Source: Pseudobdellovibrio exovorus JSS
GTDB lineage: Bacteria > Bdellovibrionota > Bdellovibrionia > Bdellovibrionales > Bdellovibrionaceae
Reading direction: 5' to 3'
Assembly: GCF_000348725.1 (NCBI RefSeq)
Contig: NC_020813.1
Span: forward strand, 1,116,001-1,180,000
Length of the DNA stretch: 64,000 nt
Shown: piece after piece, positions 1 through 64,000 of the stretch
How the letters are laid out: every line of letters starts with the position of its first letter
Numbering within the stretch: position 1 is the stretch's first letter
Notes under the pieces: model-generated
The model's database searches: none
What the model saw: only the letters and a program-made list of their open reading frames with translations
Told to the model about the DNA's origin: nothing
Made by a program: the position numbers and the translations under genes

Positions 1-2444
1 CGGTGGCTTCACGAGGATCGGGAAAAGAGATCGCAAATACTTTACCTGATATTGTTAAGTTTATGTCGCAATTGGATTTTGATTTTATTATCGCGGAAAC
101 TTCTGGGATTGGTCAGGGAAACATGGCTATCACGGATGTCAGTGATATGTCCTTGTACGTGATGACTTCTGATTTTGGTGCTCAATCGCAATTAGAAAAA
201 ATTGATATGATCGATTTTGCTGACTTTGTTGCAGTTAATAAAGCAGATCGCCGTGGAGCACAGGATGCTCTACGCGATGTAACGAAACAGTATAAAAGAT
301 CTCGTAAAATATTTAATGATGACGTTAAGGTTCCTGTGTTTTTAACTCAGGCGAGCCAATTCAATGATGGCGGCGTCAATCAGTTGTTTTTCTCTTTGGC
401 TGATGCCTTAACTCAAAAAAATGCTTTACCGGCAGTTTCGGAAGAATTGCGTAAAAATGTACTGGCGGCAGACGAACACATGATTATTCCTCCAGAAAGA
501 CAAAACTATCTGGCCGAGATCGTGGCGACCAATCGCAAGTATAAAAAGCGCGTAAATGATTTAGCTGAAAAAGCTTCAAAAATTGGGGCCTTAAAAAACC
601 TATCCTTAGAGATTGGCTTAGATGCCCAACAGGTGGCTCAACATATCGAAAGCTATAAAAAGGATTTCGAAGCACATGAGTTGGCGGCCTTAGAGGGCTG
701 GGATGACCTACAAAAGACATACGCTGCCGACGAATTGATTTTTAAAGTTCGCGATAAAGAAATTCGGCAGAAACTAGTTTCTCAGTCGTTAAGTGGCACA
801 CGTATCCGTAAAGTGGTTTTACCAAAGTACCGTGACTGGGGAGATCGCTTCCAGTTTTTAAAAATGGAGAATGTTCCGGGTGAATTCCCTTACACGGCTG
901 GTGTGTTTCAATTAAAACGCGCCGATGAAGATCCAAAGCGTATGTTCGCAGGCGAAGGAACTCCTGAGCGTACTAACAGACGTTTTCATTATCTTTGTAA
1001 AGGTGAAACGGCTCATCGTCTATCGACAGCCTTCGACTCTGTGACACTGTATGGTCAAGATCCAAATCTACGCCCTGATATTTTCGGTAAGGTCGGTGAG
1101 TCTGGCGTTAGTATTTGTACTTTAGATGACATGAAGAAACTTTATTCGGGTTTTGATCTTGTCAGTCCGAATACATCAGTGAGTATGACGATCAATGGTC
1201 CGGCCCCTATGATTCTGGCATTCTATTTCAACACGGCAATCGATCAGCAGGTTGAAAAGCGTGAAAAAGAATTAGGTCGTTCTTTGACTGAAACAGAGTG
1301 GAAAGAAACCGCAATGCGCACCATGCAGCAAGTGCGTGGAACAGTTCAGGCCGATATCTTAAAAGAAGATCAAGGTCAGAACACGTGTATTTTTTCGATC
1401 AATTTTGCATTGAAAATGATGGGGGATATTCAAGAGTATTTCACTCGTAACGGAGTTAAAAATTTCTACTCCGTGAGTATTTCAGGATACCACATTGCTG
1501 AAGCCGGTGCGAATCCAATCAGTCAATTGGCTTTCACACTTTCAAATGGATTTACTTTTGTTGAGTACTATCTGTCGCGCGGAATGAAAGTGGATGATTT
1601 TGCCCCGAACTTATCTTTCTTCTTTAGTAATGGTTTAGATCCTGAATACTCTGTATTGGGGCGTGTGGCGCGCCGTATTTGGGCTGTGGCCATGAAAGAT
1701 CTGTATAAGGCTAATGATCGTTCACAAAAACTGAAATACCATATCCAAACTTCTGGGCGTTCGCTGCATGCGCAAGAGATTGATTTCAATGATATTCGTA
1801 CGACATTGCAGGCACTTTTAGCGATCTATGATAATTGTAATTCGCTACATACAAATGCCTATGATGAGGCGATCACGACTCCGACAGAAGAGTCGGTTAG
1901 ACGTGCGATGGCGATTCAGATGATCATCAACCGCGAATTCGGTATGACTAAGAATGAAAATCCAAATCAAGGAAGCTTCTTTATTGAAGAGTTAACAGAT
2001 TTGGTGGAAGAGGCTGTTTTAGCTGAATTCATGCGTATTAACGAGCGTGGTGGAGTTTTAGGTGCTATGGAAACTCAGTACCAACGATCAAAAATCCAAG
2101 AAGAGTCTTTGTACTACGAACACTTGAAACACAGTGGGGATTTGCCAGTGATCGGGGTGAATACATTTATTAATCCGAAAACTCTGGCTGAGGACTATGT
2201 CCCACCTAAGATTGAATTAGCGCGTGCGTCTCAGGATGAAAAGAATCATCAATTGAATCATGTAAATAATTTCCAAAGCGAGAATGCAGATCGCGCCCAA
2301 CACGAGTTAAAGAATTTACAAAAAACTGCGTTGTCGGGCGGAAATATCTTCGAGGCTCTTCTTAGCGCGTCAAGATACTGTTCGTTGTATCAGATGTCGC
2401 AAGCGCTGTACGAAGTAGGTGGTCAATATCGACGGAACCTATAA
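1..2444 (+). CDS. icmF: Fused acyl-CoA mutase IcmF (isobutyryl-/methylmalonyl-CoA mutase type), 5' end missing
   Basis: Adenosylcobalamin-dependent acyl-CoA mutase fused to its own GTPase chaperone. The visible 813 residues start inside the MeaB/ArgK-like G domain (ETSGIGQG switch region, then NKADRRGA as the G4 motif) and run through the mutase TIM barrel ([17 protein letters not shown]-terminus [13 protein letters not shown] typical of the family). The N-terminal B12-binding domain and the P loop must lie upstream: the first in-frame GTG at position 3 is an internal Val codon, not a start. The family rearranges isobutyryl-CoA/butyryl-CoA (or relatives) in branched-chain or fatty-acid metabolism; substrate preference cannot be read with confidence here. 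The last 83 nt overlap the transglycosylase gene on the other strand. Confidence 0.9.
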
Positions 2445-4035
2445 GGTCCTGAGGATTCGATGTTGGCTGTCCTAAGATCATCTTAGGAGAGTTTTGATTT
2501 TCGAGCATTTGATACCAGTAGTGGTTTCTTAAAATAGAAGCCACGTACTCGCGTGTTTCACGATATGGGATTAAGTCTTTGAACAACAATTGATTGTCGA
2601 CTTTATAGCGAGCCACCCATTTATCAACAGCACCAAATCCTGCATTGTAGGCGGCTAAAGCTAGAACCACATTGCCGTTGTAACGCTTCATCAAGCGCGA
2701 GAAGTACAGAGTACCGGCATGAACGTTTTTATCCGCTTGCATTAGGCGTGCAGGCGTTAGACTGCGATCTAAACCACGAGCTGTAGCGGGCATCAATTGC
2801 ATCAAGCCACGGGCTCCAACGCGGGAAACAGCGGTTCTATTAAAGGCACTTTCCTGTCTAACCAAAGATAAAATCAAAAGAGGATCTAAACCTTGGCTTT
2901 TTGCTTGAGCTTGAATTTCGTCGAAATACCATTTTGGATAGAACAATCTTAAAGTTGTTGCTGTTTTTAATTGAGGATGCTGCGAGAAAACTTTTGAAAG
3001 TAATTGGAACGTGCGCAGGCCATCTTGTGACATGTGCGATAGATGACCTAAATAAAGCATAAAATGTGGTTCAAGCTCTTGCATCTTGCTGTCATTGATC
3101 CACGAAAGCATATCTCGGGCAGCAGAGAAGTTATTGTTTTCAATAGCGAGTTCGATTTGCTCAACTAAAGTGTTCACTTGTCTGTCAGACTCAGTACGAA
3201 CTAAAACACGAGGTGTTGTGCGCGACATCACCAGTTGGCTCAGATCTTCATTCGCATCTTGCATCTCTTGTAAAACGTGGAAGCTTAAAGGGTAAGAGTT
3301 GTAAAACTCCATGGCGATCTGGCGTTTGTTGGCGGTTTTTTGGTCGCAGTGATTTCTCCAGTATTCGGCACGTGAGAAAAGAAAACGAGCTTCATTAGAC
3401 TGGCTTACTGCAGACCAATAGGGCAAAGATTTCTTACAGTCATTATCTGCTAAGGCGAATAGACCAAGGCGATAAGCAGCGCGGGCTTTGTATTCGCCAG
3501 ATCCACAGTCATAAGCTTTTTCATATAACTTGGTTGCTGTTTTGATAGCAGAAGCCAATGGGAACTCGCGCTCGGTTAAAGCGGCAAGGGCTAAGCTGAG
3601 TTGTGCTGGTTGGCAGCGATACGTGTCGGCCACCTCAGAGGAAAGAGCATTGATACGGGCTTGGGGTAAACGAGATGCTGTGTTGATAATTTGATCTAAA
3701 CTAGCATCTTTCAAAATAGCAAAATCAGAGTTTTTTAAGGCTTCTGACACATTCACACGCACAGTTGGACGCGGTGTTGAAGTGGCCACTGAACTTGTAG
3801 GTGTACGACGTAAAGACGCTTTTAGCTCATTCAGTTGCGCTGTAGAAAGCGATGAAGAACGTTTTAGACCAAGAGCTACACGTCCTGTCATGTTTTTTGC
3901 GGTCAATGTGTCTAAATTGGCACTGAACTTACCTGTGGGTTCATTTAGATTTTCCAGCGTTTTACGAAATCGCATGTCTGGGGTGTGGGAACAACTCAAG
4001 CTGCAAAATATAGAAAATAAAATGACGTATTTCAT
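2362..4035 (-). CDS. Lytic murein transglycosylase, Slt70-like lipoprotein
   Basis: 557 aa. The N-terminus is a lipoprotein signal ending in a lipobox-like LSC (Cys about residue 15), so it is likely anchored in a membrane facing the periplasm. A long alpha-helical region of the Slt70 superhelix type precedes a C-terminal SLT domain: catalytic Glu in RQESAFN (about residue 395), then [13 protein letters not shown] and LALAAYNAG, the diagnostic SLT motifs. The family cleaves the MurNAc-GlcNAc bond of peptidoglycan to give 1,6-anhydro ends. The gene is convergent with icmF and its last 28 codons are antisense to the icmF 3' end. No strong Shine-Dalgarno precedes the ATG. Confidence 0.9.
2470..2488 (+). 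terminator. Hairpin just downstream of icmF, inside the transglycosylase gene
   Basis: A perfect 9-bp inverted repeat (TCCTAAGAT / ATCTTAGGA) lies 26 nt after the icmF stop and is followed by a short T-rich stretch. It probably ends icmF transcription although it lies in the coding region of the convergent gene. The central loop is only 1 nt on paper, so a real RNA stem would open the inner pairs. Confidence 0.45.
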
Positions 4036-4378
4036 TCAGTAAGGATACCTGAGTCACCAGAAGGGATAAAGTCTAGTTCTAGTTTAATTTTCAAAGTCTT
4101 GTATCAGAGTAAAACACCTCTGTTTCAGAGGAGAAATGGGCAGATAAAAGTTCGTCATTTTCCAGAAAAGAAAGTATTTTGTTCATGGTTTTTTAAAAAG
4201 GTGTTGTTTTTGTCACAAACCAGTGGCTTTTGTGCCTTTTTTCCGTTACTTAAGAGGTTCAATTCATTTTTACAGTCTTTGGGACTGTTTGGGTAAATTG
4301 CACTCATGGCCTTAATAATGTGTATTGGCTGGGGTGCTAGTACATATAACCTGCACCGAAGTGCAATTAAGGAAAGCC
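4036..4378 (+). promoter_or_regulatory. Long gene-free leader before the DEAD-box helicase
   Basis: 343 nt without a credible gene, between the divergent transglycosylase and helicase starts. It must hold both promoters. A perfect 9-bp inverted repeat (AATTGCACT at 4296-4304; AGTGCAATT at 4360-4368) ends directly before the helicase Shine-Dalgarno (AAGGA, 4369-4373), so folding could change access to it. Long structured leaders are common on cold-induced RNA helicase genes; that link is inference. No promoter hexamers could be assigned with confidence. Confidence 0.35.
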
Positions 4379-6244
4379 ATGCAAGAGCAAATGGACTCGT
4401 CGTCTATTGAGGAAGTTAAATCTAAAAAATCAAATCCAGAAGTGGAAGCAGCAGATATCGAGGCTCAAGAAGAGTCTGAAAATATCTTTGCTACATGGGG
4501 TCTGTCTAAAGAGGTTTTACGTTCTTTAGCTGAGTTAAATTTCACTCAACCAACACCTATTCAAAAACAAGCTATCCCAGTTTTATTGGGGCGCGAAAAA
4601 GACTTCGTTGGCTTAGCGGCGACAGGAACTGGAAAAACAGGGGCCTTCGGGATTCCGTTGGTCGAAACAATCGATGCTGAAAGTAAGTCTGTTCAGGCAT
4701 TGGTGATGTGTCCGACACGTGAGTTAGCTACTCAAGTGGAAGCGCAATTACAAAAAATGGCAAAATGGAAGGGCCTAAGCACGCTGACGGTGTTTGGTGG
4801 GTCTTCTTATGATCGTCAAATTACGGCCTTGAAACGAGGCGTACAAATCGTTGTGGGAACTCCAGGTCGTCTGTGTGATCTTATTGACCGCAAAGTTTTA
4901 AAATTAAAAGATGTTCAGACTTTAGTTTTGGACGAAGCTGACGAGATGATCTCTATGGGTTTCCAAGACGATCTTGAGAAAATTTTAGAAGCCATCGGAG
5001 ACAGCGAAGATAAACGTAAATGGTTATTCTCAGCTACAATGTCACCAGAGATCAGACGTGTGGTTTCTAGATACTTGCCAGATTATGACAAGATTGAAAT
5101 TCACAAAGAAGATTCTCAAAAACCTCAAATTGAGCAAATTTACTACACGATCTATCCTGATCGTAAATTACAAATGTTATCTGCAGTTCTTTACATGAAC
5201 CCTGAGTTCTATGGTTTGGTGTTCTGTCAGACAAAACGTGAAGTAACAGAAATTACAGACTGGTTAAAGCGCAAATCTTTCAAAGTGGATTGCATCCATG
5301 GTGACCGCCCACAAAGAGAGCGTGACTTTATCTTGAAAGATTTCCGTTCAGGACGCGTTAAGATCTTAGTGGCAACAGATGTGGCTGCCCGTGGTTTGGA
5401 TATCAATGACTTAACTCACGTTATCAACTTCTCTTTACCACGCGAAGTGGAAAGCTATGTTCATCGTATCGGCCGTACTGGTCGTGCAGGTAAAAAAGGT
5501 TTAGCTTTATCAATCGTGGCACCGCATGAAGTGAAGTTATTAAAGCGTATTCAACAAGTAACGAAAGCAAATCTTGTTAAGGGTACAGCACCAACAAATG
5601 ACGAGCTGAATGTTTATCGCGTACGTGATGTTATTAATGGTATGAACCAAGTTAAAGACAATGAGTTATATCATCGCGCAGGTAAGTTCTTAGACCGCAA
5701 AATGGACGAACTAAAAGAAGCTTTCGAGTTTGATTTTACAGTGGAAGAGTTTTTAAAACGTCTTGTGCTTTCTGAACATCCGGATATTTTTGAAAATCGC
5801 GACACATCTATGGATTTCGTAGGTGATGGAGTTGTTCCTCGTGAAATGCAAGCTGGTGGCGGACGCCCATCGCGCTCTGATGATCGCTATCGCAGTGGTG
5901 GTCGTGGTCAAGGCCGTGGCGGTGATCGCTATGAGCGCAATGATCGCGGTGGCGACCGTTTTGATCGCGGAGATCGCGGCGGTGAACGTCGTGGCCGTAG
6001 CGAGCGCTTTGAAGGTCGTAGCTATGACAGAGGTAATGATCGTAATGCTGAACGCAGTCATGACCGCGGAGACCGCGCTTTTGGGTTTGGTGCAGACAAG
6101 GATAAGTTCCGTGATCGTCAACAACCAAGTCGTCAATTAAATGGTTTTAAATCATGGAATTCAGACGATGACTCAAATCGTCCTCGTCGTCGTAGCACTA
6201 CAGGTCGTCCTTCTGAAGGACGTCGTTCGTCTTCACGAGACTAG
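4379..6244 (+). CDS. DEAD-box ATP-dependent RNA helicase (DeaD/CsdA type) with RG-rich tail
   Basis: ATP-driven RNA unwinding protein, 621 aa from the ATG at 4379, chosen because AAGGA lies 6 nt upstream; the frame is open further upstream but those codons look non-coding. Motifs in order: Q motif (FTQPTPIQKQAIP), Walker A (AATGTGKT), PTRELA, TPGR, VLDEADEM, SAT, and in the second RecA domain ATDVAARGLD and HRIGRTGRAG. An accessory region is followed by about 120 residues of Arg/Gly/Asp-rich low complexity (repeated DRGGDR, GDRGG), like the RNA-binding tails of DeaD proteins. Likely roles are ribosome assembly and mRNA decay at low temperature. Confidence 0.93.
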   Translation: MQEQMDSSSIEEVKSKKSNPEVEAADIEAQEESENIFATWGLSKEVLRSLAELNFTQPTPIQKQAIPVLLGREKDFVGLAATGTGKTGAFGIPLVETIDAESKSVQALVMCPTRELATQVEAQLQKMAKWKGLSTLTVFGGSSYDRQITALKRGVQIVVGTPGRLCDLIDRKVLKLKDVQTLVLDEADEMISMGFQDDLEKILEAIGDSEDKRKWLFSATMSPEIRRVVSRYLPDYDKIEIHKEDSQKPQIEQIYYTIYPDRKLQMLSAVLYMNPEFYGLVFCQTKREVTEITDWLKRKSFKVDCIHGDRPQRERDFILKDFRSGRVKILVATDVAARGLDINDLTHVINFSLPREVESYVHRIGRTGRAGKKGLALSIVAPHEVKLLKRIQQVTKANLVKGTAPTNDELNVYRVRDVINGMNQVKDNELYHRAGKFLDRKMDELKEAFEFDFTVEEFLKRLVLSEHPDIFENRDTSMDFVGDGVVPREMQAGGGRPSRSDDRYRSGGRGQGRGGDRYERNDRGGDRFDRGDRGGERRGRSERFEGRSYDRGNDRNAERSHDRGDRAFGFGADKDKFRDRQQPSRQLNGFKSWNSDDDSNRPRRRSTTGRPSEGRRSSSRD

Positions 6245-6260
6245 TCAATATTGACTAGTC
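6239..6260. terminator. Perfect palindrome carrying both stop codons of convergent genes
   Basis: A perfect 22-nt palindrome (two 11-nt arms, GACTAGTCAAT and its complement). The helicase stop TAG (6242-6244) is in the left arm and the FAD-dehydrogenase stop (6255-6257, read on the minus strand as TAG) in the right arm. Probably a shared bidirectional terminator; the following T-tract is interrupted. Confidence 0.6.
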
Positions 6261-7811
6261 TTCTATTGTTTTAAGACTTTCAAAAATTTTATCAGCACAT
6301 TTGATTCCATCACAGGCGGCAGAAGTAATGCCGCCTGCGTAACCAGCACCTTCACCGCAAGGGTAAAGGCCGCGATGGGATACGCTTTGTAGTGTGCTGT
6401 CGTCGCGAGTTACACGTAGTGGACATGACGTACGAGATTCAACTCCGTAGAGTTTCGCTTTTTCTGAAATAAAACCTTTCATCTGACTTTCAAATTTTTC
6501 GATTCCTTCTTTTAATTTCTCATACATAAAAGAAGGTAAAAGTTGATCAAGGCGTGTGTTCACAATGCCAGATGGAGATGACGTGTCTGTGACCTTATGT
6601 CGATTTGATTTTTGCAGAAAAGAAACTAAGTTTTGAACGGGAAGTTCTTTGCTTCCTCCGACTTCTTTGACGGCTTGAAACGCGCGCGTTTCCAGTTCTT
6701 TTCTGAGCTTCATCCCGCCCATGCGATCCTCGCCAAAAAGTTTATCATGTTGAATGCTGACCACCATGGCCGCATTGGCGTAAGGAGAGTTGCGATTGAA
6801 GTTACTCATCCCATTACAAACTAGCGCATCGGGTTCTGTTCCGCTGGAAAGAACATAACCTCCGGGGCACATACAGAAACTGTAGATTCCGACTCCGGAT
6901 TGATTGTCATGGTGAGCGAGTTTATAGTTGGCTGAACCTAGTTTGGGATGATCTGCAAATTCTCGGTATTGGATACGATTGATCTCGGCTTGGGGATGTT
7001 CAATTCTAAGCCCCATGGCAAAAGATTTTCCCTCTACAAAAACGTCCGAATCGATCAGATGTTGAAGCATATCTTCGGCAGAGTGGCCAGTGGCAAGGAT
7101 GACATGATCCGAGTGATGTTGGTGGCCTTGTTCTGTGATAACTCCGGTGACGCAGTTCTTGCCGTAAAGAAGCTGTGTCACCTGTGAGTTGTAGAAGATC
7201 TCACATCCATTTTGCAATAGAAATTCACGAATTTTTGGAATCACTCGTCTGATTTTATCGCTACCTACATGGGGATTTGAAAGCCACTGGATTTCTTCCG
7301 GAGCTCCAAACTGCACCAAGCGATTTAGTACATAGGGAATATGGTCTGATTTAATTCGTGTAATCAGTTTGCCATCCGAGTACAGTCCTGCGCCGCCTTC
7401 GCCATAGCAAACATTATTGCGACGATCGAGTTCCCCATAGCGCCAGAAGCGATTGATGCCCTTGATGCGATCTGCAGATTGACTGCCGCGTTCAAATAAT
7501 TTGCAGGGGATTCCACGTTCAACAAGTCTAAGAGCTGCGAATAATCCGGCAGGGCCAGATCCGATGATAATAGGTTTTTGGAAGGTAGCAGGGAGTTTCG
7601 AGATGCGAGGTAAAGAGAAAGCTTCTGTTTTTAAGGTTTCGCCTTTTTCGGCGACTTCAACTGTGTAGACAAAGTGAGGCGAGTGTTTTTTGCGGGCGTC
7701 TACCGATTGCCTCAGGATACGGTAGCCCCCAGACTCTGGCATCAGCCAAAGTAGGTGCTCAGACAGTTCCTGATCGATTGGGAGTTTAATATCTTTAAAA
7801 ATCTTCGACAT
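6255..7811 (-). CDS. FAD-dependent dehydrogenase (COG2509-type NAD(P)/FAD oxidoreductase)
   Basis: 518 aa. After about 90 N-terminal residues comes a dinucleotide-binding motif, PIIIGSGPAGLFAALRLVERG. Later conserved blocks include NNVCYGEGGAGLYSDGKL, VILATGHSAED and the C-terminal FAD-contacting segment GLYPCGEGAGYAGGITSAACDG. The pattern is that of the widespread but poorly characterised flavoprotein family often annotated as uncharacterised FAD-dependent dehydrogenase. The substrate is unknown. It is convergent with the helicase and divergent from psd with only 28 nt between starts, so part of each promoter may lie in coding DNA. Confidence 0.85.
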   Translation of the reverse strand: MSKIFKDIKLPIDQELSEHLLWLMPESGGYRILRQSVDARKKHSPHFVYTVEVAEKGETLKTEAFSLPRISKLPATFQKPIIIGSGPAGLFAALRLVERGIPCKLFERGSQSADRIKGINRFWRYGELDRRNNVCYGEGGAGLYSDGKLITRIKSDHIPYVLNRLVQFGAPEEIQWLSNPHVGSDKIRRVIPKIREFLLQNGCEIFYNSQVTQLLYGKNCVTGVITEQGHQHHSDHVILATGHSAEDMLQHLIDSDVFVEGKSFAMGLRIEHPQAEINRIQYREFADHPKLGSANYKLAHHDNQSGVGIYSFCMCPGGYVLSSGTEPDALVCNGMSNFNRNSPYANAAMVVSIQHDKLFGEDRMGGMKLRKELETRAFQAVKEVGGSKELPVQNLVSFLQKSNRHKVTDTSSPSGIVNTRLDQLLPSFMYEKLKEGIEKFESQMKGFISEKAKLYGVESRTSCPLRVTRDDSTLQSVSHRGLYPCGEGAGYAGGITSAACDGIKCADKIFESLKTIED

Positions 7812-7839
7812 TTACAATAGAATATAGCAAGATTGGCCT

Positions 7840-8664
7840 ATGTCAGCAATAACCAGATTTATTCCAAAGAATCATGTCAGTTACTTCGTTGGTCAATTAG
7901 TGCACATTCCATTGCCACGTTTTCTAAGCAAAATTGTGATCACAGCTTTTGCGAAAGCTTATAACATTAGTTTGGCAGAAGCTGAGTTCCCAGTGGATCA
8001 TTACCCAAGTTTAGGTGAGTTCTTTATTCGTAGATTGAAGCCAGGCCTGCGACCTGTGGCGGATACGTGGGCAGTTCATCCTGCTGACTCTGTGATTACT
8101 CAGGCGGCTCCGATCACTTCTGGTCGCTTGATTCAAGCTAAGAATAAGACGTACTCAGTGGAGTCGTTCACCCGTGATTCGAGTGCGATGAAAAAATACG
8201 ATAAGGGCTCTTTTCTAACGTATTATCTTTGCCCAACAGATTACCATCGGGTGCATTCTCCGGTAACAGGAGAGATCAAAAGAGTAGTGTATATACCGGG
8301 GGCTTTGTGGCCGGTGAATGCATGGTCTACTGAAAATATTCATGAGCTCTTTTCAGTGAATGAAAGAGTCTTAGTTGAGATTGAAACGGATCGTGGTTTG
8401 GTTGGTGTTATGTTTGTCGGAGCGACAAATGTAGGACAGATCGAGTTGGCATTTGATAAAGAAATTCGTGGAAACCAACTGTTGTCAGGTGCTGTTCAAG
8501 AAAAGACCTACGAGGGGCAAAAGATCCAAAAAGGTGACGAGTTAGGAATGTTCCGTATGGGAAGTACTGTTGTGATGCTGTACGCTCCGAATACAATTTC
8601 AAGCGACAACCTGTCTGAGTACATTAATAAACAAGTTCGCGTTAACGCTCAATTTCGCAATTAA
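7840..8664 (+). CDS. psd: Phosphatidylserine decarboxylase proenzyme
   Basis: Makes phosphatidylethanolamine from phosphatidylserine at the inner membrane. 274 aa, normal for bacterial Psd. Diagnostic segments: FFIRRLKPGLRP, the HP.D catalytic region (VHPADSVI), YLCPTDYHRVHSPVTG, and the self-cleavage site as GMFRMGSTVVML, whose Ser of GST becomes the pyruvoyl group of the small alpha chain. All expected processing elements are present, so the enzyme should be active. The Shine-Dalgarno is weak. Confidence 0.95.
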   Translation: MSAITRFIPKNHVSYFVGQLVHIPLPRFLSKIVITAFAKAYNISLAEAEFPVDHYPSLGEFFIRRLKPGLRPVADTWAVHPADSVITQAAPITSGRLIQAKNKTYSVESFTRDSSAMKKYDKGSFLTYYLCPTDYHRVHSPVTGEIKRVVYIPGALWPVNAWSTENIHELFSVNERVLVEIETDRGLVGVMFVGATNVGQIELAFDKEIRGNQLLSGAVQEKTYEGQKIQKGDELGMFRMGSTVVMLYAPNTISSDNLSEYINKQVRVNAQFRN

Positions 8665-8693
8665 TTCTGTGGGTCGATTGCTCGGCCTCATGT

Positions 8694-8717
8694 CACCTAT
8701 CCTAAACAGGGTAGGTG
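8694..8717. terminator. Hairpin between psd and queD containing the queD stop
   Basis: Inverted repeat of 9 bp with one G-U pair (CACCTATCC / GGGTAGGTG) and a 6-nt loop. The queD stop codon (minus strand TAG, 8702-8704) sits at the stem-loop junction. A likely shared terminator of the convergent pair. Confidence 0.5.
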
Positions 8718-9061
8718 CATTCCGTAGCTGGAGTTTCCATAATGGTGACTCTTTGTAAAATGGGCAGGGTTTTGAGGGCGCGTTCGTAAATCCATTTAGC
8801 TAGTAGTTCAGATGTTGGATTTTCAAGTCCTTCGACTTCATTTAAAACACGATGATCGAGTTGCTTTAACAGAGGCTGCATCACTTGAGTGATTTGGTGA
8901 TAGTCCACAACCCATCCAATTTGAGGATCAAGATCACCCTTTAGGGTCAGAATAATCTTAAAACTATGGCCGTGCATGCGTGAGCAGGGGTGATCTGCTG
9001 GTAAATGGGGTAAAAAACGAGCTGATTCTATTTGAAAATGCTGCTTCAATTCGTATTTCAT
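8702..9061 (-). CDS. queD: 6-carboxy-5,6,7,8-tetrahydropterin synthase
   Basis: Converts 7,8-dihydroneopterin triphosphate to 6-carboxytetrahydropterin, the second step of queuosine biosynthesis. 119 aa, the usual QueD length. The catalytic Cys and zinc His are in CSRMHGH (Cys26, His30, His32), with the further zinc His8 (QHFQIESA), VDYHQI, LDHRVLN and the Glu of IMETPATECTY. Other queuosine genes are not in the window. It is divergent from a second PTPS-family gene with about 15 nt between the start codons. Confidence 0.88.
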   Translation of the reverse strand: MKYELKQHFQIESARFLPHLPADHPCSRMHGHSFKIILTLKGDLDPQIGWVVDYHQITQVMQPLLKQLDHRVLNEVEGLENPTSELLAKWIYERALKTLPILQRVTIMETPATECTYPV

Positions 9062-9076
9062 GTTAAATTACCTCGT

Positions 9077-9568
9077 ATGAATAAGACCACCTTACATTTG
9101 GCAAAGCAAAATTTCAAATTCTCTTCTGCTCATTTTTTGATTTTTGATGAAAAATCAGCCGAGATGTTGCACGGCCATAATTATCAGGTAGAGGTCGATA
9201 TCTTTTGCTCCAGCGAGGACGCCATAGGCGGTAAGGGATACTTTGTTGATTTTAATGTCCTTAAAAAAATTATCAAAGATCAATGCGATATTTGGGATGA
9301 ACATATTTTATTACCACAGGCGCATTCGGACATGAAATATCAAGAGAGTGCCAATGGTAAGAACTACGAGATCACCTTCCGTGATCGATTTTATTCATTT
9401 CCTATAAACGAGACCATTTGGTTGCCGATCCAAAACACAAGCGTTGAAAATCTATCTTGGTTGTTCGCAAAAAGTATTTTTGAAAAAATGAAAAGCCTTG
9501 GCGTTGAAAAAGTGCGTGTAAGTGTTGAAGAAACCCGTGGGCAAAAAGCCAGTACAGAAGTAAGCTAA
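9077..9568 (+). CDS. PTPS-III-like 6-pyruvoyltetrahydropterin synthase paralogue
   Basis: 163 aa from the ATG at 9077; a longer open frame from 9032 would run into queD and is unlikely. PTPS fold: zinc His19 in FSSAHF and His32/His34 in a HGHNYQVEV motif, plus VDFNVLKK, ENLSWLFAKSI and VSVEETRG. The catalytic Cys of QueD is absent; instead Glu29 gives E-x-x-HGH, the signature described for PTPS-III proteins, which can make 6-hydroxymethyldihydropterin and so replace dihydroneopterin aldolase (FolB) in folate synthesis. That function is an inference from the motif. Confidence 0.75.
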   Translation: MNKTTLHLAKQNFKFSSAHFLIFDEKSAEMLHGHNYQVEVDIFCSSEDAIGGKGYFVDFNVLKKIIKDQCDIWDEHILLPQAHSDMKYQESANGKNYEITFRDRFYSFPINETIWLPIQNTSVENLSWLFAKSIFEKMKSLGVEKVRVSVEETRGQKASTEVS

Positions 9569-9602
9569 TATTCCGTACTCTTCTGAAAGTTAAATTAATC
9601 CA

Positions 9603-10631
9603 TTAAGGTTTTAGATTAAGTCCTGTTGAAACTTCTGTAGGGCTTAACTCTCGTTTTACACGATAGTCCCAGAAGCAAATTCTTCCCACAGTATTGACTT
9701 TAAAATCTACGCGATCTTCTAATTCCTGCGGAGTTCCATTGCAGGTGATGCTGCCGAAATCGTCAAAGTTAGTGACCTCTGTGACTGACCATGACCAGTA
9801 GTTCTTTTCAGCTTTATTCCAGTTGCGGTTAAATCCCTGATGATCCTTTTGGATGCGTGCAAATAGCATTTTTTCTTTTTGTGGATTTTGGATTAAGTCA
9901 CGAGCGCGGGCAATCATATCCGGATCTTGGATTTTAACAATGAAGCTATCATCTTTTCCAGCTTGTGGTCCCACTAGAAAGTAGGCGGCATTAAGGTCGA
10001 CAGCACTTTGCTGAGGTAGAATGTGAAAAGCTTCTTCGCTGCCTTTTTTGTTAATGTTGAAGCTAGAGTATTTATGGGAAGCCTTTACGCGGATAAAACT
10101 CCAGTTATCATTTGAGTCGGGCACTTTAAAAAGGTGATTTTCAAAAGCAGCTAGAGTTACTTTGAACTGATTTAAAACACTGTGATCTTTCTGTAGAAGT
10201 TCGATCTCGAATTCGTTAGTGCCGCTGTATAGATTTTGCAGCCAAAGGAAATTTTGAATGATGGGAGTTTTCTTAAAAGTCAGCACTCCGCCTTCAAGAG
10301 TATTAGAACGATAAACTTTGTCATCACAATGATAGTTAACGGATAGAGTTCCACTATCGCTGAAGTGAAGTAGCGAGTGAAATTCTGTATTCGTAATTGG
10401 GATAAAAACTTTTGAATAACCAGCAACGGAGTATTCAACTTCATCTAAAAGTTCTTTATCAAAACTTTGCAGCCAGACAGAGAGCGGTCTTGATTTGTTG
10501 TTTTGTACAACAAGTTCTCCGTTCTTGCAGGTTTGTGACCAGTGCAAGACCTCGGCTAAAGCCGTGAATGAGGTGAAAAATACAAAGATGAATAATACTA
10601 AGGTTTGGTTTTTTGCTGTCACAATGTTCAA
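9603..10631 (-). CDS. Secreted protein of unknown function
   Basis: 342 aa starting at TTG (10631) or at an in-frame GTG three codons later. A signal peptide is clear (hydrophobic LVLFIFVFFTSFTALA, cleavage near AxA). The mature part has scattered Cys residues (CKNGE, HCDDK, CNGTP, RICFW) and alternating polar/hydrophobic strands suggesting a beta-rich periplasmic or secreted domain. I do not recognise the family. It is divergent from the outer-membrane protein gene at 10710, with 78 nt between. Confidence 0.7.
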   Translation of the reverse strand: MNIVTAKNQTLVLFIFVFFTSFTALAEVLHWSQTCKNGELVVQNNKSRPLSVWLQSFDKELLDEVEYSVAGYSKVFIPITNTEFHSLLHFSDSGTLSVNYHCDDKVYRSNTLEGGVLTFKKTPIIQNFLWLQNLYSGTNEFEIELLQKDHSVLNQFKVTLAAFENHLFKVPDSNDNWSFIRVKASHKYSSFNINKKGSEEAFHILPQQSAVDLNAAYFLVGPQAGKDDSFIVKIQDPDMIARARDLIQNPQKEKMLFARIQKDHQGFNRNWNKAEKNYWSWSVTEVTNFDDFGSITCNGTPQELEDRVDFKVNTVGRICFWDYRVKRELSPTEVSTGLNLKP

Positions 10632-10709
10632 TTCGGGATGAAGGTCGTAATACTTTAAGATAGTCGAGTAAAACTAGACTTAAGCAGGTAGGGTCAGTTA
10701 CCATGAGGC

Positions 10710-11483
10710 ATGAAATTTTATCTTTCATTTCTAATTCTGCTTTTCGGATTTCAAATTGAGGCGCAAATCCAACCTTCCCAAAAAGCGGCGACTGCGAAAA
10801 GTTTCACTTTAGGTGCGGAACTGCGCAGTTACGCGTACAGCGAACCTAGCTTAGTTGAGCATTCGGGTTTGATGTATGGAGTTTGGGCTGAGTGGTATTG
10901 GAGCAGCGCTTTGGGCAATGGAAAACTGTACGGCAACTTTCTTTATGGTCTGTTGGATTATAAAGGACAGCTCTGTAACCAGTTGAATAATTGTGTGCCT
11001 TATGAGGCGAAGACTAAAGATATGATCGCCAAGGTGGCGACACGTTTTGAGTTTGAAGTGCAAAAGACTTTTCGTTTTTTTGCAGGCTTAGGGTTTCGCT
11101 ATTTGTACGATATGGGTGAGGGAGTTGGCTTTTATCAACGTACAGGGCAGTGGGTTTTTATCCCAGTTGGGGCTGAGTTAGATTTTAACAGTGATATTGG
11201 AAAGTTTTCTGCAGAGCTAGAATATGATCAGATTATCTATGGCAAAATACGATCTAATCTTTCCGATGTCGGTGGCGGATATGAAGATCTAGAAATGGAT
11301 CAAACGGGGTATGGCATTGTTGTAGGTTTAAGTTATCGTTGGAACCCAGATTGGAAGTTGGGCGGTTTCTATGAGCGCTGGGATCTGAACCGCTCGAACA
11401 GTGTATCAACGAACGGTCAGACATTTGTGGAGCCTAAGAATCATTCGGATTCTTTTGGTTTAAGAGTCGGATATCTATTTTAA
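10710..11483 (+). CDS. Outer-membrane beta-barrel protein
   Basis: 257 aa with a signal peptide (FYLSFLILLFGFQIEA) and alternating amphipathic strands rich in Tyr/Phe/Gly, closing with a typical barrel C-terminus SFGLRVGYLF ending in Phe for BAM recognition. Predicted as a small barrel of about 10 strands. Substrate or role unknown. It is followed by a hairpin shared with the convergent ferritin gene. Confidence 0.75.
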   Translation: MKFYLSFLILLFGFQIEAQIQPSQKAATAKSFTLGAELRSYAYSEPSLVEHSGLMYGVWAEWYWSSALGNGKLYGNFLYGLLDYKGQLCNQLNNCVPYEAKTKDMIAKVATRFEFEVQKTFRFFAGLGFRYLYDMGEGVGFYQRTGQWVFIPVGAELDFNSDIGKFSAELEYDQIIYGKIRSNLSDVGGGYEDLEMDQTGYGIVVGLSYRWNPDWKLGGFYERWDLNRSNSVSTNGQTFVEPKNHSDSFGLRVGYLF

Positions 11484-11502
11484 ATTGGAACTACAGAGTG
11501 TA

Positions 11503-11531
11503 ATCAAAGAACCCTATTTAGGTTCTTTGAT
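11503..11531. terminator. Strong hairpin with the ferritin stop codon in its loop
   Basis: Perfect 11-bp stem (ATCAAAGAACC / GGTTCTTTGAT) with a 7-nt loop (11514-11520). The minus-strand ferritin stop (TAG, 11514-11516) is in the loop. It lies between convergent genes and probably terminates both. Confidence 0.6.
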
Positions 11532-11939
11532 CATTTTCTCAACTTCTGCAATGTGCATTTCTTCGTCTACGATCATTTCGCGTGCGAACTCTTCTAATAA
11601 AATCGATTTGCCTTCAACCATTTTTAATAGTTTGTGAAGCACAGATACTTGGTGAGTTTCATGGCCCAAAGACTCTTTCAGGATATCATTGATCTTATGT
11701 TTGTTAGATTCTAACAAAGACCCGATTTTCAAAGAGGGGTGTCCACCTAGAGCTGTGATGTGTTCGCCGATTTGGTTCGCGTGAGTTAAAGACTCTTGAG
11801 CTTGGCTTCTTAACCATGAGCAGATAGGGATGCGGTTATGTCCGAAAACCATAAATGCGTAGTGAGAGTAGCGAACAACACCGGCTAATTCGTTCTCAAG
11901 AAGTTCGTTTAAGCATTCGATGACTTTTTCTTTGTCCAT
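11514..11939 (-). CDS. Ferritin-like / bacterioferritin iron-storage protein
   Basis: 141 aa from the ATG at 11939, chosen because GGAGG lies 5 nt upstream; an earlier in-frame start (11978) lacks this. Four-helix ferritin fold: LNELLENELAGVVRYSHYAF carries the Glu of the ferroxidase site and Tyr; E..H (QESLTHANQIGEHI), then LGHETHQVS and DEEMHIAEVEKM. This pattern resembles bacterioferritin/ferritin-like di-iron proteins. Likely cytoplasmic iron storage. It lies divergently beside feoAB, so iron uptake and storage are physically paired. Confidence 0.82.
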   Translation of the reverse strand: MDKEKVIECLNELLENELAGVVRYSHYAFMVFGHNRIPICSWLRSQAQESLTHANQIGEHITALGGHPSLKIGSLLESNKHKINDILKESLGHETHQVSVLHKLLKMVEGKSILLEEFAREMIVDEEMHIAEVEKMIKEPK

Positions 11940-11955
11940 GGGGGCCTCCGTGTAT

Positions 11956-11979
11956 ATTGAGCCTGAAAATTGGCTCAAT
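11956..11979. promoter_or_regulatory. 8-8-8 inverted repeat in the ferritin leader
   Basis: ATTGAGCC and GGCTCAAT, perfect 8-nt arms around an 8-nt A/T-rich spacer, starting 17 nt upstream of the ferritin ATG. It could be an operator or a hairpin in the 5' UTR. A weakly Fur-like A/T-rich element (11982-11996) lies just upstream. The regulator is not identified. Confidence 0.4.
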
Positions 11980-12063
11980 CGTAATTATATTGATTATGAT
12001 GACTTAAAAACCATTTTATATTTTTCTAAATGAAAGTCAAATGAAAACGGACTGATAGCCAAG

Positions 12064-12112
12064 TGATAATGAATCTCAATAAGTTGACTCTTTGCAGGTG
12101 TAAATTTAAGAC
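12064..12112 (+). promoter_or_regulatory. Putative feo promoter with a Fur-like box
   Basis: TGATAATGAATCTCA (12064-12078) matches 12 of 14 informative positions of the 7-1-7 Fur consensus. It is followed by TTGACT (12084-12089), a 17-nt spacer and TAAGAC (12107-12112), a plausible sigma-70-like promoter, about 30 nt before feoA. Assignment is by eye; iron repression is the expectation. Confidence 0.4.
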
Positions 12113-12141
12113 ATTGTCCATACATCATAAGGTTGGCCTCC

Positions 12142-12339
12142 ATGCAGACATTTATTATCGAAAAGATTGAATCTCCTAATAAGGATTTAGTGCGCCGTTT
12201 ATTTGATTTGGGATTACATCCTGGGCTTGAAGTGAAAGTTGTCTCAAAAGTGTCCTTCAAATCTGTGATCATCATTCAATATGGATCAACTCGTTTGGCA
12301 CTTAATCAAGAGGAGTTTGCATGTCTACGTGGGCACTAG
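12142..12339 (+). CDS. feoA: Ferrous iron transport protein A
   Basis: 65 aa from ATG 12142, an SH3-like FeoA domain: LVRRLFDLGLHPGLEVKVVSK is the characteristic 'LGL.pG..v.v' core, ending GSTRLALNQEEFACL. FeoA is a small cytoplasmic partner of FeoB. The gene overlaps feoB by 19 nt, so the two are translated together. Confidence 0.88.
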   Translation: MQTFIIEKIESPNKDLVRRLFDLGLHPGLEVKVVSKVSFKSVIIIQYGSTRLALNQEEFACLRGH

Positions 12340-14225
12340 TTGGTTCGCCAAACTCGGGTAAAACGACATTATACAACTGGCTGACAGGTTCAAAAGCAAA
12401 AACTGTTAACTACCCAGGTTCAACTGTTGAATACAGTGCAGGTTCAGTTCGTCCGCAGTTGTTAGAGCGTGTAGCCGAAGCAAAAGAACTTCGTATCGTC
12501 GATACTCCGGGTATTTATTCTTTAGTGCCACAATCAGAAGATGAACAAGTTACGCATGATGTGTTATTTGATAAAGAGCATCGCGTGGGCGCTATTGATG
12601 GCGTCGTTGTCGTTTTAGATGCGACCCAATTGCAACGTCATTTAATTATTGCACGCCAAGTTTTGCAAAGTGGATATAAGGCCGTCTTTGTTTTAACGAT
12701 GTGTGATTTAATTCGAAAAGAAGGATCAGAAATTGATCTGGCCCGCCTGAAAAGTGAATTGAATTCAGAAATTATTTTATTTGATGGTGTATTAGGACAA
12801 GGCTTAGACGAGATCTTACAAACTTTGGCTGCGGCTGGTGTGCCAGAAGTCGATGCGGTTGCCTGTCCACAGTGGAGCTTGGATGAGCAGGTCGAAATCA
12901 TCAAATGGGCTGCCGAAGTTAACTCGCAAACGATTTTAAAACGTGATGAAAAGAAGTCCGCTCAAAGGCTAAGCCACAATTTAGATCAGTATTTAATGCA
13001 TCCTATTTTTGGTTTTGTGATTTTCTTTTCTGTGATGACGGTGTTGTTTGCTTCGATCTATTGGTTGGCACAGCCGTTTATGGATTTGATCGATACAGCT
13101 TTTGCCACAGCTGTTTCGGCAGTGACGGAAAACATCCCTGGTTTGGTTGGGGAATTTTTGGGTGAAGGTTTGATTGCCGCTATTGGTGGTGTGGTGATCT
13201 TTGTTCCTCAGATTTTTATTTTATTTGTAGGAATTGGCATTCTAGAGTCTACGGGATATTTAGCGCGTGTAGCGGCGCTTATTGATAAACCGCTTTCGAT
13301 GGTGGGATTAGGTGGAAGATCCTTTGTTCCTCTTTTATCCGGTTTTGCCTGCGCCATTCCGGCGGTCATGGCAGCACGAAATATCACGTCTAAAAAAGAG
13401 CGCTTAATTGCTCAAAGTATTATTCCTTTTATGACGTGTTCGGCGCGTTTACCTGTCTATGCGTTGATGATTGGTTTCTTGATCGGTGACAGCAATCCAT
13501 TGATGGCAGGCTTTGTGATGGCCATTCTTTATTTCGGAGCTATTGTGGTTGGCGCCTTAGCGGCCAATATCATTGCTGTTTTTATTGATGACACTGCCAA
13601 ATCACGATTGATTATGGAGTTACCATTATATCGTCGTCCCCATTTTCTGTTTATTCTGCGTCAGTCACTTTTGAAGGCGAAGTCATTTGTATTTAGAGCG
13701 GGTCCGATCATTTTAGTATTAGCTTTAGTGTTATGGTTTGCGACGACATTCCCGCGCCCTGAAGTGGCTGAAGGACAAGACGCGCCAGAGGCGACTGAAA
13801 TCGCCCAACACAGTTATGCGGCCCAAGTGGGGCAGGCGATGGAACCTATCTTCCGCCCTATGGGTGTGGACTGGCGTGTAGGTTTTGGTTTGATATCTGC
13901 TTTCGCAGCTCGCGAAGTTTTCGTATCAGCTTTAGCATTGACGTTTAATATCAGTGATGAAAACGAAGACTCGCAAACTCAAAGCCTGATGACGGCCATG
14001 AAAGAAGCCACATTCCCAGATGGGACTCCGATTTTCACTACAGCATCTGTCGTGGGAATACTGATTTTCTTTATGATTGCGTTGCAATGTGTGACTACAG
14101 TTGGGGTATTGAAGCGAGAAATGGGTTCGTGGAAACCTGCGCTCTTACAACTTTTCTTCAGTAACCTTGTGGCCTATTGCTTGGCTGTGACGGTGGTCTT
14201 TGTGCTACATCAGTTTGGCTTGTAG
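12321..14225 (+). CDS. feoB: Ferrous iron transporter B
   Basis: Inner-membrane Fe(II) transporter, 634 aa, shorter than the roughly 770 aa of E. coli FeoB. N-terminal G domain: G1 GSPNSGKTT, G3 DTPGIYSL, G4 TMCD (variant of NxxD, with Met-Cys). The membrane part has two Gate regions with conserved Cys (SGFACAIPAVMAARNI; PFMTCSARLPVY). Its last TM segment ends at VFVLHQFGL. ATGTCTACG overlaps feoA; GAGG just upstream acts as Shine-Dalgarno. The G4 Asn is replaced by Thr, which is tolerated in some FeoB proteins. Confidence 0.93.
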   Translation: MSTWALVGSPNSGKTTLYNWLTGSKAKTVNYPGSTVEYSAGSVRPQLLERVAEAKELRIVDTPGIYSLVPQSEDEQVTHDVLFDKEHRVGAIDGVVVVLDATQLQRHLIIARQVLQSGYKAVFVLTMCDLIRKEGSEIDLARLKSELNSEIILFDGVLGQGLDEILQTLAAAGVPEVDAVACPQWSLDEQVEIIKWAAEVNSQTILKRDEKKSAQRLSHNLDQYLMHPIFGFVIFFSVMTVLFASIYWLAQPFMDLIDTAFATAVSAVTENIPGLVGEFLGEGLIAAIGGVVIFVPQIFILFVGIGILESTGYLARVAALIDKPLSMVGLGGRSFVPLLSGFACAIPAVMAARNITSKKERLIAQSIIPFMTCSARLPVYALMIGFLIGDSNPLMAGFVMAILYFGAIVVGALAANIIAVFIDDTAKSRLIMELPLYRRPHFLFILRQSLLKAKSFVFRAGPIILVLALVLWFATTFPRPEVAEGQDAPEATEIAQHSYAAQVGQAMEPIFRPMGVDWRVGFGLISAFAAREVFVSALALTFNISDENEDSQTQSLMTAMKEATFPDGTPIFTTASVVGILIFFMIALQCVTTVGVLKREMGSWKPALLQLFFSNLVAYCLAVTVVFVLHQFGL

Positions 14226-14243
14226 TCGGCTAGTGCTGACTAC
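14222..14243. terminator. Hairpin carrying both stop codons of feoB and the glycosyltransferase fusion
   Basis: Nine-base-pair stem (GTAGTCGGC / GCTGACTAC, one G-U pair) with a 4-nt loop. The feoB stop TAG (14223-14225) is in the left arm and the minus-strand TAG (14240-14242) in the right arm. The design is the same as at 6239-6260. Confidence 0.55.
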
Positions 14244-16039
14244 TTTCCACGTTTTTTAAAATAATAATTTCTATACCAACGCGACGTCTTTTTGAATAAA
14301 GACCATAAGCTTTCATCGGGGAAGATATTCACACGAAAGATAGCGAATGGATCTTGTTCCTGTAGCAGGCCGCCAGTATCTGTATTGACGGCATAACTGT
14401 AGCCAGCCTTCTGCGCGAGTTCGGCCGAGTCAGAACTGATTATTCCATAGGTAAAAGCAAATACATTTATAGGGACAGAAAGTTCTTTCTCTAATGAGGC
14501 CTTAGACAGTCGTAACTCTTCTAGAGCTTCCTCTTTTGTCAGATCTGTAATCTTCCTATGAGAGAATCCATGGGATCCTATTTCGAAAGCCGAGTACTTC
14601 CACTTTTGTCTTTCGGCTCCGGCGATAATTTCGTGTGAGGGTTCATCTGTACTGGAAGTGTCCCAGTTATTGCTATTGATTTCGGGGTTCGCTAACAAAA
14701 ATAATTGCGCTTTAAATCCATACTGAGTCAAAAGCGGCGACGCATTTTCTAAGTTATCACGATAGCCATCATCGAAGGTGAGCATAAGAGGTTTTGGTGG
14801 GAACTGGGAAAAGTCTCGTGTCCCTTTACGAAAAGCTTCTAGCTCAGAAAAGGTCAAAGTTTCAAACCCACGACGTTTAAAAAATTTTAAGTGTTTTTCA
14901 AAATTCGCTTTTGTGACATAAATTTTGTGCTGCGACTGAATTTCATGGTTGGGTATCTTGTGATACATCAACGTCGGAATCCAATGTGGGTAATGTTTTA
15001 AAAAGTAAGCGGACTCATAAAGACGCTCAACAGATTGAGCTACGTTCTGTACAGAAAAATCCTCAGAGGCTTTCGCAGACAGTTCTTCTGTATTCACTTC
15101 TGGTGGATTCAAAATTTCTTGAACGAATTGGTTTGTGTTAATTTGTGGTTTTTTAGAATCGGGGTGAACATCGCCGAAGTTAGAAGTTTTAGCTAAAGTA
15201 TAAGTTTCATCTGTAACAGTCCCCACATAGCAGGCTTCACCAAAAGCCAGCGTACGGCATCCTGTAATTAACGATTCCATGCAGACGCGACCAGAGCCAA
15301 TCACTAAATCGTACTGAGCATAGAACTGACTATTTAAAGTTGCATTCTGAATTTCTTGAACCTTCTGTGTTGTGCTTTCTGGCAGATGAAGATCCGCGAT
15401 TTTTCCACCAACCAAGCTGATTTCTAAATCGAGGTGTTTTAACTCGTCTGACTGAAAAGCTTGAAGGACTTGTGCTGTTCGTTCGCCTTTAGGACCAGTT
15501 GTTCTACCAATAATGGCAATACGGCGTAAAGGTAAAGACGCCGCTTTTCTTTCGAACTTATAAAGGTCAGAGCTGATCCCGTTCGGAAGAACTTTGATCA
15601 TCTTATCTGAGTACTTAAAATCCCGAATCAATTGCCTCTTTATATTTTCACAGACAGCGATAATAAACTGTCCATATTGGTTGTGAATCTTCTTTGAAAA
15701 CGAGGGATGTTGTATCCCGTGTACTGTTGAAACCACAGCCGTCTTTGTAAAGAGGGTAGACCAGTAGGCTAACTTGACGGCGGCCCGTGAATGCGTGTGA
15801 ATTACGTGGATGTTATTTTCTTTGATAAAGCGACGCAGCCATAGAATGTTTTGCAGTCTTTGCCAACGTGAACGTGTTTCCACTTCTATCGGTATTTGCA
15901 GGGCTGTGGACTCGCTAAAAAAGCCATTGGATATTTGGTACACTTGGTGGCCGCTGTTTGTTTGATGAGCGGCTAGGGCCACAGCGTAGACTTCGGCACC
16001 TGTTAAGTGGTTCTGAGATAGAAGATGGACGATATTCAC
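14240..16039 (-). CDS. Glycosyltransferase (GT4-like) fused to polysaccharide deacetylase (NodB)
   Basis: 599 aa, GTG start. Residues 1 to about 345 are a GT-B glycosyltransferase (N-terminal HLLSQNHLTGAEVYAVALA, VIHTHSRAAVKLAYW, VSTVHGIQHP, VLPNGI, IIGRTTGPKGERTAQVLQA). From about residue 355 a carbohydrate esterase family 4 domain follows: PTLMYHKI, MLTFDDGYRDN (catalytic and metal Asp), GSHGFSH (metal His pair) and FAFTYG. The protein could both add a sugar and deacetylate it, for example in capsule, LPS or wall glycan synthesis. No signal peptide; cytoplasmic or peripheral. The acceptor is unknown. Confidence 0.85.
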   Translation of the reverse strand: MNIVHLLSQNHLTGAEVYAVALAAHQTNSGHQVYQISNGFFSESTALQIPIEVETRSRWQRLQNILWLRRFIKENNIHVIHTHSRAAVKLAYWSTLFTKTAVVSTVHGIQHPSFSKKIHNQYGQFIIAVCENIKRQLIRDFKYSDKMIKVLPNGISSDLYKFERKAASLPLRRIAIIGRTTGPKGERTAQVLQAFQSDELKHLDLEISLVGGKIADLHLPESTTQKVQEIQNATLNSQFYAQYDLVIGSGRVCMESLITGCRTLAFGEACYVGTVTDETYTLAKTSNFGDVHPDSKKPQINTNQFVQEILNPPEVNTEELSAKASEDFSVQNVAQSVERLYESAYFLKHYPHWIPTLMYHKIPNHEIQSQHKIYVTKANFEKHLKFFKRRGFETLTFSELEAFRKGTRDFSQFPPKPLMLTFDDGYRDNLENASPLLTQYGFKAQLFLLANPEINSNNWDTSSTDEPSHEIIAGAERQKWKYSAFEIGSHGFSHRKITDLTKEEALEELRLSKASLEKELSVPINVFAFTYGIISSDSAELAQKAGYSYAVNTDTGGLLQEQDPFAIFRVNIFPDESLWSLFKKTSRWYRNYYFKKRGK

Positions 16040-16220
16040 TTAGGAAGTTTAAATGATTTTAGCCTATCTTGCTAACAATAGTCCTTTATGGGGTAGGAAA
16101 TGTTTATTTTAGTAGCAAATAATGTGCAGATTATGAATTTCCATGTCCGTACTTTTCAGTATCTTTGTTGACAGCAGGGTAGTATTTCTATTAAATTTTC
16201 ACTTCGCAGTTCATGCAATT

Positions 16221-16296
16221 GCGGGAGTAGCTCAGTTGATAGAGCGTCGCCTTGCCAAGGCGAAGGTCGCGGGTTTGAGCCCCGTCTCCCGCTCCA
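16221..16296 (+). tRNA. tRNA-Gly (GCC)
   Basis: Full cloverleaf of 76 nt with encoded CCA. Acceptor GCGGGAG pairs with CTCCCGC; D arm AGCTCAGTTGATAGAGC; anticodon loop CTTGCCA with anticodon GCC; T arm GCGGGTTTGAGCCCCGT. The discriminator base is T, as in bacterial tRNA-Gly. Confidence 0.97.
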
Positions 16297-16355
16297 AATG
16301 CCACATCTCAAAAGAATACAAAACTTTGAATAACTAAAGTTGGATTAATTTATTC

Positions 16356-16403
16356 CGATACAAACAAGATGAAATTTAAAAATATTTTATCTTGTTTGTA
16401 TCG
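16356..16403 (+). repeat. 20-bp hairpin over the start codon of the next gene
   Basis: Perfect 15-bp inverted repeat, CGATACAAACAAGAT (16356-16370) and ATCTTGTTTGTATCG (16389-16403). Five more inner pairs (one G-U) leave an 8-nt loop. The ATG at 16369 and the first codons lie in the stem, and no Shine-Dalgarno is visible. It could block translation, be an operator, or be the trace of a mobile element. Confidence 0.7.
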
Positions 16404-17385
16404 ATATAATTTCTATTTTGTATTTGCAGCCTTATGGGCCTATGTGTTGGGAGAGCGTGTCGGAGTATTTGTAGAGAAGAAAAATTCACTTTTTGGTTGG
16501 GAAATTCAAAGTTGGCACTTAGGATATTTATTTATTGCGATAACATTATGGTTGTTTGCTAATATTGGAGTGTTATTTTTTAAAAAAGATTTCCGTAAGC
16601 ATCTAAGATATTCAATGCATTGGACAGGAATTATTTTTTTTAATCTTCTTGGGATTATATTTTTTCATAATGATATTATTCTAATGTCTAAGACGATGTT
16701 TTTTACTCTGGTTATTACATCAGGCATTAACTCTTTGCCAATCTTCAAAGATACACTTGAGGATAAGATAGAAATTTTAGAACAATGGAAGCCTGAAGAC
16801 TTAGTTTTTTTTAGAGGACATTTTTCGAAAAATAGACCGGCAGCTTCGCGAAATCCTGTTCATGCAGCGTATCCGATGCTTCTAGGGATTACATTTTCTG
16901 TTATGGTTTATGGTTTTTCTGTTCAAAGACAAGACTCAGTTTCTTCCATGAGTTTAATTCGGGATATAGGAGGTTCTAAAACTAAAAGAGAAATAGCATC
17001 TATTAATGGAGGACCTTCAAATAAATCTTTTTCATTCGAAGAGGTAAAAGGAATATTAATTATTTCAATGACTTTAACGGGCCTGTTTGTTGTATATAAT
17101 CATAGTCTTAGAACGGACTATGTGAATAAGTGGGAGATATTAAGTAACCGACACAAAGAAATTTTGTCTATGTATGAGCAGAAGTCAATTAATGCTAAAA
17201 AAATTGAAATTCTAGAAATTCAATTTGCGATAGATCTATTGGAGATGTACATGTGGGGGCATAGGTCGTTTAGCGAAAGATTTAATAAAATAGTTAGAGA
17301 GTACTATAAAACAAAACACATAAGAGTTGATCGCAAAGATTTATTAATTGTCTTGAGAACTGCCCAGAATCAGTTGCTAGGATAA
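16369..17385 (+). CDS. AT-rich membrane protein of unknown function
   Basis: 338 aa. About four to five hydrophobic segments: FYFVFAALWAYVL, LGYLFIAITLWLFANIGVLFF, WTGIIFFNLLGIIFF, LLGITFSVMVYGFSV and GILIISMTLTGLFVVY, followed by a charged cytoplasmic-looking C-terminal part (NAKKIEILEIQFAIDLLEMY). No family recognised. Base composition is clearly more A/T-rich than the neighbours and the gene sits beside tRNA-Gly, both hints of horizontal acquisition. The start codon is inside a long hairpin; TTG at 16396 is an alternative start. Confidence 0.65.
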   Translation: MKFKNILSCLYRYNFYFVFAALWAYVLGERVGVFVEKKNSLFGWEIQSWHLGYLFIAITLWLFANIGVLFFKKDFRKHLRYSMHWTGIIFFNLLGIIFFHNDIILMSKTMFFTLVITSGINSLPIFKDTLEDKIEILEQWKPEDLVFFRGHFSKNRPAASRNPVHAAYPMLLGITFSVMVYGFSVQRQDSVSSMSLIRDIGGSKTKREIASINGGPSNKSFSFEEVKGILIISMTLTGLFVVYNHSLRTDYVNKWEILSNRHKEILSMYEQKSINAKKIEILEIQFAIDLLEMYMWGHRSFSERFNKIVREYYKTKHIRVDRKDLLIVLRTAQNQLLG

Positions 17386-17387
17386 AA

Positions 17388-18761
17388 TTACTCACAACTG
17401 GCAGCAGTCGTTCTGCCTGTGCTCAGATACTCATCCAAATTCAGATCTAGCTTTAAGGCTCCCGAGCGGCAGTTTGTTTTTAGAATTTGTACGGCTTCAG
17501 TCAAGTTAGCGCTGACGCTTTGAAAGTCTCTTTCGGTGAATAAAAGCTCAGTTGTGAAAAAGGCTTTATTAGCTTGGATACTTCCATGTAATTGCATGAT
17601 CTTTTGGTAGGTTTCGGCACTCATGTGGGCAACATGTCGTAATAGACCTGCAGCCTTAACCACGTTGGTTTTTGAAACGCCACAGTCATTGTCTTTTAAA
17701 ATCATTGAGCTCACTGTGATCGGAGCGCGTGATGTATCCACAGAACCTTCCTGTAGATCTTTCGTGTAATCTTCCATCTTACTTTCTAAAGCTAATTTCC
17801 ACGCGCCACTTTTATTTTTTTTGAAATAAGTGATGCGAGGTTGGGCCGCGATATTGCCGAAGCGGTCTTGCTGATTCAGAATGTGATCTAAAACAATAAA
17901 TTCAGTGGTGTCGCGCATAGCATAGAGCTTTTGTAGATTTTCTTGATTCCATGTTGCGGAAACGATTTGGCTCAGTGGTCTTTGGTCGCGAACCAATCTG
18001 TAGACAGCATTGCCATCGCGGAAAGCGGCGGCGCGATCGCTACCAGCATTGAAAAGGGCGCGATAGAAAACTTCATTATTAGGGTTTTCAATAAAAGCCC
18101 CGTAAGATTGCTGTCCATCTTGAGTGAAAATTAAATCTTTACGTGAGCTAGAAAGTCCTTGTGTCAGGATAGAGTGAAGCCCACTCCATGTGGTATTGAT
18201 CAAATCGCCTTTGCGTGTGTTGGCTAACCCATCCTGTGCGATTTCAAGATGCGTGTTGCGGTCCATCGTACGTAAGACGGCAGTTGGCACTCGTCCAATG
18301 CCTCCTAGAATTTGTGAAACGTGATAATAAGCTAAAATAGCAGGGGTGTAGCTACAGCTTGTACTGTTCTTGTATTTTCCAGCTTTTTTAGCGCCGGCGC
18401 AGTTGGCGGCTTCAACAGAGCGTTTGCTTTGTCCGGCTCGGACCTCGAATAAATTTACAGCGGGATTAGTACTGTTCGTTTTAGCGCAAATAGCTAAAGG
18501 ATTCATTCCTGCTGCAGCTTCACTGCCATTGACATCATAAAAGCTATAAGAACAGAACTCCTGTTCTTTTTTCAGGCTGCGATTTTTGTACTGAATGCCA
18601 GGATAGTGTTTGGGGATAACACAGATCTCATTTTGTCCACGAGGTGATCGGAATGAGACAGTCTTTTCACCACGGGGGATGCTGATATTCAAGGTCGCAT
18701 GGGCCACCATAGATGTAAGGGACAGAATACCAATAGCCATAGCGTGCATTTTGACTGACAT
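17388..18761 (-). CDS. Secreted protein with atypical kinase-like motifs (FAM20 / PI3-4K-like fold candidate)
   Basis: 457 aa, signal peptide ending near VAHA; GAGG Shine-Dalgarno 4 nt from ATG. Residues after about 140 carry a pattern seen in atypical kinases of the FAM20/PI4K/HipA group: AYYHVSQILGGIGRVPTAVLR, then LDHILNQQDRFGN (candidate catalytic Asp and Asn, DR..GN) and LKDNDCGV (candidate metal-binding Asp in place of DFG). Several Cys pairs suggest disulphides in the periplasm. If active it would phosphorylate proteins or sugars outside the cytoplasm; this is inferred from motifs only. It is convergent with the AT-rich gene, 2 nt apart. Confidence 0.6.
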   Translation of the reverse strand: MSVKMHAMAIGILSLTSMVAHATLNISIPRGEKTVSFRSPRGQNEICVIPKHYPGIQYKNRSLKKEQEFCSYSFYDVNGSEAAAGMNPLAICAKTNSTNPAVNLFEVRAGQSKRSVEAANCAGAKKAGKYKNSTSCSYTPAILAYYHVSQILGGIGRVPTAVLRTMDRNTHLEIAQDGLANTRKGDLINTTWSGLHSILTQGLSSSRKDLIFTQDGQQSYGAFIENPNNEVFYRALFNAGSDRAAAFRDGNAVYRLVRDQRPLSQIVSATWNQENLQKLYAMRDTTEFIVLDHILNQQDRFGNIAAQPRITYFKKNKSGAWKLALESKMEDYTKDLQEGSVDTSRAPITVSSMILKDNDCGVSKTNVVKAAGLLRHVAHMSAETYQKIMQLHGSIQANKAFFTTELLFTERDFQSVSANLTEAVQILKTNCRSGALKLDLNLDEYLSTGRTTAASCE

Positions 18762-18862
18762 TTTCTACCTCGTTTAAATGAATAAGAGGGTAGATGCCAA
18801 AAGTATTCCAAATGAGTCTTCATTTAAAATAGCGTAATACAGACCTGACGGAGGTTTACTGT

Positions 18863-20032
18863 CTAAAAACTGGCAGGGGACCTTTTTTGTCCTTCAAGAT
18901 CCTTTAAGAACTGAGGTAGGGGGATAGGCTTTGAGTAAAGGTAGCCTTGTCCATAATCAGAGCCAAGGCCGTACATCACACTGGCTTCGGCTTCGGATTC
19001 GATGCCTTCAGAGATCACTTTAACATTTAACTGACTGGCTAAAAAGACAATCGAGCGGATGATCGCACGTGTGCGCTCATCTTTTAAAACGTTCATCACA
19101 AAAGAGCGATCAATTTTAATATAGTTGATCGGCATCTGCGCTAAGTACTGCAAGCTCGAAAACCCAGTGCCAAAATCATCTAATGAAATTTCAAAACCAA
19201 TATCACGGCATTGGTTCAGAACATCGATGATGGCTCCACCTTCCATGAGAATGCGCTCCGTGATTTCCAATTTAAAGTTTTCAGCTTTAACTCCGTGTTT
19301 GATCAGAAGTGCTTTCAGCGTCGGAAGGAAATCATGGTGGGCAAACTGGCGTCCAGAAACATTAATGCTGACAGTGAAGTTCGCGGGGGCTTTTTCACGA
19401 ATTTGTTTGAAGTGCATAAAGCACTCTTCAAAAATCCAATAGCCCACAGGAACAATCATAGAGGAGTTTTCTAAAACATCGACAAAGTAACCTGGCGAAA
19501 TTAAACCTTGGCTTGGGCTTTCCCAACGAATCAGAGCTTCTGAGCCGATCAGTTTGTTGTGAGCAAGGTCGTGAATAGGTTGATGATAGATTTGAAATTC
19601 GCGATTTTGAAAAGCTGTATTGATTTGACTTTCAAAGCGCAATTTATCAACAGCACTTAATCCGTGTTGTTGAATGGCAGTATCTTCTAGATGGATACCC
19701 GTATTGGATTGATTTTGCTGTCGAAGTCGGCGCAAAAGGATTCTCATCATCAATTGCACCACAGAATCAGAGGCGTCTAATTTTTCAATCAATTGATTCT
19801 TTTCAATCACGAGAAGTCTGCAGTCGCTTAATGCACGGGCAGAGGCTGAGCGGATATTAGTGTCGATCAGAGCCATTTCTCCGAAAAGTTCACCTTGGCC
19901 TAAGATAGCGAGGTGGGATTCTTGGTCATTTTTAAGCTTATGGAATATTTCGACCTGCCCCTCTTCGATAATGTAGGCATGGTCACCTTTTTGGCCCTGA
20001 ATGAATATAAGCTCGTCTTTTTTTACCTGCAT
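18863..20032 (-). CDS. Cyclic-nucleotide-binding domain / EAL phosphodiesterase
   Basis: 389 aa. Residues 1 to about 115 form a Crp-type nucleotide-binding domain (GQKGDHAYIIEEGQVEIF, GELFGEMALIDTNIRSASARA, the phosphate-binding cassette). Residues about 140-385 are an EAL domain that hydrolyses cyclic di-GMP: SEALIRWE (EAL motif), SINVSGRQF, LEITER, DDFGTGFSSL, IKIDRSFV, SEGIES and YGQGYLYSKP. All residues expected for catalysis are present. It may sense cAMP or another ligand and lower c-di-GMP, a signal controlling motility and predatory development in Bdellovibrio relatives. The start is a little inside the usual domain border. Confidence 0.9.
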   Translation of the reverse strand: MQVKKDELIFIQGQKGDHAYIIEEGQVEIFHKLKNDQESHLAILGQGELFGEMALIDTNIRSASARALSDCRLLVIEKNQLIEKLDASDSVVQLMMRILLRRLRQQNQSNTGIHLEDTAIQQHGLSAVDKLRFESQINTAFQNREFQIYHQPIHDLAHNKLIGSEALIRWESPSQGLISPGYFVDVLENSSMIVPVGYWIFEECFMHFKQIREKAPANFTVSINVSGRQFAHHDFLPTLKALLIKHGVKAENFKLEITERILMEGGAIIDVLNQCRDIGFEISLDDFGTGFSSLQYLAQMPINYIKIDRSFVMNVLKDERTRAIIRSIVFLASQLNVKVISEGIESEAEASVMYGLGSDYGQGYLYSKPIPLPQFLKDLEGQKRSPASF

Positions 20033-20237
20033 GGCTGAATCTATACGCTAAATGATCTTGCATGACTTGACGATCTTTTTTTGAAAAAAATACCAGAGTC
20101 CAGACTTCGAAATAGCCGTCAAATTGCATAGAGAGTGAGCTGAAATTTGGCTTAAGACAGGTTGAATTAATACTGGATTTGTCGGGAAAAACATTATAAC
20201 TACTGGGGCCTAGATCATTATTTACGAGGGGAAATAT

Positions 20238-20720
20238 ATGAAAAAGACAGTCCTGAGCTTGGTATTTTTGATGTCTATATCGGCTCAAGCACAAATAAAC
20301 CAACAGACAAACCAAGAGTCCGGTGGGTGGCAGCAATTTTTCAGAGTAGCGGGTGCTGTGGCTAACGTGGTGAATGCTAACCTTGAAAAAGTGCGTTTAT
20401 ACTCACATCAACATATGAACATTCAAGAGCAGTGGGATTTAGCCTGTGATGTAACACAGACTTTAAATCCAAGTTTACTTGAGCTAAATAAATTATTAAC
20501 AAAGCACAAAGTGAATGAAAAACTGAACTGTGCTCCTATCACGCCTCTAATCCGTTATCAGACTCAAATCATTGCTCAATGCCATGATTTCTACTCGAAG
20601 CCAGTTCCAGATAATGCAAAAGTGATGTTAGGAAAATTTGCTTTGACTGTTTTTCAGGCGAAGATGATTTTGACTAAGTGTTATCCTGAGTTAGCAAAAG
20701 TTAAACTTCCAATGCCGTAA
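20238..20720 (+). CDS. Small secreted protein, unknown function
   Basis: 160 aa with a clear signal peptide (KKTVLSLVFLMSISAQAQ) and a GAGGGGA Shine-Dalgarno. The mature protein is mostly helical with four Cys (LACDV, LNCAP, AQCHD, TKCYP), possibly two disulphides. No family recognised. It is divergent from the EAL gene across 205 nt that hold no other visible gene. Confidence 0.7.
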   Translation: MKKTVLSLVFLMSISAQAQINQQTNQESGGWQQFFRVAGAVANVVNANLEKVRLYSHQHMNIQEQWDLACDVTQTLNPSLLELNKLLTKHKVNEKLNCAPITPLIRYQTQIIAQCHDFYSKPVPDNAKVMLGKFALTVFQAKMILTKCYPELAKVKLPMP

Positions 20721-20741
20721 GGCCATATCAGTCAGTAAGTG

Positions 20742-20761
20742 GTGCCAAAATAGTTTGGCAC
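20742..20761 (+). terminator. Hairpin after the 20.2-kb secreted protein gene
   Basis: Perfect 8-bp stem (GTGCCAAA / TTTGGCAC) with a 4-nt loop, about 20 nt after the stop codon, followed by a T/C-rich stretch. Probable intrinsic terminator. Confidence 0.5.
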
Positions 20762-20772
20762 TTCCTTTGTAA

Positions 20773-20812
20773 TACCCCATAGCAACAGTTTTAAAACAAA
20801 CAAAATGGGGTA
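20773..20812 (+). promoter_or_regulatory. Inverted repeat that includes the Shine-Dalgarno of the next gene
   Basis: TACCCCAT (20773-20780) and ATGGGGTA (20805-20812) are perfect complements; the second contains the GGGG that precedes the ATG at 20816. Pairing would hide the ribosome site. A 24-nt A-rich loop separates the arms. Confidence 0.4.
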
Positions 20813-20815
20813 AAA

Positions 20816-21319
20816 ATGAAACCAATTATTTTCGTTCTGCTAACAGTTTTCGCAATCAACGCTCACGCTGATAAAAAAGATGCCATCATTGGCGGTATCA
20901 TCGGTGGAATCATCGGCGGTGTGATCAAAGATAAAATCGGACCTAAAAACCCACCTCGTCCTGGCCCAGGTCATCCTCGTCCTCCTGCATATCCACCTCC
21001 GCATAGCTATCCAGGTAATGTTGTTTGTACAGCAAATGATCGTGGTCACGAAGAGCATCGCGGTGGACACTATAGCTGTCGTGAGTGCTTAAGATTCCAT
21101 GGTCAATGTGTTGAAACATGTACTGCTGTTAACGTTGAATGCCGCGCTGAAGGCTTAGATCGCAGTGGTCGTTGGATTACGTTCTATGGTGTGTCTCATG
21201 ACTACCGTTATGCTCAAGATGAGGCCTACAGAGCTTGTCAAAATAACTGGGCCAGCAACTGCCGTATCTTAGACTGCCAACAACGTCAAAATGTTGTTTC
21301 AAGAAACAGCTGCCGTTAA
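20816..21319 (+). CDS. Secreted glycine-zipper, Cys-rich protein
   Basis: 167 aa. Signal peptide (IIFVLLTVFAINAHA), then a glycine zipper (IIGGIIGGIIGGVI) that could insert in or associate with membranes, a Pro/His-rich linker (PRPGPGHPRPPAYPPPHSYP) and a C-terminal domain with about ten Cys (CRECLRFHGQCVETC, CRAEG, CQNNWASNCRILDC). Paired Cys and an aromatic WITFYGVS segment suggest a disulphide-stabilised extracytoplasmic fold. Function unknown. Confidence 0.75.
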   Translation: MKPIIFVLLTVFAINAHADKKDAIIGGIIGGIIGGVIKDKIGPKNPPRPGPGHPRPPAYPPPHSYPGNVVCTANDRGHEEHRGGHYSCRECLRFHGQCVETCTAVNVECRAEGLDRSGRWITFYGVSHDYRYAQDEAYRACQNNWASNCRILDCQQRQNVVSRNSCR

Positions 21320-21377
21320 AAATTAGCTCGACAAGTCAGAGCTTTGCGAAACTCGATGAATTTTGTAGAGTTCTGAC

Positions 21378-22181
21378 ATGAAAAATATCCAAATCATTAT
21401 CGTTCTTTTAATTCTATCTGCCTGCGCCACTTCAACTGATGAAGGGGCTGTGGGAGCCAATCGTAAACAGTTGATGCTAGTATCTGCAGCCGAGATCGAA
21501 GCTGAATCGGCAAAAGGGTACGATCAAATCAAAGCTGAAGCTCAAGAGAAAAAAACTTTAAATGCCAATGCCGCTCAAACCAAGCGCGTGCAAGAGATCG
21601 GAAAAAGATTAATTCCGCACACAGCTATATTCCGCGCTGATGCTTTGAAGTGGAATTGGGAAGTGAATGTAATCACTTCTAATGAACTGAATGCGTGGTG
21701 TATGCCCGGTGGAAAAATCATGTTCTACACAGGGATTATCGAACAATTAAAAATGACGGACGGCGAGATCGCGGCTGTTATGGGGCACGAGATCGCCCAT
21801 GCCTTACGTGAACACGGGCGTGAGCGCTACAGTCAGGCGATTGTACAACAAGGTATGATTGCGGGAGCTTCTTTGCTGGCAGCTGTTTATGGAGTGGACC
21901 AAGCCTATGTTCAAGGCGGCGCCGTTTTAGGAACACTTTTAACTTTGAAGTATGGACGTGGACAAGAGTCTGAAGCCGACACTGTGGGGTTAGAGTTAAT
22001 GGCACGCGCTGGATATAATCCAGAAGAGGCTGTGACATTGTGGAAGAAGATGGGAGCTCTTTCTGGTGGCGGCGGTTCGCCAGAGTTCTTATCAACGCAT
22101 CCATCAGATACAACGCGTATCAAAGAAATCACTGCGTTGTTACCAAAAGTAATGCCGCTTTATCAAGCGGCTAAGAAGTAA
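21378..22181 (+). CDS. M48-family metallopeptidase lipoprotein (LoiP/YggG-like)
   Basis: 267 aa. Lipoprotein signal with lipobox LSAC. Zinc protease motif [13 protein letters not shown] with downstream Glu in [19 protein letters not shown], and the substrate-strand segment [16 protein letters not shown]. The family degrades or repairs misfolded outer-membrane or periplasmic proteins. The C-terminal [13 protein letters not shown] motif is also conserved. A strong terminator follows. Confidence 0.92.
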
Positions 22182-22222
22182 ATCAGTAATTTAAGTTAAT
22201 AAAAAATAGAATTGATACGGGG

Positions 22223-22253
22223 AATGCCTTCTTTAGAAAGAAGGCATTTTTTC
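22223..22253 (+). terminator. Strong intrinsic terminator after the M48 peptidase gene
   Basis: AATGCCTTCTTT pairs with AAAGAAGGCATT, then a run of six T including the last pairs. The stop codon of the convergent M28 peptidase (22233-22235, minus strand TAA) is at the apex. The T-run points to plus-strand transcripts. Confidence 0.75.
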
Positions 22254-23465
22254 ATTTGAGTTCGCAAGATCCATCGCCATAACTAAAGCGATTTTCGAGA
22301 AAACTAAAGAGTGTTCAAAACTCAATAGCGGCGAGATCACATCTTTTTCAGTGTGGATATACTGGAACGAAGACTTAAATTTTGACTCTGTTGGAAAGAT
22401 CGCAGGGAAACCACGTCTGTGCCATGAAGCATGGTCACTGCAGCCATAGCCGCATTGATCTTCTTGGATTTCAATATTCAGATAAGTTGTATTTATCGCT
22501 TTTAAGTAATCACGTAACCATGGGTTTGTGAAGTCTGTCATACTGGCAATTTTATAAAGGCCATCGCCTGGAAATAATGTCATATCCAATTGAAGTACGG
22601 CGATCACATTGCGTTTTTCATTCTTATAAGTTTCAGCGATTTGAGCTGATCCCAAAAGACCTGACTCTTCACCGGCATACCAGAAGAACTCAACTGTACG
22701 TTGCGGTTGTTTTTGACTTAAAAGCACACGTAAAGCTTCTAATAAACTAGCCGAGCCTGAAGCGTTGTCATCCGCACCTGGAGCGCGACCTGTTCCGAAC
22801 CAGCCCACGATAGAGTCTAAGTGTCCACCTAAGATGACATGTTCATCTGGACGCTCGGAACCTTTAATCGAAACGCGAATAGATTTTTGAGGTGTGTTCG
22901 TGTGCGTGATTAAATCAACTGCAACAGGGAATGGGGCCTGAGATGTCATCTGTTGTAGTTTTTCGTAAAAATCTTGAACGTGCTTATTGGCATCAGGTCC
23001 ACGATTGAAACGAGTGGGGTAGTTAGATAACCACTCTACAGTTTTGCGAATGTTATCAGACTGAAGGTGTTGTAATGCGTCTGTGATTTCAGGACGAGCA
23101 CTGATAGACAAGTTACGAGCCAATGATAAGTACTGTTGATCGCGGGATTGAATTCCTTGCAGTTCTTCAAGCGAGCTGCGTACTGTGTGTAAATCTGCAG
23201 GAATAGATTCTAAAACTTCGTAGTTTCCACATCGACCATATTGGTGAGCCATTTCTGAAAGACGCATTTGCATTTGTCCCGAAATAACAGCATACCCCAC
23301 TTGCAAATTATCATCTGAGTAAAGCACAGGAATGTTGGCTTTTTTTAGAAGCGGTAAATCGGCATAGACAGCCTGGATTGAATTAGGGTCGATGTCACCT
23401 AAGTGAGCATAAGAGTAAGTGGCGCTGGCAAGGCAGCTGAAAAATAAAAGTGTGTTTTTGATCAT
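22233..23465 (-). CDS. M28-family zinc aminopeptidase, secreted
   Basis: 410 aa from the ATG at 23465, chosen for the AAAGGA upstream and because the signal peptide (NTLLFFSCLASATYSYA) starts there. Zinc ligands of the M28 (leucine aminopeptidase) fold: GGHLDS, PGADDNASG, AGEESGLLGS, LQLDMT and IHTEKD. A Cys pair near CGYGCSDHASW matches the secreted leucyl aminopeptidases of this group. Probably removes N-terminal residues from peptides outside the cytoplasm, a nutritional role. Confidence 0.9.
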   Translation of the reverse strand: MIKNTLLFFSCLASATYSYAHLGDIDPNSIQAVYADLPLLKKANIPVLYSDDNLQVGYAVISGQMQMRLSEMAHQYGRCGNYEVLESIPADLHTVRSSLEELQGIQSRDQQYLSLARNLSISARPEITDALQHLQSDNIRKTVEWLSNYPTRFNRGPDANKHVQDFYEKLQQMTSQAPFPVAVDLITHTNTPQKSIRVSIKGSERPDEHVILGGHLDSIVGWFGTGRAPGADDNASGSASLLEALRVLLSQKQPQRTVEFFWYAGEESGLLGSAQIAETYKNEKRNVIAVLQLDMTLFPGDGLYKIASMTDFTNPWLRDYLKAINTTYLNIEIQEDQCGYGCSDHASWHRRGFPAIFPTESKFKSSFQYIHTEKDVISPLLSFEHSLVFSKIALVMAMDLANSNEKMPSF

Positions 23466-23644
23466 GGGTATGGTCCTTTGTCTGCTTATTATGTCCACGA
23501 TATTCCTTTAGGATAAAAGGTATTAGTTTTAATAAGCTCTCAAAACAATAACTAGACCATGGTCGAATATCTAACGCCTAACAGATAAAAATAAAGTTCC
23601 GAGTATTTCATTGCGCGATGAAATGCGCATTTGTACTATGAGCC

Positions 23645-25885
23645 ATGATTCATTTACCTCAATTAATTCAAGACCTTGGAGTAATCTTGGTCACGGCAGC
23701 TATCGTGACCATTCTTTGCAAAAAATTAAAGCAACCTGTAGTTCTGGGCTATTTATTGGCGGGCTTATTAGTAAGTCCCAATATTCCATTTATGCCGACG
23801 ATCAAAGACACCAGCGCCGTTAATATCTGGGCGGAAATCGGTGTGATTATCTTACTCTTTGGCTTGGGTTTAGAGTTCAGCTTTAAAAAGCTGGCGAAGG
23901 TCGGCCGAACGGCCACCATTACAGCTTCATTTGAAATCGTCTCGGTTATTGCTCTAGGTTATGTCGTCGGGCAGATGATGGGCTGGAACTCAATGGACAG
24001 TATCTTTTTGGGAGCCATTCTGTCGATGTCTTCAACTACGATTATCGTCAGAGCTGTTGATGAGTTGGGATTGAAATCGAAACGATTCGTTTCGTTAGTT
24101 TTCGGGGTTCTGATTATTGAAGATATCGTGGCTATCTTGTTGTTGGTTTTACTTTCAACAGTAGCTATCTCGCAAACTTTCTCTGGTACAGAGTTGTTGT
24201 CTTCTAGTGCGCGTCTTGGGTTTTTCCTGATCCTTTGGTTTGTGATGGGAATTTATCTAGTTCCATCTTTTATCAACCGCATTCGTAGATTCTTAAACGA
24301 TGAAACCATCCTTGTGGTTTCTTTGGGGCTTTGCCTTTTGATGGTGATCATTGCCACTCAGGTGGGGTTCTCTCCGGCTTTGGGTGCGTTTATTATGGGA
24401 TCACTCTTGGCAGAAACGCGTGAGGGTGAGCGCATTGAAAAACTAATTCATCCCGTGCGCGATCTATTTGCCGCTGTCTTCTTCGTTTCGGTGGGTATGC
24501 TAATTGATCTCAACGTTCTAGTAGAATATCGCTATGAAGTTCTGATCGTCACATTGGTGACGATTGTAGGGAAATTCTTTGGTACTGGTTTAGGGGCTTT
24601 GATTTCAGGGAATAGTGTTCGTCACTCGACTCAGGTGGGTATGAGTATGGCGCAAATCGGTGAGTTCTCGTTTATCATCGCTACTTTAGGGATGACCTTG
24701 AAAGTGACCAGTCCTTTCTTGTATCCAATTGCCGTTGCCGCATCAGCTGTGACGACATTTACGACTCCGTACATGATTAAGTTTGCAGATCCTTTCTGTA
24801 CATGGTTAGAAGCTAAAATTCCAACTCCGGCCTTGAACTTTGTAGCTCGCTATCAGGCGGCAGTTCAGTCCGAGGGCGGGAAACCGGGGATTGCTAAGTT
24901 ACTTTGGAGGGCTTTTGGATTCCGTGTTTTGATCAACACGATTGTCGTAGTGGCTATTTTCCTATTTGCTGAAAAAATTGTGCTGAACATGATTGTGGAA
25001 GTATTGGGTTATGGTTTCACAAGCTCATTGTTGCTGACAGTGAGTGCGCTACTGATTGCAGCTCCATTTTTGTGGGCGATTTCATTCGGGCAAGCTAAAA
25101 GCTTATCGGAAGAAGATCATGCTCGTTTGGATAAATTGAGCTTTGGTATTCAGCTAACACGCGGATTCTTCGCTTTGATTTTGGCAGCCGTTTTCATTAA
25201 TGGCTTCTTGTCGATTAATTCTTTAGCTGGGATTATTGTGTTCTTAGTCTTAGCTGTCATCTTAGCTGCGAGTCGTTTTTCTAATAAGGTTTACAGTAAA
25301 ATTGAAGCTCGCTTCTTAGAAAACTTAGAAGGTCCGAAGCACGATGATAAAGAAGCTAAAAAGTTTTCATCACTGGTGCCGTGGGATGTAGGTTTAGCTG
25401 AGTTTGTAATTCATCCAAATTCAAAACTTGTCGGGATGACATTGATGGAATCGAAACTGAAAGAAAGTTTCGGTGTATCTGTGACCATCGTGCAGCGTGG
25501 GGACGTGAATTACGTAGCTCCGGATCGTAACTGGGTGATCATGTCGTATGATAAACTTTTTATCATTGGCACTGACGAGCAGTTAGAAAAGATCAAGCAA
25601 GTGTTAGATGAAAAAGTCCCAATGGTGGAACATGACGAAGAGACTTTCGGTCTTAAATCGATGCGCCTGACAGAGACCTCTCCACTGGTGGGCAAAAGCA
25701 TTCGCGACAGTGGACTGCGCCATTCGATCTCGGGCTTGATTGTGGGTATTGAACGCAATGATAAGCGTATTTTAAACCCAGACTCATCTATGGTGCTTGA
25801 GCTAGGTGATTTGCTTTGGGTTGTGGGTGATATTGAAAAAGTAAAAGAGATCAAAGCCTTAAACACAGCTTCTGAGCCAGCATAG
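23645..25885 (+). CDS. Kef-type cation:proton antiporter (CPA2) with two TrkA-C domains
   Basis: 746 aa. About 12 TM segments of the Na/H exchanger fold in residues 1-390 (LGYLLAGLLVSPNIP, EIGVIILLFGLGLEFSFKKL, GFSPALGAFIMGSLLAE, FFVSVGMLIDL, AQIGEFSFIIATLG). Further TM helices lie at about 415-545. The C-terminus holds two RCK_C/TrkA-C ligand domains (about 575-650 and 660-740), with no Rossmann RCK_N domain. Likely K+ or Na+ efflux controlled by a small ligand. Confidence 0.9.
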   Translation: MIHLPQLIQDLGVILVTAAIVTILCKKLKQPVVLGYLLAGLLVSPNIPFMPTIKDTSAVNIWAEIGVIILLFGLGLEFSFKKLAKVGRTATITASFEIVSVIALGYVVGQMMGWNSMDSIFLGAILSMSSTTIIVRAVDELGLKSKRFVSLVFGVLIIEDIVAILLLVLLSTVAISQTFSGTELLSSSARLGFFLILWFVMGIYLVPSFINRIRRFLNDETILVVSLGLCLLMVIIATQVGFSPALGAFIMGSLLAETREGERIEKLIHPVRDLFAAVFFVSVGMLIDLNVLVEYRYEVLIVTLVTIVGKFFGTGLGALISGNSVRHSTQVGMSMAQIGEFSFIIATLGMTLKVTSPFLYPIAVAASAVTTFTTPYMIKFADPFCTWLEAKIPTPALNFVARYQAAVQSEGGKPGIAKLLWRAFGFRVLINTIVVVAIFLFAEKIVLNMIVEVLGYGFTSSLLLTVSALLIAAPFLWAISFGQAKSLSEEDHARLDKLSFGIQLTRGFFALILAAVFINGFLSINSLAGIIVFLVLAVILAASRFSNKVYSKIEARFLENLEGPKHDDKEAKKFSSLVPWDVGLAEFVIHPNSKLVGMTLMESKLKESFGVSVTIVQRGDVNYVAPDRNWVIMSYDKLFIIGTDEQLEKIKQVLDEKVPMVEHDEETFGLKSMRLTETSPLVGKSIRDSGLRHSISGLIVGIERNDKRILNPDSSMVLELGDLLWVVGDIEKVKEIKALNTASEPA

Positions 25886-25891
25886 ATATAC

Positions 25892-25912
25892 TGCCGCCAA
25901 TTAAGGGCGGCA
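25892..25912. terminator. Hairpin between antiporter and hydrolase genes, stop codon in loop
   Basis: Perfect 7-bp GC-rich stem (TGCCGCC / GGCGGCA) with a 7-nt loop that contains the minus-strand stop of the hydrolase gene (25901-25903). No clear T-run on either side. Confidence 0.5.
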
Positions 25913-27115
25913 AACTCTGTTCATCGAAGGACTTCCATCGACGATGAATTTCATCAAGGGACGGAAGCTGTTTCGGAATTTATCCAGGGCTGATCCACTT
26001 GGTGAGTGCGTGTCATCATTCACGCGATGGCGTACTTGGTTTCCATTTTCTTGAAGAATACCTAACAGTGGAGTGACGCTGGCATCGTAGCTAATGATAT
26101 CGTCACGCGAAGCACTTAACATAAATACGGATTTATTCTGATAGCGATGGGACCATGTGATTGGATCAATAGCTGCAAGTTCGTCCCTCATGCTGTCTTC
26201 GTCAAGATCAAGCCCTTGTAAAGCAACAGCCACTTCGCTGTCGGGGCGAGTGCTAGCGCGATTAAATAAAATATTCGCCATGTCTCCGCCGCCAACTAAA
26301 TTTCCGTAGCTTTCAAAACCCTGATCGAAGGCTCCAACTGTAATGCCCATCACAGATCCAAGGGAAATGCCGGTTAAAGAAATTTTGTCGGGATTAACTT
26401 TGTCACGTGTTTCCAGAAGATTTCTAAGAACATGAACATCCAGAACTAATTGAGCCACATTGCGCTTAAAAGTGCTGAGGTCATTTGTTAGGAACTCATC
26501 TCCTTCAAGTCGTCTTTCTCCGTAGTGGGGCATGTGCAAGACAACCATAATAGCCGATTGATTCAGAACTCCGGCACTCATCACTTTTGCGGCCGTTTCT
26601 ATCTGTGGGACTTGATTTAAAATATGATGTAAGAAAATGCTTGTCGGGTATTGATAATCACAACCAGAAGGTCGACCTGTTGGTTCGTAAATGCGCGCTA
26701 CGACTGTATTTGCGGGATGATCGCCATCTCGCTGAATAAGGCTTGGGAATCTGACTGTTGTTTCTTTAACGAATCGGCCTGTTAGATAGCGTTCAGAAGT
26801 TTCGGCTCTGATGAGTTTGTTTGTGTGAATTTGATTTTCAATGCTGTCATAGATGAAGTTTTGGAACTCTTCGGCTTTTGTAATCGTTTGAGTCAATCGG
26901 TCCTCATCGATATTGCCACGATAAAGCTGCATCAATCCCTGTCTGATTTGAGCTTCGCTGGATTGAGCTGTGGGCAGAGGTTTCAACTCAAAATCCAGAG
27001 TGCGATTCTTTGCTAGAGCAAAAGACGCACTTAAAGTCAGTGTAAGACCAAGAGCCAACGACAGTGGAGCCAACAATAGCTGAGCAAACAAAGGTTTCAT
27101 GAATGATGTTTTCAT
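25901..27115 (-). CDS. Secreted alpha/beta-hydrolase-like protein
   Basis: 404 aa from ATG 27115 (27100 and an upstream GTG at 27151 are alternatives). A signal peptide follows (LLLAPLSLALGLTLTLSASFALA). The core shows a serine-hydrolase elbow, LTGISLGSVMG, after KVNPDKIS, preceded by AIMVVLHMPHYGERR. A late Asp (SASRDDIISYD) and His (NDDTHSPSG) could complete the triad. Substrate unknown; esterase or peptidase function is possible. Confidence 0.75.
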   Translation of the reverse strand: MKTSFMKPLFAQLLLAPLSLALGLTLTLSASFALAKNRTLDFELKPLPTAQSSEAQIRQGLMQLYRGNIDEDRLTQTITKAEEFQNFIYDSIENQIHTNKLIRAETSERYLTGRFVKETTVRFPSLIQRDGDHPANTVVARIYEPTGRPSGCDYQYPTSIFLHHILNQVPQIETAAKVMSAGVLNQSAIMVVLHMPHYGERRLEGDEFLTNDLSTFKRNVAQLVLDVHVLRNLLETRDKVNPDKISLTGISLGSVMGITVGAFDQGFESYGNLVGGGDMANILFNRASTRPDSEVAVALQGLDLDEDSMRDELAAIDPITWSHRYQNKSVFMLSASRDDIISYDASVTPLLGILQENGNQVRHRVNDDTHSPSGSALDKFRNSFRPLMKFIVDGSPSMNRVCRP

Positions 27116-27297
27116 ACTGATATGAAAAGCAAAATAGGGACCCAATGCCACAGGCTAAGAGGGAAATAACCGCACTTTAAGGTATTGAAAGTGTTAGGAT
27201 TGTAACAGCAAGTCTATTTTTGTTATTAAAATCCAAAAGTTAGAGCAGGAACTCGGTTTTGTTGAATTGAAAGAATAGGTTCTTACAGAGAGAAAAT

Positions 27298-27374
27298 TGG
27301 GGTGACCGACGGGGCTTGAACCCGCGACACTCGGAATCACAATCCGATGCTCTACCAACTGAGCTACGGCCACC
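27298..27374 (-). tRNA. tRNA-His (GUG)
   Basis: 77 nt read on the minus strand: GTGGCCG acceptor preceded by the extra G(-1) typical of tRNA-His, D arm TAGCTCAGTTGGTAGAGC, anticodon loop TTGTGAT with GTG, T arm CGGGTTCAAGCCCCG, discriminator C (pairing G-1) and encoded CCA. Confidence 0.97.
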
Positions 27375-27503
27375 ACAGAGTAAAAGACAGTGTTGTTAGT
27401 TATATTGAAACTTGTGGGTAAAATCAAGACCCTCTTGAAGAATCCAAGCCCAATCCGGCTGAATTGGGCAGGTAAAAAGGGCTGCCTGACCCTGCGATAG
27501 GCA

Positions 27504-27517
27504 CAGAGTTAGCTCTG
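27504..27517 (-). terminator. Small hairpin over the stop codon of the AI-2E permease
   Basis: CAGAG / CTCTG with loop TTAG; the permease stop (27509-27511, minus strand TAA) is in the loop. Short, so weakly supported. Confidence 0.3.
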
Positions 27518-28585
27518 AATGGCCTCAATTTCGCCTGATTTTTCCTCATCTGAGGATGATGACACGATTGCAGGCAGAAGGCTTAGGGCTAATTGGGTGA
27601 TAATCGGACCAAGTAGCAGACCTATGAATCCGTACATCAGGATGGCTCCGATCAAAGACAACAGTGACAAGATAGGGTGAATTTGATCTTCACCAGCTGA
27701 GTTGAGGATAACAGGTTTAATCAGGTTATCGACACTTCCAGCAACCACTGAAGCCACTAACATCGCAATAGCGCCGCCAGTATTTCCCTGAACAAAAGCA
27801 GTCAGCATCAAAAACAGTGCGGTTGGAGCTGAACCCAAAACTGGAATCAGTGAAAAAACGGCTGTGACGATAAAGATAATGAAGAATTCGCTGAACCCTG
27901 CGAAGTAGGCTACTCCGGCTACGATAGAGGCTTGAAGGATGCCAATCAAAATAGAGACAACAAAAGTCAGATGGCTACTGGTTTTGATGATACGGATAAT
28001 ATTGTTCGCTTCGCGTTGAGACAAAATATTCAAACGCATAAAGTAAGACTTTACTGTTTGAGCTTCGTTTAAGAAGTAATAAAGAGCTAAGAAAAAGACA
28101 AAAAGATTAAGAGCTAATTCGGGAATGCTCGCCAATAAACTGGTGGCATAAGAGCCGATCTCTCCGGAGTATTTTCCTAAAAGGTCAACAGGGTGGGGGA
28201 TCTTAGATGTATCAAAGCCAATGCGTTCGGCTAAGGCACTACCATAAGCTGTAACATCATGAAGAAGTTTTTCGGTGGACTGATAAATCGGAGTGTCGCG
28301 GAACCCTTGCGCTGAGTAATTTTTAATAATGGTAACGGCGCGCAAAACAATAAAGATGACAGGAGCCGCGACAAAGAAAAGAACCCCTAATGTCAGAATT
28401 AGCGTGGCATATTTTCGTTTGATACCACGAGCTGTGATGTAGCCGAGGTAGTCATGTAAAGCGAAAGCACACAGGGAGGCCAGCAATAGAGCACCAGCAA
28501 AAGGCATAAACATCAGGCCAAAAAGAACAAAAACGAAAGAAATAAAAAGAATGCGGGTTATTTTATAGCGGGCCTGTGAGTCCAT
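27509..28585 (-). CDS. AI-2E family / PerM-like membrane transporter
   Basis: 358 aa with about eight TM segments. Typical family features are the N-terminal paired helices (ILFISFVFVLFGLMFMPFAGALLLASLCAFALHDY), a large loop, then FFLALYYFLNEAQ, ILIGILQASIVAGVAYFAGF, FSLIPVLGSAPTALFL and a final VDNLIKPVIL..GEDQIHPILSLLSLIGAILMYGFIGLLLGPI. The family exports small molecules or acts as Na+/H+ antiporter; the substrate is not inferable. It lies 20 nt downstream of the chalcone-isomerase-like gene and may be co-transcribed. Confidence 0.88.
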   Translation of the reverse strand: MDSQARYKITRILFISFVFVLFGLMFMPFAGALLLASLCAFALHDYLGYITARGIKRKYATLILTLGVLFFVAAPVIFIVLRAVTIIKNYSAQGFRDTPIYQSTEKLLHDVTAYGSALAERIGFDTSKIPHPVDLLGKYSGEIGSYATSLLASIPELALNLFVFFLALYYFLNEAQTVKSYFMRLNILSQREANNIIRIIKTSSHLTFVVSILIGILQASIVAGVAYFAGFSEFFIIFIVTAVFSLIPVLGSAPTALFLMLTAFVQGNTGGAIAMLVASVVAGSVDNLIKPVILNSAGEDQIHPILSLLSLIGAILMYGFIGLLLGPIITQLALSLLPAIVSSSSDEEKSGEIEAIQS

Positions 28586-28605
28586 AATTCAAACCTCTAT
28601 ATTGA

Positions 28606-29268
28606 TCAGTTGATCAATGTGTTCTTGAGTTCATTAAGTTTAGGGTCAGATGCTTTGCCAAACCAGATAGAAAGCAATTGATCGGCAAACTCAGGGGTGC
28701 CTGAGATACTTTTCAAAAGTTTTGCTCCGCGGGAAATATGTACCAATGACTGTTGAGCTTTCCACTCAAAAGTTAAGGTGAGGTTGCTGTTGTTTTGGAA
28801 TTCAGAGACATCTGAAATTTGTTGTAGGAATTGTTCTAGCTCAGGAGAAAGATCTTTCAAGCTGACTTTGTTGGCGCGTAGGCCTTCTTTTAAAGAATTT
28901 GAAATGCGATCGCCGGGCATATTTCTTAAAAAAGTAAAGTTAAGCTGAGCGGGGCCTGAGGCTTTTAAAGACGATAGAAATCCTTCAGCGGTATGGATAA
29001 GTTTTTTCGGAGAAGCGGTCAGAAGTTGTAAAGTGTAAACGTTGACGGGAACCAAACCGAAAATAGGTTTTTTTCTAATCCCATGAGAGATCGGTTGTAG
29101 TTTGATTTCTTCTGACTCAGATTTGATTACGGACTCTTTTAATAGGGGACGCTCTATGAAAAGTTCTTCGCCAAGAATAGGGTTTACAGAAATGGCCTGT
29201 GCCGTGTGTGTATTAAAGGTGAATGCTAAAAATACAGTCATCAGACCCATTGATGTTGAACCGCGCAT
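28606..29268 (-). CDS. Chalcone-isomerase-like secreted protein
   Basis: 220 aa from ATG 29268 (GGAGGA 5 nt upstream); the frame is open 21 codons further. Signal peptide STSMGLMTVFLAFTFNTHTAQA. The domain resembles bacterial chalcone isomerase-like proteins: KKPIFGLVPVNVYTLQLLTA, PAQLNFTFLRNMPGDRISNSLKEGLRAN and a late SGTPEFADQLLSIWFGK. In bacteria the domain is thought to bind fatty acids or similar ligands in the periplasm rather than flavonoids. First gene of a pair with the AI-2E permease. Confidence 0.72.
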   Translation of the reverse strand: MRGSTSMGLMTVFLAFTFNTHTAQAISVNPILGEELFIERPLLKESVIKSESEEIKLQPISHGIRKKPIFGLVPVNVYTLQLLTASPKKLIHTAEGFLSSLKASGPAQLNFTFLRNMPGDRISNSLKEGLRANKVSLKDLSPELEQFLQQISDVSEFQNNSNLTLTFEWKAQQSLVHISRGAKLLKSISGTPEFADQLLSIWFGKASDPKLNELKNTLIN

Positions 29269-29413
29269 GAATATCCTCCAGAGTACTAGTACTATCAGAC
29301 TCATTCTTAGCTGAGGTGTCAAATAAAACACAGTCTAGGCGAAAAAAAATGTATTTGATAGGCTTAAGTGCAAAATAGAGAGTGCAAAAAAAGATTATAA
29401 AACGGATTGCGAA

Positions 29414-29959
29414 ATGGAGTTTATACAGATGAAAACAGTTTTAAAAATGACACTAAAAATGACAGAAAGAGTAGTCTTAACAAGTGTAGTATTAACAGGG
29501 ATGATTTTAATGATCTCTTCACAGGCTTTAGCGAAAGACCTGACTCATCGCTTAGGGATTGGGATTAAAAACAATACTTCTAATAGCTTACCTTCGCTCG
29601 CGGTCGCTTATTATCCAGAAAAAGGATACGCAGTGACGGGCGGGGCAGGATTGGACACGCGTAAAGGTTATAACGCTTTCCAAGTAAATGCGGGATTGCG
29701 TAAGATGATTTACTTTGAAACCAATATGAATTTTTATTTGGGTGGTCAATTAGGTATGGTCAGTCATGAAAACCCAGCATCAGGCAAAGAAAGCGGCGTT
29801 GAGATTCTGGGTATTTTAGGAACGGAATTTTTCTTTACTGGCTTAGACAACTTGGCTTTTACTGTTGAAGGTGGGTTGGGATTATCAACGGCAGGTGATA
29901 CTCGTTTCCGTACTGTGGCCGATGATCCATTCCGCGCTGGTGTTATTTTCTACTTTTAA
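29414..29959 (+). CDS. Small outer-membrane or periplasmic beta-rich protein
   Basis: 181 aa (start 29414 or the ATG at 29429). A long hydrophobic signal (VVLTSVVLTGMILMISSQALA) precedes alternating strands (LGIGIKNNT, LAVAYYPEKGYAVTGGAGLD, FYLGGQLGMVS, ILGILGTEFFF, FTVEGGLGLS) and the terminus AGVIFYF, ending in Phe. Likely a small outer-membrane barrel. Precise function unknown. Followed 26 nt later by ridA on the same strand. Confidence 0.68.
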   Translation: MEFIQMKTVLKMTLKMTERVVLTSVVLTGMILMISSQALAKDLTHRLGIGIKNNTSNSLPSLAVAYYPEKGYAVTGGAGLDTRKGYNAFQVNAGLRKMIYFETNMNFYLGGQLGMVSHENPASGKESGVEILGILGTEFFFTGLDNLAFTVEGGLGLSTAGDTRFRTVADDPFRAGVIFYF

Positions 29960-29985
29960 TCATTAAATTAAGAAAGAGGGTATTT

Positions 29986-30372
29986 ATGAAAAAAATCGTA
30001 CACACAGATCATGCTCCGAAAGCTGTTGGTCCTTACTCACAAGCGGTACGCATGGGTGATTTTCTTTTCTGTTCAGGACAGGTATCTATTGATCCGAAAA
30101 CACAAGAAGTTTTCACTGGTGATATTCAAAAGCAAACGGAAATGGTTTTAAATAATATCGAAGCTGTTTTAACAGCTCAGGGATTGACCTTCGGACATAT
30201 TGTTAAAACAACAATCTTTTTAACTAATATGGCGGATTTTGCTGCGGTAAATGAGATTTATGCAAAACGTTTTACAAGTGAACCTCCTGCTCGCTCAACT
30301 GTAGCTGTCAGTGGTTTACCAAAAGGCGTGAATGTAGAAATCGAAGTGACGGCGAACTTTGCGGCTATTTAA
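29986..30372 (+). CDS. ridA: Reactive enamine/imine deaminase
   Basis: 128 aa, full-length RidA (YjgF/YER057c/UK114). Hydrolyses 2-aminoacrylate and related intermediates made by PLP enzymes. Signature YSQAV, FCSGQVSIDP, VVKTTIFLTNMADF, ARSTVAVSGLPKGVNVEIEV, including the catalytic-site Arg. GAGGG lies upstream of the ATG. Overlaps the next gene by 14 nt. Confidence 0.95.
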   Translation: MKKIVHTDHAPKAVGPYSQAVRMGDFLFCSGQVSIDPKTQEVFTGDIQKQTEMVLNNIEAVLTAQGLTFGHIVKTTIFLTNMADFAAVNEIYAKRFTSEPPARSTVAVSGLPKGVNVEIEVTANFAAI

Positions 30373-30946
30373 GTATAAAAAGACATTAACTGTTATTTCT
30401 TTTCTAGTTGTGGTGGTGATCCTGCTGCTACTAGAAAAGAATAAAGTGCTCAGATCCATGCCCCCAGTGGCTATGGATCACTTGCCTCACTACGATTGTG
30501 GTGTGGTTTTAACGGGTTCCGCAGGGCGAATTCGTGAAGGCTTTGAGGTTCTTGCTCTGAAAAAAATCGACAAGCTGATTGTTTCGGGTGTTTACAAAGA
30601 CACGAAGCTTCATCAGATATTTCCGTTATTGCCGTATTATCCCGAAATACAAAGTGATGATATTGTTTTAGAAAAAATATCGGGGAGTACCTATGGAAAT
30701 GCCGTGCAGAGTTTACAGGTCGTTGAAACGCTGAAGTGTCGAAACATTCTTTTGATTACGTCTCATTTGCATATGTATCGCGCCTATAAGACTTTTCGCG
30801 AAAACTTTCCAAACGAAATCCAGATTTCTCCGTATGTTATCACAGCGAGTATCCATGAAAATTCCTACTGGGATGTCATGACAGAGGCTTTTAAATCACT
30901 CTGTTATCCTGTGATCACATTGATCCCATGGCTCTTCTTTTCATAG
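30359..30946 (+). CDS. DUF218 (YdcF/SanA/ElyC-type) membrane-anchored protein
   Basis: 195 aa, TTG start overlapping the ridA 3' end. One N-terminal TM helix (LTVISFLVVVVILLLL), then a DUF218 domain: CGVVLTGSAGRIREGFEVL, KLIVSGVY, SGSTYGNAVQSL and ILLITSHLHMYRAYKTF. ElyC and SanA homologues act in envelope integrity and vancomycin tolerance. The start is uncertain because no Shine-Dalgarno is visible. Confidence 0.8.
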   Translation: MRLFKYKKTLTVISFLVVVVILLLLEKNKVLRSMPPVAMDHLPHYDCGVVLTGSAGRIREGFEVLALKKIDKLIVSGVYKDTKLHQIFPLLPYYPEIQSDDIVLEKISGSTYGNAVQSLQVVETLKCRNILLITSHLHMYRAYKTFRENFPNEIQISPYVITASIHENSYWDVMTEAFKSLCYPVITLIPWLFFS

Positions 30947-31017
30947 CCAATATTAAGGGCTAAAACCACGTAGTTTGAGTGCCGCCAGAACAGAGCTTAA
31001 GTCTAGTTCAGACGGGA

Positions 31018-31740
31018 ATGTCTTATTCCGAAATGCTATTTACTATGGCACAGATAAAACAGTCCGCGTTGGATCATATTCAGTTCGAAAATGTCAGCTT
31101 TCAAGTTGAAGGCTTCGATACAGTTTTGAAAAGTGTAGACCTTGATTTTCCAATGGACCAAACCGTAGTGGTGCAGTCATCTAACCCTTCCCATGCTGTG
31201 CATTTACTTCAAATTTTAGCAGGTCGACAGGAGCCACAAGCCGGCAAAGTGCGTTGGTCTGAGGCTGGTTTGCGCGATTTAGAAGATATCGGTGCTTTAC
31301 ATGAAGTTGTCGGGTGTTATTTTGAATCGCAACGTCCTTCGCCAGATATTTTAGTCAGCGATCTTTTGAAAAGCTCAATGGCCAATGAATCTATGATTCA
31401 AGAAGCAGTTGAGTATTTTAGCTTACGACGACATTTGAATAAGAAGTTTCGCGAACTTAAATTCGAGACGCAAAAACTTGTATTGATGTTATTGCCAACA
31501 CTTAAAACTCCGCAGATGTTGATTTTAGAAGACCCAGCGGTGGGAGTAAGTGAAAAAGTCTTTTTAAACTATTTGGATTGGATTCAGTTGTGGCAAAGGC
31601 AGGGGCATATCCGCCATATCTACATGACTAACAATCATCCAGTGGCAGCGCGTCACCTAGGAGCTACATCTTTATTCGTAGAAGATGGGCTGATCTATTT
31701 AGATGACGAAAATGAATTTAAAAAGATCGTACATTTCTAA
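31018..31740 (+). CDS. Degenerate ABC-type ATPase (LolD-like pseudo-ATPase)
   Basis: About 240 aa (ATG 31018; GTG 30979 and ATG 31045 possible). The layout is that of an ABC ATPase (IQFENVSFQVEGFDTVLKSVDLDFPMDQTVVVQ...LLQILAGRQEPQAGKVRW), but every catalytic motif is changed. Walker A reads SSNPSHAV where GxxGxGKS is expected; the signature region is ELKFETQK, not LSGGQ; Walker B ends ILEDP where DEP is usual; the H-loop region is TNNHP. It probably cannot hydrolyse ATP by the usual mechanism. It lies 35 nt before a LolC/E-type permease and may be a regulatory partner. Confidence 0.7.
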   Translation: MSYSEMLFTMAQIKQSALDHIQFENVSFQVEGFDTVLKSVDLDFPMDQTVVVQSSNPSHAVHLLQILAGRQEPQAGKVRWSEAGLRDLEDIGALHEVVGCYFESQRPSPDILVSDLLKSSMANESMIQEAVEYFSLRRHLNKKFRELKFETQKLVLMLLPTLKTPQMLILEDPAVGVSEKVFLNYLDWIQLWQRQGHIRHIYMTNNHPVAARHLGATSLFVEDGLIYLDDENEFKKIVHF

Positions 31741-31775
31741 GTGTACATCGCTATAAACTGATTTATCATTCAGAA

Positions 31776-33005
31776 ATGCAGTTGAAGAGCCTCAGTTATT
31801 TGTTTCTGAAAAAATTAGTTTTATCTGCTCGTTCTGGAGCGCTCATTCGTCGTATTACAATCCTATCCTTTGTTGCTATTACGTTAAGTCTAACAGCTTT
31901 TTTTATTGTGCTTTTTGTGATGAATGGCATGAACCGCAATATCAAAACCCGCATCATGGCTTTAGAGCCACATCTGACAACTCAGCACAGTCCGGCCCAA
32001 GAAAATGATGTCAAAGAAGTCATCGGAAGTGATCAACGTCTTTCCTATCAGGCATTTGATTTAATCGTTCGTACGATTGATGGCCAATTCAGAGGGGCTG
32101 AAGCTTTAGGATACACCACTGAGGGACTCTCGACGTGGATGTCGCAATTGCAACAAATGCGCAGTCAAAAAAGAAGTGTCTTTTTTGAAAGTGGTATTTT
32201 TAGTCAGTTGCAATTAGGAACTAACGAAGTGGCTATGGGTATCGATCTGGCGCGGATGTTAGGTCTACTGGAAGGGGATGAAGTCACTTTGATCCCGCCA
32301 GAGACTTTACTTTTAAGTTCGTTAGAAACACCGCTTTTTCAAAAGGTCACTGTAAAAAGAATTTTGGCGACGGACCTGTACGATTTAGATTCTAAGTTAA
32401 TGCTCTTTAATAGTGAGTTTACACTGAAGTCGTTTTCGCAGACATTAAGTCGACGCAGTGGCGATCATATTTGGTTTAGCTCGGTGGATAAAGCCAATGC
32501 TGTTCAAAAACAATTATTGCAAAAAGGAATTAAGTCCGAAACATGGCAAGAGAAAAACTCGGATCTCTTTTTTGCTTTAAAAATGGAACGCTTGATGATC
32601 GGTACATTCTTAGGTTTGGCAGGGTTGATTGCCTCGTCGTCTATTCTGACAGTATTGGCTCTTTTGATGTCACAGAAACAGCGGGACATTGCGATTATTA
32701 AAACACTGGGAATGTCACAGCAAAGAACTCTGTGGCTATTCACGAAGATGGGACTTTGGATTGCGGGCGGCGCTATTGCCTTGGGAACTATCTTAGGGGT
32801 CGGGATCAGTTTGTATATTGAATACAATCCGGTAAATATTCTTCCGAATATTTACTATGACTCTTCTATTCCTTCAGCTGTGGATCCTGTTTTTGTTGGG
32901 ATTGTATTGTTAGTGGCTTCGACATTGGCCTTTCTTGGATCTTATTTGCCAGCCAAAACCACCTTAGGTATTCAACCGGCGCTGTTACTGCGCCAGAAGA
33001 ATTAA
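31776..33005 (+). CDS. LolC/LolE-type ABC transporter permease
   Basis: 409 aa with four TM segments in the MacB/FtsX arrangement: one near residues 25-50 (ITILSFVAITLSLTAFFIVLFVMNGM), a large periplasmic domain, then three after about residue 275 (GTFLGLAGLIASSSILTVLALLM, GLWIAGGAIALGTILGVGISLY, PVFVGIVLLVASTLAFLGSYLPA). QRDIAIIKTLGMS is the ATPase-contacting coupling segment. Homologues release lipoproteins from the inner membrane for LolA. The only ATPase gene beside it is degenerate. Confidence 0.85.
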   Translation: MQLKSLSYLFLKKLVLSARSGALIRRITILSFVAITLSLTAFFIVLFVMNGMNRNIKTRIMALEPHLTTQHSPAQENDVKEVIGSDQRLSYQAFDLIVRTIDGQFRGAEALGYTTEGLSTWMSQLQQMRSQKRSVFFESGIFSQLQLGTNEVAMGIDLARMLGLLEGDEVTLIPPETLLLSSLETPLFQKVTVKRILATDLYDLDSKLMLFNSEFTLKSFSQTLSRRSGDHIWFSSVDKANAVQKQLLQKGIKSETWQEKNSDLFFALKMERLMIGTFLGLAGLIASSSILTVLALLMSQKQRDIAIIKTLGMSQQRTLWLFTKMGLWIAGGAIALGTILGVGISLYIEYNPVNILPNIYYDSSIPSAVDPVFVGIVLLVASTLAFLGSYLPAKTTLGIQPALLLRQKN

Positions 33006-33018
33006 TAGAATTTTAAAA

Positions 33019-33831
33019 TCAAACGCTAACAGCGTAATCGCGAAGTGCTTGGTTTAAAGAGGTCTTCTTATTTGTCGACTCTTGACGTTTTCCGATAATC
33101 AAAGCACATGGGACTCCGAATGTTCCAGCTGAAAAACTTTTGTTCTCGCTTCCTGGAATGACGACCGAGTTAGCGGGCACGCGGCCTTTCATGATCTGCG
33201 GCTCTGAGCCTGTCACATCAATGATTTTAGTTGAAGCTGTGATGGTCACGCCAGCTCCTAAAACAACTCCGGCTTCTAGATGAACGCCTTCAACCACAAT
33301 ACAGCGGCTGCCGATGAAGCAATCATCTTCGATAATCACAGGTTGGGCTTGTGCAGGCTCTAGCACTCCGCCGATGCCGACGCCGCCACTTAAGTGAACA
33401 TTAGCTCCGATTTGTGCACATGAACCTACAGTGGCCCATGTGTCTACCATAGAGCCTGCGCCAACGTAAGCGCCGATGTTGACATAAGAAGGCATTAGGA
33501 TCGCGCCTTTTTCAATGTAACTTCCGAAGCGAGCCACAGCCGGTGGAACAACGCGAACTCCTTCATTACCTGTCCATTTTTTTACAGGTAATTTGTCGAA
33601 GTAGTTCATCGGGCTATCACCCATAACGATATTGTTTTGAATTTTAAAGTATAAAAGAATCGCTTTTTTGATCCATTCGTGAGTTACCCATTGGCCATTT
33701 TGTTTTTCACAAACGCGCAACTCACCCTGATCAATTTTTTGGATAACAGACAAAATCGTCTGTTTTTGTTCTGATGTGATATCACTCGCAGCAGGGGATT
33801 TGTCGTAAAGTTCTGTAATAAGTTCTTTCAT
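33019..33831 (-). CDS. dapD: 2,3,4,5-tetrahydropyridine-2,6-dicarboxylate N-succinyltransferase
   Basis: 270 aa, full length. Catalyses the succinyl transfer of the DAP/lysine pathway in the cytoplasm. N-terminal helical domain, then a left-handed beta-helix of hexapeptide repeats (PPAVARFGSYIEKGAILMP, VNIGAYVGAGSMVDTWATVGSCAQIGANVHLSGGVGIGG, VIIEDDCFIGSRCIVVEG), all classic DapD. Clustered with an M14 amidase and lysA. Confidence 0.95.
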   Translation of the reverse strand: MKELITELYDKSPAASDITSEQKQTILSVIQKIDQGELRVCEKQNGQWVTHEWIKKAILLYFKIQNNIVMGDSPMNYFDKLPVKKWTGNEGVRVVPPAVARFGSYIEKGAILMPSYVNIGAYVGAGSMVDTWATVGSCAQIGANVHLSGGVGIGGVLEPAQAQPVIIEDDCFIGSRCIVVEGVHLEAGVVLGAGVTITASTKIIDVTGSEPQIMKGRVPANSVVIPGSENKSFSAGTFGVPCALIIGKRQESTNKKTSLNQALRDYAVSV

Positions 33832-33876
33832 GGGGGCTCCTTATTTAATTAATACACTTAAATACGATGACTAAAA

Positions 33877-34551
33877 TTAGCGATTGCGAATACGTGCGCT
33901 TTCTTTAAGGCCTTCAATGATGGCCGGAACGTGCACACGTATAATTTGATCGAATTTAATATCGCGTTCGATTTCATAAGTTAAAGTGGGGATGTGATTT
34001 TCTAATCCCGCATAGGTTCCTAATGAACCTGGTGTGGGGTAGCCAATGTCAGGTTCGATGACGTAGCCTGTGTGTTTGGCGATAATAGCTGCTTCGGGAA
34101 TATCGCCGTTAGTGTTTAACATGGGCTTCCATGAGTGCAATGAAATAATCAATTGGGTCGGTTGCTCTTTTAACCATGCTACTAAGGCTTGGTTTTCTTT
34201 TTCACTAAGAGCCGATGGACCTGGGTTGTACCTTTCTGTTGCGGCAACAGAGGTCCAATCCTTCGTTGGTAGATTGCGATTCAGATCCACTTTGTTTGAA
34301 TTACCGCGAGTCTTTAAAAGGACCCCCTCAGGGTTAAACTCAGGAAGTAAAGTGATGTTTAAATCTAAATCGTACTTTTGGCGAAAAACCTCTAAAAGTC
34401 CGCGAGCGGCCACAACACCTTCTGGCTCGTCACCATGAACGCCGCCGATGATTAAAACGTGGGCTTTTTTCTCGGGATTTTGGGCTGCTTTGAAGCGGTA
34501 GGCATGAATTGGTAAATTAAGTAGAGTTTCACCGAATTTGAATATTTCCAT
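33877..34551 (-). CDS. mpaA: M14 zinc carboxypeptidase, MpaA-like murein peptide amidase
   Basis: 224 aa, no signal peptide, so cytoplasmic. Zinc and catalytic motifs: GGVHGDEPEG (His/Glu ligands), LNRNLPT with the substrate Arg, SLHSW (third ligand) and TYEIER (catalytic Glu). MpaA releases meso-DAP from murein tripeptide (L-Ala-gamma-D-Glu-DAP). Placement between dapD and lysA fits a role in recovering DAP from recycled or prey-derived peptidoglycan, which is inference. It is divergent from lysA by 29 nt. Confidence 0.78.
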   Translation of the reverse strand: MEIFKFGETLLNLPIHAYRFKAAQNPEKKAHVLIIGGVHGDEPEGVVAARGLLEVFRQKYDLDLNITLLPEFNPEGVLLKTRGNSNKVDLNRNLPTKDWTSVAATERYNPGPSALSEKENQALVAWLKEQPTQLIISLHSWKPMLNTNGDIPEAAIIAKHTGYVIEPDIGYPTPGSLGTYAGLENHIPTLTYEIERDIKFDQIIRVHVPAIIEGLKESARIRNR

Positions 34552-34580
34552 AGAGCTTATATTCGTGCAAAATAGGGGGA

Positions 34581-35780
34581 ATGTCTAGCAAGCTTTTAAA
34601 CTACAAAGATAATCAACTTCACTTTGGTAAAACTCCAGTGCGCCTCAGTGACTATGTTCAAAACTATCGTCAGCCTGTGATCGTTTATGATCTTAATGTG
34701 ATTCGAGATCGCATATCTTGGATTCAAAGTTGGAAACGATTAGGACGGCTTCACTATGCGATGAAGGCCAACTTTCATTTAGACATTTTAAAACTAATGA
34801 AGCAGATGAATTGTGGTGTGGATGTTGTCTCGGTCGGAGAAATCAAACGCGCACAAGAAGCTGGATTTGGTTTACAGGATATTATTTTTTCAGGTGTGGG
34901 TAAATCCAATGAAGAGCTTCAATGGGTCATTGAGGGCGATATTTATCAAATCAATGTCGAGAGTTTCTCAGAACTTAAAAAAATCGCGAAGATCGCTGAG
35001 AAGTTAAATAAAAAAGTAAGTTTAGGATTAAGAATCAATCCCGAAATTGATGCTGAAACTCATAAATCAATTTCAACCGCTTTGAAAGATTCAAAGTTCG
35101 GTTTAGATTTTGAATCAGGACGCGAAGCTGTAAAACTCATATCTCAGAACCCGCTGTTGCAGTTAAGAGCTTTAAGTTTTCATTTAGGCTCACAAATTAT
35201 GAACGTCAGTGTTTTTGAAAAAGCATTGGCGGTGATGAAGCCGTACTATTTGGAGGCCAAAGCTCTGTGCCCTGAACTGGATCGCTTTGATCTGGGCGGT
35301 GGAATCGGTATTGATTATAAGGATGCGGATTCAGAAGTGGATCGTCAGCGTTGGCAACAATTAGCAGATTTATTTGATCGTGAATTGCAAGGGTTTGAAG
35401 CCCATTACTTACTTGAAATCGGTCGTTTTTTAGTGGCCCGTTCGGGTGTCTTGCTGTCGCGAGTAGAAATTATCAAAGAGACACCGCTCAAGACATTTCT
35501 AATAGTCGATGTGGGCATGACTCATCTGATGCGTCCGGCTCTATACGGCGCTTATCATGAAATCTTACCTTTGAAGTTAGTAGAAGGAAAAAGTCAGACG
35601 TATGATGTTGTCGGACCTATCTGTGAATCCACAGATGTCCTTGCAGAAGGCCGTGAGTTCACACCTCTTGATGAAGAGGACTTTGTTGCGATCTGTGATG
35701 TGGGTGCCTATGGTTCTGTGATGGCCTCACGCTACAATTTGCGAGATGAGGCCAAAGAAGTGATTCTTAATAATCTATAA
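34581..35780 (+). CDS. lysA: Diaminopimelate decarboxylase
   Basis: PLP enzyme making L-lysine from meso-DAP. 399 aa, AGGGGGA upstream of ATG. Schiff-base Lys in LHYAMKANFH; phosphate-binding GGGIGIDY; substrate motif ICESTDVLA; DVGAYGSVMASRYNLR near the C-terminus. Complete. Convergent with an M74 lipoprotein across a shared hairpin. Confidence 0.95.
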   Translation: MSSKLLNYKDNQLHFGKTPVRLSDYVQNYRQPVIVYDLNVIRDRISWIQSWKRLGRLHYAMKANFHLDILKLMKQMNCGVDVVSVGEIKRAQEAGFGLQDIIFSGVGKSNEELQWVIEGDIYQINVESFSELKKIAKIAEKLNKKVSLGLRINPEIDAETHKSISTALKDSKFGLDFESGREAVKLISQNPLLQLRALSFHLGSQIMNVSVFEKALAVMKPYYLEAKALCPELDRFDLGGGIGIDYKDADSEVDRQRWQQLADLFDRELQGFEAHYLLEIGRFLVARSGVLLSRVEIIKETPLKTFLIVDVGMTHLMRPALYGAYHEILPLKLVEGKSQTYDVVGPICESTDVLAEGREFTPLDEEDFVAICDVGAYGSVMASRYNLRDEAKEVILNNL

Positions 35781-35785
35781 TATGT

Positions 35786-35811
35786 GATAGCTGTAACTAG
35801 CTACAGCTATC
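35786..35811. terminator. Hairpin after lysA with the M74 gene stop codon in its loop
   Basis: Perfect 10-bp stem (GATAGCTGTA / TACAGCTATC) and 6-nt loop. The minus-strand stop (35797-35799, TAG) falls in the loop. Shared terminator of convergent genes; T-rich sequence follows on the plus side. Confidence 0.6.
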
Positions 35812-37530
35812 GATTTTGCGGTAGTTAAATCCGCGGCATCCAGGATCGTGGGATGAACATTTAATTCTTAAATGAAAGTGGTCGCGATGGCCACGCACAT
35901 GTTGAAGATTGTCGAACATGCGTTTTACTAAATCCTTATCCGAACCATTCAGCTCATTTTTTGATTTAGCGTGAGCACAAAGAGCATTTTTAACTTTTTG
36001 ATCGATGAAAATTCTATCCACTTTGATATCTGTTTGTGAAAACAGATATTTGAAGAGGTTATATGTTTTTTCGACAGAGTAGTTGCGATCAAGGTGGGAC
36101 CCGCGATTATTCACTGTCAGAGGAAACTTATTAGCTGTATCGGTTGGATAACCTAAATCCACATCATTCCCAATTTGATGACTTGCCGAAGGTGGTAAGC
36201 GTCCACCACTACGTGCCGACACACGTGATAAATAAACCTTTTTTGTGTAGTTCAAGTTCATAAAGGCGCCAGCACGAACAATCATTTCGGCCATATCATA
36301 AGTGGCAAAGTGCTTATTCATGTTAGGTGCTGCTACTTCGAAATAAGCCTGACGAGCCAGAGCTTCAGAGCGAGTCATCATTGAAGTTGCATTTTGTAAG
36401 CGACCGCGGTTGGGAAATCCCACAGCTTGGTTGCGTGGACGCACTTCACCGCGCGGTGTTTGTGTCGTATCTGGTGTTAAAGGACGATTCTGTTTGTTCC
36501 CTGTATTTGGAGTTGAATCCTTCGGCTGAGCAGGTGGCTCTGCAGGAGCAGCAGGTGCCGGCGTTGGGGCAGGTGCCACAGGAGCCGGAGCTGGTTGTGG
36601 TGCCGGTGTCGCCGGTGGTACAGGTGTAGGAGTTGGCGCCGGCGGAGTCTCCTGAGGCGCGCTTGGTGGTGCTGTTTGAGGTGGTGCCTCTGCAGGAGGG
36701 GCAGGAGTTGAGGGTGCTGGTGTTGACGGAGCCGGAGTGGTGAAGATCTCTCGTAAATTGGTGGTGTTCAGACCGCCTTCGTAACGGCCGGGAGCTGCTC
36801 CATCTGAACCTTCATCTTGCATTCCGCTTTGGTCTGCGTCTTCATCTTCATCTGTATTATCGTCAGTGTCAGAGGAATCATCATCAGGAGTCACAGTATT
36901 GCCATTGCCATTTTGTTGAGGACTAGAGTTTGACGGAGGTGTGAGCTCGCTAGGCGGAGTCGATGGCTTTGTGCGATCTACTTCAATTTGTTCTGAGTAG
37001 AATTTGTTGTCATAAGAAACGACGATATCCACGATCACGTGTTCGCAGGAAACTTGTTGGCTACGAGTTTGGCTGAGACAGTGGGCTAAACCTTTGATTT
37101 TTAATTTTGGATCTGTGGATGGAATTTCATCGCTTAAAAGAAAAGACATTTCATTGGTTGAATGTACACCAGAAAGAGAAATACTTTTTTCAATAACGGG
37201 TTGGCGGTTTTCATCAAGGATCGCCACATTTGCGGTCACCACAAGTTTGCGATCACTAGATGTGTAATGCACACGTGGAGACGTCAATTGAGTGCGATTC
37301 AATTGGATTTCATCACCATTGCTATTGGTCAGGACTTCAGGAGGTTGTTGATATTCCACTCCGTTTTGCGGTGGTGGGATGATATTGGTCGGTTTAGCCT
37401 CTTCGTTAAAGTTAACGATAGGATCTGGCCCAAATTTATTTTGTGAATTTCCCTGTGGGGCACACGAAGCGAACAGCAAAAAAACGGAGCTGCAACAGAA
37501 AACAAGTCGTGATTTGAAGGTTTTAAACAT
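35797..37530 (-). CDS. Lipoprotein with C-terminal MepA-like (M74) murein endopeptidase domain
   Basis: 577 aa. Lipobox FASC (Cys about 23). Middle: an N-terminal beta-rich part, an acidic run (about residues 215-235, DDDSSDTDDNTDEDED) and a long Pro/Ala/Thr linker (PAPSTPAP repeats). The C-terminal third has the M74 zinc motifs SHQIGNDVDLGY and HVRGHRDHFHLRI. MepA cleaves DD-crosslinks (D-Ala to DAP) and LD-crosslinks in peptidoglycan and is penicillin-insensitive. The linker would let a lipid-anchored enzyme reach through the wall. GAGGCG precedes the ATG. Confidence 0.85.
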   Translation of the reverse strand: MFKTFKSRLVFCCSSVFLLFASCAPQGNSQNKFGPDPIVNFNEEAKPTNIIPPPQNGVEYQQPPEVLTNSNGDEIQLNRTQLTSPRVHYTSSDRKLVVTANVAILDENRQPVIEKSISLSGVHSTNEMSFLLSDEIPSTDPKLKIKGLAHCLSQTRSQQVSCEHVIVDIVVSYDNKFYSEQIEVDRTKPSTPPSELTPPSNSSPQQNGNGNTVTPDDDSSDTDDNTDEDEDADQSGMQDEGSDGAAPGRYEGGLNTTNLREIFTTPAPSTPAPSTPAPPAEAPPQTAPPSAPQETPPAPTPTPVPPATPAPQPAPAPVAPAPTPAPAAPAEPPAQPKDSTPNTGNKQNRPLTPDTTQTPRGEVRPRNQAVGFPNRGRLQNATSMMTRSEALARQAYFEVAAPNMNKHFATYDMAEMIVRAGAFMNLNYTKKVYLSRVSARSGGRLPPSASHQIGNDVDLGYPTDTANKFPLTVNNRGSHLDRNYSVEKTYNLFKYLFSQTDIKVDRIFIDQKVKNALCAHAKSKNELNGSDKDLVKRMFDNLQHVRGHRDHFHLRIKCSSHDPGCRGFNYRKIDSCS

Positions 37531-37629
37531 AGTTCGCCTCTATTCTATAGGGCTGATATAGCAGAATACGGGCCGGACTAAATGAGGCTCAGTTCAAAGT
37601 AGTATGGGATTAGGGTGTAAAATCTTTAG

Positions 37630-38460
37630 TCAGATGACGGAAACTGTTTCGAAATGGATTTCAGAGCTCATCACCGCACAGAGAAGTTCATTCGACAGGT
37701 TTTCGAAGTGATCACTGGCATCCGTCAGGGCAATGGTTAAAGTGCTGTGCTGATTTTCTTCAGCAGGTGCAATTTTTTTACTTTTGAAGTCTTCAGCTAA
37801 TAATAATGAAATGGCTTCACCAGAGTCGACAAGATGAACGTGGTTACCGAAAACTTTACGAATAGAGTTTTTTAAAAGTGGGTAGTGTGTACAGCCCATC
37901 ACGACAGTGTCCACGTCGGCTGCTTTCAGATGTTGTAAGTAGCGGAAAGCCACTAAGTTCGTCAGTGGGTCGTCGTACCAACCTTCTTCAGCTAAAGGAA
38001 CAAAAAGTGGACAGGCCTGAGTTAGAACTTCGGCATCGGGAAGAATCGCTTGTATTTTTTTAGTGTAGGCTCCGGTGCTGATTGTTCCGCGAGTTGCCAA
38101 CACCGCAATTTTTTTATTTTCAGTGCGCGCGCAAGCTAAAGCAGAGCCCGGGTCAATCACGTTATAAACCGGTAGCCCCATAAAGCTAGATTCAGAAATC
38201 TGAGTTGAAGCTGTGTTGCAGGCAACGACAATGGCCTTCACGTCACGTGAGGCCAGAAATTTCATATTCTGTTGTGAGTACTGTTTAACGGTATCTCCTG
38301 ATTTAGATCCGTAAGGTAGGCGAGCCGTGTCTCCGAGATACAGAAAACTTTCATTCGGAAAAGCTTTCACCAGTTCACGTAGAACTGTGATTCCGCCGAT
38401 TCCCGAATCGAAAACCCCAATGGGTCTGTTATCATGATCTTCTGTAAAACTCAGAGCCAA
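37630..38460 (-). CDS. murI: Glutamate racemase
   Basis: 276 aa, TTG start with GAGGATAA upstream. Makes D-glutamate for peptidoglycan. Motifs IGVFDSGIGGITVLREL, YLGDTARLPYGSKS, VVACNTAST (catalytic Cys) and VMGCTHYPLL (second Cys). Complete. It lies 26 nt downstream of the GMP-reductase-like gene in the same direction. Confidence 0.94.
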   Translation of the reverse strand: MALSFTEDHDNRPIGVFDSGIGGITVLRELVKAFPNESFLYLGDTARLPYGSKSGDTVKQYSQQNMKFLASRDVKAIVVACNTASTQISESSFMGLPVYNVIDPGSALACARTENKKIAVLATRGTISTGAYTKKIQAILPDAEVLTQACPLFVPLAEEGWYDDPLTNLVAFRYLQHLKAADVDTVVMGCTHYPLLKNSIRKVFGNHVHLVDSGEAISLLLAEDFKSKKIAPAEENQHSTLTIALTDASDHFENLSNELLCAVMSSEIHFETVSVI

Positions 38461-38486
38461 GTTATCCTCGTCAGTCTTTTCAGTTG

Positions 38487-39536
38487 TTAGTTGCGAACAC
38501 CATGTGCGCGCGATTCCGCAATACCATTAGAAGACATTTCCATAAACGTAGCTTTATCTTTAATTTCGTCGATGCTGATGGCGTTTACATAGCTCATGCC
38601 TGAGCGAATACCGCCAGCAAGTTCATGGATCACATCTGTGACATGACCTTTAACATTGACGAAAGTAGATTCTCCTTCTGGAGCCATGCCTTGAGGCATG
38701 TCACCGCGCCAAGAAATTTGCGCTTTTTTCGAAGCCATTCCACGATATTGTTTTTTACCATTGACGATGTCGCCCGGTGTTTCAATAGTTCCAGAAAGCA
38801 TACTTCCTAACATGATGATATTCGCGCCCGCTGCAAAAGCTTTCACCATATCACCAGAAGTACGAATACCTCCATCGGCGATAACAGGAACTCCGTAAGG
38901 TTCAGCTGCTTCTGCGCAAAGAGCGATGGCCGTCAACTGAGGAACGCCTGCGCCCGTGATAATACGAGTTGTGCACATAGAACCCGGGCCAATTCCTACT
39001 TTGATAGCATCGGCACCAGCTTCGATCAAATCAACAGCTGCATCTGGAGTAGCTAGATTTCCCGCGATCACTTCTAATCCCGAAAAACTATCTTTCAACC
39101 ATTTTAAAGTATCCATCATCAAGACAGAGTGTCCATGAGCGATATCAATTGTTAATAAATTCACACCAGCTTTTACAAGGGCAGCGGCGCGCTCTTTGTA
39201 GTCTGCATTTACACCGATACTGGCTGAAATAATTTGTGCGCCAGCGGCTTTCACTTGTTCTACTTCACTGACTTGTTGTTCGATATTCATAAAGCGGTGA
39301 AGAATTCCAAGACCACCCATTTGGTGCATCGCTATGGCCATTTCGGCTTCAGTGATAGTGTCCATATTGGCAGACAGAACTGGCATTTCTAAAGTTTTTG
39401 TCTTAGTCAGTTTTGACTTTAAAGACGGGTCACGTCTTGATTTAACTTCAGATTTTTTTGGTGTAATCAAGACGTCATCGAATGTTAATCCATGATCACG
39501 GTTTTTAATATCTCTCCAATTAAACATGAGCGCCAT
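38487..39536 (-). CDS. GMP reductase / IMP dehydrogenase-family enzyme without CBS domains
   Basis: 349 aa. IMPDH/GMPR barrel: [28 protein letters not shown], catalytic loop [13 protein letters not shown] (Cys), [25 protein letters not shown]. No CBS pair is inserted and the Arg-Tyr of the IMPDH flap is not evident, so a GuaC-like role (GMP to IMP) is more likely; a CBS-less IMPDH (GuaB) is the alternative. GAGGTGG lies upstream of ATG. The 5' end overlaps the membrane-protein gene by 17 nt. Confidence 0.85.
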
Positions 39537-40203
39537 TTTCCACCTCGTTTAAGTATTTAATAAAAAGCTTTAAGATAATAAAATGAAAAAGTAATTCTAC
39601 CAAGGACTCAATGAAAGTAACGAGGGTAGCCGCAACCGGATGTTGGGAAAAGTTGCGGTACTCATTGAAAACAGCATAAAACAGAACGGGAAGTATAAAA
39701 TAAAAAAGCCCGAGCCAAAGCTTTAAGCTCCACCAAAAATTACGTGAAATTTTAGTGGAGTACTCAAGAGCATCCACTTGTCCTTGTTTGTATTTCTGAG
39801 AAAACATCACCACAAACGGAGTCATAAGGTAGTTGATGTATTTAATTACACCGGGAATTAAGAAGACGAAGCTCCACAGGAAGGTCTTTCCCCATGCGCG
39901 CAAACTTTCAACGGCGGTGAGCTCTAGATTTTCTTTCAAAAATTGGCCGATACTTTTTTCTGGGCGGATTAATGTGTAGGCACAGAACAATGAAATCAGT
40001 AATGGAAATAATAGAGCTGTCAAAAGAGCCAGTCCGCCCCAAATCCAAATTGTGTTACTTAAACCAGCAGGTGAACGCACGATGGATTCAATTTGATGTT
40101 GGATCAGTTGTTCCGAAAGGGTCGACAAAGTTATTGCTGAAAAAATCAACAAAAACGAAGGCTGCAAAATGGTCTTAAGATCAAATTTGTTCACTTGTAG
40201 CAC
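39520..40203 (-). CDS. Polytopic membrane protein, unknown function
   Basis: 227 aa, GTG start. Five or so TM segments (FLLIFSAITLSTL, WIWGGLALLTALLFPLLISLFCAYTLI, TFLWSFVFLIPGVIKYIN, LKLWLGLFYFILPVLFYAVF, LVELLFHFIILKLFIKYL). The segment SFVFLIPGVIKYINYLMTPFVV followed by DALEYSTKISRNFWW resembles the large group of bacterial stress-related membrane proteins with YIP1/DUF975-type repeats. First gene of a minus-strand group with the GMP-reductase-like gene and murI. Confidence 0.65.
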   Translation of the reverse strand: MLQVNKFDLKTILQPSFLLIFSAITLSTLSEQLIQHQIESIVRSPAGLSNTIWIWGGLALLTALLFPLLISLFCAYTLIRPEKSIGQFLKENLELTAVESLRAWGKTFLWSFVFLIPGVIKYINYLMTPFVVMFSQKYKQGQVDALEYSTKISRNFWWSLKLWLGLFYFILPVLFYAVFNEYRNFSQHPVAATLVTFIESLVELLFHFIILKLFIKYLNEVENGAHV

Positions 40204-40324
40204 AGTGAAACAGGATTCATGCTTAAGACCTGACTGTCAATCATAGTGGCTATGCAGAACAAATAAAATGATGACAAACCTATATTGGTAAGGTTAACTT
40301 CTAACTTCGTTTTTCACGCGCAGT

Positions 40325-40416
40325 GCCCCGGTGGCGAAACTGGTAGACGCACAGGACTTAAAATCCTGGGCTACGTTAACACGGGCGTGCCGGTTCAAGT
40401 CCGGCCCGGGGCACCA
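40325..40416 (+). tRNA. tRNA-Leu (UAA)
   Basis: About 92 nt with a long variable arm as in class II tRNAs. Acceptor GCCCCGG pairs with CCGGGGC; D arm with TGGTAGACGC; anticodon stem CAGGA/TCCTG and loop CTTAAAA (anticodon TAA); T arm GCCGGTTCAAGTCCGGC; discriminator A and CCA encoded. Confidence 0.96.
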
Positions 40417-40453
40417 CTTCAAACACTCCATCCCAAATCACTTTGTACAACAA

Positions 40454-41191
40454 ATGGATACGAACACTTCAATGAACAAAACATGGGGGATTGTCGGTTT
40501 AGGCTGGTTAGGTTCTGAACTCGCAACCAAATTGAAAAAGTTGGGGGATAACAGTTGGGGAACTCGTTCCAACGTATTTAATTTTCAGACCGATCAATTT
40601 CCTGAAACTTTCTGCGATGTCTTGTTTTTAAATACTCCGCCACTTCCTCAGATGTCGCCAGAAGTTTATGTTCAGAAAATTTACAAAGCGGCGCGTGCGA
40701 AAATTATATTTATCAGCTCAACATCTGTTTATGGAGCTAGTGAAGGACTAATAACTGAATCCTCAATGGTGGCGCCGCAGACGGAATCCGCCCGCTGGCT
40801 AGTGGATGTCGAACTCCTACTGAGGCAAAAATTTAACGAAGATCTGACCATCGTTCGAGCTGGTGGCTTAATTGGTGGCGAGCGCCATCCGGTATTTCAT
40901 CTGAGCCGTAAAAAAGAGGTTACGACAGGGAAACATTTGGTGAACCTGATCCATCGCTCTGATTTGATCGGCATTTGTTTGTCTGCAAGCAAAGCGAGTA
41001 ATATTCCTCTGGTAAATGCCGTTGCTCCATTTCATCCGAAAAAAGAAGAGTACTACAATCAATGGGCGACTCAATTGAACGTTCCAAAACCGATCTATAC
41101 AGGCGGAACCGAGTCAAATCGTCAGATTGATTCCGAAATTCTACCTCTGCTTTATCCTCATTGGATATGTCCTAAGTTGGACTTCCTTTAG
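40454..41191 (+). CDS. NAD(P)-dependent nucleotide-sugar-epimerase-like (extended SDR, YeeZ-type)
   Basis: About 245 aa from ATG 40454 (ATG 40472 also possible). The longer frame would run through tRNA-Leu and is rejected. Rossmann motif WGIVGLGWLGSELATKL, FISSTSVYGASEG (active-site Ser/Tyr region), VRAGGLIGGERHP and LVNLIHRSDLIGICL. The family comprises NAD-dependent epimerase/dehydratase-like proteins without an assigned substrate (E. coli YeeZ relatives). Confidence 0.78.
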   Translation: MDTNTSMNKTWGIVGLGWLGSELATKLKKLGDNSWGTRSNVFNFQTDQFPETFCDVLFLNTPPLPQMSPEVYVQKIYKAARAKIIFISSTSVYGASEGLITESSMVAPQTESARWLVDVELLLRQKFNEDLTIVRAGGLIGGERHPVFHLSRKKEVTTGKHLVNLIHRSDLIGICLSASKASNIPLVNAVAPFHPKKEEYYNQWATQLNVPKPIYTGGTESNRQIDSEILPLLYPHWICPKLDFL

Positions 41192-41262
41192 TGAATAAGC
41201 TCCGTTCTTATTTGCCTCTTTCTAAATTTTTCCTTTTTAGATAAAATATTGAAGGAGGCTGT

Positions 41263-41541
41263 ATGGACATCATCAATAATAAAGCCGAACAAAAATTTTC
41301 TACATCTACGATAGGTGGCGAAGCCTTTATCAGCTATCGTCGCGGCTCTCAAAATTCCTATGATCTTCACTTTGTTTTTGTGCCACCGGAAGCGCGGGGG
41401 CAAAATATAGCTGATCAACTGGTGCGCAAAGCTTTGCAGCAGGCGAAAGATGAAAAGGTCAAAGTCATTGCCACATGCTCCTATGTATCCACATGGTTTA
41501 CACGTCATCCCGAAGAATCTGAAATGCTTCTACAATCGTAA
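41263..41541 (+). CDS. Small GNAT-type N-acetyltransferase-like protein
   Basis: 92 aa, GGAGG 8 nt upstream. Contains the single GNAT core with the acetyl-CoA loop VPPEARGQNIADQLVRKAL, then VIATCSYVSTWFTRHPE. Matches the short YidJ/NATD1-type proteins. Substrate unknown. Confidence 0.82.
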   Translation: MDIINNKAEQKFSTSTIGGEAFISYRRGSQNSYDLHFVFVPPEARGQNIADQLVRKALQQAKDEKVKVIATCSYVSTWFTRHPEESEMLLQS

Positions 41542-41566
41542 AAAGCTAAGCCTTAGTCGAGATAAA

Positions 41567-41595
41567 CAGGATCTTTTGCTCTTAAAGAGGTCCTG
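41567..41595 (+). terminator. Hairpin downstream of the small GNAT gene
   Basis: 11-bp stem with two G-U pairs (CAGGATCTTTT region with AAAGAGGTCCTG region) and a 7-nt loop, 25 nt after the stop. No U-run follows, so it may be a terminator or another RNA structure. Confidence 0.4.
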
Positions 41596-41679
41596 CGTGA
41601 ATTGAAATTATTATGAGTTTCAAAACGGCGTGGAAGCATTTAAAATAGAAGCTACTTAGTTTTAAAAAAGGAAATCCTT

Positions 41680-42429
41680 ATGTCTATTAATTCTATGGAA
41701 GATTTAGAAAATTTGAAGAAGATCGGTTCTATCGTGGCTCGCTGTTTGGATCATATGTCTAAAAAGCTAGAGCCGGGGATGACCACTTACGAGTTAGATG
41801 AAATCGGACGAGTTTTCCTTGAATTTCATGGGGCCAAGTCAGCGCCTAAGTTGGTTTATAATTTCCCCGGAATTACGTGCATCAGTGTTAATCATGAAGC
41901 CGCCCATGGTATTCCCAGTAAGTCAAAAAAACTAAAAGCAGGGGACTTAGTGAATATCGATGTTTCAGCGGAATTGAATGGATATTTTGCTGACACAGGA
42001 GGATCGTTTATTATCCCTCCGATCACGGCGATCAAAAAAAAGGTCTGTGATGTGGCGATGTCTACCATGTGGAAGGGAATTGCGGCGGCAGTTCACGGCC
42101 AAAATTTAAATGAAATTGGCAGAGCTATGGAAAATGAAGCTCGAAAAAATAATTTAACAGTGATTCGCAATTTATGCAGTCATGGTGTTGGCCGCTGGCT
42201 TCATGAAGAGCCAGATCAAATTCCTGGATATTACGACAGAAAAGATCGTCGCGTTTTAGAAGAGGGCATGGTGATTACAGTTGAGCCATTTGTGTCCACG
42301 GGGGCTCATAATGTTGTCGATAGTGGGGATGGTTGGACACTGATCAATCCCCATCATTTTACTGCTCAATATGAACATACAATTGTCATAACAAAAGATA
42401 AACCGCTGATTATGACATTGCCAGCATAG
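41680..42429 (+). CDS. map: Methionine aminopeptidase, type I
   Basis: 249 aa, AAAGGAAA upstream of the ATG. Removes initiator Met. Metal ligands: Asp in NIDVSAELNGYFADTGGSF (two Asp), His in CSHGVGRWLHEEP, Glu in TVEPF and QYEHTI. HGIP (EAAHGIPSKS) carries the substrate His. Complete and canonical. Confidence 0.95.
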   Translation: MSINSMEDLENLKKIGSIVARCLDHMSKKLEPGMTTYELDEIGRVFLEFHGAKSAPKLVYNFPGITCISVNHEAAHGIPSKSKKLKAGDLVNIDVSAELNGYFADTGGSFIIPPITAIKKKVCDVAMSTMWKGIAAAVHGQNLNEIGRAMENEARKNNLTVIRNLCSHGVGRWLHEEPDQIPGYYDRKDRRVLEEGMVITVEPFVSTGAHNVVDSGDGWTLINPHHFTAQYEHTIVITKDKPLIMTLPA

Positions 42430-42488
42430 AGCAGAACCAGCACAGAGAAAAAATAGAAAAAAATCGATTGAAAGTATAGACCCACATT

Positions 42489-43184
42489 ATGAATAAACCC
42501 ACCACTCCTCCAGATTTTTTTACCAAAGAGTTGTCGTTAGCTTATGACGAGCGTAACAGCAAGTTGTCGCCTATTTCGGAGAATTTACATTTCCTCATTC
42601 GTCTGGCGATCCAAGATCTGCCGACTAAATCCCATATTTTGTGTATCGGTGTGGGTACAGGTGCAGAAATTCTATCGTTAGCGAAGGCATTTCCGGAATG
42701 GACTTTTTTGGGAGTCGATCCATCAGCTTCGATGTTAGAAGTCTGCGCGGAACGTCTGCAAATTGCCGGTGTATCCGAACGCTGCCAGTTGGTGTGTGGA
42801 TATGTGCAAGACGTTCCAAAAGGTGAAAAGTTTGATGCTGTCCTGAGCGTTTTAGTGGCTCATTTTGTGAGGCGTGAAGAAAGACTCGATTTTTTTCAGA
42901 ATATGGTCAGTCGACTGAAGTCAGGCGGGTATTTAGTTAATGCTGAAATCAGTTGTGACCTTAATGCTCCAGAGTTTCCATTGATGTTAAAAGGATGGGA
43001 ACAAGTGCAAACTTTAATGGGAGCAACACCTGAATCCTTAGCGGGACTACCTCAGCAGTTGCGCACTGTTTTAAATATTTTGCCAAACAGCGAAACCGAA
43101 GACATTCTTCGTCAAAGTGGCATCCTATCGCCCACTAAGTTTTTTCAATCGTTTATGATCAGTGCGTGGTACGGTAAGAAATAG
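42489..43184 (+). CDS. Class I SAM-dependent methyltransferase
   Basis: 231 aa. Motif I HILCIGVGTGAEILSLAKAF, acidic loop LGVDPSASML, motif III-like KFDAVLSVLVAHFVRREERLDFF and GGYLVNAEISC. Methyl acceptor unknown. Lies between map and the dehalogenase-like gene on the same strand with gaps of 30-60 nt; may be co-transcribed. Confidence 0.85.
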   Translation: MNKPTTPPDFFTKELSLAYDERNSKLSPISENLHFLIRLAIQDLPTKSHILCIGVGTGAEILSLAKAFPEWTFLGVDPSASMLEVCAERLQIAGVSERCQLVCGYVQDVPKGEKFDAVLSVLVAHFVRREERLDFFQNMVSRLKSGGYLVNAEISCDLNAPEFPLMLKGWEQVQTLMGATPESLAGLPQQLRTVLNILPNSETEDILRQSGILSPTKFFQSFMISAWYGKK

Positions 43185-43214
43185 GCTTGTACTTATAAGT
43201 AAAGAGGGGTTCGT

Positions 43215-43958
43215 ATGAAGTTTTTAATGGTAGTTTTCTTGGCGCTGTTTGGATCTTCTTATGTGGAAGCTAAAAATGATATCAAAGTCATAGCGTTTGA
43301 TGCCTTTCCTGTTTTTGATCCAAGGCCAATTTTCAAAACGGTTCAAGAATTGTTCCCAGAAAAAGCAGATAAGCTGGTAGAGGTCTGGCAGGCGAAGCAG
43401 TTTTCGTATACGTGGTTAAGAACTTCTGGTGAGCAGTATAAAGACTTTTATCAAGTGACAGAAGATGCCTTAGTTTACGCAGCCAAAAATGTGAAGGTAG
43501 ATCTGACAGAAAAGCAAAAGCAACAAATTATGGGCGAATATCTGAAGTTGAAGCCTTGGCCAGATGCGATGGACGCTTTGCAAAAATTGAAAGATAAAAA
43601 ATATAAGATTACGTTTTTATCAAACTTTACTGAAGAGATGTTGAAGTCCAATCTAAAGTCTTCAAAGCTGGAAAAACTTTTTAGTCCACTATTATTAAGT
43701 ACAGATTTGGCTAAGGCTTTTAAGCCATCTCCGAAGGCCTATAATCTGGCCATCGAACATTTTGGTGTGAAAAAGAAAGAGGTGCTATTTGTAGCTTTCG
43801 CCCCTTGGGATGCTGCAGGAGCAAAATGGTTCGGTTATCCCACATTTTGGGTGAATCGTTCAAGCTTTCCTCCGGAAGAGTTAGGAGCCGAAGTCGACGG
43901 CATGGGTAAAAACTTGGAGGACCTCGTTCGTTATATGGAAACAACCTCTGAAAAGTAA
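43215..43958 (+). CDS. Secreted haloacid-dehalogenase type II-like protein with altered active site
   Basis: 247 aa with signal peptide (KFLMVVFLALFGSSYVEA) and GAGGGG Shine-Dalgarno. HAD fold: nucleophile region FDAFPVFD, motif II TFLSNFTEEM (Ser/Asn), Lys in FKPSPKAY, and FVAFAPWDAAGAKWFGYPTFWVNR. In L-2-haloacid dehalogenases the nucleophile Asp is followed by Y-G-T and the last motif is S-S-N-x-x-D. Here the Thr is replaced and the Ser/Asn pair is lost, while both Asp and the Lys remain. It probably does another hydrolase reaction in the periplasm. Confidence 0.75.
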   Translation: MKFLMVVFLALFGSSYVEAKNDIKVIAFDAFPVFDPRPIFKTVQELFPEKADKLVEVWQAKQFSYTWLRTSGEQYKDFYQVTEDALVYAAKNVKVDLTEKQKQQIMGEYLKLKPWPDAMDALQKLKDKKYKITFLSNFTEEMLKSNLKSSKLEKLFSPLLLSTDLAKAFKPSPKAYNLAIEHFGVKKKEVLFVAFAPWDAAGAKWFGYPTFWVNRSSFPPEELGAEVDGMGKNLEDLVRYMETTSEK

Positions 43959-43975
43959 CTTTTATCAGACTGGTT

Positions 43976-44875
43976 CTATTTTTTATAACGGGTGTACTTC
44001 TTCGCCCACTTCCTCGTATTAGGTAAAATTGAAAATAATAAGGGTAAAAGTATAAAGCGCGGCACGAATCGTCGTACATAATAAAAAAACATCGCGTCTA
44101 AAGTGGCTGGGATCCAAAGCGGTGGATTCTTTCTTTTCATAACTTTCAAAATTCGGAGAGCGACATCTTGGGGCGACGTTAGGCTCAGTTTCATCAGTCT
44201 TTCTATAAAAGGGGTCATATTTTTATAGTAGTCTGCATAGAGAGCTTCGGTGTCGTCATTAGGTTCGGATTGTATAGAGTACTTCACTTTTAAAAAGGAC
44301 TGTGAATGAACAAAGCCCGGTTGTATAAGACTAACGTTGATGCCTAAGGGTTTGACTTCATACCAAAGAGCTTCGCTGAGTCCTTCAAAAGCGTATTTTG
44401 AAGCGCTATATGCTCCCATAGTTGGCATAGCTAACATGCCGCTGACTGATGAGACATTAATAATTTTTCCCCAGCCCATCTGGCGCATATGCGGAAGAAC
44501 GGATTTAATAAGACCAACAGGACCAAAATAGTTGGTTGCAAACTGGTGCTGCTCTTCAGAGGCGCTCATGTGCTCGACGACAGCGCGATAGCTGACTCCA
44601 GCGTTATTGATGAGGATATTAACGCCTCCCCAAAGTGTAACTATTTCTTTAATAAGCGAAGTGCGGTTTCCTTCCTCAATGACATCTAACAGCCGTATTA
44701 AAAAGCGATCACTTTCAATAAATTTAGTGTGGAGCATTTTTAATGAGGAGGCGCGAGCTGTAATGACAACTCTGTACTCAGTTCTTTTGTAGAGTTCTTC
44801 TGCTAGGGCTAATCCAATTCCGGAGCCGCAACCCGTAACAAGTACGACAGGTTTTTTAGATTGTTTATTATCCAA
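43976..44875 (-). CDS. Short-chain dehydrogenase/reductase
   Basis: 299 aa, TTG start. NAD(P) motif VLVTGCGSGIGLALAEEL, NNAG, active-site Ser (INVSSVSGM) and YSASKYAFEG (Tyr-Lys). The C-terminal tail carries a hydrophobic stretch (FFYYVRRFVPRFILLPLLFSIL), a possible membrane anchor. Substrate unknown, perhaps a lipid or retinol-like alcohol as in related SDRs. The 5' end overlaps the next small gene by 8 nt. Confidence 0.88.
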   Translation of the reverse strand: MDNKQSKKPVVLVTGCGSGIGLALAEELYKRTEYRVVITARASSLKMLHTKFIESDRFLIRLLDVIEEGNRTSLIKEIVTLWGGVNILINNAGVSYRAVVEHMSASEEQHQFATNYFGPVGLIKSVLPHMRQMGWGKIINVSSVSGMLAMPTMGAYSASKYAFEGLSEALWYEVKPLGINVSLIQPGFVHSQSFLKVKYSIQSEPNDDTEALYADYYKNMTPFIERLMKLSLTSPQDVALRILKVMKRKNPPLWIPATLDAMFFYYVRRFVPRFILLPLLFSILPNTRKWAKKYTRYKK

Positions 44876-45095
44876 GGGATTTCTTTCTTTTGATTTGTTC
44901 GATACCTAATTCAAGCGCTCTTAGAAAGACGGCATTTTTCTTGAGATTTACAAATTTGTATTCTGGTTGACTCTGCAGTTTATCAATCAGCTCTGTAAAA
45001 TTTTTGCTGAATGCAGCTTTATCTGCTTTGGTAACCCTGAAGCCTAAAAGGGGATAGTGTTTGTTAATATCATCGCTTTTTTTCTTAGATCTCAT
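44868..45095 (-). CDS. Small basic protein upstream of the SDR
   Basis: 75 aa, Lys-rich (MRSKKKSDDINKHYP; C-terminus IEQIKRKKSLG) with a predicted helical middle (FSKNFTELIDKLQSQ). The segment FRVTKADKAAFSKNF...LRALELGIEQI is reminiscent of ribbon-helix-helix-type regulators, but this is not certain. It is likely co-transcribed with the SDR (8-nt overlap). The upstream 283 nt are very AT-rich with no gene visible. Confidence 0.55.
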   Translation of the reverse strand: MRSKKKSDDINKHYPLLGFRVTKADKAAFSKNFTELIDKLQSQPEYKFVNLKKNAVFLRALELGIEQIKRKKSLG

Positions 45096-45341
45096 AGATC
45101 TGTGTAATATACATTATTTATTAAATAATTATAATATAATTATCAGATAATATATAATTGATCGTCTACATTGCTGCTCAAATCGTTGGTGGTGTATATG
45201 GTGTTAAAATGTAATTGTTTTTGGAATGGTGGCGGTTTATATCCTCTTCTTGAAAAGATATCCTTAGGTGATATTTGAAATCCATGATAGTGTGCCTATT
45301 AAGTTATAAAGCGACCTTCGAGACTTTGCGCATTCTGTTCA

Positions 45342-45376
45342 ATACCTCTTAATAGCACTCAGCCTTTAGGAGGTAT
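45342..45376 (+). promoter_or_regulatory. Leader hairpin hiding the Shine-Dalgarno of the first RRM gene
   Basis: ATACCTC (45342-45348) is a perfect complement of GAGGTAT (45370-45376), which contains the Shine-Dalgarno before ATG 45379. A 21-nt loop separates the arms. Pairing would block ribosome access. Confidence 0.5.
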
Positions 45377-45378
45377 AA

Positions 45379-45657
45379 ATGAGTAAAAAACTATACGTCG
45401 GTAATTTGCCGTATTCAGCAACGGATGAATCTTTAACAGAAAAATTTTCTGAGTGTGGCACTGTCAGCTCAGTAAAAGTTATCATCGATCGTAATTCAGG
45501 TCGCAGCAAGGGTTTTGGCTTTGTCGAGATGTCAAATGACTCTGAAGCAGATACCATTATCAGTCGTTTCAATGGGACGGATGTGGATGGTCGTGCTATC
45601 AATATATCAGAGGCTAAGCCAATGGTTCCCCGAAATGATTCGGGTCGTTCATACTAG
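45379..45657 (+). CDS. RNA-recognition-motif (RRM) protein
   Basis: 92 aa, single RRM like the bacterial Rbp proteins. RNP2 KLYVGNLPYS and RNP1 KGFGFVEM, both with the aromatic residues that stack on RNA. Short Arg-containing tail. Strong AGGAGG Shine-Dalgarno, but it can pair with an upstream complement. Bacterial RRM proteins are often cold-induced RNA chaperones. A sister gene lies about 0.8 kb downstream. An intrinsic terminator follows. Confidence 0.93.
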   Translation: MSKKLYVGNLPYSATDESLTEKFSECGTVSSVKVIIDRNSGRSKGFGFVEMSNDSEADTIISRFNGTDVDGRAINISEAKPMVPRNDSGRSY

Positions 45658-45686
45658 TTCTTTTATTTAATCTTAAGAATTATAAA

Positions 45687-45714
45687 AAACCGGCCTTTGT
45701 AGGTCGGTTTTTTT
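45687..45714 (+). terminator. Intrinsic terminator after the first RRM gene
   Basis: AAACCGGCC pairs with GGTCGGTTT (one G-U), loop of 6 nt, then a run of seven T including the stem end. Classic rho-independent terminator. Confidence 0.85.
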
Positions 45715-45730
45715 GTTAGATAGGTAGAAA

Positions 45731-46201
45731 ATGCAACCACAAATTATTTCATTTAACTGTCTTTTAAAAAATATTGCCGGAAAAGTTTTAAGTTCTACGT
45801 ATAATAGAGAAGTCTTAAACGTTGTTGATGATGAAAACGTCATGTTGCTAGGGCTAGCAAAAGGCCTACAAAATTTAACGAAAGGTGAAAAAAGAAGGAT
45901 TTCGTTATCTGCACAGGATGCCTATGGTTTCTATGACCCTAAAAAAGTTATCCTTTACCCAAGGAAGTATCTTCCGCAGGATATTCGAGTAGGCACATCC
46001 GTTACAATTGTGGGTAAAAGTGGGCGTTCAAGAATTTATAAAGTGATTGAGTTGTATCACCACATGGTGACCTTAGATGAAAATCATCCTTTAGCGGGAC
46101 AGGACTTAGTCTTTGAAATTGAGGCCTTATCAGTAAGGCCAGCTACACAGACCGAGATCAATGAGTCATACAATATGGTAGGGGTGCAAATTCTGCACTA
46201 G
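45731..46201 (+). CDS. SlyD-like FKBP peptidyl-prolyl isomerase
   Basis: 156 aa; AGGTAG upstream of ATG. SlyD-type FKBP: LGLAKGLQNLTKGEKRRISLSAQDAYGFYD, insert-in-flap region, then VTLDENHPLAGQDLVFEIEALSVR, the most conserved block. The His-rich C-terminus of E. coli SlyD is absent. Catalyses prolyl isomerisation or acts as chaperone. Confidence 0.88.
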   Translation: MQPQIISFNCLLKNIAGKVLSSTYNREVLNVVDDENVMLLGLAKGLQNLTKGEKRRISLSAQDAYGFYDPKKVILYPRKYLPQDIRVGTSVTIVGKSGRSRIYKVIELYHHMVTLDENHPLAGQDLVFEIEALSVRPATQTEINESYNMVGVQILH

Positions 46202-46424
46202 CGTGATTATCCTCTGTTGTATTTGGAACTCTATATAAACCATGTAAATTAAGTAGGGTTCATATAATTAAGAATAGCAGAACAATCTTAATGGGTTAGA
46301 GTTATTATACTGATGAAAGAGTCTTGATTTTAAAAAATAAAAAATTATTAATTTGGTAAGTGGGTCAGTTTCCTGTAAAGTGGCCTTTCCAACGGTTTCT
46401 TTCGATTAAATTGCGTAGGGCTCT

Positions 46425-46458
46425 TTCTTCTTTAGTACCATCATATCCTAAGGAGGAA
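46425..46458 (+). promoter_or_regulatory. Leader hairpin hiding the Shine-Dalgarno of the second RRM gene
   Basis: TTCTTCTTTAG (46425-46435) pairs over 11 bp, with two G-U pairs, with CTAAGGAGGAA (46448-46458), which contains the Shine-Dalgarno of ATG 46461. Loop of 12 nt. The remaining 46202-46424 holds no visible gene and is very AT-rich. Confidence 0.5.
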
Positions 46459-46460
46459 AT

Positions 46461-46763
46461 ATGAGTAAAAAATTATACATTGGAAATTTATCTTATAACG
46501 TAGACGAAGGCGCTTTAAACGCGTTGTTCTCTCAATACGGAGCAGTTGAGTCTGTTCGTATCATCACTGACCGCGACACAGGTCGTAGCAAAGGTTTTGC
46601 ATTCGTTGAAATGACAGAAGAAGCAGATGGCTTAAAAGCTATCGAAAACTTGAATGGCACTCAACAGTTCGAACGTTCAATGAACGTAAGTGTTGCTAAA
46701 CCTATGGAATCACGTGGTGGTTCTAGAGGCGGTGGCGGCGGTTTTTCTAGAAATCGTTACTAG
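46461..46763 (+). CDS. RNA-recognition-motif protein with Gly-rich tail
   Basis: 100 aa. RNP2 KLYIGNLSYN, RNP1 KGFAFVEM; tail SRGGSRGGGGGFSRNRY typical of glycine-rich RNA-binding (Rbp/GRP) proteins. AAGGAGG 6 nt upstream. A close paralogue of the 45.4-kb RRM protein, suggesting duplication with an FKBP gene between. IF-1 paralogue gene follows 14 nt later. Confidence 0.93.
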   Translation: MSKKLYIGNLSYNVDEGALNALFSQYGAVESVRIITDRDTGRSKGFAFVEMTEEADGLKAIENLNGTQQFERSMNVSVAKPMESRGGSRGGGGGFSRNRY

Positions 46764-46777
46764 GTTTAAAGCTCGTC

Positions 46778-47020
46778 ATGGCTAAAGAAGACCTAGTTAC
46801 CTTTACAGGTAAGGTACGTGACTTGTCCGGGGGTGGTGTTTATCACATCACCCTTGATAACGGAGTTGCTGTATCTGCGCGCCTGTGCGGGAAAATGAAA
46901 AAATTCAATATTAAAGTTGTCGTAGGCGACATGGTCGATGTGGGACTTTCCCCGTATGATCCATCACATGGCCTGATTACTCATCGTCATAAAAATCATA
47001 GACCATCATCGGTCAATTAG
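46778..47020 (+). CDS. infA: Translation initiation factor IF-1 paralogue
   Basis: 80 aa, OB-fold S1-type protein: starts MAKEDLVTFTGKVRDL, VSARLCGKMKKFNIKVVVGDMVDVGLSPYD..GLITHRHK. IF-1 is normally 72 aa; this is longer, with a divergent central strand (GGGVYHITLDNGVAV) and a C-terminal NHRPSSVN extension. It may be a second IF-1 acting under stress next to the RRM protein gene, or the only IF-1 of the cell; the rest of the genome would decide. Confidence 0.85.
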   Translation: MAKEDLVTFTGKVRDLSGGGVYHITLDNGVAVSARLCGKMKKFNIKVVVGDMVDVGLSPYDPSHGLITHRHKNHRPSSVN

Positions 47021-47035
47021 TTCAGTCAGCGGAAT

Positions 47036-47464
47036 TTATTTTTTACTATATTGTCTTAAATACATTTCATTTTTAATGGATAAGCTATTTCCGATACGTT
47101 CGGAAATGAGCTTCCAAAGATGGCTTTGCTGTAAGGTGAGGCGATCGTCTAAAGTCTGATGAAAGAGGCCGAGCCATCTTTCTAATAAATTGTGATTAAA
47201 TCCAGCGAAAAAATGCTTTGTCACAGGGTTATACTCTGTCGATAGGTAAGGGTGTCCACCAAAGCGGATCCACCAGAAGTGGGTGAGTCGCTCTATATGT
47301 TCAGGCCAGTCGTGCACAGAACGAAAAGAAACTGACAGGATAGAGTCCTGCTGTATGCGATTATAAAAATCATCAATAACATTATAAATATCCTGATGAC
47401 GGAATGTAACGCCATTGACTGCAACTGTATTCAGTTCTGGTTCTAAAGGGCTTTTTTTATTCAT
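47036..47464 (-). CDS. Truncated haemoglobin, group III
   Basis: 142 aa. The 2/2 globin pattern: VIDDFYNRIQQDSILSVSFRSV, WPEHIERLTHFWWIRFGGHPYLS, then the heme-side segment NPVTKHFFAGFNHNLLERWLGLFHQTL, which carries the proximal His. Group III trHbs are linked to NO or peroxynitrite handling under microaerobic conditions. Divergent from nnrS across 167 nt with a large palindrome; strongly suggests joint NO control. Confidence 0.8.
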   Translation of the reverse strand: MNKKSPLEPELNTVAVNGVTFRHQDIYNVIDDFYNRIQQDSILSVSFRSVHDWPEHIERLTHFWWIRFGGHPYLSTEYNPVTKHFFAGFNHNLLERWLGLFHQTLDDRLTLQQSHLWKLISERIGNSLSIKNEMYLRQYSKK

Positions 47465-47505
47465 AGGAACAACTGACCTTGTTATTTATCGTCTCGTTTA
47501 TTAAG

Positions 47506-47552
47506 AGTCGACTTTATATGTTGTATGTAATATACAATATATAAAGTCGACT
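47506..47552. promoter_or_regulatory. 47-nt near-perfect palindrome, candidate NsrR operator
   Basis: Outer arms of 14 nt match perfectly (AGTCGACTTTATAT, 47506-47519; ATATAAAGTCGACT, 47539-47552). The inner 19 nt pair too, apart from G-T at 520/538 and 527/531 (last three digits), around centre 47529. Divergent gene starts lie 41 nt and 79 nt away. NsrR is encoded nearby, so it is the best candidate regulator; a hairpin is the other reading. Confidence 0.6.
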
Positions 47553-47631
47553 GTCAATTTGGACGGGCGGTATAAAAGATAAAGTAAATGCAGAATAAAT
47601 ACAGAACAGCAAAAACGAGATGGATTAAGAT

Positions 47632-48753
47632 ATGAAAACTCTAGCTCCTTATCAGATATTTTTTCCTATTGGTATCTTGTGTGCCTTATTAGCGGTCGGT
47701 GTTTGGTTTACCCAGAACTTGGGGTGGTTTGACACTCCGGTGATGTGGGTTCACGGAAAGCTAATCGCAGGTGGGTTTTTGTGGAGTTTTATAGTTGGAT
47801 TTTTGATGACGGCCGTGCCGCGCATGACGGGAACATTTAATGCGCACAAGGTAGAATACGCCATTTCATTTTTATTGATATTGGCACTGATTGTTTTTTC
47901 ATGGGCCCTAGATGCCAAACCTTTTTATTTTATAAGTTTTGCTCTGACAGTATTCATTATGATTTATGCAGGGCGAAGATTGGTTGTGAGTACAAGGCCA
48001 GTGCCTGTGTTTTTCTCTCATGTGGGTTTGGCGATGTTCATGTCTTTAGTTGGCTCTTATTTTTATTATAGAGGGCAATCTATTTTAGGATTTTATTTTT
48101 ATCATGTTGGAACTATTTTGTTATTAGTTTTAGGAATAGGCACACGATTCTTTGCGTTTTTATCAGGCCTTCCCTCTGTATTTGAAGGTACGGAAGAAAA
48201 ATGGAAGAAAGCTGCTTTTCATATGATGGGATTGGCAATTGTGGTCTTGCTAAGCGTTGTGGGTATGAGGCTATCATGGGGATTTTTAGGATTAGCTTTA
48301 CTCACATTGGGTTATCTATTTTGTATATGGCAAGTGCAGCGCTCTTCGAGTCGTCCTTCAGCGTTGAAATGGGCGGTTAGAATTGTGGCTGTGATGATAC
48401 CACTCAGCTTTATTTTAAGCTGGATTTATCCCGTTTATTATCTTTCTTGGATGCACATACTTTTTGTGGGATGCTTCGGTTTAATTACTTTCTCTGTCGC
48501 TACGCGTGTGACATTGGCGCACGGGGCCTATCCAACGGATATGGAGTTAAAATCGAAAGCGTTGGGATGGATGGTGGCTTTTATCGTTCTGGCGATGGTA
48601 TCCAGAGTGTTTTATGGCTTTTCATCTGGATTATGGAAAACAAGTTTTCTGCATTTGGCGGGCACATTTTGGTTTTTAGCTGTTGGCGTTTGGTGTTATT
48701 CTTACTTTAAAAAAATCTTCAAACTGGGCCCTCAATCTAAACCGAGTTGTTAA
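47632..48753 (+). CDS. nnrS: NnrS-family heme-copper membrane protein
   Basis: 373 aa with about 12 TM segments. N-terminal APYQIFFPIGILCALLAVGVW and GGFLWSFIVGFLMTAVPRMTGT are family signatures, with conserved His (VHGKL; FFSHVGLAM; FYFYHVGTIL; MHILFVGCFGLITFSVATRV). NnrS proteins protect against nitrosative stress and iron-thiol damage. Downstream NsrR is translationally close (10 nt). Confidence 0.92.
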   Translation: MKTLAPYQIFFPIGILCALLAVGVWFTQNLGWFDTPVMWVHGKLIAGGFLWSFIVGFLMTAVPRMTGTFNAHKVEYAISFLLILALIVFSWALDAKPFYFISFALTVFIMIYAGRRLVVSTRPVPVFFSHVGLAMFMSLVGSYFYYRGQSILGFYFYHVGTILLLVLGIGTRFFAFLSGLPSVFEGTEEKWKKAAFHMMGLAIVVLLSVVGMRLSWGFLGLALLTLGYLFCIWQVQRSSSRPSALKWAVRIVAVMIPLSFILSWIYPVYYLSWMHILFVGCFGLITFSVATRVTLAHGAYPTDMELKSKALGWMVAFIVLAMVSRVFYGFSSGLWKTSFLHLAGTFWFLAVGVWCYSYFKKIFKLGPQSKPSC

Positions 48754-48763
48754 AGGGATATTC

Positions 48764-49162
48764 ATGCGATTAACGGATCATACAGATTACTCTTTGCGCG
48801 TGTTGATGTATCTGAATCAGAAAAAAAGCCTTATTACTTTAAATGAGTTGGCTGAGAAATTAGGTATTTCTAAAAATAACTTGATCAAAGTCTCTAATCA
48901 GTTAGCTAAAGCGGGATGGATTGACACATCCAGAGGACGCACAGGCGGTCTTGTTATTAAAGCGGAAACGGGAAGCATGAGTCTAAAAGAAATTGTGCTG
49001 AAAACGGAAGAGACATTTAATATGGCTGAATGTTTTTCTAATAAGAAGTGCCATTGTACATTTTTGCGTAACTGCCTCTTGAAAAAAAGTCTAAACGAAG
49101 CCCTGTCGGCTTTTCTTGAGGCGTTATCAGAGAAAACTTTGAACGATGTGACTGTAAGATAA
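48764..49162 (+). CDS. nsrR: Rrf2-family nitric-oxide-sensing repressor NsrR
   Basis: 132 aa from ATG 48764 (AAAGGGAT upstream); an open frame further 5' is inside nnrS. Winged-helix N-terminus MRLTDHTDYSLRVLMYL and LAEKLGISKNNLIKVSNQLAKAGW, then TGGLV. The cluster-binding Cys are in AECFSNKKCHCTFLRNC, as in NsrR, which loses DNA binding when NO attacks the Fe-S cluster. Likely controls nnrS and the globin. Confidence 0.92.
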   Translation: MRLTDHTDYSLRVLMYLNQKKSLITLNELAEKLGISKNNLIKVSNQLAKAGWIDTSRGRTGGLVIKAETGSMSLKEIVLKTEETFNMAECFSNKKCHCTFLRNCLLKKSLNEALSAFLEALSEKTLNDVTVR

Positions 49163-49202
49163 AACACTTTTGGATTTTGTTGTTTCAACGTACAATAAGA
49201 GC

Positions 49203-49616
49203 ATGAAATACACCTTGAAAAACGAATTGCCTGCACCTGAGGAATACTGCCATTTACGTCAAATCACAGGTTTATCACCGAAGACGATTGCAGCCGCACA
49301 GGTTTCATTACCACGTTCCTTACATGCCGTTACTTTACGAAATGGCGATCAGTTGATAGCGATGGGACGGGTCATAGGCGATTTAGGGTGTCATGTGCAA
49401 ATTGTCGATATTGCGGTTCACCCTGATTATCAAGGGCTGAAGTTGTCTCGAGTTATCATGGAAAACATTATGGATTTCGTAACAAAAGAGTGCCACCGCT
49501 GTGCGTTCGTCAACTTGTTTGCTGATGTGGATTATTTGTATCAGAAATTTGGGTTCGTAGATTCTGTTAAATCTAAAGGCATGTACTTAGATTGGAATCG
49601 GGTTTCTCAATCTTGA
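49203..49616 (+). CDS. GNAT-family N-acetyltransferase
   Basis: 137 aa from ATG 49203. GNAT motif A: VQIVDIAVHPDYQGLKLSRVIMENIMDFV; then YLYQKFGFV. Substrate unknown. Directly follows nsrR, 40 nt. Confidence 0.8.
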   Translation: MKYTLKNELPAPEEYCHLRQITGLSPKTIAAAQVSLPRSLHAVTLRNGDQLIAMGRVIGDLGCHVQIVDIAVHPDYQGLKLSRVIMENIMDFVTKECHRCAFVNLFADVDYLYQKFGFVDSVKSKGMYLDWNRVSQS

Positions 49617-49638
49617 GAGCTCGCCATTAAAAATAAAG

Positions 49639-50310
49639 TCACGACAAAATATCTTCATAAAAAGCTCCGCGCTGTGACTGCGGGTGAATAATGTGAATTT
49701 CTAGCACCCAAAGATTTTCTGTGGGGCAGATATTCATAGATGAAAGTCCTTCTTTGGAAAATAGAGCGTGGGGGAAGTCTCCTAAGCGGTGCCCCGCCAT
49801 TTTCGGATTTAATTGACAGTGATGTTCTTCGGCACAGGTGCTGGCGAATTGATAGAGTTCTTGTCCACTGAGTTGTTCTGTCTTCCATTTTGTAGCGACA
49901 TCTTTCCAGATCTGTTCGCAAGAGCCGATGATCGGCTGATGCGGATTGTGTGCTGTGTTTGAGTCTGAAGATGAAAAACTAAATGTACGTCCAAAGTCGG
50001 CTTCGTGATCTTCAAAAATAGGTCCGACATCTATAAAAAATATGTCGCCGTCATTTAAGGTTAAACTCGTGTCGGCCAAATCGCGAAAACTTTTGGTTGT
50101 ATCACTTCCGATTCTGAATTTTGTGGGATGCCAGAATTTAGAAACTCCCACTTTTTTAAACTCTTCTTTCACTAAAGCTTGTCCATCCAGCTCGTTCATT
50201 CCAGCAGAGGAAAGGGAGGCGATTCTATGAGTGACTTCGTGGCAAACCCTGCGGGCCTCCAGATAGGTAGCTAAATTAAACTTGTCTCCGGTTTTTTCTG
50301 TAGGGTGCAT
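49639..50310 (-). CDS. M24-family (Xaa-Pro/Met aminopeptidase fold) metallopeptidase
   Basis: About 223 aa from ATG 50310, chosen to follow the porin stop at 50315; the longer frame overlaps the porin. Pita-bread fold ligands: FFIDVGP (Asp), EADFGRTF (Asp), MAGHRLGDFPH (His) and WVLEIHI (Glu). Related to Xaa-Pro aminopeptidases but the ligand set is partly atypical (GHRLGDFPH). Substrate unknown. Confidence 0.8.
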   Translation of the reverse strand: MHPTEKTGDKFNLATYLEARRVCHEVTHRIASLSSAGMNELDGQALVKEEFKKVGVSKFWHPTKFRIGSDTTKSFRDLADTSLTLNDGDIFFIDVGPIFEDHEADFGRTFSFSSSDSNTAHNPHQPIIGSCEQIWKDVATKWKTEQLSGQELYQFASTCAEEHHCQLNPKMAGHRLGDFPHALFSKEGLSSMNICPTENLWVLEIHIIHPQSQRGAFYEDILS

Positions 50311-50314
50311 ATAA

Positions 50315-51487
50315 TTAAAATGAAAAGTTAAAGTCCAGCATCGTGCGCTGATAATCAGGTGAAAAAACAGGGGATGAAATGGCTTCTTTTCCATTAAAGT
50401 AGGTCAAAGCCACATTGGCATTGCGACCTACTTGATAGGCCAGAGATGTTTTCCAACTACGAATATCGGTACCGCCTCCAGCAGAGTCAGAATCTGTAAG
50501 AAGACCTACCACAGCATCCTTTTCGACCTGACGGTAATCTAAAGTCACAGCCCATGATGAAACGTCTTTTAGCTCGCCAAACTGAATACCATAAATCTGC
50601 GCTGTATTGTAATCGTCATCGCGCGAGTTTTTTACATATTCTGCAAAGAAAGAAATGGGTTGTCCGGCAACTTCTGAAAATAACTCGAGTCCCAAAGAGC
50701 TGAGTTCGTAATTGTGAACGTAATTCCCACCGCCATCCACTGTATTTCCTTTTGCGGCTGGGGCTTTGTCGCCTTTGATGTTTGCAAAGTTCAGATAGCT
50801 GCCCACAGCACGTATGCCGAAATCAGCACCTTTAAACGCATAACCCAGTTGCAGAGCTAATAATCCCACATCTGTATTTTCTGCGGAGCCATCGGCAGAA
50901 TATCTTTCATTCAGCCATGTCGCTGAGGCCACAGCCATTAAATCATGCGCAAGGTCTACAGTTTGATTGTACTTAACCGATAGACCTTCCGGAGTGACAT
51001 CGTTATCAAAAATCAAATCATTGTCTGCGACGAATTCAAAAGGGAGTGGTGTCTTACCACCCAGAATGCGGATGTTTTCTGTGGCTTTCCAGTTAAAGTA
51101 AGCCAAATCTAATACGATACTTTTTTTAGAATAATATCCTGAAAGATCTTGGTTGGTGGTGTTGGGTTCATTTCCCAAAGCAGAATCCGTAGAAAGACGA
51201 ACGCCCACTTCTGTCTGCGAGTTGACTTCAGCCGAGCCACCGATGCGAAGTCGCATGCGCTGACGTAGAAGATCTGAATCTTTTAGGGGAGCTAATTGTT
51301 GCTCTTGTATTTTTTCTGTACGGAAGCGGAAGTCTCCGTAAAACTTTCCATTAAACGGAACGGGGATTTGTAAGTAGTTCGGTTTGTTTTCCTCGGGTTC
51401 GATAGACTCTTGTGCCTGCGCTAAAGAAGTCATGGATAAAGAACAGATCAGAAGTAAAGGGCGTAACAAAGATACGGAATTTTTCAT
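50315..51487 (-). CDS. Putative outer-membrane porin
   Basis: 390 aa. Signal peptide (SLLRPLLLICSLSMTSLAQA), then amphipathic beta-strands with frequent Arg/Tyr (GKFYGDFRFRTEKIQEQQ, LRQRMRLRIGGSAEVNSQTEVGVRLSTD, LGGKTPLPFEF) and C-terminal LDFNFSF ending in Phe. Resembles the 'putative porin' family of proteobacteria. AAAGGACTTTT upstream of the ATG. The M24 gene follows without a gap. Confidence 0.82.
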   Translation of the reverse strand: MKNSVSLLRPLLLICSLSMTSLAQAQESIEPEENKPNYLQIPVPFNGKFYGDFRFRTEKIQEQQLAPLKDSDLLRQRMRLRIGGSAEVNSQTEVGVRLSTDSALGNEPNTTNQDLSGYYSKKSIVLDLAYFNWKATENIRILGGKTPLPFEFVADNDLIFDNDVTPEGLSVKYNQTVDLAHDLMAVASATWLNERYSADGSAENTDVGLLALQLGYAFKGADFGIRAVGSYLNFANIKGDKAPAAKGNTVDGGGNYVHNYELSSLGLELFSEVAGQPISFFAEYVKNSRDDDYNTAQIYGIQFGELKDVSSWAVTLDYRQVEKDAVVGLLTDSDSAGGGTDIRSWKTSLAYQVGRNANVALTYFNGKEAISSPVFSPDYQRTMLDFNFSF

Positions 51488-51706
51488 AAAAGTCCTTTGG
51501 GTTACTTTGGCGCAGAGAGTCCTTATTCAATTGAATTTCAACTTTAGAGGACTTTTATAAAACGAGGCAATTAAAGAGGTAATATGGCATCCAACGAAGG
51601 TCTAGGAGTGAAGGACGCAAATCTAATTTCTTAGAGGTGTAACATAATTCTTGTTAATATAGGGTATTCTGTTTAGAAGCCTGAAAGCGAAGGAAGTCGG
51701 AGCCAA

Positions 51707-53446
51707 ATGATGGGTTATAAAAACCTTGTAAGACGTTTTTTCATTTTTGGTATTTTATTTCTTTTTGCGCTTCAGTCTTGCACGACTCTTCCCCATAAAT
51801 CAGCCGCGACGGAATCGTCTTTAACTGAATCTTCGCCCTCAGCTGTTCGTCAAACGGCGCAGGCCAGTGATAGCATCACGTTGACCGATATGTTTCGTCG
51901 TGTACGTGAAGTGATCGCTCCGAAAGAGGGCGGCAAATTAGTTCATAAAAAAGTAGCGGAAAGTGAACTGATCAGTATTTTTCAAAGCAATCCCCGCAGA
52001 GTAAATGAAACAGACGCTGCCTTAATCAGTGCGCTAGAGTCTGAAGCGCAACAGCGTGATATCACAAAGCACGTTCGACTGATTCCACCAAAAGGGCAAT
52101 GGGGTTATTCCGAGCTGAAGTACTATGTGAATCATCCGTACTATAAAAATGGTAAACTTCAGCGCGCTGGGAATATTCTAAAAGTATGGCGTGACTTTAT
52201 TCAAAAGACTGAAAAAAGTTTGGTTTTGAATGTCTATGATTTTGATCTCGAAGATGTAGCACAAGATCTCGTACAATTAGCTCGTCGTGGAGTAAAAGTG
52301 CGTGTCGGAATCGACCGCAATGTCATTACACATCGTCCGGAAGTGCAAAAAGTAGCCTCTATTTTAGAAGCTGGTGGTGTGGCTTTAGTGCGTGTTAATC
52401 CTGTGGCATTAAATCATCAAAAGGTAGCGGCGCGAGATTGGGAAAGTTTTGATAAAGCAGCTGTATTATTTTCTTCAGGAAATCTAACGCAAAGTTGCTT
52501 GGGGCCAGAGGGAGATTTAAAAAACGTCCGTCCACGCCCGCGCGAATCTATTCCAAATGCCAATCATGTGTTGACGATGAAGAGTTACATCTTATCGAAT
52601 CTAGTCGCCCATGAGTTGGCAAAAACTCTAGGACCTGAGCTTTATCTACGTGGGGCGCAATACCCACTGACAGGGGCGTATCAAGTCACAGGCCCAGGAG
52701 TTAATCCACAAACTCTGGAAGCTTATCCTGAAAAAAGTGTGATCATCACATTCACTCCAGGTGGTGGCTATCGTGCGATCAATAAAAACATACTAGGTCA
52801 CATGATCAGTATGACCAGCGGTCCTGTGCGCATGGTACAGTTTGCCTATTCGTCAGAGCTAGTAGCGGAAGCTTTATTGCAAAGAGCGCAGCGTGAGTTT
52901 CAAGAAAACTCCAAGTTTGATTTTTACTCTGTAGGTGACACACCATTCGCTATGCAGGGGTGGAGTCAGTTTTTAAAAATGTCAGGGCTTAAACGTGAGC
53001 AGACAGAAGTGGGTCGCGCCCGTTTCTATGAAGACTCTGAGTCTATCTGGTCGAAAAACCTAAGTGCATCGCAATTAGAGCAGGTTCGTCGCCGCGTGCG
53101 TGTGGCGCCAGAGCTTTACGGGAATCGCCGCGTTCGTGTAGCGGGGCAAAGTTATTTGGTCTCTTCCAAAATACATCACAAATTGATGAGTACGGGTGAT
53201 TTTGCAGTGGTGGGGACATCGTTTAATTTCAGTAAAGGTGCTGAAACGAATAACGAACAGATCTTGGTTTTCCGTGATCCTAATATGGTAGATATGGTGA
53301 ACGGAGTGGCCAGATACTTTGTGGAAACCAGTGCGCGTTCGGTTATGGAAGAAGCTCAAAGAAGAAATGCAGGTTTAGGCTCTACAGATGAAGAGCTGAA
53401 TCTGATTGAAGATGCATTCGATCCTGAAGTGGAATTGTCTGATTAG
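51707..53446 (+). CDS. Phospholipase-D-family lipoprotein
   Basis: 579 aa. Lipobox LQSC (Cys about 25). Two HKD-type active sites: NHQKVAARDWESFDKAAVLFSSGN and IHHKLMSTGDFAVVGTSFNFSK, the His/Lys/Asp of each half. ESIPNANHVLTMKSYI lies between. Like cardiolipin synthases or secreted phospholipases/nucleases; located outside the cytoplasm, it could attack lipids or nucleic acids. It overlaps the convergent FbpC gene by 4 nt (TTAG: stop codons on both strands). Confidence 0.85.
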   Translation: MMGYKNLVRRFFIFGILFLFALQSCTTLPHKSAATESSLTESSPSAVRQTAQASDSITLTDMFRRVREVIAPKEGGKLVHKKVAESELISIFQSNPRRVNETDAALISALESEAQQRDITKHVRLIPPKGQWGYSELKYYVNHPYYKNGKLQRAGNILKVWRDFIQKTEKSLVLNVYDFDLEDVAQDLVQLARRGVKVRVGIDRNVITHRPEVQKVASILEAGGVALVRVNPVALNHQKVAARDWESFDKAAVLFSSGNLTQSCLGPEGDLKNVRPRPRESIPNANHVLTMKSYILSNLVAHELAKTLGPELYLRGAQYPLTGAYQVTGPGVNPQTLEAYPEKSVIITFTPGGGYRAINKNILGHMISMTSGPVRMVQFAYSSELVAEALLQRAQREFQENSKFDFYSVGDTPFAMQGWSQFLKMSGLKREQTEVGRARFYEDSESIWSKNLSASQLEQVRRRVRVAPELYGNRRVRVAGQSYLVSSKIHHKLMSTGDFAVVGTSFNFSKGAETNNEQILVFRDPNMVDMVNGVARYFVETSARSVMEEAQRRNAGLGSTDEELNLIEDAFDPEVELSD

Positions 53447-54156
53447 CTTTTAAAAACAGGCATTGGTCTGGAGCTGAGTTCAAAAACATCTTGGACCGGT
53501 TTCCAGCTCAGAAGAGTTCCCTCTTTTATTTGTCCGACATAATCAGCCAGTTGAAACGCGTCTTCGTAATCATGGGTGACAATCAAGCAAGTCATTTCCA
53601 GTTTTTGCAGGATATTTTTAATCTCACTTCGTAAATGAATGCGCAGATCAGGATCTAAACTGGAAAAAGGCTCATCCATCAGAAGCAAAGCCGGATTAGG
53701 GGCTAATGCTCGTGCTAAAGCGACACGCTGTCTTTCGCCGCCAGAAAGGTGTTGCGGGTAGCGATGGCGGTGCTTTTCTAAATCAATCAATTTAAAAAGT
53801 TCAGTTAAGCGAGCCTCTTGGGCCTCTTTCGTCCATGTATTGAGTCCATAGCGCACATTCTCTTCAACAGTCATATGAGGAAATAAAGCAAGGCTTTGGA
53901 AAAGATAACCCACTTGGCGTTGATGGGGTGCTACAAAGTGATCAGCAGAAGACAGTGTATCGCCATTCATTTGAATTGTGCCGGAGTCCGGTTTTTCAAA
54001 ACCAGCCAGACAGCGAAGAAGTGACGTCTTACCTGAACCACTGGCTCCGAGTAAGGCTCCCACAGTTCCTTTTTTGAGTTGAAAGTTAATATCTTTCAAA
54101 AGCGGTTTATTGGCAGTGTAAGAAAAATTAAGGTGGCTCACGTTAAGAAAGTTCAT
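53443..54156 (-). CDS. fbpC: Fe(III) ABC transporter ATPase
   Basis: 237 aa. Walker A LLGASGSGKTSLLRCLAGF, Q-loop FQSLALFPHMTVEENV, signature HLSGGERQRVALARALAPNPALLLMDEPFSSLD and H-loop IVTHDYED. FbpC-type energy unit, shorter than usual (the TOBE/regulatory C-terminus is missing). Overlaps fbpB by 14 nt. Confidence 0.92.
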   Translation of the reverse strand: MNFLNVSHLNFSYTANKPLLKDINFQLKKGTVGALLGASGSGKTSLLRCLAGFEKPDSGTIQMNGDTLSSADHFVAPHQRQVGYLFQSLALFPHMTVEENVRYGLNTWTKEAQEARLTELFKLIDLEKHRHRYPQHLSGGERQRVALARALAPNPALLLMDEPFSSLDPDLRIHLRSEIKNILQKLEMTCLIVTHDYEDAFQLADYVGQIKEGTLLSWKPVQDVFELSSRPMPVFKS

Positions 54157-55729
54157 GGAGTCTCCTTTTGCGATAGAGGTCGACTATTTTTTGAATCAAT
54201 AATAAAAAACAAATCAGAGCGGATAGAACAAGGGAAAACACCGAAGCCCGTGCCCAGTCGCTTTCTGCGGCATATTGATGAATTCTTAGTGCTAAGCTGG
54301 GATCACTCAGTGGTTTTAACATCAGAGCGGCAGGTAGTTCTTTGACGATCTCTAGAAAAAGTAAAAAGAATCCCAAAAGCAAAGCCGGAGAATACAGAGG
54401 TAATTCAATTTTCCACCATGTGCGGGCAGGGGGACCCAGTAAAGAAGCCGCTTCACTCAATTCGGCATTGATTTGCAGCTCCTGACTTTTAAGACCTTTT
54501 AACATCAAGCCACTGAATTTAGTAAAATACAAAAGTACTAGCAAAGCCATTGGAAGTAGTCCGCCCGTGGATAAGACTTCAAGCTTCAGCGTGCGAACTG
54601 CGAAAAAATAAAAAGCCACAGCCAGCAAAGTTCCCGGAAGTCCATAGCCCAATGAAAATAAATTTAAGATAGAGCGCATAGGACGCGGAGCTTTTTTTAG
54701 AAGCATGAATAAGGCTCCCATTAACAGGCCAACGAATAGACTGCTGATGATGCCAATCACAAGGGTGCTTTGAAGGGCCGACATCCAAGGAAGCTCTTTC
54801 CAAAGGGACAAGTCTGCCGAGTGAAAGAATAGGGCTGCGATGGGAAGGATATTAAATACTAAAAGTCCTAAGGCAAAAAGAGCTAATAATAAATAATGTA
54901 CAGATTTAGGAATAGAAAAAAGAAGATGTAGGTTCTGTTGTCTGGACCATGTTCTTTGTAGTGCAGGTCGGCTCAAAAATTTAGAAAGCCCCAAAATTAA
55001 AATACAAATCAGTAACAGTACAAGGCTGATGCGGGCGGCGCCGCCGAAGGAAAACAAAGCGCCCCACGATTTGTAGAGCACACGTGAAAGCGTGTTAACA
55101 CCAAACAGGTCGATAAAACCAAAATCAGCGCAGGCTTCAAGGGCAACCAACGTTGAGCCACCAAGGGCCCATGAAAAAAGGCTGGGCATTAAAATACGTC
55201 GGAAGCTTCTCCAAAATCCAGAGCCAAGACTAGAGCTGGCTTCAATAAATGTTTTGATTTGCGTTTGTAGACCAGCCACCACCGAGAAATAGACATAAGG
55301 GGCTGTGGTTATTCCAAAAAGTAAGGCGGCCCAATAGCGAGTGCGTGGTTCAAAAAATGCGATATCCCCGAAAAGTTGCACTAGAAATTTTTGTACGGGA
55401 CCCGAGTAATCTAAGTAAGAAAGAGCGACGAAACCCATCACGTAGGTGGGTAGCGCTAATAACAGAGCCATTGAAAATGAAAACCAAAATGAATAGCGCG
55501 GCAGAAATAAAGAAATGATGGCCCATGCGGTGCCGATCAAAAATGCGACAAAGGCACTGCCGAGGGAAAAGAAAAGTGTTTCGTAAAGACCTTGAAAAAG
55601 TTGAAATGAACGCAGGTGTTGCCAGACCTCGGGCTCAATATCGCCGGCTTCGAGGCTCAGTTGGAAAAGTGGTCCTAAGAAAATGCTGAGGGCAACAAGC
55701 AGTAACCCCCAGCGTGCGATTTTGAGCAT
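54143..55729 (-). CDS. fbpB: Fe(III) ABC transporter permease (two-domain)
   Basis: 528 aa with 12 TM segments in two repeated binding-protein-dependent permease units; coupling EAA motifs are seen as IEASSSLGSGFWRSFRRILMP and LSEAASLLGPPARTWWKIELPL. FbpB/SfuB type. Its start overlaps the fbpA stop (TAATG), so the two are translationally coupled. Confidence 0.93.
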   Translation of the reverse strand: MLKIARWGLLLVALSIFLGPLFQLSLEAGDIEPEVWQHLRSFQLFQGLYETLFFSLGSAFVAFLIGTAWAIISLFLPRYSFWFSFSMALLLALPTYVMGFVALSYLDYSGPVQKFLVQLFGDIAFFEPRTRYWAALLFGITTAPYVYFSVVAGLQTQIKTFIEASSSLGSGFWRSFRRILMPSLFSWALGGSTLVALEACADFGFIDLFGVNTLSRVLYKSWGALFSFGGAARISLVLLLICILILGLSKFLSRPALQRTWSRQQNLHLLFSIPKSVHYLLLALFALGLLVFNILPIAALFFHSADLSLWKELPWMSALQSTLVIGIISSLFVGLLMGALFMLLKKAPRPMRSILNLFSLGYGLPGTLLAVAFYFFAVRTLKLEVLSTGGLLPMALLVLLYFTKFSGLMLKGLKSQELQINAELSEAASLLGPPARTWWKIELPLYSPALLLGFFLLFLEIVKELPAALMLKPLSDPSLALRIHQYAAESDWARASVFSLVLSALICFLLLIQKIVDLYRKRRLHELS

Positions 55730-56733
55730 TATTGATAGCCGACAGAATCCATCAGCATAACAGCTTCTTTTTGGCGTTTTCCAGCTGTAGTCAGATTGAT
55801 GCTATCAGCTTTAAAGCTGCCGAAACCTTGTAAGATCGGATTAAGATCTTTTGTCAAAGTGTCTTTCACAGGGAACTCTAAGTTCATATCAGATAATAGT
55901 TTTTGAGCTTCGTCGCTTACCATCCACTCGATGAACTCTTGCGCTACTTTTTTCTTCTGAGACGACTTTGTCACGCCAGCACCTGAAATATTCACGTGAG
56001 CGCCAGAAGAGCTTTGGTTTGGCCAGAAAATTTTGGCAGGGAACTCAGGATTGTTTTTTAATAAATTTCCTAAGTAGTAGCTATTCACGATACCAACTTG
56101 GCAAGGTCCATTTTCTAAAGCTTTAATTAATGATGTATCATCAGAGAAAACTTTAGCTCCTAAATTGCCAACCCAACCTTGAACTACTTTTTTAGTTTCA
56201 TCGGCACCTAAGCGTTCGATCATCATAGCCACTAATGATTGGTTATAAACTTTATTAGAAGAGCGTAAGCAAAGTTTACCTTTCCATTTTTCATTAGCTA
56301 GATCTTCGTAGGTTGAAAGATCAGACGCTTTTACTTTGTTAGGATTGTAAACGATTCCACGTACACGGCGTGTGATGGCATACCACTGGCCTTGTGGATC
56401 GCGTAAAGCAGCAGGTACAGTTTTTTCTAAAGCAGAGCTTTTCGTAGGTTGTAATAAACCTAAATCAGCAGCTCTCCATAGGTTTCCAGCATCAACAACT
56501 AATAAAACGTCAGCAGGGCTTTTTGCGCCTTCTTGTTTTAACTTTTCAAGTAGTGGACCTTCTGAGTCATAGACGACTTTTACGGTGTTACCTGTTTTTG
56601 CTGTGTAAGCTTGGATGATCGGTTGTAATAACTGTTCACGACGAGTTGAGTAGACAGTTAATGTTTCGGCAGCCATTGCCGGAGCGGACATAACTAATGC
56701 TAACGCATAGATTACAAACGAGGGAATCTTCAT
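55729..56733 (-). CDS. fbpA: Fe(III)-binding periplasmic protein
   Basis: 334 aa with signal peptide (FVIYALALVMSAPAMAA) and an AAAGGAG Shine-Dalgarno. TVYSTRREQLLQPIIQAYTAKTGNTVKVVYDSEGPLLEKL is the typical FbpA N-terminus; NSYYLGNLL has the iron-binding Tyr pair, and GAGVTKSSQKK follows. Delivers ferric iron to FbpBC. A weakly Fur-like AT-rich stretch lies upstream (56760-56840) but could not be assigned. Confidence 0.93.
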   Translation of the reverse strand: MKIPSFVIYALALVMSAPAMAAETLTVYSTRREQLLQPIIQAYTAKTGNTVKVVYDSEGPLLEKLKQEGAKSPADVLLVVDAGNLWRAADLGLLQPTKSSALEKTVPAALRDPQGQWYAITRRVRGIVYNPNKVKASDLSTYEDLANEKWKGKLCLRSSNKVYNQSLVAMMIERLGADETKKVVQGWVGNLGAKVFSDDTSLIKALENGPCQVGIVNSYYLGNLLKNNPEFPAKIFWPNQSSSGAHVNISGAGVTKSSQKKKVAQEFIEWMVSDEAQKLLSDMNLEFPVKDTLTKDLNPILQGFGSFKADSINLTTAGKRQKEAVMLMDSVGYQ

Positions 56734-56839
56734 TTTAAAACTCCTTTTTAATGTGAAGAAAGTTTTAACAAAGATTCATCTTTCAGAGCAGAACTAGTCT
56801 TAAAAAACAGTTCATTGAAAACGTATTGAAAATGAAAGA

Positions 56840-57082
56840 CTAACCAGTTTGCAAATCAAAACTAAAGTCAAAACTCAATTGTTTCATTGTGTGCATGCAG
56901 GCGGAGACTTTTGAGGATGACGCAGACGGAGGTGTGGATTTTTCTAACTTGAGTGGCGGACGCACTTCAATGCCATAACTGCATTTCATTAGATGACGTA
57001 AAAATGCTGTCTTTGCAGAGGGTGAAGCTTCCGTGTTGAACCCGAGATTTTCCATAATTTGTGCGGCACTTTCAAGAGCCAT
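56840..57082 (-). CDS. Small protein of unknown function
   Basis: 80 aa from ATG 57082 (AAAGG 8 nt upstream); the frame is open another 13 codons. Contains a predicted helix (ALESAAQIMENLGF), a Ser-rich turn (STPPSASSSKVSACM) and a Phe-rich end (LSFDFSFDLQTG). Not recognised. It lies 106 nt upstream of fbpA on the same strand, possibly in its leader. Confidence 0.5.
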   Translation of the reverse strand: MALESAAQIMENLGFNTEASPSAKTAFLRHLMKCSYGIEVRPPLKLEKSTPPSASSSKVSACMHTMKQLSFDFSFDLQTG

Positions 57083-57245
57083 AGAACAACCTTTCTGTGA
57101 ATGATGTCTTGTGATGCACAAACTAAGATGAATTTCACAGAAAGAAGTTTATTCAAAATGCATTCCATACAGATACGCTTCTATAACGAGCAAAGAAGTG
57201 ATCTTGATTCGGAGTTCCGAGATTATTTGGGACTGATTCGGATAT

Positions 57246-58145
57246 TTATGGCGTCCAAATTTGCAGCGAGTTTCCATTGCAGAGGACTAACCAATTTTCT
57301 GAACGCCCTGCAACAGGAAGGCACGTGGGTTGAACCGTTGTTTTGAAACCTGTTTTTCTATTGATGATATAACTTTCGTACTCATCGTTAAAATATAAGA
57401 ATGAATTTTTATTATTAAGAACGAATGAGTTAAGTCCGGCATCCGTACTACGAAAGTTCTCAATAGCAATTTGTGAAAAAGGGATGCTTTTTTTCTGTCG
57501 AATCAACTGGTGCAGATCCGTAAGTAGAACGCGGAAAATACGATTGGGATAGGTGTTGATCCAAATTTTATTTTGCTCAAAAAGCATTCCTCCCGAGTAG
57601 TCGGGAACCTCTGTGATCAGCTCGCGCACCGAGATTTGTAAAGTCTGTTTGTTCACTGTTAAAAGTAAAATGTAGCCGGCTTTGGCTTGTGGGAAAACTC
57701 GTCCATTTATCAAAAAGTAGACATCATCATTTTGAGCACCAGCATAAACCGCTGAAAACGTATTACTTGGAAGCATAGAGGTGAAATTCGAAAGCAGTCG
57801 AATCGCACCCGCTTTTTCATCGAAATAACACAGGCGATTAGTTCCAGCTAAGAAAGGGTAGGCTAAAGTGAGGCCTCCAGCTTGATCCATAGAAACTGTG
57901 CTTTGCGATGTGGGTTTACAATCATTGTGGGCGATACGGAAGCGGCGCTGAGTTTGAATGCGCTCTTCTTGAATAAAGCTTGTTACTCCATTTTCAGTGA
58001 TGAAAACTAATCTAGAGTTTTGTGGAGCCGTATAATCAATGAAACCTGTTACAGGTGCATTAAACTGCAAAACTTCCTGTGCTTGTGTAACAGAAGCTAG
58101 AAATAATAAACTGATGATCAAAAAATTATTCTTGTGTGTACGCAT
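57246..58145 (-). CDS. Secreted protein with beta-propeller-like features, unknown function
   Basis: 299 aa, signal peptide (LIISLLFLASVTQAQ). The mature part has repeated strand pairs (RLVFITENGVTSF, LLLTVNKQTLQI, NSFLYFNDEYESYIINR) suggesting a propeller or lectin-like fold. Cys residues near the end (PTCLPVAG, LCNG). The first 20 nt overlap the preceding gene, so both are in one operon. No family recognised. Confidence 0.65.
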   Translation of the reverse strand: MRTHKNNFLIISLLFLASVTQAQEVLQFNAPVTGFIDYTAPQNSRLVFITENGVTSFIQEERIQTQRRFRIAHNDCKPTSQSTVSMDQAGGLTLAYPFLAGTNRLCYFDEKAGAIRLLSNFTSMLPSNTFSAVYAGAQNDDVYFLINGRVFPQAKAGYILLLTVNKQTLQISVRELITEVPDYSGGMLFEQNKIWINTYPNRIFRVLLTDLHQLIRQKKSIPFSQIAIENFRSTDAGLNSFVLNNKNSFLYFNDEYESYIINRKTGFKTTVQPTCLPVAGRSENWLVLCNGNSLQIWTP

Positions 58146-59271
58146 GAAACAGCCTCACCGCATCTAAATCGCAGCCCTCTGTGGGCCATCGACTGGTATT
58201 GTTTTTGTTGATTCCTAAGTCTTGAATTTTGATATAGCGAGCTTCAGTTAGACCTACAACTGTCAGATCAAATTGGTCTCCGCCTTCAGCCGTGGGCACT
58301 GCGCCTAAGCAGCCAGATAAGATATTTTGTAGTGGGTCACAGGGGAACCAGTGAAAATCTTCCTCTAAACTGTTGCTGACGCCGACACGTGCAAATTCTT
58401 GTACGACGTTCAATCCAGATCCTGTGCGAAAAGCATTTTCATAAAGGGCAAAATCAAAACCGGCTTTGTTTTTGAGGTAACCCTGTCCGCTGACTTTGAG
58501 CACGAGTTCTCCGCCGTGACCGAAAGAAAGTATCGTAGACAAATGGGCGCGCATCTCGCCGTCATCACGCCAATTAAAAGGCTCAAGTGAGTAGTCAGGT
58601 CCTTGTAGGGCTTGTAAAATGTTAGGATTAACAGGAACGAGCACGCTGCCATCATCACGTTTTCCCGCTGTGAACGAGACCACTTCAAATGCATTTTCTG
58701 GTAGAGGTTTTTCAAGCGAGTCTTTGTCTGTGGAGTCTCTATCTGCGGCTTGCGCGTCTTGTCCCGCTGCTTGTTCTTGCTCGGCCTGAGCTTCACGTTG
58801 CTGCTGAATATCTTGGATCGTATTTAAATCGCTGACGAAAAGATACTGTGTCAGGTCGCCGTCATAGCCCAGTGGAGCTGAAATCGGGACCAGTTCATTA
58901 CCGCGAAAGAAATAGATAGCTTTCGGGGGAGTGTTTTGTAGATAAGAACTCACTTCACTTTCTTTCAGTCCTGTACCAGAGAAGTTCCATGTATGAGTTG
59001 CGGCGGCAGGAGCAAAGTGGAGCGGAGCTTCTGTTTCCTCAATGGCTTTTAATGCTGAATTTTTCTGGTTTTCGGATTCCGAGCGGGCTGCCGTTAAGGT
59101 CTCAGAAATCGCATCGAAAGCAGGTTGGCTCACAGATCGACTGAATGAAGACGGGGACCAAAATGCGGAAGAGGAAGACTCGAACCAAGGGACAGCGGTG
59201 CGCTGAGTGACGGAGAAATACGTCATCCCTGCGATAATTAGAAATGAGAGTGCAAAGTATTTAAGCCTCAA
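58126..59271 (-). CDS. Exported surface-type protein, cell-surface domain candidate
   Basis: 381 aa, TTG start with GAGG upstream. A signal-anchor helix (FALSFLIIAGMTYFSV) is followed by a Ser-rich region, a low-complexity Gln/Ala/Asp stretch (REAQAEQEQAAGQDAQAADRD) and a C-terminal domain: ILSFGHGGELVLKVSG, DFALYENAFR, EFARVGVSNS and ARYIKIQDLG. This resembles the discoidin-like 'cell surface protein' domain of secreted bacterial proteins. Exact role unknown. Confidence 0.65.
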   Translation of the reverse strand: MRLKYFALSFLIIAGMTYFSVTQRTAVPWFESSSSAFWSPSSFSRSVSQPAFDAISETLTAARSESENQKNSALKAIEETEAPLHFAPAAATHTWNFSGTGLKESEVSSYLQNTPPKAIYFFRGNELVPISAPLGYDGDLTQYLFVSDLNTIQDIQQQREAQAEQEQAAGQDAQAADRDSTDKDSLEKPLPENAFEVVSFTAGKRDDGSVLVPVNPNILQALQGPDYSLEPFNWRDDGEMRAHLSTILSFGHGGELVLKVSGQGYLKNKAGFDFALYENAFRTGSGLNVVQEFARVGVSNSLEEDFHWFPCDPLQNILSGCLGAVPTAEGGDQFDLTVVGLTEARYIKIQDLGINKNNTSRWPTEGCDLDAVRLFHAYTQE

Positions 59272-59555
59272 TTAAACCTCAACTAATAAACCTCAACCAT
59301 CATCTTTTGCTTTACGTTCTTTAAACTGTCTTCTGCCAGTCATATGATGTGCTGCAATATCAGTCAAGATAAGGGCCTTACTGTGAATATTTTCCGCGCT
59401 TTCAGGCTCTGAAAACGAATAGATTAAAACTGAGTAATTTCCGTGCGTTACTACAGGTTATCTAATGGGCATTGACGTAAAATTAACACAAAAGTGCTAG
59501 CCAGCCTTTAAAAGCTTGTGAAGAATAAAAACATCGTCTGAATGAGGGGGATCTC

Positions 59556-60554
59556 ATGAAATTCACGATGCTTTTAGGTGTGATCGTTCTTTCTTTGTCT
59601 GCATGTCAAAGACCGCCAACAACACAAGCGGCCATTGCGGCTTCAGCTAAACCACAGGTCATTCCCTCGATTACTGTACCGGATACCGGATCACAAGATC
59701 GTGAATTTTTGCCCGTCAGCCAAGAGCGTGTGTCGGTGATGAGTTATAATTTATACAATCTGTTTGATGATGTTCAAGATACAGATGAAGCAGTGATTCC
59801 CACGGCAGTGTTACAGGCTAAGTTAGCTCGTATTGCCCAAGGGATCTTGCAAGTTAATTCGGGACGTGGACCTGATATCTTGTTAGTGCAAGAAGTTGAA
59901 AATCTAAATGTGCTTCACATGCTCAATCAGCATTTGCAAGCGGCTGGTTATGGAACTATTGAATTGCTAGATGCCGATGACGAACGTGGAATTGATGTGG
60001 GGGTGATCTCGCGCTTACCTTTAGCGGGTGAAACTGTTTTGCATCGTATGCCATTTGAGCATATCAACAAAACGCGTGGTATTTTAGAAGTTCCATTGCG
60101 TGCTTTAAATGGCAAAGTAGTGCGAGCTTTTGCTTTCCATTTTCCATCACAAGCCAACCCTGTGGATCAACGATTAGAGGCCATTCACTATTTAAAAGAG
60201 CTTATGTTGCAAGTTCCAGTTAGTGAATATGCTGTTGCGGCAGGGGATTCGAATGTGAATGCCAGCGAAGAAAACCGCGAAAGATTTTTCAGTGATGTCC
60301 TTAAGGATTTTCAAGTGTCTCATCTTGTCGGCTGCAATAGCTGCAAAGGGACTTACAGTTATCGTGGCGTGTGGAGTTTCTTTGATGTGATTATTAGCCG
60401 TGAAGCGAATCTTGTTGGTGAATCTGTAGTTCTTCCTAAATCGGCGCCGACACAAATCAATTCCGATGGAACTCCTCGTCGTTTTAACAACAGCACTTAC
60501 GAGGGAATTTCGGATCATCTTCCTATTTATGCAGAGATTTTAGTAACTCACTAA
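59556..60554 (+). CDS. Endonuclease/exonuclease/phosphatase-family lipoprotein
   Basis: 332 aa. Lipobox LSAC (Cys about 17), GAGGGGGAT Shine-Dalgarno. EEP fold: VMSYNLYNLFDDVQDTDE, ILLVQEVENL (catalytic Glu), FAFHFPSQ, AGDSNVNASEENR (GDxN) and ISDHLPIYAEI (SDH). Complete active site. A secreted nuclease or phosphatase; a nutritional role in digesting DNA is possible but inferred. Confidence 0.9.
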   Translation: MKFTMLLGVIVLSLSACQRPPTTQAAIAASAKPQVIPSITVPDTGSQDREFLPVSQERVSVMSYNLYNLFDDVQDTDEAVIPTAVLQAKLARIAQGILQVNSGRGPDILLVQEVENLNVLHMLNQHLQAAGYGTIELLDADDERGIDVGVISRLPLAGETVLHRMPFEHINKTRGILEVPLRALNGKVVRAFAFHFPSQANPVDQRLEAIHYLKELMLQVPVSEYAVAAGDSNVNASEENRERFFSDVLKDFQVSHLVGCNSCKGTYSYRGVWSFFDVIISREANLVGESVVLPKSAPTQINSDGTPRRFNNSTYEGISDHLPIYAEILVTH

Positions 60555-60556
60555 GA

Positions 60557-60925
60557 TTAGCTTTGCGGTGATTTGCTCAGAATCGAATTCAGTTGTGTTA
60601 TTTTATCAGCGGCTTTCTTTTTCGATTCGTCGCTAATATAAAAGGCCAAAGTGGCAACGGCTAAAGTCAATAAAGCGGCGTCATCTGAGTAGCCTGTTAA
60701 GGGTATGAAGTCGGGAATAGCATCAATCGGTAATATAAAATATCCTAAGGCTCCGTAAATGCGGATACGAGCCCATTTAGGCGTGCGTGGATCACGTGCT
60801 GTGTAGTAGAGCTTTAAAATAGTCATGGCCATACCAGAACCAATTTTTGAGGCCTGCTTCTGTAGTTTGTGCCACAGACGTGGTTTAGAGTAATGTGAAG
60901 AAAAATCAGAGTCGTTTGTCTTCAT
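60557..60925 (-). CDS. DUF1232 (YkvA-type) membrane protein
   Basis: 122 aa. The DUF1232 core is IYGALGYFILPIDAIPDFIPLTGYSDDAALLTLAVATLAFYIS, with the conserved P-x-D-x-I-P-D-x-x-P pattern. Probably two short membrane-associated helices. Role unknown. Convergent with the EEP gene, 2 nt apart; divergent from the repeat lipoprotein. Confidence 0.85.
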   Translation of the reverse strand: MKTNDSDFSSHYSKPRLWHKLQKQASKIGSGMAMTILKLYYTARDPRTPKWARIRIYGALGYFILPIDAIPDFIPLTGYSDDAALLTLAVATLAFYISDESKKKAADKITQLNSILSKSPQS

Positions 60926-61066
60926 AGTTTGATTATACTCCTAACTGGGCAGATCAGTTTGAATATCTTTATTTTTTGTCGATTCCGACTTTGTTTCACT
61001 CTGAGTCACTTCTAAAGTCCTGCACTCTGATAACCGATAAGGTTATATCGGACAGGGGAAACGATT

Positions 61067-64000
61067 ATGGGTTTATTTTTCAAGAAGAACTTGTCATTTT
61101 TTTTGGCTTCGGGTTTCTCTTTAGGTCTTCTTATATCCTTTCAAAACTGCAGTAACAAAATGAATTTCGCGACTCCCAATGTGAGTGAGTTTTCCTCTAT
61201 GGCTGTGGGTGAAAGTTTTTGTGAAGAGAACCCAATGGACCCTACCTGTATTGGGCGTGATAAAACTGTATTTAATAAAGCCTGTTACTTTAATGGCGTG
61301 ATGGTTGAAGATGGTGAGTGGGTTGAAGGCTATCGCCAATCGTCAGTTCCCTATGGTCACAGTTGTGAAAGTGAACGTCGTCAATGTAAAGATGGGGCGT
61401 GGACTGGATCTTACAACTTCGCGAGTTGCTCTGTTGGCGAAGCGGCCAGTTGTCTTTTTAATGGTCAAACAATTGCGCATGGCCAAGGTGTCAGTGCTTA
61501 CCAAAATTCCTCTGTTGGATTTGGCAGTGACTGTGTGACTGAAAATCGTGTTTGTAATAATGGTGTTTTGTCAGGTTCTTATAACTACGCTAGCTGTTTA
61601 GTTGGTGCGGCGTCCAGCTGTCTTTTCAATGGCCAAACTGTACCTCATGGTGGAACTGTAACGGCATTTCAAAACTCGTCTGTAGCTTATGGTGCAAGTT
61701 GTGTTTCGCAAACTCGTACGTGTTACAATGGAGCCTTGTCCGGCACTTACAATCAACCCAGTTGTAATGTTGGCGCAGCGGCGAGTTGTCAATTTAACGG
61801 ACGCGCGGTTGCCCATGGTGAATCTGTCGTGGCCTTTCAGCAGTCGTCTGTAGCTTATGGTGCTTCTTGTACGTCACAAACTCGTACTTGTAATAATGGG
61901 GCTTTATCAGGTTCTTATGGATATGCTTCCTGTACTCCGGGCGCGGCTGCTAGTTGTCTTTTCAATGGTCAAACTGTCGCACATAACGAAACCATCGTAG
62001 CTTTTCAAAACTCAACAGTGGCGTATGGTTCTAGCTGTCAGCCTCAATCCCGTCAGTGTAACAACGGAACGTTAAGTGGTAGCTACACGTTCTCAAGTTG
62101 TCAGGCCAGTCAGCCTAATTCGTGTCAGTTCAATGGTCAGACCATTGCTCACGGGCAGATCGTAACGGCATTCCAAAACTCAACAGTGGCATTCGGATCT
62201 ACGTGTGTATCTGAACAGAGAGCTTGTAATAACGGATCATTATCTGGTTCGTACAATGTGGCTTCATGTCAGGTAGGTGCAGCAGCGAGTTGTCAATTTA
62301 ACGGTCAAACGGTGGCCCACGGAGCAAGCGTAACAGCTTTCCAAAATTCAACGGTGGCTTATGGTGGAACGTGTGTTTCACATCAGAGAACATGTTCCAA
62401 TGGAGTTTTATCTGGAAACTATAACTACGGGACATGTGAGGTTGGCGCGGCGGCAAGCTGTCTTTTCAATGGCCAGACCATTGCTCACGGACAACGAGTA
62501 ACGGCTTTCCAAAGTGCAAACGTGGCCTATGGAGCTACTTGTAACTCGCAAGAGCGTGTTTGTACGAATGGAAGTCTTTCTGGTAATTACACAGCGGGTA
62601 GTTGTACAGTCAATCAGCCGAACTCATGTACTTTCAATGGTCAGACAATTGCTCACAATCAAAATGTAACGGCATTCTTGGCGTCGAGTGTGGCTTACGG
62701 ATCGACGTGTACGTCTCAGGCGCGTACTTGTAACAACGGAACTTTAAGTGGCCAATACACATTTGGTTCATGTGTGGTGGGTGCGCCGAGATCATGTACT
62801 TTTAATGGTCAAACCGTGACTCATAATCAAAAAATTATTGCGTATCAAAGTGCAAGCGTAGCTTATGGTTCTACATGTACATCGCAAGAGCGTACTTGTA
62901 GTGATGGAACATTATCCGGTAATTACACTCACGCCAGTTGCGTGGTGAATGTGGCTGCGTCTTGTAGTTTTAATGGTCAGACAGTGGCTCACGGTGCGAG
63001 CGTTACGGGCTATGCAACATCATCAGTACCTTATGGTTCAACATGTTCGGCGCAAACGCGCACATGTAATAACGGAACTTTAAGTGGTACGTCTGCTTAC
63101 AGCTCGTGCTCTGTGACTCCTGCAGCGTCTTGTACTTTCAATGGGCGCGCAGTGGCCCACGGAGCCAGTGTTACAGGATACACGACATCGTCAGTACCTT
63201 ATGGTTCGACATGTTCAGCGCAAACACGTACATGCAGCAATGGGACTTTAAGTGGTTCAGCGGCTTACAGTTCATGTGTTGTGAATCCTGCGGCTACTTG
63301 TAGTTTTAACGGACAATCTATTGCTCACGGTGGAACGGTTACAGCCTATGCGGCAGCTAGCGTTCCATTTGGTTCAAGTTGTTCAGCGCAAACGCGTACT
63401 TGTAGTAATGGAACTTTAAGTGGAACAAACGCGCATGCTTCATGTTCTGTGGCTCCGGCTGCATCTTGTAGCTTTAATGGCCAGTCTATCGCCCATGGTG
63501 GATCAGTGACGGCTTACGCTTCAGGCAGTGTGCCTTATGGTTCAAGTTGTTCAGCGCAAACACGTACATGTAATAATGGATCTTTGAGTGGAAATTACGG
63601 AGCCGCTAGTTGTTCTGTAAGTCCTCCAGCTTCTTGTAACTTTAATGGTCAAGCAGTAGCTCATGGTGCAAGCGTGACAGCCTATGCTGCGGCCACAGTG
63701 GCTTATGGTGGAAGCTGTACTTCTGAAAGCCGTACTTGTAATAATGGCTCGTTAAACGGAAGTTATGGACATAGCAGCTGTACGGTCAGTGGTCCGCCAG
63801 AAGGCTCTTGTGAAATTCGTCATCCGATCGGATGGTGGGGTGAGCAAACACGCAATGGAACTATGCACTGTGCGGAGTTCTACTCGCCAGCAGCTAATCC
63901 ACGCATCACAACGACTATTATGATGAATGGTCAAACTGTAACAACGCGTGCAGGATACTGTGGTAGTGGAAATGGCGCTTGTCATGGAGAGATGACATAT
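61067..64000 (+). CDS. Large Cys-rich repeat lipoprotein, open at the window end
   Basis: An open frame of 978 codons with no stop, running off the window. ATG 61067 with GACAGGGGAA upstream. The N-terminus has two Lys, a hydrophobic run (FFLASGFSLGLLISFQNC) and a Cys at the expected lipidation place, a non-canonical lipobox. After residue 72, fifteen units of exactly 56 aa run to residue 912. Each unit is built on C-x-FNG-Q-x-x-AHG, then C at 28, C at 35 and C at 49, with RTC.NG.LSG.Y and ..C. The tail has a WWGEQTRNG segment and more Cys. It is likely a surface or secreted adhesin-like protein stabilised by disulphides. Confidence 0.88.
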   Translation, partial: MGLFFKKNLSFFLASGFSLGLLISFQNCSNKMNFATPNVSEFSSMAVGESFCEENPMDPTCIGRDKTVFNKACYFNGVMVEDGEWVEGYRQSSVPYGHSCESERRQCKDGAWTGSYNFASCSVGEAASCLFNGQTIAHGQGVSAYQNSSVGFGSDCVTENRVCNNGVLSGSYNYASCLVGAASSCLFNGQTVPHGGTVTAFQNSSVAYGASCVSQTRTCYNGALSGTYNQPSCNVGAAASCQFNGRAVAHGESVVAFQQSSVAYGASCTSQTRTCNNGALSGSYGYASCTPGAAASCLFNGQTVAHNETIVAFQNSTVAYGSSCQPQSRQCNNGTLSGSYTFSSCQASQPNSCQFNGQTIAHGQIVTAFQNSTVAFGSTCVSEQRACNNGSLSGSYNVASCQVGAAASCQFNGQTVAHGASVTAFQNSTVAYGGTCVSHQRTCSNGVLSGNYNYGTCEVGAAASCLFNGQTIAHGQRVTAFQSANVAYGATCNSQERVCTNGSLSGNYTAGSCTVNQPNSCTFNGQTIAHNQNVTAFLASSVAYGSTCTSQARTCNNGTLSGQYTFGSCVVGAPRSCTFNGQTVTHNQKIIAYQSASVAYGSTCTSQERTCSDGTLSGNYTHASCVVNVAASCSFNGQTVAHGASVTGYATSSVPYGSTCSAQTRTCNNGTLSGTSAYSSCSVTPAASCTFNGRAVAHGASVTGYTTSSVPYGSTCSAQTRTCSNGTLSGSAAYSSCVVNPAATCSFNGQSIAHGGTVTAYAAASVPFGSSCSAQTRTCSNGTLSGTNAHASCSVAPAASCSFNGQSIAHGGSVTAYASGSVPYGSSCSAQTRTCNNGSLSGNYGAASCSVSPPASCNFNGQAVAHGASVTAYAAATVAYGGSCTSESRTCNNGSLNGSYGHSSCTVSGPPEGSCEIRHPIGWWGEQTRNGTMHCAEFYSPAANPRITTTIMMNGQTVTTRAGYCGSGNGACHGEMTY
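61283..63802 (+). repeat. 15 tandem in-frame units of exactly 168 bp
   Basis: The Cys codon that opens each unit recurs at 61283 + 168n (61451, 61619, 61787, 61955, 62123, 62291, 62459, 62627, 62795, 62963, 63131, 63299, 63467 and 63635), with no indels. Units differ mainly by substitutions; late units (62963-63634) are closer to each other than early ones. The pattern breaks at the next Cys (63809). Confidence 0.92.

Follow-up and report, generated by a model that had tools for sequence, protein, structure and literature searches.

The window, by which we mean the whole 64,000-nucleotide stretch of Pseudobdellovibrio exovorus JSS DNA analysed here, contains a compact gene unit arranged around a 167-nt intergenic spacer (47465–47631) with divergent gene starts on either side. 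On the minus strand lies a gene for a truncated haemoglobin of group III type (47036–47464; 142 aa; Pfam Bac_globin, 30.9 bits against a cut-off of 21). On the plus strand nnrS (47632–48753; 373 aa; Pfam NnrS, PF05940, 115.8 bits against 28) is followed after 10 nt by nsrR (48764–49162), which encodes a 132-aa Rrf2-family regulator (Pfam Rrf2, 101.1 bits against 30). These coordinates agree with a preliminary description in which the haemoglobin gene and nnrS diverge from 167 nt, and the same description's reading of the locus as a nitric oxide (NO) defence unit is backed by the sequence, each of the three products scoring above its Pfam cut-off.

The only solved structure matched by the haemoglobin at E ≤ 0.001 was 2ig3, the group III protein Ctb of C. 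jejuni and the closest solved haemoglobin to that of the window. Residues Y34, H56, H84 and W97, which align with the Y, H, H and W that serve in the haem pocket of Ctb, are invariant (4/4), and by this similarity and these residues the protein is assigned to group III. Together with NnrS it probably serves in coping with NO. In C. jejuni, Ctb is under NssR, a regulator of the CRP/FNR family. A search of the window's own genome (2,657,893 bases, one contig) for other NO enzymes returned two COX1 proteins and no flavohaemoglobin above the cut-off, the sole match being to its reductase part; it also returned no qNOR relative, an empty answer that, without a known positive, shows nothing. NnrS used as a query against the genome contigs found no related locus. 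Elsewhere in the window, at 45379–47020, two small RRM-domain proteins flank an FKBP-type protein and an 80-aa IF-1-like protein comes next.

Within the spacer lies a 47-nt palindrome (47506–47552) with 21 of 23 arm positions paired. The pairing around its centre at 47529 was the top value of the 64-kb window, and six order-1 resamplings of the window gave maxima of 15–17 pairs compared with the 21 observed; over the arms 47500–47526 and 47532–47558 the complementarity was 89%. The outer 14 nt of each arm are exact, with AGTCGACTTTATAT at 47506–47519 and ATATAAAGTCGACT at 47539–47552, just as had been described earlier for a near-perfect palindrome with perfect outer arms. The single-strand DNA fold of the palindrome had a z value of −9.45.

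Identity of the regulator

The regulator falls within the Rrf2 family by the NCBIfam rrf2_super model (96.8 bits against a cut-off of 73.3), and its best solved-structure match is NsrR of S. coelicolor (5n07). Two scores speak against control by NsrR: the protein fell short of the curated NsrR model (83.8 bits, cut-off 182), and it scored higher with the RirA model than with that for NsrR, yet still below the RirA cut-off (109.8 bits against 193). The NsrR cut-off was also missed by a Niallia homologue adjoining hmp (148.7) and by a Flavobacterium homologue (104.3), and it therefore marks the E. coli-like branch; relatives adjoining hmp score high with both models. NsrR and RirA are better told apart by a residue test, because the cluster ligands of NsrR are Asp8 and three Cys, whereas RirA has Asn8 (PMC10510648). 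Asp8 was invariant in all 14 orthologues, and so were C90, C98 and C104, but not C96, the fourth Cys of the protein, which bears out the earlier remark that the gene 3′ of nnrS encodes a product with the expected Cys. A RirA identity was rejected on the Asp8 residue and on the RirA score below cut-off, and the ligands and the structural match both uphold an NsrR-type repressor. We thus regard the regulator as an NsrR-type Rrf2 protein that is predicted to hold an iron-sulphur cluster.

In a phylogenetic tree, which took 3 of 13 Bacteroidota and 2 of 16 Pandoraea regulators, the 16 Bdellovibrionota regulators grouped together (98/97), and their sister lineage (96/95) was made up of the Flavobacteriia-type regulators found at hmp-nsrR-like loci; the deeper branches and E. 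coli NsrR were not resolved. A rhizobial relative with Asn8 branched outside.

The inner box and its association with nsrR

Comparison of 16 loci (the window, 14 loci of relatives and L102) revealed a conserved core, gTTGyAT-N5-ATrCAAc, confined to 23–27 nt and lying in the window at 47518–47540, the inner 23 nt of the palindrome. The site set took the best-matching 23-mer of each locus, a choice favouring the box, and L100 is absent from it because its stretch stops short of the operator. The box type has the same N5 spacing as the published NsrR consensus, gATGyAT-N5-ATrCATc (Rodionov 2005, PMC1274295), from which it differs by one symmetric base; the window's own box carries one mismatch. 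A matrix built from the 15 other loci gave the window site a score of 28.7, against 5.6 for the next non-overlapping site in the 64 kb. On likely gene starts the box lay between divergent genes in 16/16 loci, several longest-ORF starts overlapping it, and the flanking pairs were haemoglobin/nnrS (seven loci), ccoN-like operon/ATPase-nnrS-nsrR operon (four), haemoglobin/nsrR (three), haemoglobin/ATPase (one) and FmdE-like/nnrS (one). The sequence thus supports the earlier proposal of one site between the divergent genes, placed at 47518–47540 in the 167-nt spacer. The accompanying remark that the site is much longer than NsrR sites holds for the whole palindrome, not for the conserved box, which has the usual NsrR length. 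Because length and spacing of this box are standard for NsrR, neither the long site nor the other main regulator that had been considered is needed.

The box is tied to nsrR across genomes. Strong nsrR orthologues (E below 1e-58) were present in 13 of the 143 genomes of the class, and the box at one mismatch or fewer in 8, compared with 0/143 for the reversed control. Seven of these eight box-bearing genomes fall among the 13 with a strong orthologue; in the eighth, G033, the ATPase-nnrS contig stops inside nnrS. Of the nine sites, eight lay at an nsrR/nnrS locus, G126 having two of these, and the ninth, in G033, lay 39 nt upstream of an FmdE-like gene. When two mismatches were allowed, the box was found in 11/13 relatives searched (13 sites versus 3 control sites), including one site, G068:C14, with no recognised NO gene nearby. 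G042 and G119, whose nsrR matches were weak (E about 1e-31 and 1e-30), were excluded from this search of 13 relatives and from the site set; they were included in the search of 143 genomes, where they showed no box at one mismatch. An nnrS fragment in G007, behind a different operon, had no box in the 900 nt read. The search of the window's own genome for further copies of the palindrome core, which the preliminary description had proposed, found the box unique at one mismatch and, at three mismatches, near control level (five sites versus four control sites).

An NsrR alignment located 42 related loci in named genomes. The box type preceded nsrR in 13/13 Bacteroidota loci (12 at two mismatches, one at three) at a distance of about 1.28 kb, with a flavohaemoglobin-like gene, judged by eye, between box and nsrR in 3/3 loci read. 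Loci with no box count against an NsrR switch: they comprised 4 of the 12 Bdellovibrionota loci, in stretches reaching about 3 kb upstream of nsrR, and all 16 Pandoraea loci (L107–L121 and L123), which have more distant regulators and showed neither the box nor its exact core.

The outer arms of the palindrome

The outer parts of the palindrome behave differently from the conserved box. Each carries the self-palindromic AGTCGACT (47506–47513 on the left, 47545–47552 on the right), so that the motif is present twice, 39 nt apart. At offsets 14–23 from the centre, pairing was 10/10 in the window; the corresponding figure for the 15 other loci was 35%, and arms paired across different loci reached 28%, at most 7/10. 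Pairing so far above both levels indicates that the extension is not due to chance and belongs to this species, the chance values themselves being optimistic for a region picked for being striking. Conservation of the outer arms was rejected by the comparison with the 15 other loci, none of which conserves them, and on these alignments the palindrome's extra length is peculiar to this species.

The complete pairing would suit an operator that uses the full 47 nt here, either through two NsrR dimers or through one dimer with extended wing contacts; NsrR of S. coelicolor could contact the minor groove beyond 23 bp (PMC9338935). We consider such an operator unlikely, given arms that no other locus conserves and an arm pair that, among 14 genomes of the genus, only the window's own contains. 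The suggestion that the palindrome binds two dimers is without support, as a scan of the flanks with a matrix from relatives gave no further NsrR-like site. The self-palindromic AGTCGACT, with its two copies 39 nt apart, could also be the site of a regulator other than NsrR, or such a regulator could have the whole palindrome as its main switch. This we judge highly improbable: the inner box has NsrR spacing and occurs in step with nsrR from genome to genome, and in the 14 genomes of the genus the pattern AGTCGACT-N15..40-AGTCGACT had its sole copy in the window, with the reversed control present in 2/14.

The arms could have arisen by a template-switch mutation or reflect extra contact. A functionless origin, in which a template switch at a site that was palindromic beforehand copied one arm onto the other, has in our estimate not quite an even chance and is compatible with an NsrR switch at the inner box. 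Imperfect inverted repeats become more perfect by template switching (PMC7202029, PMC8604942), and the strand here forms a stable hairpin. The left arm matches that of the congener at 8/12 positions and the right arm at 4/12, as expected if the left had been copied onto the right, but the match is weak because the distant locus L087 also reaches 8/12 on the left, and the comparison covers the single congener with the locus. Selection would give the same picture. At longer odds, the operator of this species may have grown, perhaps through a template switch, to the 47-nt palindrome, and the added arms may have gained a role by giving the wings or a second dimer a hold on the DNA beyond the 23-nt box and so locking both promoters; if so, a mutational process would have built a stronger two-way switch. 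As a small natural experiment, the extended arms could show whether mutation or selection lengthens the palindromes of operators.

Predicted promoter overlap and the proposed switch

A candidate haemoglobin promoter on the minus strand, TTGACA-17-TATATT, has its predicted −35 element at 47552–47557 and its predicted −10 element, TATATT, at 47529–47534, inside the box (11/12 matches). One such promoter was found compared with 1.3 in shuffled sequences, so it is not significant alone. Its position relative to the box is conserved: TTGAC occurred exactly at +24 from the box centre in 11/16 sites and within one base of it in 13/16. This fixed distance places the predicted −10 of the haemoglobin promoter in the box. 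Against an NsrR switch, the −35 element is shifted in 3/16 loci, to +28 in one of them, and absent in two. A search for an nnrS promoter found none, a further point against the switch, as is the one mismatch of the window's own box.

A terminator or RNA hairpin, to which the strong single-strand fold might point, was rejected when a terminator-like site was sought and none found. The palindrome is flanked by divergent genes, its conservation is sequence-specific, and with the predicted leftward start inside it a leftward transcript would hold only half of it; we give this reading almost no weight.

The evidence fits best a local NsrR switch in which repression by occlusion would be relieved by NO, a reading to which we assign a probability of roughly 0.8. 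In the absence of NO, NsrR would occupy the inner box at 47518–47540 as a dimer carrying its iron-sulphur cluster and so cover the predicted −10 of the haemoglobin gene. The same dimer would hinder transcription of nnrS-nsrR, presumably as a joint transcript from a putative rightward promoter on the opposite strand, and would therefore also limit NsrR synthesis; we infer this nnrS-side control from the placement of the box and from NsrR action elsewhere. Destruction of the cluster by NO would make NsrR leave the DNA, and haemoglobin, NnrS and NsrR would be made together. The outer arms would be dispensable in this mechanism.

Such a one-site NsrR switch in a presumed predatory bacterium would be ordinary in kind. 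NsrR regulons described for proteobacteria, Bacillus and Streptomyces share with it an Rrf2 repressor and an N5-centred box, and nnrS is a regulon member that in some genomes forms an operon with nsrR, as it presumably does here (PMC1274295). They differ in having gATGyAT and hmp as the usual target in place of gTTGyAT and a truncated haemoglobin. The main text of that paper does not name Bdellovibrio. A parallel described there is Legionella pneumophila, where the sole predicted NsrR target, glbN-lpg2536, is likewise a one-site regulon with a small haemoglobin, although that target is a cyanoglobin with a ferredoxin reductase and without the nnrS present here. The hmp-nsrR-like operons of Flavobacterium and Chryseobacterium (L124–L136) have the variant box TTGTTGyAT-N5-ATrCAACAA and regulators sister to those of Bdellovibrionota, but there a flavohaemoglobin-like gene (by eye, 3/13 read) stands between box and nsrR, and the arrangement runs in one direction only. 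On Sphingobium pTK2 and Azospirillum p3 an NsrR-like Rrf2 gene diverges from a group III truncated haemoglobin gene, the two kinds of gene being neighbours as in the window; there hmp or an alternative oxidase replaces nnrS, and Sphingobium has the classic, not the variant, box. Open-licence literature on NsrR or NO in Bdellovibrio, and on NsrR in Bacteroidetes and RegPrecise, gave, by title and the start of the abstract, no account of this site. The switch would offer a small, testable regulon for the study of NO sensing in Bdellovibrio-like predators, and the one-base box variant, shared with Flavobacteriia, is usable for annotating NO genes in both groups.

Other genes adjoin the box in relatives. 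At L076, L077, L084 and L086 it lies between the ATPase-nnrS-nsrR operon and the genes of a divergent cbb3-like oxidase (at L077 a ccoN-like gene with 266.8 bits, cut-off 583, FixO and a cytochrome c), and the oxidase is perhaps NO-tolerant or NO-reducing. L077 also has, near nsrR, a copper nitrite reductase with a fused cytochrome c domain (4756–6228; TIGR02376, 367 bits against 296.3), with which a gene near nsrR at L082 (2616–4103) clusters by BLAST. The box-adjoining haemoglobin of L082 (6103–6366; G106) has only 87 aa, apparently with part of the fold missing. A conserved protein of about 190–210 aa recurs beside NsrR boxes (L077, 13691–14311; L063, 902–1462; L075, 8793–9371; L086, 13387–14001; L102, 732–1352) and in G033 its gene is preceded, at 39 nt, by a separate box. 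It had no Pfam match over the cut-off (FmdE, E 0.03); its structural model (pLDDT 75) shows similarity to proteins of the FmdE-like type (2gvi; Foldseek E 8.8e-5). This FmdE-like protein, present in 16 of the 143 class genomes and absent from the window's, is possibly a new NO-response protein.

Follow-up and report, generated by a model that had tools for sequence, protein, structure and literature searches.

The window, the whole 64,000-nucleotide stretch of DNA analysed here, covers positions 1116001-1180000 of the single chromosome (2,657,893 bases) of Pseudobdellovibrio exovorus JSS. At its far end lies a gene, referred to below as the array gene, which starts with an ATG at 61067 on the plus strand. 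An earlier note on this DNA had described the frame as open from 61067 through the window end; read from the assembly, the frame continues to a stop at window-equivalent position 64063. This stop lies 63 bases past the window edge and follows a real, non-repeat C-terminal domain. The product has 998 aa, which makes it a large protein rather than the very large one previously announced. The features are as follows.

61067..64000 within the window, stop at 64063, plus strand: whole coding sequence, from the frame and the assembly sequence
61067..61147, plus strand: N-terminal signal sequence, residues 1-27 (MGLFFKKNLSFFLASGFSLGLLISFQN), from the sequence; signal and anchor putative
61148..61150, plus strand: Cys28 of FQNC, presumed lipidated, with Asn at -1, from the motif
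61220..61249, plus strand: two-Cys element in a short linker, residues 52-61 (CEENPMDPTC; C52 and C61), from the sequence
61283..63802, plus strand: array of 15 units of 56 aa (168 bp), residues 73-912, from unit spacing and alignment
61283..61450, plus strand: unit 1, divergent and cap-type (Asp for His at 10, Trp for Leu at 40), from unit comparison
62963..63802, plus strand: units 11-15, youngest-looking block, from DNA identity, Tandem Repeats Finder and a shared motif
63803..64000, plus strand: C-terminal domain, residues 913-998 (913-978 in the window), presumed tip, from the sequence

Residues 1-27 form a putative export signal, both basic and hydrophobic in character, and the last three, FQN, precede Cys28. 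When FQNC is compared with the lipobox consensus [LVI][ASTVI][GAS]C, the Asn at -1 falls outside the consensus. A hydrophobic stretch followed by FQNC is also found in other P. exovorus loci (L085, L086, L087, L095 with two cases, and L099, besides the array gene itself, L093) and in the array proteins of L028, L037, L041, L042, L048 and L061. The DNA pattern for FQNC is present at 28 places in the P. exovorus genome, compared with 12 for the control, and 7 of the 28 occurrences follow a hydrophobic N-terminus; an excess over the control is seen in most of 61 family genomes. FQNC may be a lineage-specific lipoprotein signal, and an N-terminal lipid anchor of the array protein is probable. The anchor predicted earlier is plausible in this light, and the non-canonical motif keeps it short of certain. 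Counterparts to the element CEENPMDPTC, either as C..NP..P.C or as a short C-x(n)-C, follow the lipobox in L028, L061, L041 and L037.

The unit start CxFNG recurs at residues 73, 129 and so on to 857 (n=15), with all 14 spacings being exactly 56 aa (168 bp). Cys is present at unit positions 1, 28, 35 and 49 in 15/15 units, and 12 columns are invariant throughout (C1, F3, N4, G5, V22, G25, C28, R33, C35, G38, G42 and C49). The indel-free array of four-Cys units reported from the first reading of the sequence is therefore upheld for this gene, as is its description as a strict structural repeat. With 12 invariant columns and profile matches elsewhere down to E 1e-28, the pattern is far from chance.

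The copies of the unit are old, and selection keeps their sequence. Between units, protein identity averages 57% and DNA identity 58%, and the values for the three codon positions are 0.65, 0.69 and 0.41. The median dS is 1.8 where finite and undefined in 34 of 105 pairs, which is near saturation. Tandem Repeats Finder picks up no more than the final four to five units, owing to divergence of the DNA. Since the units are old and diverged with saturated dS, the fixed length of 56 aa represents constraint and not recent copying. Adjacent units resemble each other more than distant ones, matching the expectation for tandem growth. The motif CSAQTRTC is present in units 11-14, and units 11 and 12 form the most similar pair, at 77% DNA identity. 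The loop positions differ among the units of the gene. An expansion of repeats that was neutral or close to it, in a surface protein dispensable to the cell and with no role tied to predation, could account for copy numbers that range from 1 to 15 across genes and genomes, for arrays that are not syntenic and for a species-specific tail without relative. This explanation is highly improbable, however, as the median dN/dS of about 0.24 at saturated dS, which bears out the purifying selection suggested before, and 15 copies without frame break or length change both oppose it.

The geometry of the module was surveyed in 48 distinct ORFs containing 219 units and 167 neighbouring pairs. The gap between the first and second Cys is 26 in 186 units, between the second and third 6 in 193, and between the third and fourth 13 in 206 (each of 219). 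The linker between units has 7 aa in 148/167 pairs, and the period is 56 in 135/167, with indels in relatives giving periods of 52 to 71. A length of 56 aa thus characterises the family, although not without exceptions. All four Cys are retained in essentially all of 254 distinct units, in keeping with the two disulphides per unit proposed earlier, which are plausible. As Cys were not lost in pairs among these 254 units, joint losses cannot give the Cys pairing. A comparison of 23 arrays indicates that the opening unit is usually a variant, with E, N or D replacing His at position 10 and with F or W more often at position 40. Such variant first units would fit a capping role. Orthology of the first units was considered and rejected, their identity (0.475) being no closer than that of random picks (0.490); class-typical changes are what they share.

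The distribution of the module was examined with a profile of the 15 units against 369 Bdellovibrionota genomes. The module was found in 71 of them, including 13 of the 14 that share the genus of P. exovorus; it was also found, in fewer copies, in part of the genus to which several complete genomes of Bdellovibrio size belong. A scan of 84,980 species, with one genome each and a reach limited by its one strict peptide pattern, returned records mostly from Bdellovibrionota, plus Patescibacteria. In a sample of Patescibacteria, the phylum of one seed genome, one further genome with the module was found besides the seed, and its occurrence in that phylum is sporadic. Arrays of 3 to 7 units are present on two gammaproteobacterial plasmids (Allochromatium and Methylomagnum). 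Copies are found singly or in arrays of 2-15, also in bacteria not known as predators. The module is therefore clearly enriched in Bdellovibrionota and not restricted to them, contrary to the first expectation. Searches of viral contigs and phage records for the module gave no match, so the array is not a phage tail feature. On the Allochromatium tepidum plasmid pAt1 (L077), the frame runs from 3554 to 7015 on the plus strand and the deposited gene begins at 4649; three repeat units upstream of 4649, in the same frame, are missing from the annotation.

Another 15-unit array was detected by profile in Bdellovibrio sp. qaytius (CP025734.1, 3,348,710 bases), which belongs to the same genus and is, next to P. 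exovorus, the other epibiotic predator known. Both this bacterium (PMC11656739) and B. exovorus JSS, with its genome of 2.66 Mb (PMC7137782), are epibiotic predators. No conserved neighbourhood was found between the array gene and the qaytius array; the qaytius and L065 arrays have a flanking layout common to those two only. Because the array genes of P. exovorus and qaytius are not syntenic, this is not a conserved predation gene, and because the two bacteria form one clade, the 15-unit parallel counts as one observation.

Single or few copies of the module adjoin PG_binding_1, F5/8 type C, bacterial Ig, TIG, FN3, astacin and TSP1 domains, and further partners are GHL15-like, FGE-sulfatase and prepilin N_methyl domains. 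In P. exovorus, one module stands immediately ahead of the TSP1 repeats in each of three prepilin-like proteins. Such partners are what one would expect around a module with an accessory or adhesive role outside the cell. The C-terminal tails of array proteins differ between genes. The 86-aa C-terminal domain of the protein studied here has 6 Cys and is unlike the array units, and no relative of it was found in 368 other Bdellovibrionota genomes. Array proteins thus appear to combine a common stalk with a private tip.

The prepilin-like proteins of P. exovorus are encoded at chromosome positions 36000-52000 (L141), as paralogues at 4941-6722 (minus strand), 7566-9044 (plus) and 10427-12010 (minus) of that locus, with a broken fourth copy at 9205-9817 (plus). 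They share an N-terminal half and one module, followed by varying numbers of TSP1-like repeats and varying tails, in mixed orientation. This set resembles a family of pilus-tip adhesins in the course of diversification, in which copies may have recombined. The same locus contains two adjacent paralogous ORFs (1127-2266 and 2386-3582, both plus strand) that are asparagine-synthase-like by eye, and in both a hydrophobic stretch precedes a short tail rich in Cys at the end. In L061, a 715-aa protein with a DUF5648 domain (2798-4942, plus strand) is encoded directly upstream of an 11-unit array on the same strand and is possibly a partner of that array protein.

The company of single modules also bears on a different role for the array, in which each unit would bind a ligand, glycan or protein, the array would act through avidity and the tip would be merely a cap. 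Single copies are found with an astacin-type protease, with a GHL15-like glycosidase that has TIG domains and with PG_binding_1 proteins, in the manner of accessory binding modules, and two polar residues, E/Q31 (about 96%) and R33 (97%), are conserved over the 254 units. The top conservation, however, falls on residues expected for the fold (Cys, Gly, F3, V14, Y/F17 and L40), and the loops vary between units of one gene, so no common binding site is evident. Such a multivalent binder is somewhat unlikely.

The structure of the unit was predicted with AlphaFold2. Three units (66 aligned triples) gave a mean pLDDT of 96.3 and a pTM of 0.61, and a single unit (101 aligned units) gave 95.3 and 0.72, with strands as in the three-unit model. 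Since the single unit folds on its own in the prediction, a chain of separate beads is indicated, and not the regular solenoid anticipated in the earlier note. As the pTM for three units is only 0.61, the angle from bead to bead is uncertain. Searches of Pfam, NCBIfam, PHROGs and PDB sequences with the protein and its profiles gave no real match for the unit, consistent with the absence of a named domain foreseen earlier. Weak Pfam names turned up here and there (cystine-knot toxins, Salp15, K1-lyase_N and others); they were rejected as matches of Cys or composition over the many members scanned.

Foldseek returned no match at E below 0.001 among solved structures and none in the viral Foldseek library. 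Its top match for the single unit was 9oz6_A (probability 0.95, rmsd 1.8 A over 41/41 residues, TM 0.69 by target length, 24% identity), at an E of 0.33 that is not significant alone. This chain is the VWC2 domain of chicken NEL; the first map of its complex resolves the NEL VWC2 domain only (PMC13044245). Other matches were a second NEL chain (rmsd 2.0) and the VWC domain of CCN3 (rmsd 2.5). The unit profile was additionally compared with seven VWC stretches from PDB sequences and scored 22.7, whereas 60 controls with shuffled non-Cys columns reached at most 13.1 and the reversed profile 10.6. A small profile of the Methylomagnum units alone scored 12.7 against VWC and did not reproduce the match.

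Compared to the VWC domains of NEL/NELL (VWC2), CCN3 and collagen IIA, the unit has in common the start C-x-x-N/D-G-x-x-hydrophobic-x-x-G, a Cys-x-N/D-G motif after its third Cys, a small beta sheet and its size. It differs in having four Cys instead of ten, in being bacterial and in exact tandem arrays, and in having neither CxxCxC nor CCxxC (0/15 units) nor the second subdomain. VWC (PF00093) did not appear in the Pfam search of the array protein at E up to 10, nor among the 25 Pfam families for the 66 triple-unit members or the 22 for the 101 single units. From the model and the profile comparison, we read the unit as probably having a fold like VWC subdomain 1, placed outside the VWC family proper because the VWC motifs and the second subdomain are absent. 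On the pattern of FnI and VWC modules, the disulphides of the unit would pair 1-35 and 28-49.

FnI and sushi/CCP modules are likewise four-Cys extracellular beads of about 45-60 aa in tandem, and beta2-glycoprotein I, factor H and FnI were among the weak Foldseek matches; their Cys spacing is unlike that of the array unit. Fibronectin type I was rejected, as FnI_RECK and Fn1_2 scored weakly, below the cut-off, and the gap between the second and third Cys is 6 and not C-x-C. Sushi/CCP (PF00084) and TSP1 (PF00090) were rejected as well. For sushi/CCP there was no Pfam match, and the rmsd of 5-6 A to beta2-glycoprotein I reflects a poor alignment. TSP1 adjoins the unit in other P. exovorus proteins and is not within it, its score of 12.6 lying in the control range.

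In overall plan, the array protein resembles bacterial stalk or "periscope" proteins, in which an anchor, a repeated stalk of Ig-like, Rib or G5-E repeats and a terminal domain follow each other. The difference is that its stalk would consist of disulphide-locked 56-aa beads and not of Ig-size domains. A periscope protein in the strict sense, with near-identical repeats, was rejected: DNA identity between the array units averages 58% and is 77% at most, so they are too diverged for rapid length variation. Bd0875 of Bdellovibrio, a MIDAS adhesin with a lipobox, is also a predator lipoprotein thought to be active at the prey interface (PMC11003981). It has a VWA/MIDAS fold without repeats, and the array protein has no such domain.

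Taken together, we give about an even chance to the array protein being a surface-anchored rod of VWC-like modules that bears a tip specific to the species and that the epibiotic predator probably uses to contact its prey. The protein would be exported and then probably lipidated at Cys28. Each 56-aa unit would fold alone as a small beta module with two disulphides, and the fixed 7-residue linker would give a constant step between modules and thereby a stiff rod of 15 beads, with the 86-aa Cys-rich domain displayed as its tip. At a guess from module size, the rod would be some tens of nanometres long. Extending beyond the envelope, it would attach to prey or to a surface, and the binders would be the modules, the tip or both. 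The architecture of the array is well supported, whereas adhesive function, surface exposure, lipidation, disulphide pairing, rod stiffness and prey binding are inferred; the strongest pointers to an adhesin are the orphan tip and the domain company of the module. Since the bacterium is an epibiotic predator, the most economical role to propose is contact with prey, which also agrees with the parallel in qaytius.

A disulphide-rich spacer inside the envelope, running along it or bridging it, would suit the many Gram-negative lipoproteins that end in the periplasm by default, and no surface signal was identified in the array protein. Fifteen rigid upright beads would nevertheless exceed the width of the periplasm, as estimated from module size, and both the orphan tip and the occurrence of the module in secreted enzymes suggest an outward location, making a periplasmic structural protein improbable.

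In the literature searched, no description of an adhesin of Pseudobdellovibrio was found, and none of the module family or the array gene, most subscription journals being outside the coverage. The module family, absent from Pfam and NCBIfam, could be given a name and help to annotate stalk and tip proteins, in Bdellovibrionota as well as outside them. Should the VWC-like fold be confirmed, a class of modules so far counted as animal would have a bacterial counterpart in exact tandem rods. An unlikely extension of this reading is that the unit represents, in a minimal form found in bacteria, the VWC/FnI superfamily of animal adhesion modules and the array a prey-gripping stalk whose unique tip decides the target; if true, one module family would link predator stalks, prepilin tips and cell-surface proteins of Patescibacteria. 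As a surface-anchored rod, the array protein would be a concrete, testable candidate for how epibiotic predators hold prey without entering.
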